Positions 1 to 64,000 of a DNA stretch of 64,000 nt are shown here, piece by piece (within the stretch, counting starts at the first letter, position 1; each line of letters opens with the position of its first letter). Under the pieces are notes generated by a model that did no database searches, was not told the DNA's origin, and saw only the letters and a list, made by a program, of their open reading frames with translations. The DNA comes from Candidatus Acidiferrales bacterium (GTDB taxonomy: Bacteria > Acidobacteriota > Terriglobia > Acidiferrales > UBA7541): assembly GCA_035934015.1 (NCBI GenBank), contig DASYYH010000023.1:186001-250000 (forward strand), in the 5' to 3' direction. Both the position numbers and the translations under genes were made by a program.

Positions 1-2
1 TT

Positions 3-1856
3 ACACTGAATTACGGGCTGCGTTACGACATTCAATGGACGCCGACATTTTCGCCGGGGACTTCGCTCAATGCGGCGGCAGAACCGGCGCTGAACGTAAT
101 CGAAGGCGTTCCTGTCTCCGCAAAAAACATCGCTCCGCGATTTGGCCTTGCGTGGGATCCGACCGGCAGTGGGAAGACAGCGATCCGCGCGAGTTATGGC
201 CTCTTCTACGATAACCCTGAGCTGGCGCTCGAGTTTGATTCGACGACGGCCGATGGCGCGTTATCATCGCAGCTCGTCGCCGGCGGCGGTACGCCGACCG
301 CGTGCGCGATTACGACTGCTGTTTGTCCGGGGACGTCGGAGCCTGGTGTCGTGGGTTTGAATGCAGCCTCAGTTTTTCAAGGTGTTCTCAATACGGGCGG
401 AATACCGACCTTTGGCTACGAACCGAACCAGCAACGGTTCAATCCATTTCAGTCCGGCTCTATTTTTACGAGCCAGAATTTCATGACTGCAGGAATCCCG
501 ATTGCGATTCTGCCTTTCACGTTACCGACGGCGAGGAATTTTGTGTTTGCCTACGCGCAACAGGGGAACCTGACCATTGAGCATGAATTCGCGCACGATT
601 GGAAGGTGGACGTTAGTTACAGCTACACACATGGTGTGCACCTCAACCGTCCGCGCAACATCAACGCATCGAATCCAACCCTCTTGATGCAAAATTTCGC
701 GAACGCTTTGGCAGGGGGACTTACGCCGGCGAGCCCCTTCACCGTCAGTGCTACTCCTACGGCTTCGAGCGCGAGCACCTGCGGCATTACAGCTGCTCCA
801 GGTGCGACAGGGATCCTCGGCCTGCTGACGAATTGCCCGACACCTCTTGTTTCGCTGGACGGCCAGCCCGTTGGAACCGCTGCGGCGTTCAACTTCTTCC
901 GACCGTCAGGGCCGAATCCATCGTTTGCAACAGCAGCCGCTCCCGGCGCCCCGTGCAGCACCGCGATCAGTGGCTTGCAACTGCTTGCCGGCGGAGTTGG
1001 CTATCCAACGGGCAAAGCCGGACTGTGCGTGCCATGGAGCGACGTTGTTCAGCAAGAGTCCTCCGGCAATTCCATCTATAACGGCCTGACCGTCTCCGTG
1101 ACAAAGCGGCTTTCCAATCACATGCAGGTCTTCTCCAACTGGACGTGGTCGCACGCGATTGACGATTCAACGGATTTGCAAATACTGCTCGAACCGCAGG
1201 ACAACAGTTTGCCGCAGCTCGAGCGCGGCAATTCCGCGTTTGATCAGCGCCATCGCTGGGTTACAAGCGCTGTTTTCGAGAGCCCTTCATCGAGCTCTGG
1301 AAATTGGCTGCAAAAGGCTATGACGAACTTCACATTCGCGCCGATTATGGAACTGTCTTCCGGCCGGCCATACACCGTGCTGACGGGCACCGATTTCAAT
1401 CTCGATTTCAGTTCAGAAACAGACCGGCCATCGGCAGTGCGTGTTCCAGCCGGCGGAATGCTGCCATCCGGCGCCGTGGCGTCGCCGTATATTTCCGGAG
1501 TCGCCTTTTTGCCGCCGACCGCGCAGTGCCCGACACTTTTACCCGCTCAGTCCGCGGTGCTGACCGGCATCGGGCCAGAGGGAAGTTTTCTTGGCTGCAT
1601 CGGCGATCTCGGACGCAACACATTCACGCGCTCAGGATATTTCGACATCGACTTGCAACTGTCCCGCAGAATTGTGCTGAATGACCGATGGAGCGTTGAT
1701 GTTATCGCCGAAGGATTTAACATGCTCAATCGCTTCAACGTTGGGGACGTGAATCCGCTGTGCGATCCGACAGGCTCAGGAGCATGCGACGCCGGCCAGC
1801 CGACGGCAGCGCTCGACCAGCGCCAGTTCCAGTTTGCGTTGAAACTCCACTGGTAG
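3..1856 (+). CDS. TonB-dependent receptor, Oar-like, C-terminal part (5' partial)
   Basis: The frame is open from the first bases of the window to the stop at 1854-1856, so the start, signal peptide, regulatory-like domain and plug lie upstream; 617 residues are visible. The sequence reads as alternating outer-membrane beta strands with typical receptor phrases: LNYGLRYD near the start, NIAPRFGLAWDP, then SYGLFYD, a late GRNTFTRSGYFDIDLQLSR and a C-terminus ending in FALKLHW, a terminal aromatic as in barrel proteins. Long Ser/Ala/Pro/Gly-rich stretches with Cys pairs look like extracellular loops. Oar-type receptors are very abundant in Acidobacteriota and import large substrates using TonB/ExbBD energy. 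Substrate unknown. Confident as to family, not as to ligand. Confidence 0.88.
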   Translation, partial: TLNYGLRYDIQWTPTFSPGTSLNAAAEPALNVIEGVPVSAKNIAPRFGLAWDPTGSGKTAIRASYGLFYDNPELALEFDSTTADGALSSQLVAGGGTPTACAITTAVCPGTSEPGVVGLNAASVFQGVLNTGGIPTFGYEPNQQRFNPFQSGSIFTSQNFMTAGIPIAILPFTLPTARNFVFAYAQQGNLTIEHEFAHDWKVDVSYSYTHGVHLNRPRNINASNPTLLMQNFANALAGGLTPASPFTVSATPTASSASTCGITAAPGATGILGLLTNCPTPLVSLDGQPVGTAAAFNFFRPSGPNPSFATAAAPGAPCSTAISGLQLLAGGVGYPTGKAGLCVPWSDVVQQESSGNSIYNGLTVSVTKRLSNHMQVFSNWTWSHAIDDSTDLQILLEPQDNSLPQLERGNSAFDQRHRWVTSAVFESPSSSSGNWLQKAMTNFTFAPIMELSSGRPYTVLTGTDFNLDFSSETDRPSAVRVPAGGMLPSGAVASPYISGVAFLPPTAQCPTLLPAQSAVLTGIGPEGSFLGCIGDLGRNTFTRSGYFDIDLQLSRRIVLNDRWSVDVIAEGFNMLNRFNVGDVNPLCDPTGSGACDAGQPTAALDQRQFQFALKLHW

Positions 1857-1993
1857 ACGTTTTTTTCCTCGAGCACGGGAGCGGCGAAAGTTAGCTCCCC
1901 GTCTCGCATCTTTACGCTGCTTTTGTTCCCTTTCATTCTGCGTTAAAGTGAGAGTCTAGGTTCGCCGTTTCTTCGCCATGGGAGCCATCTCCG

Positions 1994-3091
1994 ATGACAC
2001 AAGCCTTATTTGCTGGGTTGATAGCCGTAGTGATTTCGCTGGCGCTTGGAATTGTGTGGCTTTCGACGCGCCGCCGCGGCGAAGGCGACAGCCAAATCTC
2101 AGCCTTGCGACAGGATATGCAGACGGCGCTGCAGGCGCATTCGCAGGCGGTGAACACTCAGTTGAGCCAGGTTCTGCAAACGGTGCTCCAACAGCTGGGA
2201 CAGGTGACGACTTCATTGCAGGAAGGTCTGATGAATTCCGGACAGTTGGTTTCGCAGGCGCAGTCGGCTGTCGCGACCGAACTGCGAAATTCGCAGGAAG
2301 TTCTCGGGCGCGTCGGGAAGCAGCTCGGAGAAATCCAGCAGGCGGGACGCGACCTTTCGCAAGCGACGCAGACGCTGCAAAGCGTTCTCGGCGGAGCGAA
2401 AACGCGCGGCTCTCTCGGGGAAGTCGCCCTCGAAGCCCTTCTGGCTGACGCTCTTCCGCGCAGCGCATACGAAACTCAGTATCGCTTTTCGACCGGCGGA
2501 ATTGTCGACGCGGTGGTTCGCTCCGGCGAAAAACTCATCGCCATCGATTCGAAGTTTCCGTTTGAAAGCTATCAGCGGCTCGTCGAATCGGGCGAAGACG
2601 CGCGAAAGGAATTCTTTCAGGCGGTGCGCAAGCATGCGGAGTCCGTCGCGGAAAAATATATTTTGCAAAACGAGGGAACGCTCGATGTGGCGCTGATGTT
2701 TGTTCCTTCGGAAAGCGTCTATTACGAATTGCTGATGACCTCCGACGCGAAGCTCGGACGCCTCGATGATTATTGCCGCGGCAAACGAATTCTGCCTATC
2801 TCTCCCAACACCCTCCATGCATACTTGAGCGCGATTCTGATGGGGCTGAAGGGTATGCAGGTCGAAGAAAATGCAAAGCACCTTCAGGCCGGGCTGGCCG
2901 GTTTACAAAGCCAGCTCGAAACATTCATGAAGGTCTATGAGACGCTCGGCGGCCACATTCGCCATGCGCAGCAATGCTACGACGATGCTGATCGTAAATT
3001 GGATCGCGCGCGGGGAAATCTCGAGCAAATGGCGCAAGGCGCTCTGCCGGACGTGCCGATGAAAGCGCTGGAAGCTGCCTCAAAAGATTAA
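1994..3091 (+). CDS. rmuC: RmuC family DNA recombination protein
   Basis: A 365-residue protein with one N-terminal membrane segment (about residues 4-23) ending in basic residues, a long coiled coil (about 30-135, Gln/Leu/Ser-rich heptads), then the conserved RmuC core starting near GSLGEVALEALLAD. The core has the VDAVVR and IDSKFPFESY motifs of the family, which is distantly related to PD-(D/E)XK nucleases. E. coli RmuC limits inversions at short inverted repeats. ATG start at 1994. It stands alone on the plus strand and converges with the next gene, whose stop lies 22 bp downstream. Confidence 0.9.
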   Translation: MTQALFAGLIAVVISLALGIVWLSTRRRGEGDSQISALRQDMQTALQAHSQAVNTQLSQVLQTVLQQLGQVTTSLQEGLMNSGQLVSQAQSAVATELRNSQEVLGRVGKQLGEIQQAGRDLSQATQTLQSVLGGAKTRGSLGEVALEALLADALPRSAYETQYRFSTGGIVDAVVRSGEKLIAIDSKFPFESYQRLVESGEDARKEFFQAVRKHAESVAEKYILQNEGTLDVALMFVPSESVYYELLMTSDAKLGRLDDYCRGKRILPISPNTLHAYLSAILMGLKGMQVEENAKHLQAGLAGLQSQLETFMKVYETLGGHIRHAQQCYDDADRKLDRARGNLEQMAQGALPDVPMKALEAASKD

Positions 3092-3105
3092 GGGTTTTCT
3101 CTGCG

Positions 3106-3127
3106 TACTCGGTTTAGTCGCCGAGTA
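3106..3127. terminator. Hairpin between convergent genes, possible terminator
   Basis: TACTCGG (3106-3112) is perfectly complementary to CCGAGTA (3121-3127) with an 8-nt loop. It sits between rmuC and the convergent secreted-protein gene, overlapping the latter's stop codon. A clear T-run is missing on either strand, so termination is only a guess. Confidence 0.3.
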
Positions 3128-4178
3128 AGGCGCGTCGAGCGGCTTCGAGGAGTACAGAAAAGTCTCCAGGGCTACTGCTCATAAACAGCTTCTCCACCTT
3201 TTTCCTCGCGCCTGCCACATGGATTGCCTGCGGCCGAAGTTCTTTCAAAATGCTCGCGATGGAATGCCTTTGATTTTCTGGCGCGATTTTCTGCGCGGCT
3301 TCAAGAAAGTCTCTCGCTGCGACAACGTCCGGTGCGCCCGGTGACGGGGCCAGCTCGGCACGAAACGAAAATTGACCCGCGCGCAGCCCCTTGACTTCCA
3401 GCTTCGCGGAGTTGTTCACACCGCCGGAAGTCTTCAGTGTCTGGTTGCGCTTCAGTTTGAATTGCGCGATTTGCGGGCTCAAGTTTCGAATCTTCAAACC
3501 GACGGCCTGCGCCGTTCCGTTCACGCGAAGGGAGAGTTGGATTTTTTCCCCCGGCCTGACCTGCAGTTCGCTTGCATCGGAAGCTACGTCTACCAGAGTG
3601 ATCCTCAGAGGAACATCAGACGCAGACTTCAAAACAAGGTCGGCAATTCCGGGTGTGATTTGCGGCGAAGGGAGCACGATTAATTCGAGAGGTGAAGCGG
3701 CAAGGACGAGTGCCGGCTGCTCCACGATTTCGACCGAATTATGATCTGCGTCGCCATAAAAACCGCGTCCGCGGATCGAGAAGGGATTCTTCAATGCCAC
3801 AAGAAATGGCACAGAAATCTTGTCTCGATTGACCGCGGCTCCAGGTGGCAGAACATCAGTTACGGCGCGTACCTCAGAGTCGGTGGTTCGGACGTACAAA
3901 ACTCCGGTCTCAGGCGGAGCCAGAAAATGCGCGCGTCCGCTTTCGTCCGTCGTGATGGTTTCTCCGCTTGATAGCACGAGTTTCACGGCTGCCATCACGT
4001 GGCCGTCTGCGGAAAGAACCGCGAGCGTGGCCGGCTGGTTTGCGACCAATTCCAAGGGTAGAACAATCGTTTCCGAGGCGGTCGCATTATCTGGCGTAGC
4101 TTGCACAGCCGTGCAATTCGGCGCGCGTGGCGCTATCGAAATGGAGAGAAGGAATACCGCCAGCGCGAAACCAGACAT
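3114..4178 (-). CDS. Secreted protein of unknown function
   Basis: 354 residues. The N-terminus (SGFALAVFLLSISIAP) looks like a signal peptide, with cleavage somewhere after residue 20-27. The mature part begins with a segment resembling a carboxypeptidase-regulatory/Ig-like fold (about residues 45-105, with a TTDESGRAHF turn), followed by beta-rich sequence containing SIRGRGFYGDADHN and a domain about 190-290 that reads like an extracellular beta-sandwich (QLSLRVNGT, LKIRNLSPQI). The C-terminal 60 residues are helical and basic. No catalytic motif is visible. Probably periplasmic or surface-exposed. I do not recognise a specific family. Confidence 0.65.
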   Translation of the reverse strand: MSGFALAVFLLSISIAPRAPNCTAVQATPDNATASETIVLPLELVANQPATLAVLSADGHVMAAVKLVLSSGETITTDESGRAHFLAPPETGVLYVRTTDSEVRAVTDVLPPGAAVNRDKISVPFLVALKNPFSIRGRGFYGDADHNSVEIVEQPALVLAASPLELIVLPSPQITPGIADLVLKSASDVPLRITLVDVASDASELQVRPGEKIQLSLRVNGTAQAVGLKIRNLSPQIAQFKLKRNQTLKTSGGVNNSAKLEVKGLRAGQFSFRAELAPSPGAPDVVAARDFLEAAQKIAPENQRHSIASILKELRPQAIHVAGARKKVEKLFMSSSPGDFSVLLEAARRALLGD

Positions 4179-4241
4179 GCGCCGATTTTAACTTGCTCTG
4201 CGATATCAGTCGAATTGCAAATCGCAGAAATGCGAACTGTC

Positions 4242-4976
4242 TCAGTTGTCCAGTCGCACGACGAACGCAACGAACTGATCCCGTTCTTCGAGCTGCTGGG
4301 CGAGTTGCTGAGCCGCGTTTTGAGTCGTAAAACGGCCGGCGCGCACGCGGTAAAACATTCCGTTCGGCGAATCGTACTGCGTAATCGTCACCGGCGAATA
4401 TTGCGCACTGAGGCGATCCCGCAAGCGTTCGGCATTGCTTTCCACGGAAAATGCTCCTACTTGCACGCCAAAAAAGCCCACATTCGGGTCCGGTCCGCCG
4501 ACGACGGCGAGCCTCACCGATGCGGTTCCTGTTCCGATCATGCCAATGGCAACAGCCGCGGAATACGAGAGATCGATGATGCGATTCGCAACGAACGGGC
4601 CGCGGTCATTGATTCTCACTTCGACCTGTCTGCCGTTGTTCAAGTTCGTGACGCGTACGACCGCGCCGAACGGCAAAGTCCGGTGCGCGGCTGTGTATGT
4701 AAACATGTTGTAGATTTCGCCGTCCGACGTGCGCCGTCCGTTAAATGGAACCCCATACCACGACGCGACTCCCTGTTCGGTGTATTGAACGGCTGGAGCG
4801 GGCGAAGGTCCAATTGTCGGGGCAGGCACGGGTTGCTGCGGCGGAGCCGTTGTGGGTTGTTCGGCGGGCGGGACAGACACCGGAGGATTTGCGATTGGCC
4901 GGTGATGCGCGCATCCCGCGAGGACCAGCGCGATAAAAAATACACAAAAAACAGGAGAAAGGCAGTCCGCAGCCAT
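4242..4976 (-). CDS. rlpA: RlpA-like lipoprotein with SPOR domain
   Basis: 244 residues from the ATG at 4976, preceded by GAGGG about 9 nt upstream. A GTG 33 nt further upstream is a less likely start. Signal peptide ends in the lipobox LVLAGC, so this is a lipoprotein. A Pro/Ala-rich linker follows, then the double-psi beta-barrel RlpA domain (GVASWYGVPFNGRRTSDGE, then MFTYTAAHRTLPFGAVVRVT, then INDRGPF with the catalytic-type Asp). The C-terminal about 75 residues form a SPOR domain (VGFFGVQVGAFS ... YRVRAGRF) that binds denuded septal peptidoglycan. In Pseudomonas, RlpA is a lytic transglycosylase acting at daughter-cell separation; the same role is inferred here. Confidence 0.88.
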   Translation of the reverse strand: MAADCLSPVFCVFFIALVLAGCAHHRPIANPPVSVPPAEQPTTAPPQQPVPAPTIGPSPAPAVQYTEQGVASWYGVPFNGRRTSDGEIYNMFTYTAAHRTLPFGAVVRVTNLNNGRQVEVRINDRGPFVANRIIDLSYSAAVAIGMIGTGTASVRLAVVGGPDPNVGFFGVQVGAFSVESNAERLRDRLSAQYSPVTITQYDSPNGMFYRVRAGRFTTQNAAQQLAQQLEERDQFVAFVVRLDN

Positions 4977-5134
4977 CCCCGATGACCCTCGGGAATTCAC
5001 GATCCGCACCGCGTTTCGGCCGTCCGATTTATCCTCTGCATTCGGTTTCTACGCATCGCGTGGTTCATCTCTTCGTGTGCTTCTGAAATTTTCCGGTATT
5101 ATAGAAACGCGGGCAAGATGCCGCAAGGAAACCA

Positions 5135-6079
5135 TTGCCTCTTCCTCTACGCTGGCGTTGGAAACTGGAACGATGGCGCGACAGCTTCTCCGGGATGTTT
5201 CACGCCAAGGAGAGCGAACGCCGCCCGCAACTCTGCCCTGCCTGCGGCACGCTGGTTGGTTCGACGGCCACGCGATGCCACCAATGCGGCGCAAGCCTGA
5301 CGTTTTCTCTCGCCGCGGCCAGCCGCAAGCTCAGCAGAATCATGCCTTCTACTGCGCCGGTCACCTACGGAATTTTGGTTTCGTGTTGCGTTCTTTACGG
5401 CCTCAGCCTTCTGCTCACCCTGCGAATCGGCGGCCAAGTTGCGCCGCAAGGAGGCGGGATTCTCGGAATGCTTTTCGGCATCGGCTCCGTTGATTCGCGG
5501 GTCCTTCAGGCCATGGGCGCATCGCTGCCGCTTCCAATCAACCTCGCCCAACCTTGGCGGCTTATCACCGCGTCTTTTCTTCATGCCAATCTGATGCACA
5601 TTGTGTTTAACATGTGGGTTCTGGTCGACTTGGCTCCAGCTGTCGAGGAAGTTTACGGTTCTTCTCGTTTTTTATTCTTATATATTGCCTGCGGAATTGG
5701 CGGCTACGTTCTCAGCGGTTTTATGGGACATTTCAGCATTGGCGCTTCTGGCGCGATTGTTGGGCTCATAGGCGTTCTGTTGGCGATCACGTATCGCCGA
5801 GGCGGTTCGCACATGCAGCAACTTCGCTCGCAGGTCTACCGCTGGATTATCTATCTTGTTTTATGGGGATTCTTCTTTCCGGGCATCGACAACATGGCGC
5901 ACCTCGGCGGCGGCATCACAGGCTTCATTCTCGGCAAATTGATGATGGACCGCGAACCAGCCGACGCATCAGAGCGCAAACGCGCATATCTTCTGGGGTG
6001 GGGGACAGCCGTCGTCGTGCTCGCAAGCTTCGTACTGACAATCGTGGCCGCTCGCACTGGCTTTCATATCCATTACTGA
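5135..6079 (+). CDS. Rhomboid intramembrane serine protease with N-terminal zinc ribbon
   Basis: 314 residues from a TTG start with a good Shine-Dalgarno (AAGGAA, about 4-5 nt upstream). The first in-frame ATG is at 5195 and would still keep the zinc ribbon. Residues about 34-55 hold two CxxC pairs (CPAC ... CHQC), a zinc-ribbon facing the cytoplasm. Six or seven membrane segments follow. Rhomboid signatures are intact: HANLMHIVFN (oxyanion His and Asn), GASGA with the catalytic Ser, and NMAHLGGG with the catalytic His. Rhomboids cleave substrate transmembrane helices. Substrate unknown. Single gene on plus, convergent with pgsA. Confidence 0.9.
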   Translation: MPLPLRWRWKLERWRDSFSGMFHAKESERRPQLCPACGTLVGSTATRCHQCGASLTFSLAAASRKLSRIMPSTAPVTYGILVSCCVLYGLSLLLTLRIGGQVAPQGGGILGMLFGIGSVDSRVLQAMGASLPLPINLAQPWRLITASFLHANLMHIVFNMWVLVDLAPAVEEVYGSSRFLFLYIACGIGGYVLSGFMGHFSIGASGAIVGLIGVLLAITYRRGGSHMQQLRSQVYRWIIYLVLWGFFFPGIDNMAHLGGGITGFILGKLMMDREPADASERKRAYLLGWGTAVVVLASFVLTIVAARTGFHIHY

Positions 6080-6110
6080 GCCAGAGCGGCGAAATTTGTC
6101 GTGCCTTTAC

Positions 6111-6653
6111 CTAGAGTTTGCGCGCAACGACGATGCTGTAATGGAATCCCGAAAAGATTGTGAACCCAGCAACGAGATAGACAAGCAGCACGCGCAGATC
6201 ATGTAGGGTCGGATTAGGCGTGAGGGCGCCAATGATCACAATCAGCACCAGCAGGATTTGAAACGCGGTTGATAACTTACCGAAAAGGCTAGGCGGAAAC
6301 GCCGTGTACCCGACCACAAGCAAGATCACGGCGCAGGCCGTCAGCAAGAGCACGTCGCGTCCCAGGACAAGAATCGCCAGCCACCAGCCAATTTTCCCCT
6401 TCAAAGCCAGCATCAGGAACGATGAGGAAAGCAGCAACTTGTCTGCGATGGGATCGAGCAGCATGCCTAGCTGCGTTTTCTGATTCAGCCGCCGCGCCAA
6501 AAGACCATCGAGCGCATCGCTCAACCCAGCTGCGATCAGAAGAACTAGCGCCCAATCGTAACGGTTATAACGAATCGCGATGATGAAGAAGGGCAGAAAG
6601 CCCAGCCGAAGGAACGTCAGCTGATTCGGAACCGTGAAAATATTCTTGTCCAT
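6111..6653 (-). CDS. pgsA: CDP-diacylglycerol-glycerol-3-phosphate 3-phosphatidyltransferase
   Basis: 180 residues from the ATG at 6653. A TTG at 6680 would overlap the upstream gene's end. The CDP-alcohol phosphotransferase signature DGx2ARx8Gx3Dx3D is complete (DALDGLLARRLNQKTQLG, then LLDPIADK). N-terminal FTVPNQLTFLRL is typical of PgsA, and about four membrane segments follow. The enzyme makes phosphatidylglycerol phosphate, the first committed step to PG and cardiolipin, in the inner membrane. It follows a 102-aa unknown on the same strand after about 20 nt, so the two are probably cotranscribed. Confidence 0.93.
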   Translation of the reverse strand: MDKNIFTVPNQLTFLRLGFLPFFIIAIRYNRYDWALVLLIAAGLSDALDGLLARRLNQKTQLGMLLDPIADKLLLSSSFLMLALKGKIGWWLAILVLGRDVLLLTACAVILLVVGYTAFPPSLFGKLSTAFQILLVLIVIIGALTPNPTLHDLRVLLVYLVAGFTIFSGFHYSIVVARKL

Positions 6654-6672
6654 GGAGCGTTTCGGGAGACCG

Positions 6673-6981
6673 TCAGGCAAATTGCGTCAGATAATTCTCG
6701 AGTGTCTGTCCCACTTTCGCCGCGAATTTTTCCGCCAGTGAAGGAATCGAACCCCGCGCCTCATCCAGGGCAATCCGTTCGATGCGCTGCATGGGGAAAA
6801 AAAGCGTCGGCAGGCCGATTCGCTCACCTTCGGGATGCTTCACCTGGCGCACAAAATCATCGAACGATTCCAGATCAATTCCGCGTAGCGTTACGCCGGC
6901 GACGGATACCTCTAGCAGTTCGCCCCAAATGCGCTCCTTGGGGCTGTGCAGGCTGACGACGACAATAGAATGCGGCTCCAT
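6673..6981 (-). CDS. Small conserved-looking protein of unknown function
   Basis: 102 residues, ATG at 6981. The first 50 residues are beta-rich (HSIVVVSLHSPKERIWGELL, then VAGVTLRGIDLESFDDFVRQV), the middle has an acidic/Gly turn and the C-terminus is helical (IPSLAEKFAAKVGQTLENYL). No signal peptide or membrane segment. The repeated short strands recall small RNA-binding or LSm-like barrels, but this is only an impression. It lies immediately upstream of pgsA. No function is assigned. Confidence 0.65.
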   Translation of the reverse strand: MEPHSIVVVSLHSPKERIWGELLEVSVAGVTLRGIDLESFDDFVRQVKHPEGERIGLPTLFFPMQRIERIALDEARGSIPSLAEKFAAKVGQTLENYLTQFA

Positions 6982-7071
6982 CTTCTCCCCTGAGATTTCT
7001 CGATTGATGCTACCTCATTCCCTTGCCGCGCGCACGCATTCGCGGCGCTGGAGTTGCGGCGAGGCAACGGG

Positions 7072-7737
7072 TCATACCGAAATCGCTTTGAGGTTCGCGG
7101 CGACATGCAACTGCGCCTCGGTGGCCTTTTGCACGTCTTCGGGTCTTAATCCCGGTGCGATTTCCTTCAAGATCAGGCCTTCTGGCCGGACATCAATTAC
7201 AGCCATCTCCGTCACGATCATCTTCACCACGCCAACGCCAGTCAGCGGCAGCGTGCATTTCTTCATAATCTTCGGCTGGCCCTCTTTGTTGGCATGCTCC
7301 ATGGCGATGATCACCCGTTTGGCGCCTGCTACCAGATCCATCGCGCCGCCCATGCCCTTGAGCATTTTCCCAGGAATGGCCCAGTTGGCAAGGTCTCCCT
7401 TTTCATCCACTTGCAGTGCGCCGAGAACTGTCACGTCAACTCGCCCGCTGCGAATCATCGCAAAAGAATCGGCGCCCGAAAAATAACAGCAGCCCGGAAT
7501 TTCCGTAATCGTTTCCTTTCCGGCGTTGATCAAATCCGCGTCTTCTTCACCTTCGTAAGGATACGGTCCGACTCCCAGCATTCCGTTTTCCGATTGCAGC
7601 ACGACTTCCACGCCGGGGGGCAGAAAATTCGGCACAAGCGTCGGCATGCCGATTCCCAAATTGACGTAATAGCCATCGCGCAATTCCTGCGCCACGCGCC
7701 GCGCGATGAATTCACGCTTGTCCATATGTCCCGTCAT
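7072..7737 (-). CDS. scoB: 3-oxoacid/acetoacetate CoA-transferase, subunit B
   Basis: 221 residues from the ATG at 7737, preceded by AGGAGTGGAG. The family I CoA-transferase beta-subunit signature is present, with the catalytic glutamate in the SENGMLGVG motif (Glu50) that forms the glutamyl-CoA thioester. [12 protein letters not shown] and GGAMDLV are further family motifs. With subunit A directly upstream (11-nt gap) it forms the usual heterodimer or heterotetramer, moving CoA between succinyl-CoA and a 3-oxoacid. The exact substrate (acetoacetate, 3-oxoadipate or butyrate) cannot be read from the sequence. Confidence 0.9.
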
Positions 7738-7748
7738 TTGCTCCACTC

Positions 7749-8447
7749 CTATTGGCGCTTCCGCAACGTGCGTTTCTCGATCGGATGACTGTAGTTTCCG
7801 CCCTGGAAAATCGCATTGATGAAAATCCCCGGCATATGGATAGAATCCGGATCGAGCTCACCTAACTCGACGAGTTCTTCGACCTCCGCTATGACGTAAT
7901 CTCCAGCAGTCGCCATCACCGAATTAAAATTCCTGGCCGTTTTTCGGAAAACGAGATTTCCCCAGCGGTCGCCTTTCCACGCTTTGATGAACGCAAACTC
8001 TCCACGAAGCCAGGGCACCATAACGTAATTTCGCCCATGGAATTCGCGCGTCTCTTTTCCTTCCGCAGCGGGCGTGCCGTATCCGGTCGGAGTGAAAAAT
8101 GCAGGGATGCCCGCGCCGCCGGCTCGTATACGCTCCGCAAGCGTCCCTTGCGGATTCAGTTCCACCTCGATTTCGCCGCTCAGCGCCAGATTTTCGAATC
8201 TCTTGTTTTCGCCCACATAACTCGCGATCATCTTTTTTACTTGCTTCGATTCGAGCAGCCATCCGATGCCGTAAGTATCCGTGCCGGCGTTGTTGGAGAT
8301 GAGCGTCAGATCTTTCGTTCCCTTTTTGTGCAGGGCGCGGAGCAGATGTTCCGGCACGCCGCACATCCCGAAGCCACCGACGAGGATCGTCGCGCCATCT
8401 TTAATGCGTTCAATCGCCACTTCGGCGTTTGTGACCCGCTTATCCAT
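7749..8447 (-). CDS. scoA: 3-oxoacid/acetoacetate CoA-transferase, subunit A
   Basis: 232 residues from the ATG at 8447 with GGAGG about 9 nt upstream. An upstream TTG is less likely. The alpha-subunit signature [12 protein letters not shown] binds CoA, and LISNNAGTD and FFTPTGYGT are family motifs. It pairs with the downstream subunit B. It follows tyrA on the same strand with a gap of about 70 bp, so it may be read through from the trp/tyrA operon or have its own promoter; I see no clear terminator in the gap. Confidence 0.9.
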
Positions 8448-8515
8448 ACAATCCGGCCTCCGCAATCCCGCCGCCAATGAAACTCAATTTCGATAGCCAA
8501 GATTACTCGGAAAGT

Positions 8516-9394
8516 CTACTGCAAATTGCGACGCGTGGAGTGGAGGGATTTGTAGAGTTCGTTTGCGACGCGGAATTCCTGTTCGAGTTCGCGATTGGCC
8601 AAGCGCGTGCGAAGAAAATCGATCGCCTGGGTCACGCGGTCGAGCGAGCGCGAAATGTTCTCCGTATTCGTCAGGCAAATGTCACGCCATACTTCATAGG
8701 GGCTGCCGGCAATACGCAACAAGTCGCGCAAGCCACGTCCTGCAAGAGACGTAGGAAGGCCAGTCTCATCGGTTTCGTCGCTAATTACGCGCGCCAGAGC
8801 CACGATGAGAAGCTGCGGCATCTGCGACACGACGGCGAGTGCCCAATCGTGCGTATCGGCGTCGCACCACACGGGCTCGGCACCTATTGCGGACAAGAGC
8901 GACGCAAATCGAACAACGCGATCATCTTCTTCGCGCGGGGTTCCAATCAGGGCGTAGCGGGCGCCGCGAAAGAGCGCCGCATCGGCGTTTTGTATCCCAG
9001 AATTTTCCTTGCCCGCAATGGGATGGCCTCCCAGAAAGCGTCCTCGGCCGCAAAATATCGTCTCCGCCAATCGGCAAATTTCCACTTTTGTGCTTGCGGC
9101 ATCGGTCACCAAAGCTTGGTCGCCGCATTTCGCTGCAATCGACGGCAGGATTTCCATTGCAGCGCCAATCGGCAGCGCGATGTAAATCAGATCCGCTTCG
9201 CTCACCGCCGAGCCAATTTCTGGCGCGATCTTCCACTTCCAGCCGCGTTCCGTGATTTGACGTAACACTTCTGGGCGGTCGTAGGCCACGATTGAGATTT
9301 GCGGAAATTTGTCGTGCAGGGCGAGCCCGAAAGAAGCACCGATCAATCCTGTTCCCAGGATCGCGACGCGGCGAAAAGGAACGCCTTCAGGCAT
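8516..9394 (-). CDS. tyrA: Prephenate dehydrogenase
   Basis: 292 residues from the ATG at 9394. This start overlaps the trpA stop by 8 nt (ATGCCTGA), as trpA does with trpB. ATGs at 9418 and 9430 would extend the N-terminus. The Rossmann motif VAILGTGLIGAS binds NAD(P), and GGHPIAGKENSG carries the conserved catalytic His of TyrA. It makes 4-hydroxyphenylpyruvate for tyrosine. No ACT or chorismate-mutase domain is visible at either end, so it is the monofunctional type. Its place at the end of a trp operon groups tyrosine and tryptophan synthesis. Confidence 0.9.
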   Translation of the reverse strand: MPEGVPFRRVAILGTGLIGASFGLALHDKFPQISIVAYDRPEVLRQITERGWKWKIAPEIGSAVSEADLIYIALPIGAAMEILPSIAAKCGDQALVTDAASTKVEICRLAETIFCGRGRFLGGHPIAGKENSGIQNADAALFRGARYALIGTPREEDDRVVRFASLLSAIGAEPVWCDADTHDWALAVVSQMPQLLIVALARVISDETDETGLPTSLAGRGLRDLLRIAGSPYEVWRDICLTNTENISRSLDRVTQAIDFLRTRLANRELEQEFRVANELYKSLHSTRRNLQ

Positions 9395-10247
9395 TCGCGT
9401 CTCGCCGGCTGAGGCCATGCCGGGCTGCATGCTTCAACAACTTCACGCGTGCCGCGACTGCCTCGGCTGCCGCAGTTGACGAGGGCGCCTTTTCGATTTC
9501 TGCCACGAGCGCCGACCCGACTACGACCGCGTCAGCAATCCCCCCGAGCACCGTTACTTGCGTAGGCAGAGAAATACCGAATCCCACAGCGATCGGCAGG
9601 GACGCAAATTTTCGCGCTCGGCGGACCATCGCCGGCAACTCCTCCGGCAATGAATCTTTCGCGCCCGTAACGCCGGTCCGCGAGATGACATACAAAAAAC
9701 CGCTCGACGCTTCGGAAATCAGCTTCAACCGCGCATCAGTGGAAGTTGGTGAAGCGAGAAATATGGTGTCGAGGCCGTGCAACTGCATCGTTGCACGATA
9801 CTCGCTGGCTTCTTCCGGCGTCATATCCGTGACGAGAACGCCGTCCGCTCCGGCCTGCTGAGTCCTCGTCGCAAACTTTTCCAGTCCCATTTGCAAAATC
9901 GGATTGAAATAACTGAAAAGCACGAGCGGCACTTGCGTTTTCTCGCGCAGTCGCGCAACTAGATCAATCACGTTCGCCAGTGTCGTTCCCTGGCGCAACG
10001 CGCGTTCGCTGGCGCGCTGGATCGTGGGGCCATCAGCAACCGGATCGCTGAAGGGAACGCCAAGTTCGATCACGTCAGCGCCTGCTGCGGCAGCTGCGAG
10101 AACAATTTCCTCAGTGGCGACGAGCGACGGATCTCCCACGGTTAGATAGGCGACGATGCCCAATTCAGCAGAGCCTGCCAGCTCCTTGAATCGCCGTCCG
10201 ATTCGCGTCTGCGTCGCGGTGCCGAGTTTCGCCGTCCGTTCATTCAT
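9387..10247 (-). CDS. trpA: Tryptophan synthase alpha subunit
   Basis: 286 residues from the ATG at 10247, which overlaps the trpB stop by 8 nt (ATGAATGA), so trpB and trpA are probably translationally coupled. Motifs: AYLTVGDPS, then [18 protein letters not shown] with the catalytic Glu and downstream Asp, ISRTGVTGA phosphate-binding loop, and VGFGIS. It cleaves indole-3-glycerol phosphate and channels indole to TrpB in the alpha2-beta2 complex. Full length for the family. The last 20 residues are basic and may be variable. Confidence 0.95.
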
Positions 10248-11457
10248 ATCGTGCCAGAATTTCCATATCCTTATCGCCGCGGCCGGAGACATTTAGAATC
10301 GCGATTTCGTCACGCCTCATTTTTGGGGCGCGTCGCATCAATTCCGCCAGCGCGTGCGCGGACTCGAGAGCAGGGATAATTCCCTCGATCTTCGCGAGCG
10401 TTTTTACGGCTTCGATGGCCTCGTCGTCGCGCACCGCTGTGTATTCGGCGCGGCCGCGGTCCGCCAGCCATGCGTGTTCAGGGCCGATGGCAGGATAATC
10501 GAGTCCTGCTGAAACAGAATGCGTGGTGGAAATCTGCCCATCCGCCGTCTGCAAGACGTACGTATATGTGCCTTGCAGGACGCCCGGTTTCGCGCCGGCA
10601 AATCCCGCGGCCGCCGCCAATCGGGCCGCGTGTTCGCCGAGCGCTGTGCCTCGTCCGCCAGCCTCCACGCCCACCATCCTCACATTCGCGTCGTCGAGAA
10701 AATCATTGAAAAGTCCGATCGCATTCGAGCCACCGCCGACGCAGGCGAAGAGCCAATCGGGCAGGCGTTTTTCGGCATGCAAGATCTGATCGCGCGCTTC
10801 CCGCCCAATCACGCGATGGAAATCCCGCACCATTGCGGGATAAGGATGCGCGCCGAGCACGGATCCCAGCAGGTAGTGTGTCGTCCGAACATTGGTCACC
10901 CAATCGCGCATGGCTTCGTTAATGGCATCTTTCAGCGTCTTGCTCCCCGCATCCACGCCAATGACCTCTGCGCCCAGCAGCCGCATGCGAAACACATTCA
11001 GGCGCTGGCGTTCCATATCTTCCGCACCCATATACACGGTGCATGCCAGCCCAAGCCTCGCCGCGACAGTGGCCGTGGCCACGCCGTGTTGTCCCGCGCC
11101 GGTTTCCGCAACGACGCGGCGCTTACCCATTCGCACCGCGAGCAATCCTTGCCCGATGCAGTTATTGATTTTGTGCGCGCCGGTATGGAGCAGATCTTCG
11201 CGCTTCAAATAGATCTTTGACCCGCCCAAATACTGCGTCAGCCGCGAGGCAAATTGCAGTGGCGTGGGCCGGCCGGCGAAGTTGTGCAGCAGATCATCGA
11301 ACTCCTGCCGGAAGCTGGCATCCGAACGCGCTTCGTTATACGCACGTTCCAGGTCCTCAAGAGGAGCCATCAACGTTTCTGGAACGTACCTGCCGCCATA
11401 GGCTCCGAACCTGCCGCGGGCGTCCGGCACACTCTCAGCTATAGTTCTTGTAGCCAT
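10240..11457 (-). CDS. trpB: Tryptophan synthase beta subunit
   Basis: 405 residues, ATG at 11457. The PLP lysine is Lys96 in HTGAHKIN. Family motifs are [30 protein letters not shown] (phosphate cup) and [10 protein letters not shown]. It condenses indole with serine. This is the canonical TrpB1 type of about 400 residues, not TrpB2. Its start overlaps the end of trpF by 23 nt, so the genes are tightly packed as trpC-trpF-trpB-trpA-tyrA. Confidence 0.96.
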
Positions 11458-12109
11458 TTTTCACTCTCGGGCTCATTGGATTCTTCCGCTGTATGCTCTG
11501 CACTGCCGCCATCAATAGCTTCAGTTTTCTCGCATCCTTTTTCCCAGGCCGCTTTTCGACTCCACTACATATGTCGATCGCGAACGGCTCTGTTTTCCGG
11601 ATTGCTTCAGCAACATTTTCTGCAGTCAAACCACCGGCGACAATCACCGCACCATAATCTCTTGCCTGACGCGCGGCTCGCCAATCGAATCGATTTCCCG
11701 TGCCGCCGCGTCGCTTGGCGTCATATCCGTCGAGCAAAAATCCAGCAGCGCTCCGGTACTTTTTCAGTTGCGCGACTCGAAATCCCGGCAAAACGCGAAA
11801 TGCTTTGATGACAGGATATTTTCGCGCAAGATGCTCAACTTGCTTGGGCGATTCCTCCCCATGCAACTGCAATGCATCGAGATTCACGGTTCGTGCCGTT
11901 CGCAAAACTTCTTTCTCTGGAGCATTTACAAAAACACCCACGGCGGCCACTTCGTCCGGCAAACGGCGAATGATTTCTCTCGCGTGAGAAAGGGAGATTC
12001 GCCGCGGGCTCTTGGGATAGAAATTGAATCCCAGCGCTTCCGCGCCGGCATCCACGGCGGCCTTGGCGTCCGCCCGGTTCGTGATGCCGCAAATCTTGAC
12101 CTGTACCAT
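11435..12109 (-). CDS. trpF: Phosphoribosylanthranilate isomerase
   Basis: 224 residues, ATG at 12109, 4 nt after the trpC stop. The catalytic Cys7 is in VKICGIT, and the catalytic Asp is in FLLDGYD. LQLHGEE and VAGGL are the other barrel motifs, and IDICSGVE is the C-terminal phosphate-binding motif. The protein has a basic tail of about 25 residues ([17 protein letters not shown]) beyond the usual end, and that tail overlaps the trpB start. It converts PRA to CdRP in tryptophan synthesis. Confidence 0.94.
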
Positions 12110-12113
12110 AACC

Positions 12114-12914
12114 CTATCCTGCGAGGAGGTCGCGCAAACTTGCCGCCGGATCCGGCCTCCTCATCAGATGCTCGCCGACGAGAAACGCGTCGAATCCGGC
12201 AGCGCGCAATCGCTCGATGTCGCCTCGTGAATGAATGCCCGACTCGCTCACGGCGACGCATTCCTCCGGAATCGCATCGATCAAGGCGAAAGAAGTATCG
12301 AGTTTCACTTCGAATGTCTTCAGGTCGCGATTATTTACGCCGATAATTTTCGCGCGTACGTTCATCGCGCGCGCCAGCTCTTCGCGCGAATGCACCTCGA
12401 CCAGCGCTTCCATGTTCAATTGGCGCCCCAATTCCAGTAACTCTCTGAGCGTCTCATCGTCCAGAATCGCGACAATCAATAAAAATGCATCCGCCCCGGC
12501 TGCTCGCGTCTCCCACACTTGCCACGGGTCAACGATAAAATCCTTGCGAAGAATAGGGATCTTCGTCGTTTTAGATACTTCTTTCAAATCTCCGAGCGAT
12601 CCCTGAAAAAAATCTTCTTCGGTGAGAACCGACAGTGCCGTGGCACCGGCTGCTTCGAGCATAGGTGCCGTCACGACAGGTTGGTAATCGGCGCGCAACA
12701 GTCCGCACGATGGCGAAGCCTTTTTCAGTTCGGCAATCACGTTGCATCCGGCACGCACAAGAGCGCCGGGGAAATCTCGCGGTGCTGGTGCTTTCTTCTG
12801 TACAGCAAGCTTCAACGCAACGTCGGGCAAAACGCGCTTACGGTGGGCAATCGTTTCGCGTCGCCGCTCGACGATGCGTGCCAGAACATTCTTCGAGTCT
12901 GCACTAATTTGCAT
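12114..12914 (-). CDS. trpC: Indole-3-glycerol phosphate synthase
   Basis: 266 residues, ATG at 12914. The signature IAELKKASPSCG contains the catalytic lysine. Other motifs are LSVLTEEDFFQG, ILRKDFIVDPWQ, VNNRDLKTF and VSESGI. It is monofunctional and not fused to trpF. It is the first gene of the trp operon, with a sigma-70 promoter read upstream. trpE, trpG and trpD are not in the window, so the first steps must be encoded elsewhere. Confidence 0.95.
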   Translation of the reverse strand: MQISADSKNVLARIVERRRETIAHRKRVLPDVALKLAVQKKAPAPRDFPGALVRAGCNVIAELKKASPSCGLLRADYQPVVTAPMLEAAGATALSVLTEEDFFQGSLGDLKEVSKTTKIPILRKDFIVDPWQVWETRAAGADAFLLIVAILDDETLRELLELGRQLNMEALVEVHSREELARAMNVRAKIIGVNNRDLKTFEVKLDTSFALIDAIPEECVAVSESGIHSRGDIERLRAAGFDAFLVGEHLMRRPDPAASLRDLLAG

Positions 12915-12986
12915 TTTTCAATATTCATTCAGCAGGCGCAAAAATGCGCTCGGTTCCCGGCTCAGGCAGGGAGAATCGCTTCGAAT

Positions 12987-13016
12987 ATGCTAGTCTGCGC
13001 CTCGGTTCTGTGTCAA
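12987..13016 (-). promoter_or_regulatory. Sigma-70 promoter of the trp operon
   Basis: On the minus strand TTGACA (plus 13011-13016) is followed after 18 nt by TAGCAT (plus 12987-12992). The -35 is a perfect match and the -10 matches four of six bases. Predicted start near 12980 leaves a leader of about 65 nt before trpC. The leader contains a small GCGC/GCGC hairpin around 12938-12953 but no obvious Trp-codon-rich leader peptide. Confidence 0.6.
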
Positions 13017-13109
13017 TTTTTCTGCGCGCGGGAAATGAATCGGGGGGATGACCTTCGCACCGAATTTTCCAAACTTCTAGATCGCCCCGACAGAACCGCC
13101 TCCTGCCCT

Positions 13110-13496
13110 CTATTTCATCAGAACGTAACGCCCGCCATCCGTCACGGCGATTACGATATTCATTATCAGCATCATCAGGTCGTAGTGCCACCCGTATCCG
13201 TTCTTGCCCCAAAATCCCGTGTGCCACACGGCGATTTTCTTTTGAATGGCGCCGAGCATGAGGAGAATCAAACCAAGTGCCGCAATCTGCTGCAAAACGC
13301 CGAATACGGTACCTAGGCTCCCGGCAATCTCCGCCGTGCCGAGGAAGATGGTAAAACCCTTGCTCATCCCAATACTCTTGGATCTTGCGACCGGATCTTT
13401 CACATGATTCCAACCACTCGTGATGAAAATCACGCCGACCATCAGCCTCAGAAGGAGAATTCCGAAATCCTCGTACCGCAGCAATTGTGGAATCAT
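13110..13496 (-). CDS. DoxX family membrane protein
   Basis: 128 residues, ATG at 13496 with AAGGA upstream. Four membrane segments with DoxX-type motifs: LLRLMVGVIFITSGWNH in the first helix, LGTAEIAGSLG and the GWHYDLMMLIMNI C-terminal helix. Members include thiosulfate:quinone oxidoreductase subunits and many small membrane proteins of unknown role. Stands alone, divergent from the osmoprotectant transporter operon. No specific substrate can be assigned. Confidence 0.82.
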   Translation of the reverse strand: MIPQLLRYEDFGILLLRLMVGVIFITSGWNHVKDPVARSKSIGMSKGFTIFLGTAEIAGSLGTVFGVLQQIAALGLILLMLGAIQKKIAVWHTGFWGKNGYGWHYDLMMLIMNIVIAVTDGGRYVLMK

Positions 13497-13578
13497 GGGT
13501 TGTCCTTCTTGGTTGTAAGTGTTATCGCCACATGCGCTTCGTCAAGCACGATTGGAGTATAACCCTCGCGAACGATTC

Positions 13579-13601
13579 CCCGATGATTCCAGATCATCGG
13601 G
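13579..13601. promoter_or_regulatory. Perfect 9-bp inverted repeat in the divergent doxX/opuCA region
   Basis: CCCGATGAT (13579-13587), spacer TCCAG, ATCATCGGG (13593-13601). It lies midway between the divergent doxX-like gene and the ABC operon and lacks a T-run, so a dimeric repressor or activator site is more likely than a terminator. The regulator is not identified. Confidence 0.45.
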
Positions 13602-13673
13602 AGCACGTCGAACGAACCCGCGCCGTCATACTGTAGTTCGGGCTACAATCGCAGCCAGCAAATAAACGTCGTT

Positions 13674-14468
13674 ATGGCAACCGACCCGAAAATCGCGACT
13701 GCTCCCGTGATCGAATTCCGCGATGTGCAATTTCGCGTCGCCGAACACATCATATTGAAGCATCTTTCCTTTGAGGTGCGACGGGGCGAAACGCTGGTTC
13801 TTCTTGGCCGCAGCGGCTCCGGAAAAACCACGGCCTTGCGGCTCGTAAATCGTCTGTTGGAACCCACCGCTGGCGAAGTGTGCGTCGAAGGCCAGAGGAC
13901 ACTCGATCAAGATCCAATTCGCCTTCGCCGCCAGATTGGATATGTCATACAGGAATCCGGCCTCTTTCCCCACTTCACGGTCGAGCGCAATATTGCGCTT
14001 GTGCCGCACCTTGAGAATTGGGAAAAAGGACGAGTCAGCGAGCGCGTGCATGAATTGCTCCGGCTCTTTGGTCTCGAGCCGTCGCAATTCGCGCGCAGAT
14101 ATCCTCGTGAGCTATCCGGAGGCCAGCGCCAGCGCGTGGGAGTTGCGCGTGCGCTCGCTGCCGATCCTCCGATTCTTTTGATGGACGAGCCTTTTGGGGC
14201 GCTGGACCTTTTGACTCGGACAAAAATTCAGCGCGAATTCCTCGCACTTCAGCACGAAATGCACAAGACAATTCTTTTCGTCACGCACGACGTCGGCGAA
14301 GCGCTGCTGCTTGGCACTCGGATTGCATTGCTGGAAGCTGGCGAACTCATGGGAGTCTACACGCCCGGCGAATTCCTTCATTCTTCAGAACCCATTGCCG
14401 CCGCATACGTTTCGGCCTTTCGCGCGGGTATTGTCCAACAATCTCCTGAAAAGCGAGGCGTCGAATGA
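13674..14468 (+). CDS. opuCA: Osmoprotectant (glycine betaine/choline) ABC transporter, ATP-binding protein
   Basis: 264 residues, ATG at 13674. Walker A GRSGSGKTT, signature LSGGQRQRVG, Walker B ILLMDEP with the switch His in FVTHDVGEA. The family assignment rests on the sequence (VIQESGLFPHFTVERNI) and on the OpuCB and OpuCC partners behind it. Unlike Bacillus OpuCA or E. coli ProV, it ends right after the nucleotide-binding domain with no CBS pair, so ionic-strength sensing by CBS domains is not expected. First gene of a three-gene operon; its stop overlaps the permease start by 4 nt. Confidence 0.9.
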   Translation: MATDPKIATAPVIEFRDVQFRVAEHIILKHLSFEVRRGETLVLLGRSGSGKTTALRLVNRLLEPTAGEVCVEGQRTLDQDPIRLRRQIGYVIQESGLFPHFTVERNIALVPHLENWEKGRVSERVHELLRLFGLEPSQFARRYPRELSGGQRQRVGVARALAADPPILLMDEPFGALDLLTRTKIQREFLALQHEMHKTILFVTHDVGEALLLGTRIALLEAGELMGVYTPGEFLHSSEPIAAAYVSAFRAGIVQQSPEKRGVE

Positions 14469-15100
14469 ATCTCGCGCAGTTTTTCTTGGCTCATCGACAG
14501 GAAATTCTTCAATCTACCGCAGAGCACATATGGCTCGTCATTATTTCAATGCTTCTTGCGACTGCTGTTGGCGTGCCGCTTGGGATCGCTGTCACGCGAA
14601 AACCGTGGCTTTCAAAGCCGATCTTGGGAACGGCGAACGTCGCGGAGACGATTCCCAGCCTCGCGCTTTTTGGATTTCTACTGCCTGTTCCATGGCTCGG
14701 CGCCCGGGCAGACCGTCTCGCAATCGTCGCTCTTGCGCTTTATGCGCTGCTGCCGATCATTCGTAACACGGTGGCGGGGGTTCGCGGGATCGATCCTAAT
14801 GTTCGTGAAGCCGCGCGCGCCATGGGCATGACGGATTCGCAAATTTTTCTTCGTGTCGAGCTACCACTCTCGTTGCCGGTGCTTTTGGCTGGGATCCGCA
14901 TCGCCACAGTTTGGACGGTCGGCATCGCCACGATAGCAGCTGCTATTGGAGCGGGCGGACTGGGAGAGTTTATTTTTCGCGGATTGGCGATGGTCGATAA
15001 CCGCGTGATTCTGGCAGGTGCGATTCCTGCGGCAATTCTCGCTATTCTAGCGGATGTGATTCTCGGCCTTTTGGAACGCGGCCTCCGTTACTCACGATGA
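14465..15100 (+). CDS. opuCB: Osmoprotectant ABC transporter, permease
   Basis: 211 residues, ATG overlapping the previous stop (ATGA). Five to six membrane helices of the BPD_transp_1 fold. The EAA loop reads EAARAMGMTDSQIFLRVELP, and IPSLALFGFLLP and IGAGGLGEFIF are typical of OpuCB/OpuCD/YehW permeases. Only one permease is encoded, so it probably works as a homodimer, unlike systems with two permease genes. Confidence 0.9.
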   Translation: MNLAQFFLAHRQEILQSTAEHIWLVIISMLLATAVGVPLGIAVTRKPWLSKPILGTANVAETIPSLALFGFLLPVPWLGARADRLAIVALALYALLPIIRNTVAGVRGIDPNVREAARAMGMTDSQIFLRVELPLSLPVLLAGIRIATVWTVGIATIAAAIGAGGLGEFIFRGLAMVDNRVILAGAIPAAILAILADVILGLLERGLRYSR

Positions 15101-16002
15101 CGCGTATGCGGCGCCCCAGCCTTATTCTCTGCGCCGCGGTGGTTGTGCTCACCATCGGAGGATGTTTCACTCCGCGGAACACAATTGTCGTCGGCTCGAA
15201 GAATTTCCCCGAACAAGCAATTCTTGGAGAGTTGCTCGCACAGCAAATCGAAGCGAAGACCGGCTTCCATGTTGAGCGACGCTTCTATTTGAGCGGTACC
15301 TATATTTGCCACCAGGCTTTGCTTGCTGGGCGCATCGACATGTATGTTGAATATACGGGCACGGCGCTAACTGCGATTTTGAAAGAAGAGCCAGAGAAAG
15401 ACCCGCTCGCTGTGTTTGACCGCGTTCGCGACGAATACGCGCGCCGCTTTCATCTTGTTGTCGAGCCACCGTTGGGCTTTAACGATAGTTTTGCAATCGT
15501 CATTCGAGGAAACGAGGCGCGGCAACATAATATCCGCACGATTTCAGGAGCGTCCAAATACGCTGCGGCATGGCACCCGGGATTCGGCTACGAGTTTATG
15601 GAACGACCGGACGGCTACGAAGGCTTGATAAATACCTATGGCCTGAAATTCTCGACAGCCCCGCGCATCATGGACCTCAATCTTCTCTATCGTGCGTTGC
15701 TTTCGCATCAGGTGGACGTCATCGCGGGGAACACGACCGACGGCCAATTGCTCACGAATGATTTCACTGTTCTCGAAGACGATAAGCACTATTTCCCGCC
15801 GTATCAGGCTGTAACGGTCGTTCGAGAAGAAGCGCTCTCACAATATCCCGCTCTGGTGCAGGTGCTCACGGACCTCCGCGGAAAGATCTCCGACCAGGAT
15901 ATGCAGCGGATGAACTACGAAGTTGTAGGGAAGCGCAAGGACATCGCGGTTGTGGTTCGCGACTTTCTTCATTCGGCCGGGTTTGACTCAAATACCAAAT
16001 AG
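15097..16002 (+). CDS. opuCC: Osmoprotectant ABC transporter, substrate-binding lipoprotein
   Basis: 301 residues, ATG overlapping the permease stop by 4 nt. Signal peptide with lipobox LTIGGC. The OpuAC-type binding fold follows: IVVGSKNFPEQAILGELLAQ at the mature N-terminus and VEYTGTAL are hallmarks of the choline/betaine-binding OsmX/OpuCC group; MDLNLLYRALLSHQVDVIAG and DDKHYFPPYQA are also conserved. The exact ligand (choline, carnitine, betaine or another) needs experiment. Confidence 0.9.
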   Translation: MTRMRRPSLILCAAVVVLTIGGCFTPRNTIVVGSKNFPEQAILGELLAQQIEAKTGFHVERRFYLSGTYICHQALLAGRIDMYVEYTGTALTAILKEEPEKDPLAVFDRVRDEYARRFHLVVEPPLGFNDSFAIVIRGNEARQHNIRTISGASKYAAAWHPGFGYEFMERPDGYEGLINTYGLKFSTAPRIMDLNLLYRALLSHQVDVIAGNTTDGQLLTNDFTVLEDDKHYFPPYQAVTVVREEALSQYPALVQVLTDLRGKISDQDMQRMNYEVVGKRKDIAVVVRDFLHSAGFDSNTK

Positions 16003-16037
16003 TGCTTAGCGAGGAATTGACGAACGGAACTGTGAGA

Positions 16038-16616
16038 TTAATGTTTACCAGACTTTCCTTTTTCGATTTCTTCGGCAAGTTCGGCACGAGTCAAGAGGCC
16101 CTTCTTCAGAAGCAATCGTACGATGGCCTCAAGAACTTCAGCCACATTGGTATGTGCGTGGGGAGCCCTGCTGGTCATGGCAAGAGGCCGCGTTGACGCA
16201 GGCGGCGTCGGCGCCTTTTGAAGCGGATCCGCAGCGGCCGGAATGACAGGAATTTCCGGCACAATCGTCCTGAGCTTTTCGAGCTGGCTGGCGTTCATGC
16301 TGTCGAAGGCAACTCCCATACCCATCCCGCTCAGGGTGCTGCGAACCACTCCAGTGCAGAAAAGATTCGATGCCCCTGAACTGAGGGTGAGTTCCACTTT
16401 CGTGTCGGCTGGGAGGGGAGCAAGCATCTCGATGTAACAGCCCGCAGGGCTGACGTCGGTCACCGTACCCGGCACAATTACATCTTCTTCTGCGATGCGT
16501 ATCTTGGCGGGAATCCGGCACGGCGTGCGTTCAAATCGGCGACGCCCCGACTGCGCACTATGGGGACTGGAATCGGGATGCAAAGGATCCGAACCAGTAG
16601 GATTCGGCAGCGTCAT
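16038..16616 (-). CDS. PilZ domain protein
   Basis: 192 residues from the ATG at 16616, which has AGAGGTG 6 nt upstream; a GTG 126 nt further up is less likely. The PilZ domain (about residues 25-115) has both c-di-GMP motifs: RRRFER (RxxxR) and DVSPAGCYIEM (DxSxxG). A Pro-rich linker leads to a C-terminal helix pair (VAEVLEAIVRLLLKKGLLTR). It is the last minus-strand gene of the signalling island, about 180 bp after the receiver gene, so cotranscription with the che genes is possible. Likely a c-di-GMP effector. Confidence 0.82.
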   Translation of the reverse strand: MTLPNPTGSDPLHPDSSPHSAQSGRRRFERTPCRIPAKIRIAEEDVIVPGTVTDVSPAGCYIEMLAPLPADTKVELTLSSGASNLFCTGVVRSTLSGMGMGVAFDSMNASQLEKLRTIVPEIPVIPAAADPLQKAPTPPASTRPLAMTSRAPHAHTNVAEVLEAIVRLLLKKGLLTRAELAEEIEKGKSGKH

Positions 16617-16796
16617 GTAGGCACCTCTCGATTCAACCCGCTCGGGCTGCGGAAGAGGAAGCCGCGTCCGTAACTTCTTGCTCGGCACACATCCTAGGCC
16701 TGCAAACCTGAGCTGGTCAAGATGCGCGCCGTCCGAGTTCACTCAAAATCTGTCTGCCTTCACAAAATCACACTGCAATTCATGAAAACAATTCGG

Positions 16797-17579
16797 TTAA
16801 TCAGCCTCTTGCAGCGTTTTGAGATGCGCTTCGAGAGATGCGGCGTATTCCCTTTCAGCCTCTAAGTCTGACTGCAATTTCTTTACGAGCATTTCCAATC
16901 GCTTGATTTCAAATCGTAGTTTTTGCGCGTCAGCCGAAATAGAGACCGGGGATTTTGTGCCGGAACCCCCATTAGGCCGCGCAGTCGCGGGAGCAGAAGA
17001 AACTTCGCTGGCGGTTGCGCCTGGCCTATTCATTCCTCCATTGGAAGCGGGGGAAACGGCAGCTGGCACCATCGGCGGCGCAGCCGGTGCGCTAAAAATC
17101 CCTGAAAGTGTCTCCGCAGCAGGTCGCACCGCTTGCGGAGCCACAGAAATGTTTGCCGCAGCAGTTCCGGCTTGCGCCGGCTTCGGATTGAGAAGATTCT
17201 TGATCCTTGTAATCAGTTCTTGCGGCTGAAAAGGTTTCCGAATCAGCTCGTCGGCTTGGACAGCAATTGCTTTCTCCGCGACCGTCCGGTTTACAACTCC
17301 CGACATCAGGATAACTGGAGTTTTCTGTAAGTCCGGATTCTGCTTGATGAGCTGGCAGACTTCGTAGCCATCCTTATCCGGCATGATGACGTCGGTAATC
17401 ACCGCATCGGGAGCCGATTCTCCGAATTGTGCGAGCGCCGATGCTGCATCGGCACATGTGATGACATTAATCGATTCGCGGCGAAATGCGATCTTGATCA
17501 CTTCGCGCATCGTGGCGCTGTCGTCGATAAAATAAACCGTCGGGACATGTTCCGTTAGCAGGGTAGGCATATCGCTCAT
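16797..17579 (-). CDS. Response regulator with receiver domain and coiled-coil tail
   Basis: 260 residues. Receiver domain at about 13-130 with the acidic pair Asp19-Asp20, phospho-acceptor Asp63 (VITDVIMPDKDG) and the beta5 Lys-Pro in LIRKPFQ, so it should be phosphorylatable. An Ala/Pro/Gly linker of about 70 residues follows, then a C-terminal coiled coil (about 215-260: KLRFEIKRLEMLVKKLQSDL). No DNA-binding or enzymatic output. Start overlaps the upstream pseudo-receiver stop by 4 nt (ATGA). Likely part of the first chemosensory operon, perhaps a scaffold or oligomerising output. Confidence 0.82.
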   Translation of the reverse strand: MSDMPTLLTEHVPTVYFIDDSATMREVIKIAFRRESINVITCADAASALAQFGESAPDAVITDVIMPDKDGYEVCQLIKQNPDLQKTPVILMSGVVNRTVAEKAIAVQADELIRKPFQPQELITRIKNLLNPKPAQAGTAAANISVAPQAVRPAAETLSGIFSAPAAPPMVPAAVSPASNGGMNRPGATASEVSSAPATARPNGGSGTKSPVSISADAQKLRFEIKRLEMLVKKLQSDLEAEREYAASLEAHLKTLQEAD

Positions 17580-18469
17580 GATTGCTCCCGCTCGGAATTC
17601 TCCGGCGAAATTCTCGCGTGCTCGCGTTCCATTTCTCCCAGCGGAGAAGCGGCTGCGTCTTCCACACCCGAAGACGCGTGTACTTCTTCCAGGGCTGCCA
17701 AGTTTTCTTCCGTCGCCTCGTCGCGCGCGGCCTCATCCAGTTCGCGCATCGCATCCAGCATCAAGTCAGTCGCGGAGCGAAGCACGGTGCGCTGCGCTGC
17801 AATGACTCCGTAAACGAATTTGTACGTGCCCTTTCCTGCGCCTTCGCACGACTTCAAGATGTGCACCACGGCTTCGTCGCCGAAGAGCGTTCCGCATTCG
17901 GCATGCGAGAGTTCGCCGCCGTCAAAGTAGATGACGCCATCCGTTTCGCCGGAATTGATGTTTAGCGCGCCGGTTTGACGGGCCTGATTGAGCATTTGGA
18001 TCACGCCCGGCAGATCCATGCGCGAAAGATCGCCCGTCAGCGATGCCATGGAGTTCGGAACCATCTGCGTTGGTTGAAAACCCTCCTGCCGGCTGAGGAG
18101 AAAATTGCGCACGTGCGCCGCAATATCTTCGGGTCCGCGACGCCGGTCGACATAATCGTCGCAGCCGCGTCGAAAAGCTTCCATCAGCGCTTGCTCGCCG
18201 CCATTGCCCACAGCAATCAAGGGAATGGACGCCGTTTTCGAATCGCCTCGCAGGATAGGTGCAATTTCATATGCGCTCATTTCGCGCAGATTCGTCGCGC
18301 ACAGGATCGCCGCCGGAGTATTCCATTCCAACATGGTCAGCGCATAGGGCGCCTGCGGACTTGCCAGCACGTCAAAACCCTCTTGCTTCAAAGCGTCGCT
18401 CAGCTTCTTCGAAAAATAGACATTGCTGTCAATCAGCAGGATTTTGGGCAGAGCGGCAGTCACGTTCAT
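17576..18469 (-). CDS. Degenerate receiver domain fused to DUF4388 (PATAN-like) domain
   Basis: 297 residues, ATGA overlap with the upstream CheW gene. Residues about 8-125 fold-match a receiver (ILLIDSNVYFSKKLSDALK) but the phospho-acceptor position reads ILCATNLREM, with Ala where Asp is expected. The beta4 Thr/Ser and beta5 Lys are also replaced (AVGN, DYVDRRR). It therefore should not be phosphorylated. Residues about 143-255 match DUF4388 (SLTGDLSRMDLPGVIQMLNQ ... GVIYFDGGELSHAECG), common in delta-proteobacterial and acidobacterial signalling proteins. The tail is acidic and Glu-rich. Confidence 0.8.
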   Translation of the reverse strand: MNVTAALPKILLIDSNVYFSKKLSDALKQEGFDVLASPQAPYALTMLEWNTPAAILCATNLREMSAYEIAPILRGDSKTASIPLIAVGNGGEQALMEAFRRGCDDYVDRRRGPEDIAAHVRNFLLSRQEGFQPTQMVPNSMASLTGDLSRMDLPGVIQMLNQARQTGALNINSGETDGVIYFDGGELSHAECGTLFGDEAVVHILKSCEGAGKGTYKFVYGVIAAQRTVLRSATDLMLDAMRELDEAARDEATEENLAALEEVHASSGVEDAAASPLGEMEREHARISPENSEREQS

Positions 18470-18945
18470 GGAGCCGGTTCCGTCCCAATTGTCGTAGTGT
18501 TTCTCTGAAACTCAGCGATCAATTTCCCCATGTCCAGCACTTCAATTTCTTCTTCGCCGGCCCGCAATGTTCCGACAACGTGTGCTGCCCTTGTTTCCGC
18601 GCTCGCATCAATCGGCGAATAACTCTCCGCATTTGCCAGTTCGCATTCTTGAACGACTGGGATGGCGCACCAGTCCCGCACTTTTCCTATTTTCCATTCC
18701 GCTACGAGATAGAAGCGCCCCGGCATCGGACTCCCTTCGCCGAAAAGCTGGCTCACGTCGCAAACCGGAACGACCCGCCCCCGGCGAATGATTACTCCCG
18801 TTATCCACGGCGTTTGATTCGGAAACTTTTGCAACCTTCCTTGCGCAACGAGTTCGATTACAGACTCTGCCGGCAGCGCGACTTTCCGGTTGTCCAACGG
18901 CAGCAGCACAAAGGAACGCAATTGAAGTTCGGCCGTGACGCTCAT
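18466..18945 (-). CDS. cheW: CheW-like coupling protein
   Basis: 159 residues, ATGA overlap on both sides. A CheW fold is visible: FVLLPLDNRKVALPAESVIELV at the start, GVIIRRGRVVPVCDVSQLFG in the middle and a C-terminal VLDMGKLIAEF. It is shorter and more divergent than the CheW at 26090-26665. It follows another CheW-like gene in tandem. Possibly a specialised adaptor for the CheA or CheB of this cluster. Confidence 0.8.
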   Translation of the reverse strand: MSVTAELQLRSFVLLPLDNRKVALPAESVIELVAQGRLQKFPNQTPWITGVIIRRGRVVPVCDVSQLFGEGSPMPGRFYLVAEWKIGKVRDWCAIPVVQECELANAESYSPIDASAETRAAHVVGTLRAGEEEIEVLDMGKLIAEFQRNTTTIGTEPAP

Positions 18946-19505
18946 TGCGAAACCGCCCTCTTCGTTTCTTCGCTCGCGTCGCCTTGCACATTCTCAGAGG
19001 CCGCGGCGTCGTCCGCCTTTGCGACTGCTTCGAGTCTCGCGAGTTCGTTCTCTGTCAGGAATCCGGAAGGATTCACTACCGGCACAATGTCTTCACCGAT
19101 GAGAGTCACTCCTCGGTACCAGGCGCGTTCCGGCCCGGAAAAGCTCGCGGGCAGGGCCATCAGAAGCGAGATCGTTTCCATCCGGTCGATGGCATCCACG
19201 AGAACCGCGACATGGGTGTGCCGCAGCACAAGTACCAGCGTCGGTCTCGATATCGCCAAATTAAAATGTGCGCAACCATTCACAACGTAATAGGCCTTGC
19301 GGCCCCGCTGCACCACGTGCCGGACTTTCGACAAACCTTGCACTTCGATTTCCGATGCCACGCCGGAAATGCTATCCGTGCTGCGAATCTCGTGAATCGC
19401 GCTCGCCGTGATTGCGAACATCTGTCCCGAGATTGTGAAAAGAATGACCGCTTCGGTACGGCCGGTTTTCCGCGCGAGCTGCCATTCGCTGGGCGCTATT
19501 TTCAT
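18942..19505 (-). CDS. Divergent CheW-like protein
   Basis: 187 residues, coupled to cheB by ATGA. The N-terminal 130 residues read as a CheW fold (AVILFTISGQMFAITASAIHEI; RKAYYVVNGCAHFNLA; GVTLIGEDIVPVVNPSGF). The acidic, Ala-rich tail of about 40 residues is unique. The glycine-rich turn typical of CheW (LRG) is missing, so partner contacts may differ. Lies between cheB and a second CheW-like gene. Confidence 0.72.
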   Translation of the reverse strand: MKIAPSEWQLARKTGRTEAVILFTISGQMFAITASAIHEIRSTDSISGVASEIEVQGLSKVRHVVQRGRKAYYVVNGCAHFNLAISRPTLVLVLRHTHVAVLVDAIDRMETISLLMALPASFSGPERAWYRGVTLIGEDIVPVVNPSGFLTENELARLEAVAKADDAAASENVQGDASEETKRAVSQ

Positions 19506-20614
19506 CGCAGCACCGGTTGGGCAGTGCGCGCCAGTTGACGTACGCGTTTTTCAATCGTGGTGCAAATTTGATCGAGCGGGAGAATCTGTCCCACGGCGCC
19601 GGTCTTGATTGCTTCCGCAGGCATTCCGAAAATGACTGAGGTCGCCTCATCCTGCGCGATCACGCTTCCGCCCGCGCGCTGGATCGCTCGCGCCCCATTT
19701 GCGCCATCATTGCCCATGCCCGTGAGCACGACCCCGATCGTCATTGGTCCAGCCCACGCAGCCACAGTTTCCATCGCCACATCAGCGCACGGACGATACC
19801 CGTCAATTCGCGGTCCATCATCCAGCACAATGCGTCCGAGCGACGAAATCCGCAGGTGATGAGAACCAGGACACACATACAGTATCCCTGGCCGCAGAAT
19901 TTCGTTCGTCTCCGCCTCTTTCACCTCGATTTCCGTCACTTCCGAAAGCTGCGTTGCGTACTGACTCGTAAAAGTCCCCGGCATGTGCTGAACGAGCACA
20001 ACAGCCGCCGGAAAATCTTCTGGAAAGCCCGGCGCGAGACGCATCACGGTCGCGGGTCCGCCGGTCGAAGCCACAATCACCACAACAGGAAAGCGCCCGC
20101 CGGAACCTCCGCTGCCTGTCTCTCCAGCATCAGCAGAAGCCAAACGCGTGTGGTGAGTGCTCGGAGCATGGTGCTTGGAACGCGTGGCTGTGCGCACAAC
20201 GCGCACTTTCGCCGCCATCTTCAGCTTGCGATTGAGTTCTTCTCCGACCACATTCATATCCAGGTCGATGCCGTTCGACGGCTTCGGCACAAAATCGATA
20301 GCGCCGAGTTCCAGAGCGACAAGCGTGCTCGCCGCGCCTTCGCGCGTTTCCGAACTCACCACCACGATGGGCCGCGGATTCTGCGACATGATTTGCTCGG
20401 TTGCCTGTAATCCGTCCAAACGCGGCATATTAATGTCCATCGTGATCACGTCGGGCTTCAAGGACTCAGACATCGTGATGGCTTCCATGCCGTCTTTTGC
20501 CTGCCCGACAACTTCCATAAGCGGGTCGGCGCTCACGATCGAGTGCAGCACTTTTCGCATGAACGCCGAATCGTCCACGATCAACACTCGAATTTTCTTC
20601 GCCGCCGCGCTCAT
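19502..20614 (-). CDS. cheB: CheB protein-glutamate methylesterase/deamidase (cluster 1)
   Basis: 370 residues. N-terminal receiver with phospho-acceptor Asp60 (DVITMDINMPRLDG) and KPS at the beta5 Lys. A Ser/Gly/His linker follows, then the methylesterase domain with the catalytic triad in ASTGGP (Ser), QHMP (His) and TGMGNDG (Asp). Removes methyl groups from chemoreceptors for adaptation. Its start is 2 nt from the cheA stop. Together with cheR and the MCP this makes the cluster adaptation-competent. Confidence 0.95.
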   Translation of the reverse strand: MSAAAKKIRVLIVDDSAFMRKVLHSIVSADPLMEVVGQAKDGMEAITMSESLKPDVITMDINMPRLDGLQATEQIMSQNPRPIVVVSSETREGAASTLVALELGAIDFVPKPSNGIDLDMNVVGEELNRKLKMAAKVRVVRTATRSKHHAPSTHHTRLASADAGETGSGGSGGRFPVVVIVASTGGPATVMRLAPGFPEDFPAAVVLVQHMPGTFTSQYATQLSEVTEIEVKEAETNEILRPGILYVCPGSHHLRISSLGRIVLDDGPRIDGYRPCADVAMETVAAWAGPMTIGVVLTGMGNDGANGARAIQRAGGSVIAQDEATSVIFGMPAEAIKTGAVGQILPLDQICTTIEKRVRQLARTAQPVLR

Positions 20615-20616
20615 CG

Positions 20617-23600
20617 CTAACTCACGGGCACAAGCCGCCGTCGCGTGCCCGTTTTCTCTATTTCAAAGATCTTGTCCACCTCTGCAAGAAGCTGCTCCTC
20701 CTGCACAGGCTTTGTGAGGAAGGCCACCGCTCCTTCTTTCAATGCACGGTCGCGATGTTTCGCGCCTGCGCGCGAGGTCACGACCATCACAGGAATCCGC
20801 CGCGTGTCGGGACTCTGCCGTAGGTGGCTCATCAGCTCATACCCGTTCATTCGCGGCATTTCGAGATCGGTGACAACCAAATGTGCGCCCGATTGCGTTA
20901 CAAGCTCGGCCGCCTCCAATCCGTCGGAAGCCAGACGCACGCGGTAGCCTGCCTTTTCGAGCATGCGCCCCACAAATTTCCTCACGCTGATGGAATCGTC
21001 CGCCACGACGATCACGCGCTCTTCTTGAACTTCGTCGATCGCTTCGGCCGGAATACTTCCAGATGCCACTGCCGCCGCGCCCGGCGCGAATATACGCGCG
21101 GCGGCGGTTGTAGACGCCAGCGTCGCGTGTTCCGAGAGCTCCTGCGCGGCAAGCCTATGCAAGTCGAGTACGAGAATCAAGCTGCCGTCCGGCGCTATGC
21201 TCGCGCCGGGGAATAGTTTCACGTTGCGCAGAAATTCGCCCAGATTCTTGATGACCACTTCGTCCTTGCGCAGCACTTCATCCACGACGATTCCCACGCG
21301 CCGCCCGCCTACGCGGACAATCACCATACGGAAATAACCGCTGACGGTTTCGAGAAATGGTAGTCCGAGGCGCGTATCTAACCGCACGACGTCGATGATT
21401 TCGTCGCGCACTTTTGTCAGTAACTTGCCTCCGACTTCATCGATCTCTTCCGGCCGCAGCCTGCGAATCTCTTCCACGAACGCCAGCGGCAACCCAAACA
21501 CAAATGTGTTGCAGCGGACAAAGAGCGCCTGCGAAATGATCAGCGTAAGTGGAACTTTCAGCGTGAAGCATGCGCCTTGGCCTACTTCGCTGTGAATTTC
21601 AACTTCGCCGTTCAGTGCTTCGAGATTCGCTTTCACGACGTCGAGGCCCACCCCGCGTCCTGCCAGCTCAGTTTTTTCATTCGCGGTCGAAAATCCCGGG
21701 AGAAACAGCAGATTCTGAAGTTCGCGATCGCTCATCTGGCGAGCTTGATCGGGCGCAACGAGTCCGGATTCAACTGCGCGTGCGCGGATTCTTTCGGGCC
21801 CGATCCCGCGGCCATCATCCTCGACTTCGATGAAAATGTGATTCCCGCGGTGATAGGCGCGAACGGTGAGGACGCCTTTCGGATTCTTCCCGCTCATCGC
21901 CCTTTCGGAGGGCTCTTCGATCCCGTGTGCGACGGCGTTGCGCACGATGTGAATCAGTGGATCGGAAATCAATTGAATGATGTTGTTGTCGAGCTCGGTT
22001 TCAGCGCCATCGAGAACTAACTCGACTTCCTTGCTCGCAGACTTTGCGGCGTCGCGAACAGTCCTCGTCAGCCGCGTATAAAGATTTCCGATCGGTACCA
22101 TTCGCGCCGCTGTGATCTGATCCTGCAGGTGATGCGCAAGTTTAGTGAATTCGTCGATGTCGGCGTCGACACGGCCGATGAACCCATTCAGTTGCGTAAG
22201 GACTTCGTTCACATCCGCGGAAATTTCCGTCAGCGACCGCGATAAAATGTTGAAGTCATCATAGCGGTCCATTTCCAGTTCACTAAAATCGCCGAACGTA
22301 TCTCGCCGCGCGTCTGCGAGTGCGGCGTTCGAGTTTAAGGCTTTGTTCTTGGATTCAGTCGGCGCCAGCGGCGTGTTGTTTGAACCGATCCAGTTGAATT
22401 CGTATTTGTCCTGGAAACCAGATATTTTCTCGCCCAGGCGGCCCTTTGAAAAATTGAGAATTTCCACGAGTTTTTCGAGTTCCGCCAGCCGCCCGATCAT
22501 TCTTGTGCGGTTGATCACCAGTTCGCCGACTGCGTTCATCATTTTGTCGAGGCGTTCCAGAGAAATGCGAACGGAATGCAGTTGTGGCGCGCTGGGAGTA
22601 GTGGGTTTCTGGACAGACGCCTCTGCTTTTGCCTCGCTCGGTTCGCCGTTGGCCGTCACGCCAGTCGCGAGCGCAGCCGCTTCCACAAGTGCTCCGCCCG
22701 CCAGATGCAGCCCGGCCTCCGCGCCCTGCTCCGGAAGAAACTCGCTAATCCTTCCCAGTAAAAGGTCAACGGCAGAACGCGCCAGAGATTCGCTCGTCCA
22801 TTCGGCATGCAGGAACTTCTTGAGAACATCGACGGATTCCAGGCAGAGGTCGGTCAATTCCGTCGTTGGAGCAAGAGCACCATCACGCATTTGCCCAATC
22901 AAATCCTCCACGCGATGCGCGATGGCGGAGATGCGATGCAGCCCGACCTGGGCCGCCGAACCTTTGATCGTGTGAATCGAGCGGAAGAGCCGGTTGATCT
23001 CTTCAGGGGTTGCATTTGACTCCAGCGCCAGCACGCATTCTGTAATTGTCTGGAGATGTTCCTCCGCCTCGGGCACGAAGAATTGCCGAACTTCGTCGGG
23101 CACGTCGCCATCCACCGGCAACGCGTCGTAAAAGGAAGCATGTCCCACAGGGTTCGCGGACTCTGTTACCGCGACCGATGGATTTGGCTCTGGAACTGCC
23201 GCCGGAGGAACCGCCTGCGCGGTCCCCGTCGGCGGGAAGGCAAACGAATATCGCTGCTTGAACGCGTGAATATCCGAAGCCACTTCGTTGCTGCTGTTGC
23301 TGATCTCCAGCAAATCAAATTCGAGGACGGAAATCGCGTCAGAAAGAAATTCCGTAAGCGGAGAAATCGTATCCGGATTCAGCGGCGCGTTTCGCGTGTA
23401 CTGGAAAATATGCGCCAGCTTCCCGGAGATTTCCGAAAACAGCGGAAACCCATACGTCGCCGAAGTGCCGCACAGCGTGTGCGCCGCGATGTAGAGCCGC
23501 TCGAGATCGTCCGCATTCGGCTGCGGCTCCTGCAGGATGCTCGAATACTCCCGCAGAAACTGCAGGTGTTCGGAAGCTTCCTGGAGGAAGACCTCGATGG

Positions 23601-23622
23601 CGCCTTTTCCCGGATCACTCAC
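20617..23622 (-). CDS. cheA: Hybrid CheA histidine kinase with two HPt domains and C-terminal receiver (cluster 1)
   Basis: 1001 residues from a GTG at 23622, whose GTGA overlaps the cheR stop, with AAGGA just upstream. A GTG 78 nt further upstream would overlap cheR far more. Domains: HPt1 (about 5-125, His48 in YIAAHTLCGTS), HPt2 (about 175-285, His217 in RSIHTIKGSA), dimerisation, HATPase (HIVRNAVAHGIEEP, VEDDGRGIG, GRGVGLDVV), CheW-like regulatory domain, and a receiver at about 870-990 with TDLEMPRMNG and TKP. No clear P2 CheY-binding domain is visible. Such hybrids occur in type IV pilus and alternative-function chemosensory systems. Confidence 0.93.
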   Translation of the reverse strand: MSDPGKGAIEVFLQEASEHLQFLREYSSILQEPQPNADDLERLYIAAHTLCGTSATYGFPLFSEISGKLAHIFQYTRNAPLNPDTISPLTEFLSDAISVLEFDLLEISNSSNEVASDIHAFKQRYSFAFPPTGTAQAVPPAAVPEPNPSVAVTESANPVGHASFYDALPVDGDVPDEVRQFFVPEAEEHLQTITECVLALESNATPEEINRLFRSIHTIKGSAAQVGLHRISAIAHRVEDLIGQMRDGALAPTTELTDLCLESVDVLKKFLHAEWTSESLARSAVDLLLGRISEFLPEQGAEAGLHLAGGALVEAAALATGVTANGEPSEAKAEASVQKPTTPSAPQLHSVRISLERLDKMMNAVGELVINRTRMIGRLAELEKLVEILNFSKGRLGEKISGFQDKYEFNWIGSNNTPLAPTESKNKALNSNAALADARRDTFGDFSELEMDRYDDFNILSRSLTEISADVNEVLTQLNGFIGRVDADIDEFTKLAHHLQDQITAARMVPIGNLYTRLTRTVRDAAKSASKEVELVLDGAETELDNNIIQLISDPLIHIVRNAVAHGIEEPSERAMSGKNPKGVLTVRAYHRGNHIFIEVEDDGRGIGPERIRARAVESGLVAPDQARQMSDRELQNLLFLPGFSTANEKTELAGRGVGLDVVKANLEALNGEVEIHSEVGQGACFTLKVPLTLIISQALFVRCNTFVFGLPLAFVEEIRRLRPEEIDEVGGKLLTKVRDEIIDVVRLDTRLGLPFLETVSGYFRMVIVRVGGRRVGIVVDEVLRKDEVVIKNLGEFLRNVKLFPGASIAPDGSLILVLDLHRLAAQELSEHATLASTTAAARIFAPGAAAVASGSIPAEAIDEVQEERVIVVADDSISVRKFVGRMLEKAGYRVRLASDGLEAAELVTQSGAHLVVTDLEMPRMNGYELMSHLRQSPDTRRIPVMVVTSRAGAKHRDRALKEGAVAFLTKPVQEEQLLAEVDKIFEIEKTGTRRRLVPVS

Positions 23623-24500
23623 AGGGATCCTTCCACTAGCGCAGCGTTGCGATAAACCATTTCGCCCGCGGGCTTGCGATAGAGAATGCAGTCGCCGCAC
23701 ACAGCCGATTCGAAATTCACCGGAATATTTGACAGCGATTCCGAATGACCCACAAACAGATAACCCCCGGGTTCGAGGTATTCATAGAAATGCTGGATCA
23801 GTGAATTGCGCCGCGCCTCCGAGAAATAAATCATCACGTTCATACAGAAAATAATGTCGAGCCGCCCCAAATAAACCGCCTGCGCCAGATTCATCGGCGC
23901 GAAGGACACCATGCGGCGAAGTTTCGGCCGTACGACAAATTCGCTGCCCGCAGCCGAGAAGTGCGTTTCCAGTTGCCGAGGCGACACACTTCCCAGGTTC
24001 CGGCGCGAGTAGACGCCGCTTTCCGCTTGTTTCAGCGCGTGCTTGCTGATGTCCGTGGCGAGGATTTCGATATTCCAGGCGTCGGCGAACATCAACGCGT
24101 CCGCGATCGTGATCGCGATGGAATAAGGTTCCTCGCCGGTGGCGCAGCCGGCGCTCCAAATGCGCAGCGTCCGCGGCGTCTCCCAAAACTTTTTCATATG
24201 CAATTCCGGCAGCACTTTTTTTTGCAACGCTTCGAAAACAGCGGGATAACGGAAGAAGGATGTTTCCTGCGTCAGCAGCCGCTCGATCAGCGCGTCGTAT
24301 TCGACGTTTGACCCGCGGATTTTCCGCAGAAGATCTGTGCCGTGCGGCAAATGTTTCGCGGCCATGTGCTCGCGGACGCGCGTCGAAAAAAATCGTTCGC
24401 GCGAGGCGTCAAACAGAATTCCAGAGCGGCGCTCGATGAGCGTGCGAATCTCATCGAGCTCGTATTCCGTAATGGCGGCGGTCGCTTTTTCTTTCATCAT
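23619..24500 (-). CDS. cheR: CheR chemoreceptor methyltransferase (cluster 1)
   Basis: 293 residues from the ATG at 24500, with GAGGCG upstream; a GTG two codons earlier is possible. CheR N-terminal helical domain, then the SAM-binding fold: LTQETSFFRYP, RIWSAGCATGEEPYSIA, ILATDISKHAL, DIIFCMNVMIYFSE and GYLFVGHSESL. No TPR extension. Methylates glutamates on the adjacent MCP with CheB as the opposing activity. GTGA-coupled to cheA. Confidence 0.95.
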   Translation of the reverse strand: MMKEKATAAITEYELDEIRTLIERRSGILFDASRERFFSTRVREHMAAKHLPHGTDLLRKIRGSNVEYDALIERLLTQETSFFRYPAVFEALQKKVLPELHMKKFWETPRTLRIWSAGCATGEEPYSIAITIADALMFADAWNIEILATDISKHALKQAESGVYSRRNLGSVSPRQLETHFSAAGSEFVVRPKLRRMVSFAPMNLAQAVYLGRLDIIFCMNVMIYFSEARRNSLIQHFYEYLEPGGYLFVGHSESLSNIPVNFESAVCGDCILYRKPAGEMVYRNAALVEGSL

Positions 24501-24561
24501 GGGCACGCCTCAGCGGGCGGCGCTCTGGCCGGCCGGTTGCTGAATTCCAGTCTCGTGTCCC

Positions 24562-26013
24562 TTAGCGGCGTGCACCGGCTGGGACCGGTTCCGGCCGTGC
24601 TTCTTCGATGGCAGCCTCCGAGCCATTTCTCGACGCATATCGGAACTGCGCCAGCGCCTCGTTCAATTGTTCGGAAAGTCGCGCCATGTTGCCGACCGTC
24701 GAAACGGTTTGCCGCGCGCCCTGCGAAGTTTGTCGCGTGATGCCTGAAATAATCTGCATCGCATTGGCCACGCCTTCTGTTCCGCGTACTTGCTGTTTCG
24801 ATGCCAGCGAGATTTCCTGAACCAGTTCGGCCGACTGGCGGACAACGCTCGAAATGGCTTCAAGCGCTTTTCCGGCCTGATCTGCAAGGCTCGCGCCGAC
24901 TTCCACTTCTTTCGTGCCCTCTTCCATCACGACAACCGCTTCGTTCGTCTCCGCCTGAATTGCCTTGATGAGCGCGGCGATGTCCTTCGTCGCGCTGCGT
25001 GAATGCTCGGCGAGCTTGCGGACTTCGTCGGCGACGACTGCGAAACCGCGTCCCGCTTCGCCTGCGCGCGCGGCCTCAATTGCTGCGTTAAGGGCCAGCA
25101 GGTTCGTCTGCTCGGTGATGTCGTTAATCACGTTGATGATTTCCGAAATTTCCAGCGACCGGTCGCCCAGCGATTTGATTTTCTTTGCCGTCGCCTGCAC
25201 CGATGCTCGAATGCGCTGCATGCCTTCGAGCGTATCGCGCACGGCGCGGTTGCCCTGTTCGGCTGCGTCCAGAGCGCGTCGTGCCGCTTCTGCGCTGGCC
25301 TCGGCGTTGTTCGACACTTGCTTCATCGACACCGTCAGCTCCTCCACGGCCGACGACGTATTCGTGATTTCCTGATCCTGTTGCGTTGCGCCGGTGGTCA
25401 TTTCATCGGCAGCCATCAAAATCTGGTTCGCGCTGGTGCTTACGTCGATAGCCGCCTTGCGGACGCGCTCGATGAGCTTGCTGAAATTATCGAGCATCAA
25501 GTTGACCGAATCCGTTACGTTGCCGAGCGCATCGTTGGTTACTCTTCCGCGGATCGTCAAATCGCCGCGCCCGACTTGGTTAATCAGGTTGAGCAAATCG
25601 GTGATGCTGCGCTGCAAGGATTCGGAAGCTTCCTGACTTACCGAAGAGCGCGCTAGCTTCGACGCGCTACGGTTCAGGTTTTCGGCGATATATCCGAATT
25701 CGTCGGTCGCGGAAATATCGGCCTTCGCGCCCTTATCTCCCGCGGCCAGCCGTTCGGAAAAGCTCGCCAGTTCCGTCAGTGGCGTGATCACGCGCTTTGG
25801 CAGCAGCATCACGTGAACCAAAAACGTGACGATGACCAGAGCTCCCGCCCCCAGCAAACTCCCCGAGGCGCCGCTTGGCAACGCACCGAAATTCGAAATG
25901 GATTGCCCGTTGGCGGCCGCTCCGGCATGGAAAGCCAGCCCCAGGACGGTAGCAAGCGCGGCCACATCCCACAGGATCAACCCCCAGATGGTCGTGCTCA
26001 GACGCGATTTCAT
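24562..26013 (-). CDS. Methyl-accepting chemotaxis protein with minimal external loop (cluster 1)
   Basis: 483 residues, ATG at 26013 behind a strong GGAGGATG site. Two membrane helices (about 9-31 and 52-74) are separated by only about 20 residues, so there is no periplasmic ligand domain. HAMP-like sequence follows ([19 protein letters not shown]) with a second HAMP-like segment near residues 140-195. The signalling hairpin carries the tip motif [20 protein letters not shown] and [11 protein letters not shown]. It may sense membrane state or use partner proteins rather than a bound ligand. Confidence 0.92.
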
Positions 26014-26089
26014 AACATCCTCCGAAACTCCTGAAATTCACTGGCCACTTTCCGCGCAGCCGATTTTGTGTCCGTTCGATTCATTGGCC

Positions 26090-26665
26090 TCATATCACCG
26101 GAACCGGAAAAACCTCGAGCAACTTCGGCAAATCCAAAACCAGAGCAAGGCGGTCGTCGTGCCGCAACATTCCGCGGCAGTGCGGCACTTCGCTCGGCAT
26201 CTGGTCAATCAAAGAGTCATCTGTTGCCGTGTACGTCCCGATCACTTCATCAGCCGCGATGCCAAGCCGCAAGCTCGTCGGGTGCGTTTCATCGCGCAGC
26301 GCCGCCACGACCACGTGACGCGGCAAAAGGCCCGGGCGCCGTCCTTCCGTGAACGCGATATCCATCAACGGAACAATCGATCCACGCAAATTGAACACGC
26401 CCATCAGAAACGCAGGCCCCAGCGGTATCCGTGTCACCGGAGGCCAATCGACCACTTCCTCGATTGCCAGCACCGAAAGACAGAAGCGTTCGCGCCCTGC
26501 GCGAAACACGCAATACTGACTCTCTGGCGACTGGTTCTCGGCCAGTCCATCGCCTTCGAATGGCTCGAGCGTGTCGGCGAGGCCCTGCCCTTCAGCCATT
26601 TCCGGGCCGATGGCTGTTAGCTCGCCGGAGTCGAATCCGTGCTCGTTCTTGTATTCGTCACGCAT
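26090..26665 (-). CDS. cheW: CheW coupling protein (cluster 1)
   Basis: 191 residues from the ATG at 26665, which overlaps the cheY stop by one base (TGATG). Acidic N-terminal extension of about 45 residues, then a canonical CheW domain: QYCVFRAGRERFCLSVLAIE, GVFNLRGSIVPLMDI with the LRG turn, and LGIAADEVIGTY. It bridges the MCP and CheA. This is the most canonical of the three CheW-like proteins in this operon. Confidence 0.9.
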   Translation of the reverse strand: MRDEYKNEHGFDSGELTAIGPEMAEGQGLADTLEPFEGDGLAENQSPESQYCVFRAGRERFCLSVLAIEEVVDWPPVTRIPLGPAFLMGVFNLRGSIVPLMDIAFTEGRRPGLLPRHVVVAALRDETHPTSLRLGIAADEVIGTYTATDDSLIDQMPSEVPHCRGMLRHDDRLALVLDLPKLLEVFPVPVI

Positions 26666-27027
26666 CAAGCGAATCTCCGCACGGTTTCCAAAAGCTCCTC
26701 GGGTGTGAATGGCTTGGCGATGTACGCATCTGCGCCTTGCTGCTGTCCCCAGAATTTGTCGCTCGTTGTATTCTTCGAACTCACCAGAATCACGGGAATG
26801 CTCCCGAAATCGGCGCTTCCTTTAAGGTCACGGCACACCTGAAACCCATTTCGCTCCGGCATCACCACGTCGAGCAGAATCACACCAGGATGTTCCGTGC
26901 TGATCGTCTCTTCGGTCCGCCGCGGATCGCTCAGCCCCACTGCCGAATAGCCACCCTGTTCGAGAATCCCCTGCATCATTTTCAGGGCTGCGGCCGAGTC
27001 ATCTATCACCAGCACCTTCTTCAACAC
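26665..27027 (-). CDS. cheY: CheY-type single-domain response regulator (cluster 1)
   Basis: 120 residues from a GTG at 27027 with GGGAGG 5 nt upstream. Complete receiver: Asp9-Asp10, phospho-acceptor Asp53 (VILLDVVMPERNG), beta4 Ser (VSSKNT) and beta5 Lys in AKPFTPEE. No output domain. First gene of the minus-strand chemosensory operon, about 23 nt after a predicted sigma-54 transcription start. Likely phosphorylated by the neighbouring CheA. Confidence 0.9.
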   Translation of the reverse strand: MLKKVLVIDDSAAALKMMQGILEQGGYSAVGLSDPRRTEETISTEHPGVILLDVVMPERNGFQVCRDLKGSADFGSIPVILVSSKNTTSDKFWGQQQGADAYIAKPFTPEELLETVRRFA

Positions 27028-27059
27028 ACAATCCTCCCGCTTCTTGTCCGCATAGACAT

Positions 27060-27077
27060 TTGCACGAGCAAAGCCAA
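27060..27077 (-). promoter_or_regulatory. Sigma-54 (-24/-12) promoter of chemosensory operon 1
   Basis: Minus strand reads TTGGCTTTGCTCGTGCAA, with the invariant GG and GC separated by exactly 10 nt (GC at plus 27062-27063, CC at 27074-27075). Predicted start near 27050, 23 nt before the cheY GTG, with the cheY ribosome site in between. TGAGAC motifs lie about 130-170 bp upstream, inside the end of the preceding gene. Confidence 0.65.
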
Positions 27078-27158
27078 TCGACTTTGTTCGCTCTCCGGCG
27101 GTTGCGTGCAGCCCTATGCCGAAGACTACAAATCACTTAGCGCGCATTCCCTTCGTCT

Positions 27159-27845
27159 CTAACGTCCGGGAATTCGTCCTGAGACAACCTCTGCCGTCTC
27201 ATCTTGAGATTGTTTCTCAGCCGCGCCAATCTCACTCGCTAGCGATGAGAATCTCTCCATGATCTGACTCAGCCGCAGGCCCATCGCCCGAATTGTCCGA
27301 ATTTGCTCGCACCCTTGCTTGGTGACGGGCTCAGCGGCTAGGAGTAGCAGGTCCGCGTTGCCGACGAGTGAAGTCAGTGTGTCGCTGACAATGTGACTCA
27401 TCTCCAGCATGTACCGTCCCAACGTAGCTTCCGTTCCGCGCGTGGCCGCAGCGCGCTCCGCTTGTCGTGCGCGTGCGTCCGCGTCGAGGCGTCGCAGTAC
27501 CTCTTTCGAAACCAGCATCAGCGTGTCCAGCCATCCGTCTCGAAGCTGTATGTGAAGAGCTTCGGAGTGCATCCGATAGAAAGAATCCTTATCGTTCGCA
27601 TCGCTGCAAATGCACGCCTCAACTCCGGCGCTTTCCAGGCCGCGGAGCAGGGGCTCGAGCGCACCCTCTCGCACCGGTCCAAGGATCGCGAATCGGTAAT
27701 CTTCAAACATCGCGGCCTCTCCCACATCGCTCGACACTTGCGTGATCGCTCGCGCAGGAAGCCGGTGGTCCGCGCGCCAGCGGGCCGCCACAGCGTGCGC
27801 GAATTCCGGGTCGTCTGTGAGCACGAGAACATTGGATTGCTGCAC
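27159..27845 (-). CDS. Pseudo-receiver plus orphan HisKA-like (DHp) protein
   Basis: 228 residues from a GTG at 27845, chosen because GAGGAA lies 6-7 nt upstream and the previous gene stops 16 nt before; a TTG at 27881 is the alternative. Residues about 1-120 look like a degenerate receiver (NVLVLTDDPEFAHAVAARW; YRFAILGPVREG) without the phospho-acceptor Asp. Residues about 140-205 resemble a HisKA dimerisation domain, with a His in EMSHIVSDTLTSLVGNADLL placed as in HisKA box H. No ATPase domain follows. It could be a phosphotransfer or scaffold protein for the che clusters. Novel-looking architecture. Confidence 0.65.
   Translation of the reverse strand: MQQSNVLVLTDDPEFAHAVAARWRADHRLPARAITQVSSDVGEAAMFEDYRFAILGPVREGALEPLLRGLESAGVEACICSDANDKDSFYRMHSEALHIQLRDGWLDTLMLVSKEVLRRLDADARARQAERAAATRGTEATLGRYMLEMSHIVSDTLTSLVGNADLLLLAAEPVTKQGCEQIRTIRAMGLRLSQIMERFSSLASEIGAAEKQSQDETAEVVSGRIPGR
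27179..27219. promoter_or_regulatory. TGAGAC operator cluster upstream of promoter 27060-27077
   Basis: CTGAGACAA (27179-27187), CCGTCTCAT (27194-27202) and the inverted repeat TGAGA-N5-TCTCA (27205-27219) fall 130-170 bp upstream of the predicted sigma-54 start near 27050. CTGAGACAA is identical to the copy at 34316-34324. They lie inside the 3' end of the preceding coding sequence. Confidence 0.5.
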
Positions 27846-27861
27846 TTGTGATTCCTCGACT

Positions 27862-29631
27862 TTAGTTCTGCGCTTCTTCAATCGCTGAAAGCAGCCGCCG
27901 CGCGCTGATTCCCAGATTCACTGCTGCTTCCGTATTCTTGGTTCGCTGCGCCTGATCGACTTTCGCTTGCAAATAGCCCATTTCTTCCCGGCCAAGCGCA
28001 ATCGCGGCGCTTACCTTTGCCGAATCTCCCGTGCGCTTCTTTTCTTCGCGTCCCAGAGCCACGAGCGCGCGAGCAGCCACGGCCCGCCGAAGATCTTCAG
28101 AGAGCTGGCCGCCGTCGCTCACGAACGCGTTTACTTCCCATGCCGAAAGCAAAATCTTCGCGTCGCCAATCGTGATTGTGCTCATCGAGCGTCCCCGTGA
28201 AGGCGGCGCTTCGATCAGTTGTTCCCAGATCGATTCCAGGCATGCTTCGAGTTCTGTCGATGGCACATTTCGATTGCCGGGAGAGGGTGCCTTGCTCTCG
28301 CCCGCCGGCTTCTTGCTTTCCGCTGTAGGAGGTGTCGTGTCGGCGGCTTTTGTGCCTGATGCAACCGTGCTGGACTGCTTTGCCGGTGCGCTCATTTGTG
28401 TCTTCGGCGCGGCGGTTGTTTCCGGTTTTTCTGGTGCCACAACAGGTTTTTTCGCCGCATTCGAGGCGGAGGGAACCTGCGCGCTCATGGGAGTGACTTT
28501 TGCCGTGGTCGGCCGTCGTTCAGAAGCTTGCTGCTTCGGTATAGCGGCATCAGAGGCTTTCGTCGTAGCGCTTTGTTCGTCTTTTGTTGCGGGCTTCGGC
28601 GCTGCCGCTTTTTCGCTTGCCGTGCTGGCGTCTGCAGCCACCTTACCCTCGACGCTTCTGGCAGTGATCGTTCCGATGGCGGGCATTTTTATTTCTGCAG
28701 GCGGAATCCCCAGCGCGCGCTCCACCGCTGCGCGAATCGCTAGCAGTTGCTCGAATGTCTTGTTTGCCGAATTCTCTGCATAGTCCGAGGAAATCGGCTG
28801 CCGCCACGAAAGTGAAATCTCTCGAAGGTTTTGGATCGGTTCCTGCGCTGTCAGTCCCGCAGAGCGGCAATCCACCGTTGAAATGCCCCGGCGTTCGAGC
28901 TCCGTCAAGCCTTCCCGTATCGCGCGAAGGTCCGCATGCAGCAATCGGAAAAAAGCGCGTCGCAACAGGAAGTTGAATCGCGTGAACGCCACCAACGCTG
29001 CCGGGTCATAGAACATGAACCCTGATGCATCTTTCAGTTCGCGCCCCTTTTCCAATAGTTTCGCGGCAAAGACCTCGCGCAACCCCTGGCACTGCTTTGT
29101 CACTTCCAGTACTTGATCCAGTGGCGCACACCATTCCAGTTCGGTCGAATCGGCGTCGCCGAGAACGTTACGCAATACCTGCGCGACGTCTCCCAGCGTG
29201 ATCTCGCACGAATACAAATCCTCCGGAGCGCAAAGTGCAAAATAGGTCGCTAGCAGTAGGTCGATATTGTCGCGATCCGTCGGAGATTTTTCCGGCCGTC
29301 GCAGCAGTCGCCAGATCAATGCGCGCAGGCTGTCCGGTTCGATCTCTTTGATCGAGTGTAGAAGCTGCCGGAGCTGATTGGTCTTGACGCATCCGTCCAT
29401 TTCGTCCAGCCACTGCGTGATCTTGGCGAAAAGGTCGTTTGCCGGGCAGGCCGCTGGGAGTACGGAATTGTTTGCCGGCGGAATGCCTATATGGAAATGC
29501 GTCGTTAGATAGAAATAGAGCGGATAGACGAGGCGCGCCTCGAGCCACGCGGCGGCGATGGCTTCGGCCTTTTCGCTAATCGACCGCGCGTCGGGTTTTG
29601 GTGGCGCAGATTTATTGCTCATGCCGCTCAT
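27862..29631 (-). CDS. Large protein of unknown function in the signalling island
   Basis: 589 residues from the ATG at 29631 (ATGA overlap with the PilZ-like gene). Three parts can be seen. Residues about 15-310 are helical and aromatic-rich (EARLVYPLYFYLTTHFHIG; LIWRLLRRPEK; FTRFNFLLRRAFFRLLHADL). About 320-450 is a low-complexity Ala/Pro/Lys/Thr/Ser linker. The last 135 residues form a helical domain (LEACLESIWEQLIEAPPSRG ... LLSAWEVNAFVSDGG). No signal peptide, membrane helix or catalytic motif. I do not recognise the family. Its position suggests a chemosensory accessory or effector. Confidence 0.7.
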   Translation of the reverse strand: MSGMSNKSAPPKPDARSISEKAEAIAAAWLEARLVYPLYFYLTTHFHIGIPPANNSVLPAACPANDLFAKITQWLDEMDGCVKTNQLRQLLHSIKEIEPDSLRALIWRLLRRPEKSPTDRDNIDLLLATYFALCAPEDLYSCEITLGDVAQVLRNVLGDADSTELEWCAPLDQVLEVTKQCQGLREVFAAKLLEKGRELKDASGFMFYDPAALVAFTRFNFLLRRAFFRLLHADLRAIREGLTELERRGISTVDCRSAGLTAQEPIQNLREISLSWRQPISSDYAENSANKTFEQLLAIRAAVERALGIPPAEIKMPAIGTITARSVEGKVAADASTASEKAAAPKPATKDEQSATTKASDAAIPKQQASERRPTTAKVTPMSAQVPSASNAAKKPVVAPEKPETTAAPKTQMSAPAKQSSTVASGTKAADTTPPTAESKKPAGESKAPSPGNRNVPSTELEACLESIWEQLIEAPPSRGRSMSTITIGDAKILLSAWEVNAFVSDGGQLSEDLRRAVAARALVALGREEKKRTGDSAKVSAAIALGREEMGYLQAKVDQAQRTKNTEAAVNLGISARRLLSAIEEAQN

Positions 29632-30032
29632 CGAATAATCCAATTCGGAATTTTTTCCGAAAATCGCACCGCCACTGCGCGTCTTCCAAGTTCGAAATGC
29701 ACGGCCACAACCGAAGCTTCTGCCTTCAAGGAACCGTCGGAGTTTTCGATTTTCACGCGGTCCGCAAATTCAAGAGGCAGCTTGGACGCGAAGAGTGCTT
29801 CATTCGCCGTGCCAAATTCGATCAGCGTGCTTTCCCTGACGCCTCCTCCTGCCGCGCGCAACGCCGTTATCTCAATTGGCAGTCGCATGAGAACCGCTCC
29901 GGGAAACAACTCAGCCAGCCTTTTCACGACTGATCCTGTGGAAAGAGGCTTCGCTTCAGCAATTTCGTGTTTCACAAATCCCTCTCGGCAGGCGCCGGTC
30001 CGCGCCATTCGCATGAGCACACGGAGAGACAC
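29628..30032 (-). CDS. Small PilZ-like protein
   Basis: 134 residues from a GTG at 30032 with GGAAG 5 nt upstream; an ATG at 30014 is the alternative. The C-terminal about 90 residues have the beta-barrel pattern and end of a PilZ domain (STLIEFGTANEALFASKLPL, then VVAVHFELGRRAVAVRF), but the RxxxR and D/NxSxxG c-di-GMP motifs are not recognisable, so ligand binding is doubtful. First gene of a three-gene operon with a predicted sigma-54 promoter only about 13 nt upstream of the GTG. Confidence 0.6.
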   Translation of the reverse strand: MSLRVLMRMARTGACREGFVKHEIAEAKPLSTGSVVKRLAELFPGAVLMRLPIEITALRAAGGGVRESTLIEFGTANEALFASKLPLEFADRVKIENSDGSLKAEASVVAVHFELGRRAVAVRFSEKIPNWIIR

Positions 30033-30055
30033 CGGCGCTTCCGACGGATAACGAT

Positions 30056-30071
30056 TGCAAGACCAGAACCA
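30056..30071 (-). promoter_or_regulatory. Sigma-54 (-24/-12) promoter of the PilZ-like operon
   Basis: Minus strand reads TGGTTCTGGTCTTGCA, with GG and GC exactly 10 nt apart and a TTGCA -12 element. Compare TGGTATGAGCCTTGCA at 34431. Predicted start at 30045, 13 nt before the GTG of the PilZ-like gene. TGAGAC motifs lie 106-159 bp upstream. Confidence 0.72.
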
Positions 30072-30150
30072 AACAGGAGGGCTTGTCCCAAAAGCTAACG
30101 TGCAGCAAGCACGGGAATTACGAGCGCGTCAAAATTCACAAAATACCTGA

Positions 30151-30204
30151 CCGTCTCACCCTGCGACGAATCCGTCTCACAATCCTCGCTATTTCCGTGA
30201 GACG
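30151..30204. promoter_or_regulatory. GTGAGACGG operator cluster between the PilZ-like operon and the sigma-54 activator gene
   Basis: CCGTCTCAC occurs at 30151-30159 and again at 30172-30180, a spacing of 21 bp (two helical turns). The inverse GTGAGACG is at 30197-30204. They are 106-159 bp upstream of the predicted sigma-54 start at 30045 and just downstream of the NtrC-like gene. Same motif as at 34285-34293. Confidence 0.6.
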
Positions 30205-30234
30205 CTCGCGAAACATTAATTCTCGGTCATCAAT

Positions 30235-31641
30235 TTAGTCTCCAGAGGCTTCGCTGGGGGCTAGTTTCGCCCCTGGCCGCAGTGGAATCTGATATTGCTT
30301 GAGTTTGCGATACAGAGTCGCTCGGCTGATTCCCAGCATTTTGCCAGCGAGTGCTTTGTCACCGCCGACCTGTTCAAACACGCGCAGAATGGTCATACGC
30401 TCCATGTCCACCAGCGCAGTCGAAGCCAGATCGTTCGCCTCTTCGGCCGATTGCGATGCTCCCAGTCCCGACAAAATTGCCGGCGTTAGATCCTTCACAT
30501 CAATGCCGTGCCTGTCTCCCAAGGCCAGCGCTCGCGCGACGCAGTTTTCCAGTTCGCGCACGTTCCCGGGCCAGTCGTACTGCAGAAGGGCTTTCATCGC
30601 TGCCGAGCTGACGTGAATATTTTCGCTCGGAGCATGCCGCTCCAGAAAACAATGCACCAGCGCGGGAATATCCGAGCGCCTTTCCCGCAGCGGCGGCAGG
30701 TGCACGGTCACGACGTTCAGTCGGAAAAACAAATCTTTGCGGAAGGTTCCCGCTCGATAGGCCGTCTCCAGGTCGCGGTTTGTCGCGGCAATCACGCGCA
30801 CGTCCACGGAGACCTTTTCGTTGCTGCCTACAGGGCGCACCTCTCTTTCTTGCAGCACGCGCAGCAGCTTCGCTTGCATTTCCAGCGGTAACTCGCCGAT
30901 TTCGTCGAGAAAGATCGTCCCGCCATTGGCGCTCTGAAAGAGGCCGGACTTTGACTTCAATGCTCCAGTGAACGCGCCCTTTTCGTGTCCGAATAGCTCA
31001 CTTTCCATCAGCGTGGGCACGAGCGCCCCGCAATCCACCGCGACAAATGGCATTTTGGCCAGCGGCCCGCGAAAGTGAATCGCTCGCGCCACAAGTTCTT
31101 TTCCTGTGCCGCTCTCGCCGGCGATCAGCACGGGCGTGCGCGAATCCTTCAGCCGCGACACCATGCGTAGAAGGTCCTGAACCTTCGCCGATGTGCCCAC
31201 GATTCCATCGAGCTGCGTTTCCGTGTCCATCCGTTCGCGAAGAAATTGATTTTCGCTGACGAGCCGAACTTTCTCCGCCATTCGTTGCAAAAGCAGCCGC
31301 AATTTCTCCACGCGGAATGGTTTTTCGATGTAATCGTAAGCGCCGAGCTTCATCGCATCGACGGCGGACTCGATCGTGCCGTGACCCGTCATGATCGCGA
31401 CTTCGGTTGCCGGCAAAAGTTGTTTGATTTGCCGCAACAATTCAACACCGCTTTCTTGCGGCAATTTCAAATCGGCCAGGACTACATCCGGCGCTTGCGT
31501 TTCGATCAGCGCCAGCGCGGCTTCCGCGCTTTCCGCTTCCGCCGGTGCAAAACCCAGCTTTTCACCAATCGTCACGCAGAGTTTGCGGATCGACGGTTCA
31601 TCATCCACCACCAGAAATCGGATTTTCATTTCGCTGGACAT
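30235..31641 (-). CDS. NtrC-family sigma-54-dependent response regulator
   Basis: 468 residues, ATG at 31641. Receiver (about 7-120) with phospho-acceptor Asp57 (VVLADLKLP) and EKPF. AAA+ domain with Walker A GESGTGKE, the sigma-54-contacting GAFTGA motif, Walker [11 protein letters not shown] and the R-finger region [10 protein letters not shown]. Fis-type HTH at the C-terminus ([20 protein letters not shown]). It activates transcription from -24/-12 promoters after phosphorylation. The kinase gene lies 39 bp upstream. Its predicted targets are the three sigma-54 promoters in this island. Confidence 0.93.
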
Positions 31642-31680
31642 ATTCCCTCTTTCATCGCTTTTGCTTCTCCGCCAGCCTCG

Positions 31681-34146
31681 CTATTTCGCCGCCTCGCCCG
31701 CTGTCGTCATAGCCGCGCTTTGCGCTGTCGGCAGCCGCACAAAAAAAGTGCAGCCATCGCCCTCCGAATTATTGGTGCACGAAACTTCCCCGTTGTGTTC
31801 CCGCACAATGCCATAGCAAATGCTCAAGCCCAGCCCTGTGCCCTTGCCGAGCTCCTTCGTCGTATAAAACGGTTCAAAGATTCGCGCCATATCCGAAATG
31901 CCGGTTCCGTTGTCGCGAATCGCCACTTCTACAAATTCTTCTTTCTCGCTTGTGACAATTTCGATCTTTCCCGCACGCCGCGCTTCCTGCACGGCGTCAT
32001 AGGCATTGTTGAGAATGTTGAGAAACACTTGTTGAAGTTGATGCGCATCGCCAAAAACTCGCGGCACGTCCGCGCCGTATTTCTCCGCGACCTCCATCCC
32101 ATCTCCCGCCGATCCGTACGTGCGAAGCTGTACGACCTGCCTCAATATCGCGTGGACGTCGAGCGGCTCGCGGCGCGCAGGCATCTGCCGCGCGAACTGC
32201 AGCAAATTCTGCACGATTTCTTTCGTGCGCTCTGCCTCCTGGAGCACGATGCGCAGTTCCTCTTTCGCCTCCACTGGCACCGCGTTGTTCTCCAGTAGCA
32301 GGTCCGCATAGCCCACGATTGCTGCCAGCGGATTATTGATTTCATGCGCTACGCCCGAGACCAGTTGACCGAGTGCCGCCATTTTTTCGGCGTGCCGGAG
32401 CTGCGCTTGCAACACAGCGGCATCGGTGATATCCGTCATCACCACGACGATGCTGCTCACGTGTCCTTGCTCATCGCGGATTGGGCTCAGGCTGATCGAG
32501 AATTGTCCCGTGCTCCGATTCCCGCGCCGCACGGGCAGTTCGAGGTTTTCTGGCGTAAATCCTTCGAGTGTGCTTTCAAACGCCTTCTCAAATTTCGTCC
32601 GGCGATCGCGCGGAATAAATTCCGCAAGCGTCTTTCCCAGCAAATCTCCCTGGCTGTATCCCGATTCGTAGGTTTTCCGGTTCGCGTAGCTCACCAGGCC
32701 GGCCGTGTCGAGCACAAGAATCATGCTCTGCGTATGGTTCAGAATCTTCGTGTTGAAATCCCGTTCCCGCTGCAGTTGCGCTTGGTACGTCCTCTGCTCG
32801 GTGATGTCCTTCAGGATATGGATCGTCCGCGAGCCTTCTTCTGAGCCGGCTCCGATTCGCGAAGTCGAAATCAAATATGCGCGTGTTCCAGCGCTCACAA
32901 CGGACTCATCGCTTGCGCTGCTCGACTCGCTGCAAAATGGACATGCTCGGCTTCGCGCGCTCGTGACAATGGAATTCAGTGCGCGCGTGCTCATGCCTAC
33001 AAGCTCCGAAGGCCGTGCTCCAAGTGCTTCCGCCAGCGATCGATTCAATCGCACGATCCGATTCGCAGGATCGTGCACGACAATCAAATCCGTGATCGCG
33101 TCGAAGTCTTCCACCCACTGCCGCTTCGACTGTTCAATCCGTGAAAAAAGGCGCGAATTCTCCAGCGCCACCGAGGCATGGCTCGCCAGCGCCTGAATCA
33201 AGTTGTCGTCAGCTGCGGAAAACTCGCGCTCCCGGTTCACCAGGCAGAGGATGCCTAGCAAATCCCCTTCCCGGCCAGTCAGCCGCACCATGCAGACATC
33301 GCGCCATTCCAGGGCGTCAGCCACTTCTTCCCCTAGCAGTTCTCTTGCGTTTCCAGTGAGTAGCAAGCTCGGATGTTCCGCTGCAAAATTTGTCAACGCA
33401 TCATCCAGAGGCGCTCTGGCTTCCAGATGAGGTTTGCCATCCACGTGATGCGCGTAAACAATTTCCAGCCGCGCGCCCCGCGTCAGCGCAAGGATGGCTG
33501 CCTGCGCCCCAAGCATTTTTCTTGCATTCGACGTAAACCGCCCGACAAACTCCGGCAGGCGCAGCGATGGCTTCAATTCGACCGCAAGGTCCATCAGGTC
33601 CTGCGCGCGACGTTCCGACGAATCCTCCTGCTCCTCGTTTTTGAAAAATAACTTCGCGAGAGCGCCGGCATAGGCTTCGGCTTGATTCACAGTTTGCGGA
33701 TCAAATACTTTCGCGCCGTTTCTTCGCGAAAGGACAAGAATCGAAGCGCGCCGTTCGCCCAGCTCCATGGGAAGGACGATATACCTTTGGCCTTCAATGA
33801 GTTTTTTCTCCGACTTGCCAAGCTTTAATTCAGAATTTCTTGCAATGGCCCGGCCCTTGGCGACCGCTCGATGAAAAATAGGGGCTTCTGACAATGGCGC
33901 TTTCCAGCCTCGTAGCAATTTCGACGGCCCTTCTGAATGGACCAAACAAAGCTCTGCATTTCCTTTGTCGATATCCCAGAAGCTCGCGCCATCCAGTTGA
34001 AAGAATGATTTCGCCAATCGGCAAGCAGCTCTGGGGAACGCCTCAGGAGAGCATTCCGAAGCGTGCGTTTGAAGTTGTGCCAGAAGGCCATCAAGGCCCT
34101 CTCTACGGCGTGTGTAAGAGGTTCGTTGCTTCGATCGCGAAGGCAT
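31681..34146 (-). CDS. Cytosolic multi-sensor histidine kinase (NtrB-like), GAF-GAF-PAS-PAS-HisKA-HATPase
   Basis: 821 residues, ATG at 34146. No membrane segment, so cytosolic. Two GAF-like domains (about 20-165 and 190-335), a first PAS (about 345-455, with a CPFC pair inside that may bind metal or act as redox pair) and a second PAS (about 465-580), then HisKA with His601 in VAHEINNPLAAIVGYAD and HATPase_c with NNAYDA, DNGTGI and GTGLGLS boxes. Sensor type and output HisKA resemble NtrB kinases, which partner sigma-54 regulators. Cotranscribed with the regulator gene. Signal unknown; GAF/PAS could bind nucleotides, haem or small ligands. Confidence 0.92.
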   Translation of the reverse strand: MPSRSKQRTSYTRRREGLDGLLAQLQTHASECSPEAFPRAACRLAKSFFQLDGASFWDIDKGNAELCLVHSEGPSKLLRGWKAPLSEAPIFHRAVAKGRAIARNSELKLGKSEKKLIEGQRYIVLPMELGERRASILVLSRRNGAKVFDPQTVNQAEAYAGALAKLFFKNEEQEDSSERRAQDLMDLAVELKPSLRLPEFVGRFTSNARKMLGAQAAILALTRGARLEIVYAHHVDGKPHLEARAPLDDALTNFAAEHPSLLLTGNARELLGEEVADALEWRDVCMVRLTGREGDLLGILCLVNREREFSAADDNLIQALASHASVALENSRLFSRIEQSKRQWVEDFDAITDLIVVHDPANRIVRLNRSLAEALGARPSELVGMSTRALNSIVTSARSRACPFCSESSSASDESVVSAGTRAYLISTSRIGAGSEEGSRTIHILKDITEQRTYQAQLQRERDFNTKILNHTQSMILVLDTAGLVSYANRKTYESGYSQGDLLGKTLAEFIPRDRRTKFEKAFESTLEGFTPENLELPVRRGNRSTGQFSISLSPIRDEQGHVSSIVVVMTDITDAAVLQAQLRHAEKMAALGQLVSGVAHEINNPLAAIVGYADLLLENNAVPVEAKEELRIVLQEAERTKEIVQNLLQFARQMPARREPLDVHAILRQVVQLRTYGSAGDGMEVAEKYGADVPRVFGDAHQLQQVFLNILNNAYDAVQEARRAGKIEIVTSEKEEFVEVAIRDNGTGISDMARIFEPFYTTKELGKGTGLGLSICYGIVREHNGEVSCTNNSEGDGCTFFVRLPTAQSAAMTTAGEAAK

Positions 34147-34277
34147 GGAGGTTTGTGGGTCTGAGCGAACAATTTCAAATTGAGAAACAATCCAACGTTA
34201 GCCCTAATTCTCATTTTGAGTCAACCCGAGTCATAGCTTCGGTTGCTGAATCGTGCATGACCCTATCCTAGAACGAC

Positions 34278-34324
34278 TCTCATTGTGAGACGGCCCTATT
34301 GCCTCCAGCGGGTTCCTGAGACAA
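34278..34324. promoter_or_regulatory. TGAGAC operator cluster upstream of the TonB-C/MCP operon
   Basis: A palindrome TCTCA-TTG-TGAGA (34278-34290) continues as GTGAGACGG (34285-34293), and CTGAGACAA follows at 34316-34324. They are 133-179 bp upstream of the predicted start at 34457, a normal position for an NtrC-type enhancer. Confidence 0.6.
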
Positions 34325-34430
34325 ATTCTGGAATTCCAGGCATTTTTCCAGGATCGCCGACTTCTAATTAGCCATTTATTATGTGTCGGTTATGAGAATA
34401 CCGTACCGAATTTTGTTAGAGTACTGGAAC

Positions 34431-34446
34431 TGGTATGAGCCTTGCA
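34431..34446 (+). promoter_or_regulatory. Sigma-54 (-24/-12) promoter of chemosensory operon 2
   Basis: TGGTATGAGCCTTGCA, with GG at 34432-34433 and GC at 34444-34445 (10-nt spacing), matches the consensus at nearly every defined position. Predicted start at 34457, 38 nt before the GTG of the TonB-C gene. Confidence 0.78.
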
Positions 34447-34494
34447 ATTAATGGGAGCGGATTAGTAGGTACCCGGTCATAAGGAGACCCGTCC

Positions 34495-34845
34495 GTGAAC
34501 ATTCGATCGAAGATTATGCGTTCCGCTCTCGTAGCCCTTGCAGGTTCTGTCCTCATCTTGCCGCCGGCAGCCATGAGTCAGGATGCAGCCACCAAGCGCA
34601 AGGTGAGCCACAAAGTTGTACCTGAGTTCCCAGAGCTCGCCAGGCAACTGAATATCACCGGCAAAGTGAAGCTCGCGCTTGTTGTTGCTCCAGACGGCCA
34701 CGTGAAGAGCACTCAGGTTTTGGGCGGAAGCCCGCTGTTGGCTCAATCAGCCAGCAAAGCAGCGAAGGGCTGGAAATTCGAGCCTGGTCCAAAGGAGACC
34801 ACCGAAATCATCGAATTCGACTTCACGCAACAGGATCAGCAATAG
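34495..34845 (+). CDS. Secreted TonB C-terminal-domain protein
   Basis: 116 residues from a GTG at 34495 with AAGGAG 8 nt upstream. A signal peptide (about residues 9-29, ALVALAGSVLILPPAAMSQ) is followed directly by a TonB C-terminal domain (VVPEFPELARQLNITGKVKL, VVAPDGHVKSTQVLGGSPLL, AAKGWKFEPGP). There is no Pro-rich spacer and the N-terminal helix ends in a cleavable-looking site, so it is probably periplasmic rather than a classical energy transducer. First gene of the sigma-54-driven chemosensory operon 2, 72 bp before the MCP gene. It could be a signal-binding or envelope partner of the receptor. Confidence 0.8.
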   Translation: MNIRSKIMRSALVALAGSVLILPPAAMSQDAATKRKVSHKVVPEFPELARQLNITGKVKLALVVAPDGHVKSTQVLGGSPLLAQSASKAAKGWKFEPGPKETTEIIEFDFTQQDQQ

Positions 34846-34917
34846 CCAGTGCTCGCCGCGCCTTCGTGTTGACTTCAAAGAAGGGGCGCTTGGTCGCTTG
34901 GGGGGAGGCTTTCGAAG

Positions 34918-36927
34918 ATGACGATTGGAAAGAAACTCTATATTGGTTTCGGCTCGATTCTGGCGCTCTTGCTGACTGTGTTTCTCGTCAACTTGACGGC
35001 CTTGCTGCGTGAGCATTCCGTCCGGGATAAGGCTGCGAGCACGCTTCAAAGTCTTCAAACCATCGAGAAGGTTCGCTATCAAATGATGCAGGTTCGCCTT
35101 GACCTCCGCAACTTCCTCTTGAGTGGTGACCCGCGCATTGAAGGCACTACAAACAAGCAGGAAAGCGACCTGATGGATTATCTTCAGGCTCAGCGCACGA
35201 ATTCTTCTGATGAAATCCTCCGAAACGCTCTGACCGAAGTGAACAACAGCGAAGCGGACTGGTACGAAAATTTTGCCAAGCCGCTAATCGAAAAAAGGCA
35301 CCAGGTCGATTCCGGCGACGCAACCGTCTCCGATCTTCAAGTCTTTTATCTCGAAAAAAAGCCTGGCTCTTGGATCAACGGCGACGTCAATATACTCGAT
35401 CAAGCTGACGCGCAGATTCACAAGTCCTATGACGATGCCAATCAATCCGCTACTCGTGCCAGCAATGTAAGCATCTACGGCGGCCTTTTCGGAATGTTCC
35501 TTGCCATCTTTTTGGGCATCGGCATCGCCTATTACACCGCCAAGTCCATCAATCAGCCGCTCAGTCATTTGATCGAGGTCGCGCACGAAATCGGCAGTGC
35601 TGGTGATCTCGATCAGAATATTGATATTCACCGCAATGATGAGGTCGGCCGCCTCGCCGATAACTTCCGCTCCATGGTCGAACACTTGAAGCGCATGGCC
35701 GGTGTTTCCGCTTCTGTCGCCGAAGGCGATCTCGACGTCGAAATCGAACCGCTCTCCAAACGCGATACCTTGGCCTCTGCATTTTCCCGCATGGCTCAGG
35801 GCCTCCGCGACATAGTCGGTCAAGTTCGTGATAGCGCTTCGCAGGTTTCCGCCGGTGCCAGCCAGATGGCCGCGGCTTCCGAGGAGTCCGCGAAAGTCAG
35901 CGTTCAGGCTGCGGCTGCTATTGATGAAGTGACCAGCACGATGCATGAAATGAGCATCAACGTGCAGAATGTCGTCAAAAACACGCAGGTTCAGGCTTCC
36001 AGCGTCGCCGAAACTTCCGCATCAATCGAACAGATGGTCGCTTCGATTCAGCGCGTCGCCGATACGGCCAAGATCCTTCTCGACATTTGCCATCGTTCTC
36101 GCGTCGAAGTCGAAACCGGCATCACGACTATGGAGAAGGCCACAGACGGCTTGAATCGCACCAGCGCCTCCATTCAATCCTCTTCGGACATCATCGGCGT
36201 CCTTGGCAAGCGTGCCGACGATATCGGCAAGATCATCGAAGTAATAGACGATTTGGCCGAGCAAACCAATCTGCTCGCGCTCAACGCCGCCATCGAAGCC
36301 GCTCGCGCCGGCGAACACGGCCTCGGTTTTGCCGTTGTCGCCGACGAAGTCCGCAAGCTCGCCGAAAAATCCACGCAATCCACAAAAGAAATCGCCGACC
36401 TCATCCAGGGGATTCAGAAGGAAGCGCGCGAGGCCGTCGACAACATGGCCAAGAGTACGCAGATGGTTCAGGACGGTCTGGTGCTCGGCCTCGATCTTAA
36501 TAAGGCTTTCGGCAAGATTTCCAACGTCGTCAGCGAAGTTTATAAATTTGCGCAGGAAATTGGTGCCGCCACCAACGAGCAGTCCAGCGGTTCCTCGCAG
36601 ATTGCCAAGGCAACTTCGCGTCTCACGGAAATCACTCAGGAGATCAACTCTTCCGTCGAGGAGCAGGCTTCTGGTGCGCAGGGTGTCGTCCGCGCCATGG
36701 AAAAAATGCGCGAGCTCGTGCAGCAGTCCACTTCAAGCTCGACTGAACTCGCCGCTACCGCCGAGCAGATGTCCAAGCTTTCGCGTATCTTGCTTGAAAG
36801 CATGGACCGCTTCCGTATCGAGCGCGAATCCCGCGAGAACGGCAAACATCACTCTTCTTGGCGGAACAAGAAAGACCGCGACGCTCACTCCGAAGATTCC
36901 CATCGTCGCGAGCTGGTTCGGGTCTGA
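34918..36927 (+). CDS. Methyl-accepting chemotaxis protein with large periplasmic domain (cluster 2)
   Basis: 669 residues, ATG at 34918 with GGGGGAGG upstream. TM1 about 8-28, a helical periplasmic domain about 30-185 resembling the four-helix-bundle/CHASE3 sensor class, TM2 about 188-208 (FGMFLAIFLGIGIAYYTA), HAMP about 210-265, then a long signalling domain with the tip [22 protein letters not shown]-terminal tail is basic and His/Ser-rich, without an NWETF-type CheR tether. First MCP of cluster 2. Confidence 0.92.
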   Translation: MTIGKKLYIGFGSILALLLTVFLVNLTALLREHSVRDKAASTLQSLQTIEKVRYQMMQVRLDLRNFLLSGDPRIEGTTNKQESDLMDYLQAQRTNSSDEILRNALTEVNNSEADWYENFAKPLIEKRHQVDSGDATVSDLQVFYLEKKPGSWINGDVNILDQADAQIHKSYDDANQSATRASNVSIYGGLFGMFLAIFLGIGIAYYTAKSINQPLSHLIEVAHEIGSAGDLDQNIDIHRNDEVGRLADNFRSMVEHLKRMAGVSASVAEGDLDVEIEPLSKRDTLASAFSRMAQGLRDIVGQVRDSASQVSAGASQMAAASEESAKVSVQAAAAIDEVTSTMHEMSINVQNVVKNTQVQASSVAETSASIEQMVASIQRVADTAKILLDICHRSRVEVETGITTMEKATDGLNRTSASIQSSSDIIGVLGKRADDIGKIIEVIDDLAEQTNLLALNAAIEAARAGEHGLGFAVVADEVRKLAEKSTQSTKEIADLIQGIQKEAREAVDNMAKSTQMVQDGLVLGLDLNKAFGKISNVVSEVYKFAQEIGAATNEQSSGSSQIAKATSRLTEITQEINSSVEEQASGAQGVVRAMEKMRELVQQSTSSSTELAATAEQMSKLSRILLESMDRFRIERESRENGKHHSSWRNKKDRDAHSEDSHRRELVRV

Positions 36928-36939
36928 CCGGAGCCGCAC

Positions 36940-37410
36940 ATGGCAAAAGACGTCCAGCTTGTTGGTCTCCGCATCGGACGCGAAACGTACGGCGTTCCTA
37001 TCGCCATCGTGCGTGAAATCGTCCGCGTCCCGGAAATCACCGCCGTACCCAACGCTCAGGAATTTGTTGAAGGCGTCATCAATCTTCGCGGAAAGATAAT
37101 TTCGGTCGTGGATCTTCGCAAGCGCTTCGGCGGCACCACTTCCGATAACAGTAAGAAAAATAGAGTCGTCGTCGTGGAACTCGATAACCGCACCGTCGGC
37201 CTGATCGTGAACGCCGCTTCGGAAGTCTTGAAAATCCCGCCTTCCGAAATCGAACCTCCAGGCTCCGTTTTCCCCGAGGGAGAAATCGATTATGTGACCG
37301 GCGTCGGCAAACTCGGCGGCCGTCTCGTCATTCTTCTCGACTTAAACAAAGTCCTGAAGACGAATGAATTGCGGCATCTCGATGAGCTGGTGCCGGCGGC
37401 CTCGGTCTGA
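36940..37410 (+). CDS. cheW: CheW coupling protein (cluster 2)
   Basis: 156 residues, ATG at 36940, 12 bp after the MCP stop. Canonical CheW: QLVGLRIGRETYGVPIAIVR, GVINLRGKIISVVDLRKRFG with the LRG turn, and VGLIVNAASEVLKI. Couples the receptor at 34918-36927 with the CheA at 38357-40477. Confidence 0.93.
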   Translation: MAKDVQLVGLRIGRETYGVPIAIVREIVRVPEITAVPNAQEFVEGVINLRGKIISVVDLRKRFGGTTSDNSKKNRVVVVELDNRTVGLIVNAASEVLKIPPSEIEPPGSVFPEGEIDYVTGVGKLGGRLVILLDLNKVLKTNELRHLDELVPAASV

Positions 37411-37454
37411 GCCTCTGAAGCATTTTGAAATCGTAGAGTTGTGCGAAGGGAATT

Positions 37455-38360
37455 ATGGCGACTTTCACTGTTCCTGTTCAACTGACTGACCCTGAGCTCA
37501 AGCTCCTGCAGACGCTCATCTATCAGGAATGCGGCATGTGTTTCGATGAGCATCGCGTTCATTTTCTCTGTGACCGCCTCCAGCGCCGTCTGAAAGCCTG
37601 TAATCTCGATTCGTTCTACAGCTATTACCGCTTGCTCACCAGCCACGAAGGCAAAAAAGAACTCTCCGCCCTGCTTGAGAATCTCACGGTCAACGAAACC
37701 AGTTTTTTTCGCAATGTTCCGCAGTTGGAATTATTTTCGAAAGTCGTTCTCGAAAATCTCTTGCACCGCAAGCAGGAGCGCCGCGATTTTTCCCTTCGCT
37801 TCTGGAGCGCCGGCTGCTCCACGGGGCAGGAACCGTACACGATGGCGATCCAGATTTGCGACGCGCTCGCCTACTATTACTTGCGCAATCCACTGCCTTT
37901 CGACATGCCCTCGCCGAAGCCGCTCGTGCCGCCGCCGTGGAAAGTCGAAATCCTCGCCTCCGACATCAGCTATTCCGCGCTGCTTCAGGCCGAGCAAGGC
38001 CTTTACACCGAAAATCAGATGGAGTCGGTTGATTACACCTGCCGCCTGCGCTACTTCGAAAAAATGGGCGACAAATACGCCATCAAGCCCGCGCTGAAAA
38101 ACATCGTTCAGTTCGACTTTCACAATCTTAAGGCCGAATTCTTGCCGCAGCGCAACGACATTATTTTCTGCCGCAACGTCATGATTTATTTCGATGAGGC
38201 CGAACAGAAGCGCCTGATCGACAAGTTTTATCGTTGCTTGAATCCCGATGGCTATCTTTTCGTCGGCCACGCCGAGAGCCTCTTCGGCCTGACCACGAAA
38301 TTCAAAATGATTCACCAGAATAATGGCACTGCGTATCAGCGAATCGAGGGCCACGCGTGA
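37455..38360 (+). CDS. cheR: CheR methyltransferase (cluster 2)
   Basis: 301 residues, ATG at 37455 with GAAGGG upstream. CheR N-domain plus SAM domain: LTVNETSFFRNVP, RFWSAGCSTGQEPYTMA, ILASDISYSAL, DIIFCRNVMIYFDE, GYLFVGHAESL. It has an insertion after the SAM motif (about 30 residues with YYYLRNPLPFDMPSPKP). Distinct from the cluster 1 CheR, so not a recent duplicate. Its TGA overlaps the cheA GTG. Confidence 0.94.
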   Translation: MATFTVPVQLTDPELKLLQTLIYQECGMCFDEHRVHFLCDRLQRRLKACNLDSFYSYYRLLTSHEGKKELSALLENLTVNETSFFRNVPQLELFSKVVLENLLHRKQERRDFSLRFWSAGCSTGQEPYTMAIQICDALAYYYLRNPLPFDMPSPKPLVPPPWKVEILASDISYSALLQAEQGLYTENQMESVDYTCRLRYFEKMGDKYAIKPALKNIVQFDFHNLKAEFLPQRNDIIFCRNVMIYFDEAEQKRLIDKFYRCLNPDGYLFVGHAESLFGLTTKFKMIHQNNGTAYQRIEGHA

Positions 38361-40477
38361 ACTTCTTTCCCGACGAACGCGCCGCCGAACTCCGCGAGCT
38401 TTTCTTTGAAAGCGCACAGGAGTTGCTTCAGGAGCTCAACGAAGCCGGGCTGGAGCTCGAAGCTCGTCCGGACGACGCCGAAATCGTCCGCCGTGTTCGC
38501 CGCGTTGTGCACACGCTCAAGGGCGACTCCGCCGCGTGCGGTTTTCAGGAGCTGAGCTCTCTGGCGCATGAGATGGAAGATGCGCTCGCTCCGCAGGCCG
38601 TCCGCGGCGCAAAAAATTCTCTCGTCGAAGTCATCTTCACCGCTGCTGACACATTCCAGGCCATGCTCGCCGCGTATCGCAAATCGCTCCCGCCTCCCAC
38701 GGGCGATGCGCTTCGCGAACACATTCGCCAGATCGCATCTACGCCGGCGAAACGGCCTGCCGCGCCTGCCCCCGCCGAAGCGTTTTCTCCAAAGTTCGAC
38801 TGGAATGCCTCCCAGCGCGACCGCATCTCGAACGCCTTGGGGCACGGCGAGTGCGTTTTCAATATCGCCCTGCAAATCGATCCTTCTAGCGGCATGCGCT
38901 CCGCCGCATTTCAGCTCATTCGAAATGTTCTGGAAGGTGTCGGTTCCATCCTCGCGATCCATCCATCGGATGTCGACTCAGCGGAATTCGCCGCGCACGT
39001 CGAGGCTGCTCTCGCGACTGAACATTCCAAGAGCGCTTTGGCGAAAAAGTGCCGGATCCCGTCCGTCGTCGCTGACATCACCGTGCATCAAGTCAGCGAA
39101 GCGCAGGAACCTTCGCAGGATTTGCTGGATGTGCTTTTGCAGGCCGAAGCGCACGCTTCCGGCGCTGCCGTGCCGCTCCACAAAGCTCGCGCTCCGCAAG
39201 CTCGTCCGGTTCCCGCGCCGGAGTCCGAGGAATCGCGCCGTGAGGCCCGCGCCTCCGCTACTCTAGCCGCCGCGCAGAACACTCTGCGCGTTGATGCCAC
39301 GCGCATCGACACGGTTCTCAATCTCATCGGCGAACTCATCATCGGCAAATCCATGCTGCATCGCACCATCATCGAATTCGACAAGCATCACGCCAAGGAT
39401 CCCTTGCGCAGCCGTTTCGCCGACGCACTCGCATTTCAATCCCGCGTCCTCGAAGACCTGCAGCGCTCCGTGATGAAAATCCGCATGGTTCCCGTCGAAC
39501 AGCTCTTTCGCCGTTTCCCGCGCATCGTCCGCGATGTCTCTCTAAACTGCGGACGCGACGTCGCTCTCGAAATCGCCGGCGAGCATACTGACCTCGACAA
39601 GGGCATTCTCGACGCGCTGGCCGAGCCGATCGCTCATCTGGTTCGCAACGCCGTCGATCACGGAATTGAAACTCCGGAAGAGCGCGAAGCCAAGGGCAAG
39701 CCGAAAAGCGGTGTTATTCGCCTCAACGCTTATCATCAGGGCAATCAAGTCGTCATCGAAGTTTCCGACGATGGCCGCGGCATCGACCGCAAAAAGCTCG
39801 TCAGCCGCGCCGTCGAGCGCGGTTCCATCTCTGCCGCCGAGGCAAGCAAATTCACCGAAGAAGATGCCACGCGGTTAATTTTCCAGCCTGGCCTCAGCAC
39901 CGCGGATGCGGTGACGGAAGTTTCTGGCCGCGGCGTCGGCATGGACGCCGTGATCGGCGTTCTCGAGCGATTGAAAGGTACCATTGAAACGGATTCCATC
40001 CCCGGCCAAGGCACCACGTTTCGCATCTTCGTGCCTCTTACGCTTGCGAGTATTCAGGCGCTTCTCTTCAAGGTCACTGGTCATCTTTATGCCGTACCGC
40101 TCGCCAACGTTGTCGAAATCACTCGCGTCGCCGGTTCGGAAATTCATCGCGTCGATGATTACGAAGTCATTCGCCTTCGCGATCAGTTGCTCACTCTGGT
40201 TCATCTCGACCGCCTCACTGCGCAGAACGCCAAAGTGGCCTCCAGCAAATCATTCGTCATTATTATTGGGGCGGGCGAAAAAAAGTTTGGTCTCATTGTG
40301 GATAGTTTGATGGGTGAAGAGGAATTGGTCATTAAGGCCCTCGACGATCGTCTGTCATCCTCGGACTTCGTCAGCGGCGCATCGATTCTTGGCGATGGCA
40401 CCGTCGTCTTGATTTTGAACATACCCGTCGTCGCCAGCCGGCTCGCTCGTTTGCCGGCATTGGGAGCGATCGCGTGA
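38357..40477 (+). CDS. cheA: CheA histidine kinase (cluster 2)
   Basis: 706 residues, GTG start overlapping cheR (GTGA). HPt at about 5-110 with His52 (RVVHTLKGDSAACG), a second small domain at about 165-255 that fits a P2-like CheY-binding fold, dimerisation domain (LRVDATRIDTVLNLIGELII), HATPase (HLVRNAVDHGIETP, VSDDGRGID, GRGVGMDAV) and a CheW-like regulatory domain. No receiver domain, unlike the cluster 1 CheA. Phosphorylates CheY and CheB of this operon. Confidence 0.94.
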   Translation: MNFFPDERAAELRELFFESAQELLQELNEAGLELEARPDDAEIVRRVRRVVHTLKGDSAACGFQELSSLAHEMEDALAPQAVRGAKNSLVEVIFTAADTFQAMLAAYRKSLPPPTGDALREHIRQIASTPAKRPAAPAPAEAFSPKFDWNASQRDRISNALGHGECVFNIALQIDPSSGMRSAAFQLIRNVLEGVGSILAIHPSDVDSAEFAAHVEAALATEHSKSALAKKCRIPSVVADITVHQVSEAQEPSQDLLDVLLQAEAHASGAAVPLHKARAPQARPVPAPESEESRREARASATLAAAQNTLRVDATRIDTVLNLIGELIIGKSMLHRTIIEFDKHHAKDPLRSRFADALAFQSRVLEDLQRSVMKIRMVPVEQLFRRFPRIVRDVSLNCGRDVALEIAGEHTDLDKGILDALAEPIAHLVRNAVDHGIETPEEREAKGKPKSGVIRLNAYHQGNQVVIEVSDDGRGIDRKKLVSRAVERGSISAAEASKFTEEDATRLIFQPGLSTADAVTEVSGRGVGMDAVIGVLERLKGTIETDSIPGQGTTFRIFVPLTLASIQALLFKVTGHLYAVPLANVVEITRVAGSEIHRVDDYEVIRLRDQLLTLVHLDRLTAQNAKVASSKSFVIIIGAGEKKFGLIVDSLMGEEELVIKALDDRLSSSDFVSGASILGDGTVVLILNIPVVASRLARLPALGAIA

Positions 40478-41577
40478 GCGAACCTATCCGTGTACTCGTT
40501 GTCGACGATTCGGCACTGATGCGCAAACTGATTCCGCAGATTTTGGAGCAGGATGGCTCGATCAAAGTGGTGGGCACTGCGATGGATGGTTCATTCGGCC
40601 TGAAAAAAATTGAAGAGCTCAAGCCCCAGGTCATTACCCTCGACCTCGAGATGCCCCGCATGAACGGTCTTGAGACCATGCGCGAGATCACCCGCCGCTT
40701 CCGCTTGCCCGTAATCGTCTTTAGCACGCATTCGCGCAATGGCGCTCGTGCCACATTAAAAGCCCTGTCTCTCGGTGCCTTTGATTTTGTCACCAAACCC
40801 AATGCCGCCTCCGCCGGCAACATACAGGAGATCGCTGAAGAGTTCGCCCTCAAGATCAAAGCCGCGGCCAAGGCCGGCTTCCCCAAAGTCATGATGGATG
40901 TTCTTCCGGCGCGCCCGAAAAGCACCATGCCGAAGGTCAATCGCTTTCGCCCGCCGACTCGTGTCATCGCCGTTGGTGTTTCCACCGGCGGGCCGAATGC
41001 GCTCGAATACATGCTCTCGCAAATTCCCGCGGATTTTTCGGGCTGCTTCCTCATCGCTCAGCATATGCCCGAAGGATTCACCGAAATGCTCGCTCGCCGC
41101 CTGGATGAATCGTCCATGATCAAAGTCCGCGAGGCTCGTTCGGGCGAACCTCTGATTGCCGGCCAGGCCTTGATCTGTCCGGGTAATCGCCACATTCACA
41201 TTCGCCGCGCCGCCACCGGCCACATTGTCGTGCTTTCGGAAACCGCGCGCGTCAATGGCCACCGTCCATCCGCCGATGTCTTATTTCGCTCCGTCGCCAA
41301 AGAATTTGGCTCTCAGGCCATCGCTCTTCTTATGACCGGCATGGGCGACGACGGCGTTGATGCCATTCGTCTTATCCGCGACGCGGGCGGCCTCACGCTG
41401 GCCCAGGATTCTGGTTCGTGTGTCGTCGATAGCATGCCACGCAGCGCCGTCGAACACGGCTACATTTCCCGCGTCATCAGTCTCGAGGCGTTGCCCAATT
41501 TCTTGTATGTCCAGTGTCCGGAATTGCAGGAAGAGAGCAGTGAAGAAAATTCTGTAACCCCGAGGCATCTGCAATAG
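40474..41577 (+). CDS. cheB: CheB methylesterase/deamidase (cluster 2)
   Basis: 367 residues, GTG start coupled to cheA. Receiver with Asp57 (QVITLDLEMPRMNG), linker, then the methylesterase triad STGGP (Ser), QHMP (His) and TGMGDDG (Asp). Adaptation enzyme for the cluster 2 MCP. Confidence 0.95.
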   Translation: MSEPIRVLVVDDSALMRKLIPQILEQDGSIKVVGTAMDGSFGLKKIEELKPQVITLDLEMPRMNGLETMREITRRFRLPVIVFSTHSRNGARATLKALSLGAFDFVTKPNAASAGNIQEIAEEFALKIKAAAKAGFPKVMMDVLPARPKSTMPKVNRFRPPTRVIAVGVSTGGPNALEYMLSQIPADFSGCFLIAQHMPEGFTEMLARRLDESSMIKVREARSGEPLIAGQALICPGNRHIHIRRAATGHIVVLSETARVNGHRPSADVLFRSVAKEFGSQAIALLMTGMGDDGVDAIRLIRDAGGLTLAQDSGSCVVDSMPRSAVEHGYISRVISLEALPNFLYVQCPELQEESSEENSVTPRHLQ

Positions 41578-41615
41578 TTTGGCCGGAAGCTCCGGGCGCA
41601 ACTGAGGAGAATGTT

Positions 41616-42065
41616 ATGAAACCGTTTACGCCTTTGACTCGCAAGCAGAACAGCGGCCCCGTCCGCTATCTCGTGGTCGACGACTCCGTCTTCGCGCGAA
41701 AGAGTCTCGCCAAGATGATCGAATCCTTCGGCGGCGAACTGGCCGGCGAAGCCGGCGATGGCTGCACCGCCATCACCGAATATACTCGCACCAGCCCCGA
41801 TATTGTTCTGATGGATATCACCATGCCCCAGATGGAAGGCATTGAAGCCGTCGAGCGCATTGTTCGCCAGCATCCCGAGGCGCGCATCGTCATGGTTTCT
41901 TCCGTCGGCTATCAGGACAACATTCTCGCGGCGCTCCAAAAGGGCGCACGGCATTTCGTGCAGAAGCCCGTCAAGCCCGACGTGCTCTACGAAATCATCC
42001 GTTACGTCCTGAACGACGAAACCGCCGCGCAAACGCCGGCGACGGTCGGAGAGGCACGCTCATGA
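41616..42065 (+). CDS. cheY: CheY response regulator (cluster 2)
   Basis: 149 residues, ATG at 41616 behind GAGGAG. Single receiver with an N-terminal extension of about 16 residues: Asp22-Asp23, phospho-acceptor Asp67 (PDIVLMDITMPQMEG), VSSVG at beta4 and QKPVKPD at beta5. Followed by cheX with an ATGA overlap, so phosphatase and response regulator are made together. Confidence 0.92.
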   Translation: MKPFTPLTRKQNSGPVRYLVVDDSVFARKSLAKMIESFGGELAGEAGDGCTAITEYTRTSPDIVLMDITMPQMEGIEAVERIVRQHPEARIVMVSSVGYQDNILAALQKGARHFVQKPVKPDVLYEIIRYVLNDETAAQTPATVGEARS

Positions 42066-42562
42066 AAATGCAACTCATTCAGCCGTTCATCAGTGCGGCA
42101 GATTCCGTCCTCGCTCATGCGCTCGATGGCCCCACGAGAATCGGCGATCTGACCATGGAAGAAGACGGTTACCGCCAGAAGGGCGTCGCCGCGGTTATTT
42201 CCATCAACGGTGAAATCGAAGGCCGCGTTATTCTGGACATGGATTCAGCCGCCGCCGTCCGTGTCGCTTCCGCGCTCGCGGGTTGCGAAGTCGACGCCTC
42301 CGAGCAGGTCGTCCGCGAAACCGTCTGCGAACTCGCCAACATGGTCATCGGCAACGCCGTCACGCTGCTCAACGACCGCGGCTATCAATTCAAGGTTCAT
42401 CCGCCGGAAATTCGCTCAAACAAAGAAAACGTCCGCAGCACAGCCGAGACCGAAGCGATGGCCATGTATTTCGATACGCCCGCGGGGCGCATTTTCGTCA
42501 ACATCGCCATGCGCTACAGCGCGCAGCGCCGTTCCGATAAGGCTCCTGCTCTCACGAACTAG
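42062..42562 (+). CDS. cheX: CheX-type CheY-P phosphatase
   Basis: 166 residues. The CheC/CheX/FliY phosphatase helix is VRETVCELANMVIGNAV, containing the catalytic Glu and Asn pair (ExxN). The second half has IFVNIAMRYS as in CheX. No second phosphatase site is clear. Dephosphorylates CheY-P. Last gene of chemosensory operon 2. Confidence 0.85.
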   Translation: MKMQLIQPFISAADSVLAHALDGPTRIGDLTMEEDGYRQKGVAAVISINGEIEGRVILDMDSAAAVRVASALAGCEVDASEQVVRETVCELANMVIGNAVTLLNDRGYQFKVHPPEIRSNKENVRSTAETEAMAMYFDTPAGRIFVNIAMRYSAQRRSDKAPALTN

Positions 42563-42657
42563 TTTGTAGTGAATTTGTACCTGTGGCTCGGCTGAGAACA
42601 GCAGCAGCGCGAGCAGTCAAAGCGTCCGTAGCAACCCGCGAATTTCTAACCCGCCGA

Positions 42658-43818
42658 TCAGTAGGTGTAAACTCCGAAGTCGTCAGAATCCCAGCCCCAA
42701 TACGGGTCGCACCAATACGGATCCCAGTAGGGATCGCATCCGTATGCCGGATAGCCCCAGTCCAATCCCCAATAAGCTCCGGGCCATCCCCAGCCAAATC
42801 CCAATCCCCAACCGAAGTCGTCCCAATCGGAGTCGCCCCAACCATAACCACCCCAACCATAGCCACCCCATCCATAGCCGCCCCAACCATAACCACCTCG
42901 GCCAAATCGGCGTCCCCATCCGCGTCCAAATCCAAATCCTCGCATATTGCCGTTGCCGCCGCGGAAGCCTCTGCCGCCGAATCCTCCATTCAGGCCTCTG
43001 CCGCCTAGCCCTCTGCCATACGAGCGGTCAAAAATGCCCGGTGCGTTTCCTCCGAATCGGCCGCTTCCAAGCGGTGTGCTCCGCCCAAGGCCGAAATTTC
43101 TGGTACCGGAATTGCGTCCGCGAACGCCTCCAAAATTAGAAATCCCCCGGCCTGAAGAAACCGCGCGCGCATTTCCGGCGAAGTTACCTCGCGCCGCCCC
43201 AAACGAATGCCAATGGCCATCCGCCATCGCCGCGTTTCGAAGCCCTGCGGAACCAAAAGAATTCGCCGAGCGCCCGCTGCTTCCAAAGGAATGCCAGTGC
43301 CCGTCCGCTACAGCACCGCGTCCGCCAAACGATCGGCGTCCGTTCGCGAACCCGCGGCCCGCGCCACTCCTGTTGCCGAATCCGGATCCGCGATAACCGG
43401 AGGCGCCAAATCCTCGTGGCGAAAATCCGCGCCCGCCTCGATATCCCCCGCCGCCATACGCTCGTGCCCCGCCACGGGGTCCACCGTAAGATCCTCTGCC
43501 GCCAAATCCGCCACCGCCGCGATACCCTCCGCCTCCATGGAACCCGCCGCCAAACCCGCCACCGCCACGAAAGCCTCCGCCACCGCCGCCGCGATATCCG
43601 CCACCGCCACCGTGGAATCCACCACCGCCACCGTGGAATCCTCCGCCCCCACCGTGAAACCCGCCTCCGCCGCCATGAAACCCACCGCCTCCACCGTGGG
43701 ATCCACCACCGCCATGTCCCCCTCCACGTTGTGCGAATGTTGGACTCGCAGCAAAAAACAGAAGGGCAAGCGAAGCACAAAATACCAACAGCGATTTTGC
43801 GATTGCGAATCTTTTCAT
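42658..43818 (-). CDS. Secreted glycine-rich repeat protein
   Basis: 386 residues from the ATG at 43818, with GGAGG 8 nt upstream; an upstream start adds a basic extension without support. Signal peptide ends near SPTFAQ. The mature part is almost entirely Gly-rich: GGGGGFHGGGGGFHGGG-type repeats, a middle with Arg/Ser/Phe/Asn-Gly, then WGGYGWGGYGWGG repeats and an acidic, Cys/Trp/Tyr-rich tail (DPYWDPYWCDPYWGWDSDD). Such proteins may be surface or matrix components. No known domain. The repeats in DNA are near-identical units, so length variation is likely. Confidence 0.75.
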   Translation of the reverse strand: MKRFAIAKSLLVFCASLALLFFAASPTFAQRGGGHGGGGSHGGGGGFHGGGGGFHGGGGGFHGGGGGFHGGGGGYRGGGGGGFRGGGGFGGGFHGGGGYRGGGGFGGRGSYGGPRGGARAYGGGGYRGGRGFSPRGFGASGYRGSGFGNRSGAGRGFANGRRSFGGRGAVADGHWHSFGSSGRSANSFGSAGLRNAAMADGHWHSFGAARGNFAGNARAVSSGRGISNFGGVRGRNSGTRNFGLGRSTPLGSGRFGGNAPGIFDRSYGRGLGGRGLNGGFGGRGFRGGNGNMRGFGFGRGWGRRFGRGGYGWGGYGWGGYGWGGYGWGDSDWDDFGWGLGFGWGWPGAYWGLDWGYPAYGCDPYWDPYWCDPYWGWDSDDFGVYTY

Positions 43819-43988
43819 GGCGGCTACCTCCGCCCGCGATACAACGGGCCGGACTACGCGGGAGACCTCAGCCGGTCCTTGATCTCTTGGATTGTTTAGC
43901 GGGCGATTAGGTTGCAAGAACTAAAACGCGGCCGAGGGATCTCGGCCCACAAAAGGCCATTTTTGCCGCGCGGGTTTTACGCATTAGC

Positions 43989-44825
43989 TTACTGCTCTTT
44001 TCGCAGGTATCTCACGCCATGGCGAAACAGTCCCGCCGTCGGCAGCGCTCTCACGTGCACTACCACCGCGGGCACGAACACATTTGCCATCCCTGGTGTG
44101 TAGGGCACAGCCACTTCGATCTGTGCGCCCTCCGCGTATTTATTCCGGCTGCGAAACGCGATCCCCTGCCGCGAAACATTTTCGCAAACCGCCATTTCTT
44201 CCGTGCCCATATCCTGCCGCACACATGCGGTCAATCTCGTATCGTAGCGCGTCGTTTCTCGTTCCGGCGTTGAGCTTGGCGCGGGTATGGCGTCGCTCCG
44301 CGACTCCGCCGTGCGGCTCTGGTGCATCGATTCGAGCGGTTGCTTCCAGATCGTCGGCGCCTCGCAGACCCGGCATTGCCGTGCGAAGAGATGATTGGTT
44401 TCGAATTCCTTCAGCTCGCGTGAATCCAAATAGGCCAGCTCTTGGCTCCGGCAGTGCGTGCATTCCACCAGCAATCGCACGACGGCTTCCGCCGCTTGCT
44501 CCGGCGAGGGGAACCCGATTCCCCAGAAATCCAATTTCTGGTCCACAAACGCCACGCCATAGCCGAACCCATCCGGTCCTTCCCGGTCGCGCGCCACCAC
44601 GCGAACTTGCGTTTCGCGATGCGTCCCGTCCGCGTGCCGGCGCCGGACGGTCAATTCCTGCTCCATCTGCAGACGATGCTTGAGTGTCAGCAGCGCGCCG
44701 TGACGGTTCACCACAATGGTCCGTGCCGTCTCCGTGAACGGCCGGTTCTCGGCGTCGACTCCCGCAACATCCAGAGAAAAAGAAACCGAGATGCGGTCGC
44801 TTCGCCGATCCTCGCGCGAGCCCAT
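43989..44825 (-). CDS. Tandem PilZ protein with central zinc-finger-like motif
   Basis: 278 residues, ATG at 44825. The N-terminal PilZ-like domain (about 5-115) has RRSDR (RxxxR) but VVNRHGALL instead of a full D/NxSxxG. Residues about 125-160 hold CTHC and CRVC pairs about 30 residues apart, a zinc-finger pattern. The C-terminal domain (about 185-275) has RYDTR and ENVSRQGIAF, a complete PilZ motif pair. The two halves may bind different ligands. Stands alone, near an M24 peptidase. Function inferred only as a c-di-GMP effector. Confidence 0.75.
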   Translation of the reverse strand: MGSREDRRSDRISVSFSLDVAGVDAENRPFTETARTIVVNRHGALLTLKHRLQMEQELTVRRRHADGTHRETQVRVVARDREGPDGFGYGVAFVDQKLDFWGIGFPSPEQAAEAVVRLLVECTHCRSQELAYLDSRELKEFETNHLFARQCRVCEAPTIWKQPLESMHQSRTAESRSDAIPAPSSTPERETTRYDTRLTACVRQDMGTEEMAVCENVSRQGIAFRSRNKYAEGAQIEVAVPYTPGMANVFVPAVVVHVRALPTAGLFRHGVRYLRKEQ

Positions 44826-44938
44826 CCGCCTGCCTCCTTCAATCGCAGAGGGATAATTGCAAAATCTAAGTTACCACATTGCGAATGTCGCGAATGCGCC
44901 GCCCTGTCGCGAGTTTCCGAGGATGAAACTTCGCACGC

Positions 44939-46225
44939 CTATGTCTCGAACGGGTGTTCGAGCGATGGGCTCTGCGGCGTGAACATCTTCGCGCCATCTT
45001 CGGTGATGTGTATGCAATCTTCCAGCCGCACGCCGAATTCTCCGCGGATGTAAACCCCCGGTTCGTCGCTGAAGCTCATCCGCGGCTCGAGCTTTATCGT
45101 GTCGCCGCCGACCAGGTAATACCATTCGTGGTCGTCCATTCCGATTCCGTGCCCCAATCGGTGGCCAAAATATTTGTACCCCGGCCCGTATCCCGCATCC
45201 TCGATCACTTTTCGCGCCGCCGCGTCCACCGATTGCGCTTCCACGCCCGGCCGCGCCTGCGCCAGCGCCGCAGACTGCGCCCGGTGCACGATGTCGAAAA
45301 CTTTTTGCATCTTGTCTGCCGGTTTTCCGATCACGAACGTCCGGCTGATGTCCGAATGGTATCCCTCCACCGTACAGCCGCCATCCATCAGCAGAATCGT
45401 TCCTTCTTCCACTTTTTGTGGCTCGATCGATCCGTGCGGCAGCGCCGAATACGGCCCCACTTGCACGCCGGCGTCTCCTTTGAATCCCAATTGATCGTGC
45501 GCTTGCGACACCATGCGCGAAAAATCGTTCTGCGTCATCCCCGGCTTCAGCGCTTCCCACGCCGCCTTGTACGCGTTCCACGTCACCGTATTCGCCAGTT
45601 GCAGCAGCGCAATTTCATGATCTGTCTTGTGTGCCCGGCAGCCCGCCGTCACAGGTGTCGCGCTCGTGAACGTTGCCTGCGGTGCCGCGTGCGCGATTCC
45701 GTCGCTGTATACGAACCACACCGTCTCCTCGATTCCCAGCCGTCCGCTCGCGATTCCGCGATCGTGCAACCCTTGCGCCGCGCGTTCATACGGGCTCTCG
45801 TTTTCTTGCCAGATGCGCATGTCCGGATTCCCCGCGAACGGCCCGCGGTTGATCTGTTCCCGTGCGCGGTCCTCCTCGAATCCCGGGCAAACGAAAAACG
45901 CCTCGCCCTTCGCCGGCACAATCAGGAAAAATGACCGCTCGCTCAGCCACCAGTCAATATTCGCAAAATATTTCAGCGACGACCCGCCGATCAGCACCAT
46001 CGCATCGATATGGTTCGCTCGCATCAGCCGTCGCGCTTTCTCGACGCGTTCCTGTCTTTCCGCCACCGTGATCGGCTGTGCCTGATCGCGCATCGACTTC
46101 AAATTCGCAATCGACGCCGGCAGCGGCGCGCACCCTGCATTCTCCTGCGCCGGAAGCCATCGCGACGCCAGCGGCAGGCTCGCGGCCAATCCTCCGAGTT
46201 GAAAAAATCTTCGGCGGCTCAGCAT
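44939..46225 (-). CDS. M24 family Xaa-Pro aminopeptidase-like protein, Tat-exported
   Basis: 428 residues from the ATG at 46225 (GAGGAG about 10 nt upstream). Begins with a Tat-type signal, LSRRRFFQLGG, then a creatinase N-domain and the pita-bread metalloprotease fold. Metal ligands visible: MDGG...HSDISRTF (Asp pair), LGHGIGMDDHE (His), SDEPGVYI (Glu), VRLEDCIHI (Glu). Probably a di-metal periplasmic peptidase. In the same direction as the esterase upstream, 52 bp apart. Confidence 0.88.
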   Translation of the reverse strand: MLSRRRFFQLGGLAASLPLASRWLPAQENAGCAPLPASIANLKSMRDQAQPITVAERQERVEKARRLMRANHIDAMVLIGGSSLKYFANIDWWLSERSFFLIVPAKGEAFFVCPGFEEDRAREQINRGPFAGNPDMRIWQENESPYERAAQGLHDRGIASGRLGIEETVWFVYSDGIAHAAPQATFTSATPVTAGCRAHKTDHEIALLQLANTVTWNAYKAAWEALKPGMTQNDFSRMVSQAHDQLGFKGDAGVQVGPYSALPHGSIEPQKVEEGTILLMDGGCTVEGYHSDISRTFVIGKPADKMQKVFDIVHRAQSAALAQARPGVEAQSVDAAARKVIEDAGYGPGYKYFGHRLGHGIGMDDHEWYYLVGGDTIKLEPRMSFSDEPGVYIRGEFGVRLEDCIHITEDGAKMFTPQSPSLEHPFET

Positions 46226-46277
46226 CGTTTCATTCTCCTCAGTATTCGGTTTTTCGCGCACATCGAATCGTTTGCTC

Positions 46278-48116
46278 TCAATACACCCAGCTCATGTCCG
46301 CGCCCTTCGGCGCCGTTTTCTTCATCCACTCCGCCGCCTGCGGGAAAATTCGCTGGTTCCACGTCATTCCGCTCACTCCCGGAGGATTGATCGGCCCGCC
46401 CGTGTAGCAGTGCGGCTGCTTTTCTCCGTATTCGAAATCTCCCGCATAGTACGGATAGTTCGTCTGTTCCAGAAAATCCTGCAGCAGCGACACCGCATTG
46501 TTCAAATAGAATGTATCCATCGTCCCGACGGTAAAATGCAATTTCCCCACGAGCTTCGGCCCCAGCGTGCTCCAGTTCGTCCGAATGATGTAGCTCAAGT
46601 CGTAGTGTTGCTTCCAGTATTCCGCCACATCGTGATTGACTTCTCCCGTCATCGGATCCCAGATTTCTCTCGGATATCCGTCGTCGCCCGCGGGACTGAA
46701 CACCGCCTGCCAGATATCAAACTGATCGCCTGACCGGCTTTTCGTCCCCAGCACCAGTTCACGATGCGTTTCGCCTTCCATCGTGTTTTCGATCTCGTCG
46801 TCCGTCGTGCGCATCATCCCGCGCGGCACTTTCGCAAACGGCCCTTCCACCCAGAACGCATTCTTGTCCTCGTATAAATTCACCGTCTGATACGCACGAA
46901 AATCCACCGGGTCCGGGCACGCCGTCCACGCTCCATTGTAAAAATCGGGGTAAAACACCTGCGACGCCAGCGTTTCCCATCCGCCCGTTGATCCGCCGTA
47001 AACAGCCCGCGCCCATCCTTGCCCGATTCCGCGGTACCGCCGCTCCACCTCCGGAATCAGCTCTTTCACGATCGCGTCGCCGTATGGCCCCACGTTTTCC
47101 GAATTCACCGCGTACGAATCGTCGAAATACGGATTCGCGTGTTGAATTGTCAGCACCAAAAAATGCGGCAATCTTCCCGAAGTCCAGTCTTGATAAAATT
47201 TGTACGCATATTCCTGCGCCATTCGCTCGCGTCCCGTCGCATCGGGCGACGGCGGCTCCGTCCGAAAAGGCATCGCCGCGCGCCAGTCCGGCGCGAAATG
47301 CCCTTGATACACCATCAGCGGATAGTGCGCGTTCGGATGTTCGTTCCATCCCGGCGGCAGCAGCACGTCGCCCGTGATGTACGTCGGCGTCCCGTAGAAT
47401 TTCGTCAGCAGCGCACTCTCGATGCGCACGTGCTTGATCCAATCCGTATCCTGCGGCGCCGTCACCGGCGGCACAACTTCGCTCAGCCCCACGTGAATCA
47501 CGCCGTCTGCCGTTGGATCCACATGCACGTGCTGCACGGCGCTGTACAAATTCCCCGGCTTGCGCGCCCAGTGCTGTCCTTCGCCTTTGTCCGGAGGCAG
47601 TTCGACCGTGTGCCCATTCGCCAGATGATACGTCTGATAAATATTCAGCACCGCCTGCACGTAATAATCTCCCGCTGCCACTTTCGCCAGGCTTTCGATC
47701 GGATATCCGAACACCGACGCATCCACCGTCACCGGCGTCCCCGGCATCCAATCGTTCACATTTACGCCGAACATCTGCGCCGCCGTCAGCGCCGTGTACC
47801 CGGTTTGAAATCGCGGTTCCGGCTCGTTGGTCGTCGCCAGCACCAGTATCACGCGTCCAGTCAGCGGCGCCGCGCTCCTCTCGCTCGGAAATGTAATCTC
47901 GAATTTCAGCCCGCTCGATTTCTCCGCAGCCGCGCCTTTGTGCGTTCGTGAACTCTTCCGCGAAGAAGCGTGTGCGCCCTCCTGCGCCGTCGCCGCGCTC
48001 GGAAGAGTCGCCCAGCAAATCAGCGCCGCTAGGAACAGCCACATCGCGCTTCTTCGTGACTTCTCCCGCGCACCAATTCGTTTTGTGCAAATCATCGCCG
48101 TTTTGTTTCCTCGCAT
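46278..48116 (-). CDS. Secreted esterase-like alpha/beta hydrolase
   Basis: 612 residues, ATG at 48116; a second ATG at 48095 is possible. Signal peptide about residues 22-45 (MWLFLAALICWATLPSAATA). The C-terminal half contains a nucleophile elbow GGSTGGWE in the esterase-D style and a likely acid/His region (CYTGGPINPPG). A basic spacer after the signal is lysine/serine-rich. Substrate unknown. Same orientation as the M24 peptidase downstream, so they may be cotranscribed. Confidence 0.8.
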   Translation of the reverse strand: MRGNKTAMICTKRIGAREKSRRSAMWLFLAALICWATLPSAATAQEGAHASSRKSSRTHKGAAAEKSSGLKFEITFPSERSAAPLTGRVILVLATTNEPEPRFQTGYTALTAAQMFGVNVNDWMPGTPVTVDASVFGYPIESLAKVAAGDYYVQAVLNIYQTYHLANGHTVELPPDKGEGQHWARKPGNLYSAVQHVHVDPTADGVIHVGLSEVVPPVTAPQDTDWIKHVRIESALLTKFYGTPTYITGDVLLPPGWNEHPNAHYPLMVYQGHFAPDWRAAMPFRTEPPSPDATGRERMAQEYAYKFYQDWTSGRLPHFLVLTIQHANPYFDDSYAVNSENVGPYGDAIVKELIPEVERRYRGIGQGWARAVYGGSTGGWETLASQVFYPDFYNGAWTACPDPVDFRAYQTVNLYEDKNAFWVEGPFAKVPRGMMRTTDDEIENTMEGETHRELVLGTKSRSGDQFDIWQAVFSPAGDDGYPREIWDPMTGEVNHDVAEYWKQHYDLSYIIRTNWSTLGPKLVGKLHFTVGTMDTFYLNNAVSLLQDFLEQTNYPYYAGDFEYGEKQPHCYTGGPINPPGVSGMTWNQRIFPQAAEWMKKTAPKGADMSWVY

Positions 48117-48273
48117 GGCGCACCCCCGTATGGTCTTTCAGCGCACGAAATCATACTCGCCTTTTTTCTCTCCGGCGTCGTTTTTTCATTCGCCCGGACA
48201 CACGTCGTCCGATCTCCGCCGGCGCTTTGAAAAATCGAAAAGGCTTGTCATTCAAAGGAGCAAAGCGACGAGC

Positions 48274-48290
48274 CTGCCTGCCGCAGGCAG
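48274..48290. repeat. REP-like inverted repeat
   Basis: CTGCCTG-CCG-CAGGCAG at 48274-48290, in a sequence around 48256-48290 (AAAGGAGCAAAGCGACGAG just before it) of the kind often dispersed in genomes. No T-run follows. It is between the esterase and a PilZ gene; no terminator role is certain. Confidence 0.4.
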
Positions 48291-48357
48291 GGAATCTGCA
48301 GATCGCTTTTTCTTGGGAGTACCTCGGTGGTTCTTGTTCAGCAGTTTTTTTACAGAA

Positions 48358-48720
48358 TTAACGCTGCGTTTCCGCCAGCCATCCATCGAGCATTCGCTGC
48401 TGCTCGGCGGGTGTATTTTCAAACACGATTCCCATCCCAAATTCGGCGTGAACGTTCAGCACGCGCCCATTCGTCTGAAATGTCTGCCCGCCTTTGCTCA
48501 GCTTCACGCGCACTTCCGTTCCTTCCGCGAACGTGTTCATCGCGCCCATATAGCAGCCGTTCGCGCTCAGTTGCGTCGTTTGCGCCATGATGCGCTCGCC
48601 CGAGCGGATCTCCGTCACATCCGCCAGCGCCACGATGATGTGCCGTTGCGCCACGCGTCGCTCTGGGCTTCCCTCGCCCTCGCCGCTCGCGTTTTCCGGA
48701 TTCGAAGTCCTCTCCGTCAT
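48358..48720 (-). CDS. PilZ domain protein
   Basis: 120 residues, ATG at 48720 with GAGGTG 5 nt upstream. A single PilZ domain: RRVAQR (RxxxR) and QLSANGCYMG, where the D/N of D/NxSxxG is Gln, so c-di-GMP affinity may be altered. GMGIVFE closes the barrel. Small stand-alone effector. Confidence 0.8.
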   Translation of the reverse strand: MTERTSNPENASGEGEGSPERRVAQRHIIVALADVTEIRSGERIMAQTTQLSANGCYMGAMNTFAEGTEVRVKLSKGGQTFQTNGRVLNVHAEFGMGIVFENTPAEQQRMLDGWLAETQR

Positions 48721-49191
48721 CGCTCACCTCGATCTCGTCCTGCCACTTCCTCGCCGCAGCCTTCCGTCGCCAAATCGTTTGCCAAATCTTTGTCGCAGTC
48801 CTCCCTGGTCAAATCCCTGTTGCGGCTTCGCTCCCAATTTCCGTTCCGCTGCCGCAACAGCCTCCGTCCCGTCCCACCATAACCGCTCGCCCCGTTTTCG
48901 GCAATAGGACTCCGTACCAACTCGCCTCGGAGGCAGAAGCTTTCATGATCCGCACCGCGATACTCGTCAACATGGGCTGGCATATTGAGGAATAACTTCA
49001 CATTACGCTTTCCCATGCCAATCGACACTCACAACTTCGTTAGGGTAGTGGGCAGTGTCCGATTATCCGACTGTACGTCCAACTTGAATTCAAAACAGCG
49101 GCCAGCCGAGACCGTGATTGAATTCGCCAACCTGGTAAGAACGCAGCCTATATCATTGAAGAGTAGATACTGGCGTGATATACGCATTGGA
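48721..49191. other. Intergenic stretch, no supported gene (471 bp)
   Basis: Lies between the PilZ gene and the unrecognised membrane protein. The frame of the latter is open from a TTG at 48985 and an ATG at 49015, so a longer N-terminus is possible but has no recognisable content. Base composition becomes AT-richer toward 49000. No RNA gene or clear promoter was seen. Confidence 0.5.
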
Positions 49192-49947
49192 ATGAGGCTC
49201 CCTGACATCCCAACCTCAGTCGCTTTTTGGGCCGGCGTAGCCACTTTGTTGGGTGCGGCTGGTGCGTGGTTCACGTTCACAGCCACAGTTTTAAGTTCTC
49301 GTCGGGAGACATACCAAGGCATTCGGAATCTGCTTGTCGGTCTTCACGCAGAACTTGACTTGGTATCTCAATGGGCGAGCGGTGGTGAAGGAGACCCCGG
49401 ATACGTGCTTCCGGAAGACTTAAAGACGCTCACAAAAGTACAGAAGGACTGGTTTAATCCGAGTCGTTTCATCTTCACTTTAGAAACTCCCACTCTTCAG
49501 AATTTCACAAGGTCTCAATACATCCGTCATCTGACTGCGATTGTCCAGCCGCTCGTCAAATTGAATTACTCGTTTCGCCGCCTTTTTGAATTTCACGCTG
49601 ATTATCGCGCCTTCGTGAACAACAGTCCCGCCTTGTATACAAGTGTGTTCAAGAAGCTCAAGGACCCCCAGAGTGTCTATTTACCTGCAGAGGCTGACTT
49701 CATGAATTTTGTGTTTGGAATGAATCATAGATTGCATCAGAACTTAATCGGCGGCGAGAAAACGTCAGACGAGCTTTGCTTATATAAGGCCTTCCGTTCC
49801 GCGAAGAGTGCCCTCGCACAGTTCGAAGCGCAGCTGCAAGTAGAGCCTCTGCCGCGGTGGTTCTGGATACTTCACGTCCTAGCCTCGTGCCTGACATTTA
49901 TTGCAGTGTGGCAAGTATTGCGTTGGTTTTCGATTCTGAAGGGTTGA
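49192..49947 (+). CDS. Unrecognised membrane-anchored protein
   Basis: 251 residues from the ATG at 49192; longer starts (TTG at 48985, ATG at 49015) are open, and this choice is tentative as there is no strong ribosome site. One N-terminal membrane helix (about 8-32, FWAGVATLLGAAGAWFTFTA), a soluble helical domain with RYIRHLTAIV-like and FEFHADYRAF sequences, and a C-terminal membrane helix (WILHVLASCLTFIAVWQVL). Its codon use and base composition look AT-richer than its neighbours. I do not recognise the family; possible horizontal acquisition. Confidence 0.6.
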   Translation: MRLPDIPTSVAFWAGVATLLGAAGAWFTFTATVLSSRRETYQGIRNLLVGLHAELDLVSQWASGGEGDPGYVLPEDLKTLTKVQKDWFNPSRFIFTLETPTLQNFTRSQYIRHLTAIVQPLVKLNYSFRRLFEFHADYRAFVNNSPALYTSVFKKLKDPQSVYLPAEADFMNFVFGMNHRLHQNLIGGEKTSDELCLYKAFRSAKSALAQFEAQLQVEPLPRWFWILHVLASCLTFIAVWQVLRWFSILKG

Positions 49948-50298
49948 ACGAGCCGCAGATTTAACGCTTGACGGCTGATTAGCGAATTGACGCCGAGCTA
50001 CTTGCCTGATTAACGTGCTAAGATGAGACACACCCTCAAGTGCTTGGTAAACGCGGAAATCGGAAACTGAACTACTACCTTCGGTCCGAATCTCTGTTAC
50101 AACTTCAGTTAACTCGTACTATATGTACCCAGACAGTCATGATACCTAGACTCATCTTCGCCGCGCAACTCGCCCTCAGCGGAGAACGACGGTGGGGTCT
50201 TCCCTCCGTCTGACTTTCGATCCTAACCGCCAAACTCCAGCGGCCCGAGCCTGTTCTCATTTCCCATCTACCCAGTCTGCTACATCCTAAATTTTCGC

Positions 50299-50327
50299 TT
50301 GACAACTAGTTAACTCTATGGTACACA
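50299..50327 (+). promoter_or_regulatory. Candidate sigma-70 promoter of the small RNA
   Basis: TTGACA at 50299-50304 followed after 17 nt by TACACA at 50322-50327. The -35 is perfect; the -10 is weak. A start near 50334 would put transcription at the base of the first RNA hairpin. Confidence 0.4.
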
Positions 50328-50333
50328 GTATCT

Positions 50334-50410
50334 AGCGGCCTGGGAAAGTCAGGCTGCGAACGATAGCGCTGGAAGTATGCCAGGCCACGGCGACGTGGCC
50401 TTTTTGTTTT
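50334..50410 (+). ncRNA. Candidate small structured RNA ending in an intrinsic terminator
   Basis: GGCCTGG (50337-50343) is complementary to CCAGGCC (50380-50386) and would enclose an inner hairpin. The last four bases of that right arm (GGCC, 50383-50386) are also the start of the terminator stem. The two helices therefore compete, as in attenuators. I cannot match it to a known RNA family. It could be a small RNA or a leader; the next supported gene is 900 bp downstream. Confidence 0.4.
50383..50410 (+). terminator. Intrinsic terminator
   Basis: GGCCACG (50383-50389), GNRA-type loop GCGA, CGTGGCC (50394-50400), then TTTTTGTTTT. A perfect 7-bp GC-rich stem with a T-tract. Confidence 0.85.
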
Positions 50411-50507
50411 CTTGAAGCGCCGTAGCCGCACTCTAGCGAAGGGGCTCCATGAAGCGCATTAGCCGGATTGGAGGCGAAGGAGTTTCGCTTTTTGTTCGTT
50501 TTTGTGA

Positions 50508-50973
50508 TTTCTAATCGCTAGAGATATGAATAATTAGAACTCGATGCAACTGACACAAAACAAACAACGGGAGGCCGTTCTAATCGCTGATTCTTTCGGT
50601 TTTTTAAAAAACTTTGCGATTTCGGACACTCGCCTCCGTCCGCCATTTTTCCCGATTCGGGAAGTCGCCCGCCCCCTCAGGCTTGCCCGCAGCGGCCCGT
50701 TGACCTCGGATCAGCGCAAATTTCTAATCGGGACAGCAAAGCTCAGTGACTTTGCGCTAACCACTCGCAAAACCAATCACTTGCCTTTTTCTAATCGGGA
50801 CAGATTCTCATCCCTTCCTCTTTGCGCCGCTTTGCGCGCAAACGCTTCGTCTTTCGCTTGCTCGCCACTTGCCACTCGTCACTGGTCACTGCCTTTAACT
50901 AATCGAGTTTCTATGGGAAATAAGAACTCGAGGCAACTCACACAAAACAAACAGTCGGACTCATTTCTAATCG
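50508..50973. repeat. Dispersed degenerate repeats (TTCTAATCG motif and 31-bp pair)
   Basis: TTTCTAATCG or close variants start near 50508, 50577, 50721, 50788, 50894 and 50964, with several spacings near 67-72 bp. A 31-bp segment at 50536-50566 recurs at 50923-50953 with two mismatches. Probably remnants of a duplicated element. Confidence 0.5.
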
Positions 50974-51313
50974 AGTTTTTTCGCCATTTTCTTCGTGTCT
51001 CTGTCCGTTCTCGGACACTCGCATCTCGCTCGAATCGATGTGCACACGGTTCTTTTCCATCGGCCGCTTTCCCCGCGCCCGTTTTTCGGCCTCCGCAATT
51101 TCTTGTGGCCTCTCCACTTGCCGATCTCGATCTCCGCGCAAACGCCCCGCAGACCATTTTGGATGTTGACCCGGGATACCCAAATTCGAGAAACTATCGC
51201 TTTGCGGCCGGGTACCGAGTCAATTTTGAAGCGCCTGCCTGCCAATGCAACCACGCGGCTCCCGGCCACAGACGCAATCATTCACAGGCAAGCAAGCGCA
51301 GTGAGGACAAACA

Positions 51314-52522
51314 ATGAATTCGCCGATTGGTGAGCTGCTTCCTCCGAATCGCCTGATGCTGACTCCCGGCCCTTCGCAGATTGACCCGCGCGTCTATCGC
51401 GCCATGTCCACTCCGATCGTCGGCCATCTCGATCCATGGTTCCTCGAAATGATGGGCGATCTCCAGGTCCAGCTTCGTCAGGTTTTTCAAACGCAAAATC
51501 GTCTCACGTTCCCCATATCAGCCTCTGGTTCGGGCGGCATCGAAGCCGCCGTCCTCAACCCGCTCGAAGCGGGCGATGAAGCCATCATCTGCGTCAATGG
51601 CGTTTTCAGCGAACGAATGGCCATCATCGCGGAGCGCACTCCCGCGAAAATCATCCGCGTCGAAGCGCCATACGGCAAGCCTTGCGATCCCGATGATGTC
51701 CGCCGCGCAGGCAAGGGAAAGAAAATCAAAATCGTCGGCGTCACGCACGGTGAAAGTTCCACCAGCGTTGTCACCGATCTCGATAACGTGCGCAAAGTCG
51801 CCGATGAACTCGGCGCGCTCCTCGTCGTCGACACCGTTTCCACTCTTGCCGGGATGCCCATCAACGTTGACAAGACGAAAATCGACATCTGCTTCAGCGG
51901 CTCGCAGAAGGCTTTGAGCGCACCTCCGGGAATGGCGCCTATCACCGTCAGCCCGCGCGGCGAGGATGTTCTTCGCGCGCGCAAGACGCCGGTGCAAAGC
52001 TGGTATTTCGATTTGACCACCACCATGAATTATTGGGGTAAGGAGCGCACCTATCACCATACCGCTCCCATCTCTCTCGTTTTCGCCATGCGCGAAGCGT
52101 TGCGCATCGTTCTCGAAGAAGGACTCGAAGCGCGCTGGGCGCGGCATGCCGAAAATCGCGATGCGCTGGTCGCTGGCCTCGAAGCCATGGGGCTCGAGAT
52201 GTTCGTTGAAAATCCGAAGGATCGTCAGGTCACGGTCACTGGAATCAAAGTTCCGCAGAGAGTCGAAGACGCCAGGCTGCGCAATCAGTTGCTCGACGAG
52301 TTCAACATCGAAATCGGCGGCGGCTTTGGTCCGATCAAGGGCAAGCTCTGGCGCGTTGGTCTGATGGGCCACGGTTGCCAGAAAAATAATGTTCTTCTTT
52401 TTCTCGCCGCGCTCGAAAAGTGTTTGCTGGATCAGAATTTCCATTTGCCGGCCGGCGCAGGTGTTGGCGCCGCGGTTCGCAGCTACGCGGAAGCGCACGC
52501 CGCCGTCGCCACGCACAAGTAG
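51314..52522 (+). CDS. Class V aminotransferase (alanine/serine-glyoxylate type)
   Basis: 402 residues, ATG at 51314 with GAGGA 6 nt upstream. PLP fold with LTPGPSQIDPRV, the PLP-lysine motif SGSQKALSAPPGM, and GGGFGPIKGKLWRVGLMGH. The sequence resembles alanine-glyoxylate and serine-glyoxylate aminotransferases, and to a lesser extent purine-catabolism enzymes. Substrate pair is not decided here. It follows the gene-poor region. Confidence 0.88.
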   Translation: MNSPIGELLPPNRLMLTPGPSQIDPRVYRAMSTPIVGHLDPWFLEMMGDLQVQLRQVFQTQNRLTFPISASGSGGIEAAVLNPLEAGDEAIICVNGVFSERMAIIAERTPAKIIRVEAPYGKPCDPDDVRRAGKGKKIKIVGVTHGESSTSVVTDLDNVRKVADELGALLVVDTVSTLAGMPINVDKTKIDICFSGSQKALSAPPGMAPITVSPRGEDVLRARKTPVQSWYFDLTTTMNYWGKERTYHHTAPISLVFAMREALRIVLEEGLEARWARHAENRDALVAGLEAMGLEMFVENPKDRQVTVTGIKVPQRVEDARLRNQLLDEFNIEIGGGFGPIKGKLWRVGLMGHGCQKNNVLLFLAALEKCLLDQNFHLPAGAGVGAAVRSYAEAHAAVATHK

Positions 52523-52605
52523 TTTGGATTATTTTCGGCGCCGCGAATTTTGCGGCGCTAGTTGCAGGAAAAAGAAAGAGAAAAGGGAACGAGGGCAAAC
52601 GAAAG

Positions 52606-52986
52606 ATGACCACGGGAACCGTAACGCGCATTCCCAATCGCGGCATGATGAGCGATTTCGTCCGGCCATTCGAAGTCGCCTCGAAAATGACAGATGTCGT
52701 TTACCGCGTGCGCTTTTCGCACACCTGGAACGGCATCGCCACGCGCCATTCCGATACCATCGACTGCAAATTTTATGTGGATGGCAAAGGCGTCGTGCTG
52801 GGCCTCGCCCATCTAGCCTTTGTCGATTTTATGGCTCGCTGCAAACGCAATCTCACCGATCGCGAAGCAAGCTTCATCGCCGCAGAATATTTGCGCGAGC
52901 GCCTCGAGCAGGAAGACGAGCACGAACTTTACGACGTCCCAGCCGCAGAAGTGACGCGCATCATCGAAAAGCTCGGCATCCGTTAG
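52606..52986 (+). CDS. Hypothetical protein
   Basis: 126 residues from the ATG at 52606; an upstream extension would overlap the aminotransferase and reads like non-coding sequence. Soluble. Beta-rich N-terminal half (VVYRVRFSHTWNGIATRHSD; DCKFYVDGKGVVLGLAHL) and a helical C-terminal half (REASFIAAEYLRERLEQEDE). No known motif. Between the aminotransferase and the CPBP gene, same strand. Confidence 0.6.
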   Translation: MTTGTVTRIPNRGMMSDFVRPFEVASKMTDVVYRVRFSHTWNGIATRHSDTIDCKFYVDGKGVVLGLAHLAFVDFMARCKRNLTDREASFIAAEYLRERLEQEDEHELYDVPAAEVTRIIEKLGIR

Positions 52987-53022
52987 CCGCGCACATTTGC
53001 GTCTGCGTAAATTCCTCATCCC

Positions 53023-53916
53023 ATGCCGAAACTGATTCGACGGACTTTCATCGCGCCCGATGGGAAACTTCGCGCGATCTGGCGCGCCGCAATCTACTAC
53101 GTCGCCGTGCGCTGGATTTTAGCCATACTTTGGGACCGGCCATACACCGCCATTGCAGATTGGCTGCACATCAGTTCTGGAATATCTGCCGCTGGCGACG
53201 TCTTGCTTGAGGCGGCGGTATTCATCGCGGCATTTCTTGTGACCGGCGCATTCGCGCTCTATGAGCGCCGCCGCGTCGATAGTTATGGGCTTTCTATCTC
53301 TCGCGCACTGAGGCGGGAAACTCTGGAAGGATTCATTCTCGGAATGATTGTGCCCGGGGCGATCGCGCTGGGAATGATTTTGTTTGGCGGAATGCAGATC
53401 AAAGGGCTGGCCCTCAGCGGCACAGCATTGCTGCTTTCTGCGTTCGCATGGCTCATTGCAGAAATCTGTGTAGGCATCGCGGAAGAATTCATGTTTCGAT
53501 CTTATCTGCAGCAGACGCTGTGGAAGAGCATCGGCTTCTGGCCTTCCGCCACAGTGATCGCGCTCATTTTTGCCGGTGAACATTATTTCTTCAAAACCGG
53601 TGAAAACATCTGGGACGTAATCCAACTGATCTCATTCAGTCTGCTGCTGAGCTACAGCATGTTGCGCACAGGCACGTTGTGGTTTGCTGTGGGTTTTCAC
53701 GCCGCTTTCGACTACATGCAACTCTTTGTCATTGGCACGCCGAATGGCGCGGATATTCCCGCTGGGCGGCTGCTGAACGTTCAATTCAACGGACCCGCAT
53801 GGCTGACCGGCGGCGCGCTTGGCACCGAAGCAAGTTTTCTGATGTTCCCTGTGATGGCGCTCGTATGGTTTTTTGTTTGGTGGCGTTTTCGAAAGAATGC
53901 GCCGCTTCAGATTTAG
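53023..53916 (+). CDS. CPBP family intramembrane glutamic protease
   Basis: 297 residues, ATG at 53023. About eight membrane segments. The CPBP/Rce1 motifs are visible: EEFMFR (EExxxR), an FxxxH-type motif near FAGEH, and GFHAAFD (HxxxD/N). In bacteria these act in CAAX-like processing, bacteriocin immunity or regulated intramembrane proteolysis. Substrate unknown. Convergent with the ADOP permease. Confidence 0.85.
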   Translation: MPKLIRRTFIAPDGKLRAIWRAAIYYVAVRWILAILWDRPYTAIADWLHISSGISAAGDVLLEAAVFIAAFLVTGAFALYERRRVDSYGLSISRALRRETLEGFILGMIVPGAIALGMILFGGMQIKGLALSGTALLLSAFAWLIAEICVGIAEEFMFRSYLQQTLWKSIGFWPSATVIALIFAGEHYFFKTGENIWDVIQLISFSLLLSYSMLRTGTLWFAVGFHAAFDYMQLFVIGTPNGADIPAGRLLNVQFNGPAWLTGGALGTEASFLMFPVMALVWFFVWWRFRKNAPLQI

Positions 53917-53949
53917 CCTGAAGAATTTAATTCTCACCACAACTCAGAA

Positions 53950-56613
53950 TCATTCGTACCGCAGCGCGATCATCGGATCCACGCGAAGTGCGCGGCGCGC
54001 CGGAATGTAGCACGCGAACAGCGCGACGAGCGCCAGGAGAATCGCGGCGCCCGCAAACGTTGCAGGGTCGTCCGCGCTCGCGGAAAAAAGCAAGCTTGCC
54101 ATCAATCGCGTCAGACCGATTGACACAGCGAATCCGATTGCGACTCCGACGAGCGCGATTTTTATTCCTTGTTTCAGCACCATTCGCAAGACATCGCTGC
54201 GCTGCGCACCGAGCGCGATGCGAATTCCAATTTCGTGCGTGCGCTGCGCGACGGAATAGGAAATCACTCCGTAAATTCCGATGGCCGCAAGAATCAGCGC
54301 GAGCGCACTGAAAAGGCCGAGAAGCACGAGTGTAATTCTTCGCGTCGAGACGGAATCGCTAACGAGTTGATTCATGGTCGAAATCGCGAAGATGGGCTGA
54401 TCTTTGTCAATCGAGGCAATCGCTGCACGAATCGATTTCATCAGCGCGGCGGGATCGACGGACGATTTCACCAGCAGGTTCATGTCGTTATTCGCTTCTT
54501 GCCGATACGGCAGATACACTTCGAGACGCGCGGGATTCGCGAGTCCGTAAAGTTTTGTGTCGCCAACCTCGCCGACAATGGTGATCCATTTCGGCGGATT
54601 CTTCCCCATGGGATCGAGGTGGCCGGACATAAATCTTTTCCCGATGGGATCTTCGTTCGGAAAATATTCGCGTGCGAGTTTTTGATTGATCATTCCGACG
54701 AGGGCCGCATTTTCGTTGTCCGCATCCGTGAACGTGCGGCCGCGAAGAAGAGGGATTCCGAGCGTGCGGAGATAATCGGAGCTGACGTCGTGGTAGTCGG
54801 GGTGCGGATAGCTTCCCGGCTTGAGCACGGGCATTCCCTCGATGGTGATGTCAGCGCGGTTGTGATTGTCCGTAAGCGGAACGACTGTTCCCACGGCGGC
54901 GCTCTCGACGCCCGGCAGAGCGCGCACGCGATCGAGAACTTGCTGCCAGAAATTCAGGACCGCGGGATCTTTCGCATATTGCTGTGTCCGCAAATCCATT
55001 TCCATTGTCAGAACGCGGTCGGGCCGAAAGCCCGGATTTACGTTCATCAGGTTGTACAAACTTTTCATCATCAAGCCCGCGCCGACGAGGAGAATCAGCG
55101 CGAGAGAAATTTCGGCAATGGCGAGAATGCCGCGCAGGCGATTTTGGCTTGCCCCTACGGTCGCCGTTCGTCCACCTTCTTTCAATTCCGTTTGAATATC
55201 CGGTTTTGTCGAATGCAGCGCAGGCGCGAGACCGAAAATAAATGCGGCGAGCACGACGACTCCCGCCGCAAAGAAGAGCACCGCGCCGTTCAAACTTACG
55301 GATGCGCCGGAAAGCATATCCATGGGAATCAACTTCGCGATCCCTTGAATGCCGGCAAACGCGAGAGCCAGCCCCAAAATGCCACCGAGACAGGCGAGAA
55401 CAAAACTTTCCGTCAACATTTGACGAATGATGCGACCACGGCCGGCACCGAATGCGATGCGCAGGGCAATTTCCTTGGTGCGAGCAGCGCCGCGAACCAA
55501 GAATAGATTCGCGACGTTTGCGCAAGCGATCAAAAGAACAAACATCACAGCAGCGAAGAGGACAAGGATTGCCGGCCGCGCATCGCTCACGAACGCGTCG
55601 CGGATGGACATGAGCGCGACGCTGCACTGGTCGTTCGCCGCGGGATATTCCCTAGCCAGGCGCGCCGCGACTCCTTCCATCTCGGCGCGCGCCTGCTCGA
55701 AAGTCGCGTTTGGCGCGAGTCTCCCCATCACGACCATGTCGCCACGATCGCCACGCTCGGCGGCTGCTTCAGAATGGCCGGTGATCCAGACGCCGATCGG
55801 TTCCATAACGTCCGTTTTATCGACAGAGAAGAAATCCGGCGGCAAGACGCCAATGATCGTGAAACTGCGGCCATCGAGCGAAATGGTGCGGCCGACAGCG
55901 TTGCGGTCCCCGCCAAGATGCGATTGCCAGAGCTGATAACTCAGCAGCACGACCGGCGCGGTTCCAGATTTTTCTTCCGAGGGATCGAAATCACGGCCAA
56001 GAATCGGGTGCACGCCGAGCATGGAAAGAAAATTCGGTGAGACGGCTTCACCGCTGATGCTTTCCGGCTGCGCGACGCCCGAGAGATCGAATCCAACGCT
56101 ATAAACCGCAGCCATCTGTGAGAACATATGGCTCTGCGCACGCCAATCGAGGAAATTTGGATACGAGACGCTGACGTTTCCGACCCTTGGCGTCGTCTCG
56201 TGAAGCACGATCAAGCGGGGCGGGTTCTGGTAAGGCAGAGGCCGGAGGAGCACGCCATAAACCACCGAAAAAATTGCGGTGTTGGCGCCGATGCCGAGAG
56301 CGAGCGTGAGGATGGCGATAGCGGTAAAGCCGGGATTCTTCGCAAACATGCGAAAAGCGAAGCGCACGTCTTGCGACAAATGCTCGAGCCAGGACCAGCC
56401 CCAGGAATCATGACTCACTTCGCGTAGAGCGAGGAGATTTCCAAAATGTTTTTTCGCGGTCATGTGCGCCTCCTCTGGCGGAAGCCCGGTCTCGGCGTGT
56501 TCTTTTTCGCGGAGTTCGATGTGCAGGCGCATTTCTTCGTCGAGTTCGCGATCGAACTGCGCGCGCCGGAGAAGCATCGAGAGCCGACGGGAGAATTGAG
56601 CGAACCAGTTCAT
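53950..56613 (-). CDS. ADOP-type ABC permease (acidobacterial duplicated orphan permease, MacB/FtsX fold)
   Basis: 887 residues, ATG at 56613. N-terminal basic helix region (RRLSMLLRRAQFDRELDEEM) typical of ADOP, then MacB-like periplasmic domain between TM1 and TM2 and three C-terminal helices, with the fold repeated in the second half (WPxQR-like FGLAPALHS; GVISYSVAQRTHEIGIRIALGA). No ATPase subunit is encoded nearby, hence orphan. PadR regulator 10 bp upstream. Function of ADOP proteins is not established; export or envelope roles are assumed. Confidence 0.92.
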   Translation of the reverse strand: MNWFAQFSRRLSMLLRRAQFDRELDEEMRLHIELREKEHAETGLPPEEAHMTAKKHFGNLLALREVSHDSWGWSWLEHLSQDVRFAFRMFAKNPGFTAIAILTLALGIGANTAIFSVVYGVLLRPLPYQNPPRLIVLHETTPRVGNVSVSYPNFLDWRAQSHMFSQMAAVYSVGFDLSGVAQPESISGEAVSPNFLSMLGVHPILGRDFDPSEEKSGTAPVVLLSYQLWQSHLGGDRNAVGRTISLDGRSFTIIGVLPPDFFSVDKTDVMEPIGVWITGHSEAAAERGDRGDMVVMGRLAPNATFEQARAEMEGVAARLAREYPAANDQCSVALMSIRDAFVSDARPAILVLFAAVMFVLLIACANVANLFLVRGAARTKEIALRIAFGAGRGRIIRQMLTESFVLACLGGILGLALAFAGIQGIAKLIPMDMLSGASVSLNGAVLFFAAGVVVLAAFIFGLAPALHSTKPDIQTELKEGGRTATVGASQNRLRGILAIAEISLALILLVGAGLMMKSLYNLMNVNPGFRPDRVLTMEMDLRTQQYAKDPAVLNFWQQVLDRVRALPGVESAAVGTVVPLTDNHNRADITIEGMPVLKPGSYPHPDYHDVSSDYLRTLGIPLLRGRTFTDADNENAALVGMINQKLAREYFPNEDPIGKRFMSGHLDPMGKNPPKWITIVGEVGDTKLYGLANPARLEVYLPYRQEANNDMNLLVKSSVDPAALMKSIRAAIASIDKDQPIFAISTMNQLVSDSVSTRRITLVLLGLFSALALILAAIGIYGVISYSVAQRTHEIGIRIALGAQRSDVLRMVLKQGIKIALVGVAIGFAVSIGLTRLMASLLFSASADDPATFAGAAILLALVALFACYIPARRALRVDPMIALRYE

Positions 56614-56623
56614 TTCGTTTCTC

Positions 56624-56953
56624 TCACGCGGTCTGAATCACGCGGGTGATGGCGTTCACGACGCGTTCAAATTGCGATTGCTCGATCTCGAGTTGCTTGC
56701 GACCGAGCGGCGTCAATCGGTAAAAGCGCGCACGGCGATTTTCCGCCGTCGCGCCCCAGGACGCCTTCACCCAGCCTTTGACAAGCATGCGCTGGAGCGC
56801 GGGATAGAGCGAGCCTTCCTCGACCTGCAGGACGTCTTCGGAATTTTGCTGGATGGTTTTGGCGATTTCGTAGCCGTGCAGCTCGCGGCGGCGGGCGAGC
56901 GTTTTCAAGATCATGAGATAGAGAGTGCCGGGGGGAATTTCATCGCGATGCAT
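56624..56953 (-). CDS. PadR family transcriptional regulator
   Basis: 109 residues, ATG at 56953. PadR winged helix: GTLYLMILKTL, RRELHGYEIAKTIQ, EEGSLYPALQRM, AENRRARFYRLTPLGRKQL. A single-domain PadR upstream of an ADOP permease is the usual arrangement in Acidobacteriota, and it probably represses that gene. Confidence 0.95.
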   Translation of the reverse strand: MHRDEIPPGTLYLMILKTLARRRELHGYEIAKTIQQNSEDVLQVEEGSLYPALQRMLVKGWVKASWGATAENRRARFYRLTPLGRKQLEIEQSQFERVVNAITRVIQTA

Positions 56954-57055
56954 GAGGCGCTCCTGACATAGATTGGCGATGCATAGTTAGACTATGGAAT
57001 GGTAGATTGGTGAGCCGGAAAATGTCAAGCGGCAAACGAGCCGGGCGAAAGCGCT

Positions 57056-58501
57056 CTACTTCGGCTCAGGAACCGTGGGCTGCGGATATGCCTTCTGCAA
57101 ATCCTTTTGGTATTCCGCGAAAAGCTGCTGAATGCGAGTGAACTCGGTTTTTACGGCGCTGCGCAGCTCCGGACGCGTGGCGAAATCATAGAGGATGGCA
57201 GCTTCGGTTTCCGCGTCGATCATAAAGCCGGAATGGCCGACTTCGGTGGTGGCGTCGGCGAGCATTCCGTAAGTGTGATTGGAAAAATTTGAGGACTTCG
57301 CTGTGACTTCGATTCCCGGGATTTGACTCGAGACGCTGCCGGTCTCTTCGTAGCCTTCCGGTTTGCCCGGTTCGGGAATGATGCCCGTAGCGCCGAACTG
57401 CTTTATATAGGCGAAGTCCAATTCTGCGAGTGTGGAGACAGAAATGCCATCGCGCTGCGAGCCATAGTGATCGATCTTAACTTTCGTGCCGGTGGCGAGA
57501 GCGGCGGCGCGCGCGGCGTTGTTGACCATTTCGGTGATCTGGTCGAGATAAACCGAATCCGGATAGCGGATGTAAAAGTCTGCGACTGTCTTGTCCGGCA
57601 CGACGTTCGGAGCGGCGCCGCCTTCAATAATGGTTCCCTCGATGCGCGCTTCGGGGCGCATGCTGGCACGAATCGCGTCGATATTATCGAAGAGCTTGAT
57701 GACCGCTTCGAGCGCGTTTCGCCCGTCCCAGGCAGTCAACTCGTGCGCGGGAGCACCGGAGAACGTGTATTTGACGCCATCGATGTTCATGCAGCACGTA
57801 CCGAATCCGGCGGCGGGACGCGTGGTTACCATCAGCGAATGGCTGCGCACGATAATGTCCGCGCCTTTGAAGACGCCGGCATCCCACATGACGGTCTTGG
57901 CGTCAGGAGGCATCATTTCTTCGCCGGGAGTTCCGTAAACGGTGACGGTTCCGGGCGTGTGCGTGCGGGTCAGGAATTCCGAAATCGCGACGGCCGCCGC
58001 CATGCCGACAGGGCCTTGCGCACTGTGCTGGTCGCCGTGAAATGGACCCTGAGTCCCGCGCAGTGCGTCATATTCGAGAATGACGCCCAGGTTCGGGCCG
58101 GCTGTGCCGTGCTTATACGTAGCGACAAATGCCGTAGGCAGGCCAGCCACGCCGATGGTGACATCGAAATCGTGCGCACGGAGATAGGACGTGAGTTTGG
58201 CGACGGCCTGCGTTTCCGTGAAACCGATTTCGGGATGGCGCGTGATCCAATCGGCCATGGGAAGGAGTTCGGTGTTCATGAGTTGTTGAACGCGGGAGAT
58301 GACCTCATCACGATTTTTGTCGGACGCCGTGAGTTGCGCGACCATCGAAGGGATATTCAGCGAGCGCTCAAGCTCTTGAATTTGCTTGATGACACCGGGG
58401 GCGGCGTGGCGCTCCGTATCCGTTTCTTGAGCGGTGCAAATGCCGGCGAACAACAGCAAAAACATTCCGCAGGAAATCAACTTGCGCATCGTCCGATCCA
58501 T
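57056..58501 (-). CDS. Secreted M20 family amidohydrolase (AbgB-like)
   Basis: 481 residues, ATG at 58501 behind a strong AGGAGG site. Signal peptide about 5-25 (MRKLISCGMFLLLFAGICTA). Peptidase M20 core: EYDALRGTQGPFHGDQHSAQG (the usual CGH-type metal motif is HGDQH here), GTPGEEMM with the catalytic Glu, and a Bacterial_exopeptidase dimerisation domain (FSGAPAHELTAWDGRNALEA). Likely a periplasmic peptidase or aminoacylase; substrate unknown. Confidence 0.88.
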   Translation of the reverse strand: MDRTMRKLISCGMFLLLFAGICTAQETDTERHAAPGVIKQIQELERSLNIPSMVAQLTASDKNRDEVISRVQQLMNTELLPMADWITRHPEIGFTETQAVAKLTSYLRAHDFDVTIGVAGLPTAFVATYKHGTAGPNLGVILEYDALRGTQGPFHGDQHSAQGPVGMAAAVAISEFLTRTHTPGTVTVYGTPGEEMMPPDAKTVMWDAGVFKGADIIVRSHSLMVTTRPAAGFGTCCMNIDGVKYTFSGAPAHELTAWDGRNALEAVIKLFDNIDAIRASMRPEARIEGTIIEGGAAPNVVPDKTVADFYIRYPDSVYLDQITEMVNNAARAAALATGTKVKIDHYGSQRDGISVSTLAELDFAYIKQFGATGIIPEPGKPEGYEETGSVSSQIPGIEVTAKSSNFSNHTYGMLADATTEVGHSGFMIDAETEAAILYDFATRPELRSAVKTEFTRIQQLFAEYQKDLQKAYPQPTVPEPK

Positions 58502-58616
58502 TAGCGCCTCCTGAACGCACCTCTGCCGCGATTCGCGGCGTAATATTCCACAATCGTGATGCGGACGCTAGAGTTTTCGGGGGTGATCCGCGCAATGATG
58601 GGCGGAGAAAATCGGT

Positions 58617-58805
58617 TCACGCGTCAGACAGGGATTCGTCAAAATTCGCGCTCATACCCGCTTCGGATGGCGACTGCTGCTCGGCAGGGTCGAAAATCTC
58701 GCCGCAGTCGAGGCATTCGAAGTACTCCTCGTGCTCATCCTTGGCGATGAGAATCGTCCTAGAGTGCAGGCAGTGCATCGCGGGCGTCTTGGAATCAGCG
58801 GCCAT
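58617..58805 (-). CDS. Small protein with CxxC motif
   Basis: 62 residues, ATG at 58805. Contains MHCLHS and ECLDCGE, so a half zinc-ribbon with possibly Cys/His/Cys/Cys ligands, followed by an acidic Ser/Glu tail. No strong ribosome site. Could be a small zinc protein; hypothetical. Confidence 0.5.
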   Translation of the reverse strand: MAADSKTPAMHCLHSRTILIAKDEHEEYFECLDCGEIFDPAEQQSPSEAGMSANFDESLSDA

Positions 58806-58856
58806 CAGCTAGAACCGCGTTGATTATAACATCTCGACGGCTATCGTCTCGCGAAG

Positions 58857-59258
58857 CTAATGCGCCGCCTGCGGTGTGGCTTTCGTTGCCTGCGCAGTTA
58901 GAATGGCGAGCACGAACGCGACCACGATCAGGGCCGGAACGTCGCCGTACAAATGCCCGCGATGCTCAGGGAATTGAAATGCCTGAACGGCCATGATGCC
59001 GCCGTGCACGATGCTGGACCAAACGGTGAACCAGATGAGACTCAAGTTGCGGAACGGCTGTCTTGCGGCGGAAAGGAGAAACACGCCGAGCGTAGCGTAA
59101 ACGCCCAGAATCATCTCCAGGTACATCGAGCGACCGCTCAAGTGCCAGGCCCATCCCGCCGGCCAGACAATCGTCAAAGGATAGATGCCCACAATGAAGA
59201 TGATCCCCACGAGAACAAGCGCGATGCGAAGAGCCTTGACGCTGGTATTTTCGTTCAT
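58857..59258 (-). CDS. Small four-helix membrane protein
   Basis: 133 residues from the ATG at 59258, behind AAGGAGGG; the open frame upstream is longer but reads as non-coding. Four membrane helices (about 10-32, 48-68, 75-95, 108-127). Resembles a class of small 4-TM proteins of unknown function (possibly DUF6632). No motif to assign a role. Confidence 0.7.
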   Translation of the reverse strand: MNENTSVKALRIALVLVGIIFIVGIYPLTIVWPAGWAWHLSGRSMYLEMILGVYATLGVFLLSAARQPFRNLSLIWFTVWSSIVHGGIMAVQAFQFPEHRGHLYGDVPALIVVAFVLAILTAQATKATPQAAH

Positions 59259-59468
59259 GAAAAACCCTCCTTCGTAGTGTTCCATCTTTCTATTTCGTAA
59301 AGGGAGGCCCGATTGGCGCGGATTAAAGCATAAAGAAAAGCAATTTGCGACAATTTGTATTGCGAAATCACGGCCCATGGCCCGCATCCGGCAGTTGACA
59401 AAGTTAGAAAAGGAAACTATGGATGCTGTTCGCTTATCATTGCGGACAGCGAATCGAGGCGCGAGAAA

Positions 59469-60527
59469 TTGGCAACAGAGACGATATTGCACAAGCGGCT
59501 CGGAGCGGCGCTTTTTTATGGTTTCATTGCGCTGGTGGCGTATTTCGTTTATTTGGTGTTTCAGCCGTTTCTCGCGCCGCTGTGCTGGGCTGCTGTGCTT
59601 GTCGTGGTGTTTGACCCGCTGAACCGGCTGCTAAAGAGACGATGGGGGAAAACGCGAGCGGCCGCGGCGTGTACGGTGCTCGTCACTTTGCTGCTCATTC
59701 TGCCGGCAATTGGTGTCGCCATGGCATTCATTCACCAAGGGCTGCAAGCGGCAGGGGCTGTGCAGCAGGAGATCAATAACGGCGGATTCGAGAAGGTGAA
59801 TCGAGCATGGATCTGGCTGGCGCAACATGCTCCTGGCCAGACGCCAGAAAGCCTTTCGCAGATGCTGCACCGCGCGATCGAGGCCGTGGCCGAATTTCTG
59901 GCCTCTCAGGTCGGCGCAATACTGAAGAACGTCGCGATTTTCCTGTTTGATCTCGCGGTGACGCTCCTGGCGATGTTTTATCTCTTCCGCGACAACGAAG
60001 AGCTGATGGAGCGCGTCCGGCAACTGCTGCCGTTTGAGCGCGGGTCGCGCGAGGAGATGCTTGGCAAATCGCGGGATTTGATCTTTGCCAGCGTGACTTC
60101 GACTTTGCTCGCCGCTGTGCTGCATGGCCTGGGAGGCGGAGCGGGGTTTGCGATTGTGGGAATTTCGGCGCCCGTCTTTTGGGGCGTGGCGATGGCATTT
60201 CTTTCGCTGCTGCCGGTTGTCGGCGACCTGGTGATCTGGATACCGGCGATGATCGATCTGATCGTGACAGGGCATTGGGGAAAGGCGATTTTCCTTGCGG
60301 CGATGCTGGCAGCGGTGGTGGGCGTGGCGGACAACGTCATACGGCCTTGGCTGATCAGCGGACGAGCGCAATTGAGCGGGCTGCTGGTGTTCATCAGCGT
60401 TCTTGGCGGAATCGCCGTATTTGGAATGCTGGGGATTGTGCTGGGGCCGATCGTGGTGGCGACTGCGGCGAGCGTGCTGGAACTTTATGCGCACAGGAAG
60501 CCCAACATCGGTGAAGGAACAGCTTGA
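59469..60527 (+). CDS. AI-2E family permease (PF01594)
   Basis: 352 residues from a TTG at 59469, where GAGG lies 9 nt upstream; no in-frame ATG exists before the first helix, and the longer TTG at 59355 adds a segment that reads as non-coding. Seven or so membrane helices with the PF01594 features: PFLAPLCWAAVLVVVFDPL, long soluble loop (about 95-180), then FLSLLPVVGDLVIWIPA and the C-terminal GIVLGPIVVATAAS. Members include TqsA and Na+/H+ antiporter-like proteins; the substrate is not known. Confidence 0.85.
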   Translation: MATETILHKRLGAALFYGFIALVAYFVYLVFQPFLAPLCWAAVLVVVFDPLNRLLKRRWGKTRAAAACTVLVTLLLILPAIGVAMAFIHQGLQAAGAVQQEINNGGFEKVNRAWIWLAQHAPGQTPESLSQMLHRAIEAVAEFLASQVGAILKNVAIFLFDLAVTLLAMFYLFRDNEELMERVRQLLPFERGSREEMLGKSRDLIFASVTSTLLAAVLHGLGGGAGFAIVGISAPVFWGVAMAFLSLLPVVGDLVIWIPAMIDLIVTGHWGKAIFLAAMLAAVVGVADNVIRPWLISGRAQLSGLLVFISVLGGIAVFGMLGIVLGPIVVATAASVLELYAHRKPNIGEGTA

Positions 60528-60580
60528 CGAGCTCTGGTGGGACACAGGCCAGAGGCGTGTTAGAGTAAGCGCCGCTTGAA

Positions 60581-63040
60581 ATGTCGGGAAAAGAAATGAC
60601 TCCAAAGAAAAGTTCGCTGCCAGAGCTCAGGCCAGAGCAATTGCGGTGGACGTGCGACCCGAAGACCGTGCCGTACGCTACTTCGGCAGAAGCGCCGTCG
60701 ATCGGCGGGGAAATCGGGCAGGAACGGGCGCTTCGCGCACTGCGCATGGGCGTGGAGATGACCGCCCAAGGATATAACGCGTTCGTTTGCGGGCTGACGG
60801 GCACAAGCCGCGGCGGAATGATTGTGCGCATGATCGAGAGTATCGGCCCGAAGACGCAGGCATCGCTGGACCGCTGTTACGTGAACAATTTCAAGAATGC
60901 GGACCGCCCACGCCTGCTGACGCTGCCGCCGGGGCAAGCAAATTCGTTCCGGAAGGAAATGGAGTCTGGAATTGAATTCCTGCGGCGAAGAATTCCGCAA
61001 GTATTCGAAGGCGAGCCGTTCCAAAGGCAGAAATCGCGCATCGTGGACCGCTATACGCAGCGAGAAAAAGAATTGATGGACGACTTCACGCGGCGAATCG
61101 CGCGAGAGCAATTCGCACTGGGGCGCATGCAAGTCGGAGCAGTGGCGCTGCCGGAGATTTTCCCGGTCCTCGAAGGGCAGATGGTGCCTATCGAGGAAGT
61201 TCCGAAGCTCGTGCAAGAAGGAAAGATCGAGACGACGGCGGCGGAAGACCTCGAACGGAAGTATGACCAGTTCCGGCAGGAATTCACGGTTGTCTACCGG
61301 AAAACGCTTTCGCTCTCGCGCGAGCTGGCAAGCGAGATGAGTTACCTTGAACAGGAAGCAGCATCCGTGTTGGTGGATGGAGTCATCGAGGAGTTGAAAG
61401 AGAAATATCCGAACGGGCACATCGCAGAGTATCTCGAAGAAGTACGGCACCATATCCTGGACAATCTGGATCCCTTCAAGGAGCGCGAAGGCGAAGACGA
61501 ACAGCCGCCGTCGGAAGGCGGAGGAAGCCCACGGGCAGAAAGGGCAGAACGCGATCCTTTTCGCGTCTACGGCGTGAACGTGATTCTTTCGCACGGAGAG
61601 CAGGAAAGTTATCCGGTGATTTTCGAAACGATCCCGACATACGCAAACCTGTTCGGCACGATTCACCGCAGCTACGATGCGCGTGGCGGATGGAGCTCAG
61701 ACTTCATGGATTTGCGGGGAGGTTCGCTGCTGCGCGCCGACGGCGGCTTTCTGATCATGTACGCGCTGGATACGCTGACAGAGCCGGGCGTGTGGCGAAC
61801 GCTGAAACGCACACTGAATCACAGCAAACTCGAAATTCAGCCGGTGGACATGTTCTTTCCGTTCAGCACTCCGGCGATGAAGCCGGAACCGATCGAAGTG
61901 CGCGTGAAGATCATTTTGATCGGCGACCGCGAGATGTACGAGCTGCTTTACAACTTCGAGGATGACTTCAAGAAAATTTTCAAAGTGCGCGTAGAGTTCG
62001 ATGAGGAAATGAAGTGGGGGCCGGGAGTGGTCGAGCATTACTGCGGACGGCTGCGCAAGCTCTGCGATGACGAGAAGCTGCTGCCGTTTGACCGCGAAGC
62101 CATAGCCGTACTGATGGAACACGGCGTGCGCCAAGCGGGACGACGCGGGAAAGTGACGGCAAGATTCTTCGACATTGCAGATGTGGCGCGCGAGTCGAGT
62201 TACGCCGCGCGGCAAACGGGCGCGACGCTGGCTACCGCCGCGCATGTGCGCGAGGCGCTGGAAGCCAAGATTCAGCGGCACAATCTGGTCGAAACGAAAA
62301 TTCAGGAGATGATTGAGAAGGGAATGCTGCTCATTGATGTGGAAGGCGAACGCGCCGGGCAAGTGAACGGGCTGAGCGTGCTTGAGCTGGGAGGATATGC
62401 CTTCGGTAAACCGGTGCGGATCACGGCGTCGGCGGCGCTGGGCAAAGCGGGGATTATCAATATCGAGCGGGAATCGAATTTGAGCGGGCGGTTCCACGAC
62501 AAAGGCATGCATATTATCTCGGGCTACCTGCGGCGAACGTTTGCGCAGGACAAGCCGCTGTCGCTGGCGGCCAGCGTGTGTTTCGAGCAATCCTATTCCG
62601 GAGTGGACGGAGACAGCGCGAGTTCGACGGAGATCTATGCGCTGGTTTCTGCACTCGCTGGCGTACCGATCCGGCAGGATTTGGCTGTGACGGGTTCCGT
62701 CAATCAACAGGGCGATATCCAGCCGATTGGCGGAGTGAATGAGAAGATCGAAGGATTTTATGATGTATGCCGCGTGAAAGGGATGACCGGAAAGCAAGGC
62801 GTCCTGATTCCGATTGAGAATGTGGATGATTTGATGTTGCGCGAAGACGTGGTTCATGCGGTCGCGGCCGGCAAATTCCATATTTATCCTGTTGCGCGGA
62901 TTGAAGAAGGAATCGAAATTCTTACGGGCACGAAAGCGGGCAAGCAAAATGCAAACGGAAAGTTCGAAGAAGGAAGTGTTTTTGCGCTGGCCGACGCGCG
63001 GCTGCGCGAAATGGCCAAAACCCTCAGCGAATTCGAATAG
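60581..63040 (+). CDS. Lon-like ATP-dependent protease (AAA_32/LonC-like)
   Basis: 819 residues, ATG at 60581. N-terminal AAA_32-type ATPase with a coiled-coil insertion (about 140-310, KIETTAAEDLERKYDQFRQE region). The Walker A-like loop reads CGLTGTSRGGM, with Arg for the usual Lys and Gly for the Thr/Ser. Walker B region is GGFLIMYALD. The Lon protease domain at about 610-790 keeps the Ser (GDSASSTEIYALVSA) and Lys (GGVNEKIEGF) dyad. Probably cytosolic protein quality control. The degenerate Walker A casts doubt on ATP turnover. Confidence 0.88.
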   Translation: MSGKEMTPKKSSLPELRPEQLRWTCDPKTVPYATSAEAPSIGGEIGQERALRALRMGVEMTAQGYNAFVCGLTGTSRGGMIVRMIESIGPKTQASLDRCYVNNFKNADRPRLLTLPPGQANSFRKEMESGIEFLRRRIPQVFEGEPFQRQKSRIVDRYTQREKELMDDFTRRIAREQFALGRMQVGAVALPEIFPVLEGQMVPIEEVPKLVQEGKIETTAAEDLERKYDQFRQEFTVVYRKTLSLSRELASEMSYLEQEAASVLVDGVIEELKEKYPNGHIAEYLEEVRHHILDNLDPFKEREGEDEQPPSEGGGSPRAERAERDPFRVYGVNVILSHGEQESYPVIFETIPTYANLFGTIHRSYDARGGWSSDFMDLRGGSLLRADGGFLIMYALDTLTEPGVWRTLKRTLNHSKLEIQPVDMFFPFSTPAMKPEPIEVRVKIILIGDREMYELLYNFEDDFKKIFKVRVEFDEEMKWGPGVVEHYCGRLRKLCDDEKLLPFDREAIAVLMEHGVRQAGRRGKVTARFFDIADVARESSYAARQTGATLATAAHVREALEAKIQRHNLVETKIQEMIEKGMLLIDVEGERAGQVNGLSVLELGGYAFGKPVRITASAALGKAGIINIERESNLSGRFHDKGMHIISGYLRRTFAQDKPLSLAASVCFEQSYSGVDGDSASSTEIYALVSALAGVPIRQDLAVTGSVNQQGDIQPIGGVNEKIEGFYDVCRVKGMTGKQGVLIPIENVDDLMLREDVVHAVAAGKFHIYPVARIEEGIEILTGTKAGKQNANGKFEEGSVFALADARLREMAKTLSEFE

Positions 63041-63194
63041 CAAAGCCGCGATTTCCCATGTCCTGCCGCAGAGTTAATCTCTTACCCCGTCGATGCGGTT
63101 AAGACACTTTCCAAACGAGAACTGTCACCAGCGGTTTTTGGGCGATTCACTTCATGTGTGGAATTAGCAAAGGTCAAGGCTGGACTCGCGAAGG

Positions 63195-64000
63195 CTAGAG
63201 CAGCGGCTTCAGTGTGAACGTGAAGGTGATGAGCTTGCCATTGCGGCGCACGGTAAAAACATGCTGGACGGCGCCCTGACACAGGAGGGCGCGAATGTCG
63301 TCGAGAGTGCCTTCGGATGTGGGATTGCCATCGATTTTTTCAATCATGTCCCCCGCAGCCATGCCAGCGTCTTCCGCAGGAGACTTGGGAATCACCTGAG
63401 CGACTTCAAAGGCGTGGAAAGCGGGAGGGATCGCGACAAGCACAAGGCCGCTCATGTCCTCGACGAAGCGATCGGGGAAATGCTTGTTGGGCTCGAGATA
63501 GAGGAGATGCGCGGGATAGTCGATGTAAATATTGAAGCGATTGAGAATTTTGCCGCCGAGCGAGCCAGCGAAATCGGAAGGAATATGCGTATCCGAGGAG
63601 GCCGATTTGCCGGGGAAGGCCGCGATTGGGTCCGAGAGGGTGATCTTTCCAAACTGAATTTCGCGCAAGCGACCGAGGCGCCCGGCCGAATCGGAATCCG
63701 AGGATGTGGTGTCAGGGAAAAAAGGGATTGTGCGCTCGGTGGAACCTCGCAGGTCATGCGACGACGCGAAATGCGGCGCGAATTGGATGGCTTCTGTCTG
63801 TCCTGTAGCAATCGAGAAGAGGCCATGAAAACTTCCCCGATGGGGTACGGAGACTTTGGCTTCGATGACTGGGACGCCACCAAGAAGCTGCAGCGGCAAT
63901 TTCACGGCAGACGCGAAGTATTGGAACGACTTGGGATCGTAAAAGCGAACCGACTGGCGGTCGTAACTGATGGCAACGACGAGCTGGCCGACGGCGTCGG
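63195..64000 (-). CDS. Retropepsin-like aspartic protease/PDZ protein (5' partial)
   Basis: The frame is open past the end of the window, so the N-terminus and start are missing; about 268 residues are visible. The upstream part reads AISYDRQSVRFYDPKSF, followed by a half-pepsin-like beta region (GGVPVIEAKVSVPHRGSFHG, IPSDFAGSLGGKILNRFNIY) and a C-terminal PDZ domain (VAQVIPKSPAEDAGMAAGD, IEKIDGNPTSEGTLDDIR). The first catalytic DTG is not in view and may be upstream or degenerate. Such proteins are common in Acidobacteriota. Confidence 0.75.
   Translation of the reverse strand, partial: DAVGQLVVAISYDRQSVRFYDPKSFQYFASAVKLPLQLLGGVPVIEAKVSVPHRGSFHGLFSIATGQTEAIQFAPHFASSHDLRGSTERTIPFFPDTTSSDSDSAGRLGRLREIQFGKITLSDPIAAFPGKSASSDTHIPSDFAGSLGGKILNRFNIYIDYPAHLLYLEPNKHFPDRFVEDMSGLVLVAIPPAFHAFEVAQVIPKSPAEDAGMAAGDMIEKIDGNPTSEGTLDDIRALLCQGAVQHVFTVRRNGKLITFTFTLKPLL

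Follow-up and report, generated by a model that had tools for sequence, protein, structure and literature searches.

Chemosensory systems with roles other than flagellar motility are widespread, and for few of them is the trigger known. In M. xanthus, the kinase CrdS and the NtrC regulator CrdA presumably adjoin the Che3 chemosensory cluster, and a kinase and an NtrC-type regulator adjoin a chemosensory cluster at the present locus in the same way. The NtrC-type regulator CrdA has been tied to Che3, with Che3 and CrdS setting CrdA phosphorylation and thereby acting on developmental genes (PMC3510030). The locus is like that system in pairing a histidine kinase and an NtrC-family regulator with chemosensory proteins whose role is not flagellar. 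It differs in that its regulator, as judged from the sequence, would control transcription of the chemosensory genes, and in its kinase, which carries GAF and PAS domains whereas CrdS has a periplasmic sensor with HAMP. The locus also resembles NtrB-NtrC: it has a kinase and a receiver-AAA+-Fis HTH regulator carrying GAFTGA, its -24/-12 promoters are preceded by dyad enhancers in pairs, and a candidate site for autoregulation lies at the promoter of the regulator itself. Unlike in NtrB-NtrC, the targets are chemosensory operons and the enhancer is GTCTCA-N3-TGAGAC, and no NCBIfam equivalog match reached its cut-off.

Sigma-54 control of che genes is already known and is not new. In V. cholerae, cheABWYZ are class II genes of FlrA and sigma-54 (PMC6504787), and in Geobacter sigma-54 sites have been predicted upstream of che clusters (PMC2577667). 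Given both precedents, the original prediction overstated the case in calling sigma-54 control of a che set unusual. As with FlrA and FlrB-FlrC of V. cholerae, sigma-54 and an enhancer-binding protein would control the che genes here, but the V. cholerae genes belong to a flagellar hierarchy. Like Geobacter, the present bacterium has several chemosensory clusters with -24/-12 sites predicted close upstream of the operons; the Geobacter sites, however, were predicted solely by score and no enhancer or activator was assigned to them, whereas here a conserved enhancer and an adjacent candidate activator were identified. Searches of open-licence papers turned up no dedicated three-promoter regulon over two chemosensory operons in Acidobacteriota.

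In this soil Acidobacteriota bacterium, a two-component regulator encoded at the locus (Table 1) most likely activates both neighbouring chemosensory gene sets jointly, through three similar sigma-54 promoters. We assign a probability of about 0.87 to a local, dedicated sigma-54 regulon in which the kinase would act through the NtrC-type regulator on three promoters, P1, P2 and P3, by way of shared dyads.

Table 1. Features of the chemosensory locus and its predicted regulatory sites.
Feature	Position	Strand	Remarks
CheB, second chemosensory set (P3 operon)	19502..20614	-	
Hybrid CheA, P3 operon	20617..23700	-	two Hpt, CheW-like, receiver
CheR, second chemosensory set (P3 operon)	23619..24506	-	
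MCP, second chemosensory set (P3 operon)	24562..26013	-	
CheW, second chemosensory set (P3 operon)	26090..26668	-	
Stand-alone receiver, first gene of P3 operon	26665..27027	-	
Third sigma-54 promoter P3, TTGGCTTTGCTCGTGCA	27061..27077	-	50 nt before receiver gene; conserved across family loci
Conserved protein, P2 operon	27159..27881	-	no family above cut-off
P3 enhancer ATCTCAAGATGAGAC	27196..27210	-	centre 126 nt upstream of P3
Conserved protein, P2 operon	27862..29643	-	no family above cut-off
Small conserved protein, first gene of P2 operon	29628..30032	-	start codon uncertain
Second sigma-54 promoter P2, TTGGTTCTGGTCTTGCA	30056..30072	-	same place in family loci
P2 enhancer	30153..30179	-	GTCGCAGGGTGAGAC (30167-30153) and second TGAGAC (30179-30174), 21 nt apart
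NtrC-family response regulator, candidate activator of P1, P2, P3	30235..31641	-	receiver, AAA+ with GAFTGA, Fis-type HTH
Histidine kinase	31681..34146	-	GAF, PAS, HisKA, HATPase; divergent from P1 operon; conserved in relatives
Sigma-70-type promoter of kinase-regulator operon, TTGACT-N18-TAACGT	34195..34224	-	TTGACTCA-N3-TGAGA overlaps -35
P1 distal enhancer CTCTCATTGTGAGAC	34277..34291	.	dyad GTCTCA-N3-TGAGAC; centre 146 nt upstream of P1
P1 proximal enhancer half-site TGAGAC	34317..34322	+	31 nt from distal one, 115 nt from P1
Sigma-54 -24/-12 element P1	34431..34446	+	Y at 34430; conserved in 48/49 orthologous regions
TonB_C-domain small protein, first gene of P1 operon	34495..34845	+	PF03544, 5e-16
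MCP, P1 operon	34918..36927	+	HAMP and MCPsignal
CheW, P1 operon	36940..37410	+	
CheR, P1 operon	37455..38360	+	
CheA, P1 operon	38357..40477	+	Hpt, P2, dimerisation, HATPase, CheW-like
CheB, P1 operon	40474..41577	+	
CheY-like receiver, P1 operon	41616..42065	+	
CheX-type phosphatase, P1 operon	42062..42562	+	

The sigma-54-like -24/-12 element that was originally predicted at P1 is present as described: the sequence at 34431-34446 (+) is TGGTATGAGCCTTGCA, and with the C that precedes it at 34430 it reads CTGGTATG-N4-TTGCA with exact GG-N10-GC spacing. The 38 nt said to separate it from the first gene holds for the distance from the predicted transcription start (34457) to the GTG start codon at 34495, which has GGAG upstream, but not for the motif itself, from which the gap is 48 nt. 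Taken alone, the P1 motif is weak evidence. One-mismatch matches number 65 in the 64-kb window (the whole stretch of DNA analysed) against 51 expected, and TTGGCACTCGGATTGCA at 14311-14327 (+), inside an ABC-transporter gene, outscores P1 as a sigma-54 site. That match, probably due to chance, is a useful warning on motif scores; with it, and with genome counts close to those of a control, motif score alone was rejected as evidence.

The comparison set comprised 49 non-identical orthologous regions upstream of the TonB_C gene, with only one near-duplicate pair, and a site was counted if its score was at least 19 and it lay between -41 and -70 ahead of the first gene. Such an element occurs in 48 of the 49 regions versus 1.5 expected (largest count in 200 shuffle sets, 6). 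The TGG and GC columns of the alignment are kept in 48-49 of 49, whereas the columns on either side look nearly random, with no base in the 5' flank above about 27/49 in any column. Because the element is conserved across orthologous upstream regions, and not from its score, we regard P1 as a genuine sigma-54 promoter. The prediction that it would drive the eight-gene TonB_C-MCP-CheW-CheR-CheA-CheB-CheY-CheX operon is supported. In the sole exception (L045) the TonB_C gene is duplicated in tandem (L045:692-1442), and both copies stand between the MCP gene and the sigma-54 promoter; the element, at 603, and the enhancer pair, whose half-sites are at 448 and 479, are found ahead of the first copy. 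A relative from another family (L109) keeps the element and has the enhancer 127 nt upstream. Gene order at the locus is syntenic across the family, the MCP of the P1 operon has matches in numerous genomes of that family, and CheA relatives come from named Acidobacteriota MAGs, the closest being labelled Candidatus Acidiferrales.

The genes of the P1 operon are separated by gaps of 72, 12, 44, -4, -4, 38 and -4 nt, and terminator-like sites inside the operon are no commoner than in shuffles. Beyond a hydrophobic N-terminal stretch and a TonB_C domain, the 116-aa product of its first gene contains little; it is kept in nearly all relatives.

Upstream of P1, TGAGAC half-sites number 149 against 11.8 expected and are found in 48/49 regions. 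Among dyads a gap of 3 nt alone is enriched (48/49 regions; other gaps at most 13), and half-sites outside dyads are variable. In most family members the dyad centres lie 125-127 and 156-158 nt from P1; here and in two relatives they lie at 115-116 and 146-147 nt, about one helical turn shorter, which is expected if the side of the helix that the sites occupy is important. Such conserved phasing offers a way to tell real sigma-54 sites from chance ones. With one mismatch or fewer, GTCTCA-N3-TGAGAC occurs only 7 times in the 3.37-Mb genome, and three of these are the P1, P2 and P3 enhancers. The four others (C3:87292, C8:101817, C23:262672 and C28:64872), set against 5 in a reversed control, are not taken as regulator targets, their count being close to the control and none having a clearly placed -24/-12 partner.

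P2 is flanked by the regulator and an uncharacterised three-gene operon; it is farther from its first gene, the start codon of which is uncertain. In nearly all family loci its enhancer sites lie upstream at distances of 88-89 and 108-110 nt, and the P3 enhancer distance in family loci is 123-126 nt. Many P2 and P3 sites score below P1, with G for T in TTGC; the orthologous P2 site in L003 is the alternative TTGGCCGCAGGCGTGCT, and the P3-equivalent site in L106 is the second-ranked one. The three promoters, with their shared enhancers and phasing, are shown by conservation across the family. The original picture stands for its sigma-54 element and had missed the enhancer, the divergent NtrC-family candidate activator and two more sigma-54 promoters.

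The regulator has Walker A, GAFTGA and a Fis-type HTH, all conserved as befits an activator, and the genome carries one rpoN, with an RpoN box. The recognition helix of the regulator is nearly invariant among orthologs, unlike that of most paralogs in the genome. At the kinase promoter, TTGACTCA-N3-TGAGA is invariant in 45/49 regions. With the -35 lying within this related dyad-like site, a bound regulator would cover the -35, which suggests negative autoregulation of the kinase-regulator operon.

Two other readings of the sites themselves may be weighed against sigma-54 control. If the motif at 34431 were a chance match and the operon were read from a sigma-70 promoter, the near-chance frequency of the bare motif genome-wide (590 matches versus 541 for the reversed control) would be accounted for, but this is scarcely credible given a position and bases conserved amid near-random flanks, enhancer phasing coupled to P1, and a search for sigma-70-like sites at the P1 operon that found none on the + strand. 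Only slightly less improbable is a role of the dyads as operators for some repressor that has nothing to do with sigma-54. The related site over the kinase -35 would fit a repressor. At P1-P3, however, the sites are always accompanied by a -24/-12 element and stand some 90-160 nt upstream, a distance too great for simple repression, most of them in pairs and in phase with the helix.

An activator encoded elsewhere is less easily set aside, but still unlikely. Under this reading P1-P3 would be sigma-54-dependent, with the adjacent pair controlling other genes, and candidates exist among the about 16 proteins of the genome with strong Sigma54_activat matches. In one relative (L026) the kinase-regulator pair is gone from beside the operon, yet P1 and its enhancers remain; that genome, however, has a regulator ortholog elsewhere, 72% identical. 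A transposase-like gene stands there (L026:3371-4363) where relatives carry the pair. Conversely, in L019 and L023 both chemosensory gene sets are retained, with no promoters or enhancers at either set; the closest regulator match in their genomes has 51% identity, compared with 70-83% in the genomes of L003, L005 and L026. Genomes without a close regulator ortholog are thus also without the sites. This co-absence, seen in two lineages and perhaps reflecting one event, is the best computational evidence that would tie the regulator to the sites, and dyads of this type in the present genome cluster around the adjacent regulator. In L019 (about 5580), a genome without a close regulator ortholog, TTGTCTCACCTTTGAGACAAG upstream of a receiver gene forms a nearly perfect dyad whose gap is 4 nt.

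In the local regulon that we favour, the divergent sensor kinase would phosphorylate the adjacent NtrC-type regulator in response to a signal, for which its GAF/PAS sensor is the place to look. We infer that the phosphorylated regulator would then bind the GTCTCA-N3-TGAGAC enhancers about 90-160 nt upstream of the three promoters and, through DNA looping and ATP hydrolysis, open sigma-54 polymerase at each. Transcription from P1 would yield TonB_C-MCP-CheWRABYX, from P2 the uncharacterised three-gene operon, and from P3 receiver-CheW-MCP-CheR-hybrid CheA-CheB. The kinase and regulator themselves would be made from the sigma-70 promoter, where binding over the -35 would give negative autoregulation. 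Promoters, enhancers and a likely activator can in this way be named at base resolution, and they are conserved across many uncultured Acidobacteriota. A more extended possibility, which we consider doubtful, is that one locus-restricted activator deploys both chemosensory systems while the Che kinases feed back on its phosphorylation; if true, the circuit would be self-contained, with chemosensing controlling its own expression in a bacterium without flagella.

A search of the genome, which is 98.6% complete, found neither Flagellin_N nor FHIPEP (the FlhA-type export gate), and flagellar chemotaxis was therefore rejected. The comparison originally drawn with the sigma-28 or sigma-70 norm of flagellar systems is for this reason inapplicable. 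Flagellin is present in 27 of 121 relatives, and most relatives bearing the operon are without it. Since flagellar genes were not found, the output of the chemosensory systems is probably pili, surface behaviour or another cellular function. The hybrid multi-Hpt CheA of the P3 operon hints at a Pil-Chp-like, pilus-linked system, which is suggestive only; T2SSE family ATPase matches are present in the genome and could be PilB/PilT or secretion ATPases.

In the P2 operon, the protein encoded at 29628-30032 (-) appeared PilZ-like by eye, an identity that was rejected as Pfam and PDB profile searches gave no match, and the 593-aa protein encoded at 27862-29643 (-) has a low-complexity Ala/Lys/Pro-rich stretch. 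About 1 kb downstream of the second chemosensory operon, genes at 16038-18469 (-) encode PilZ, receiver and receiver-DUF4388 proteins.
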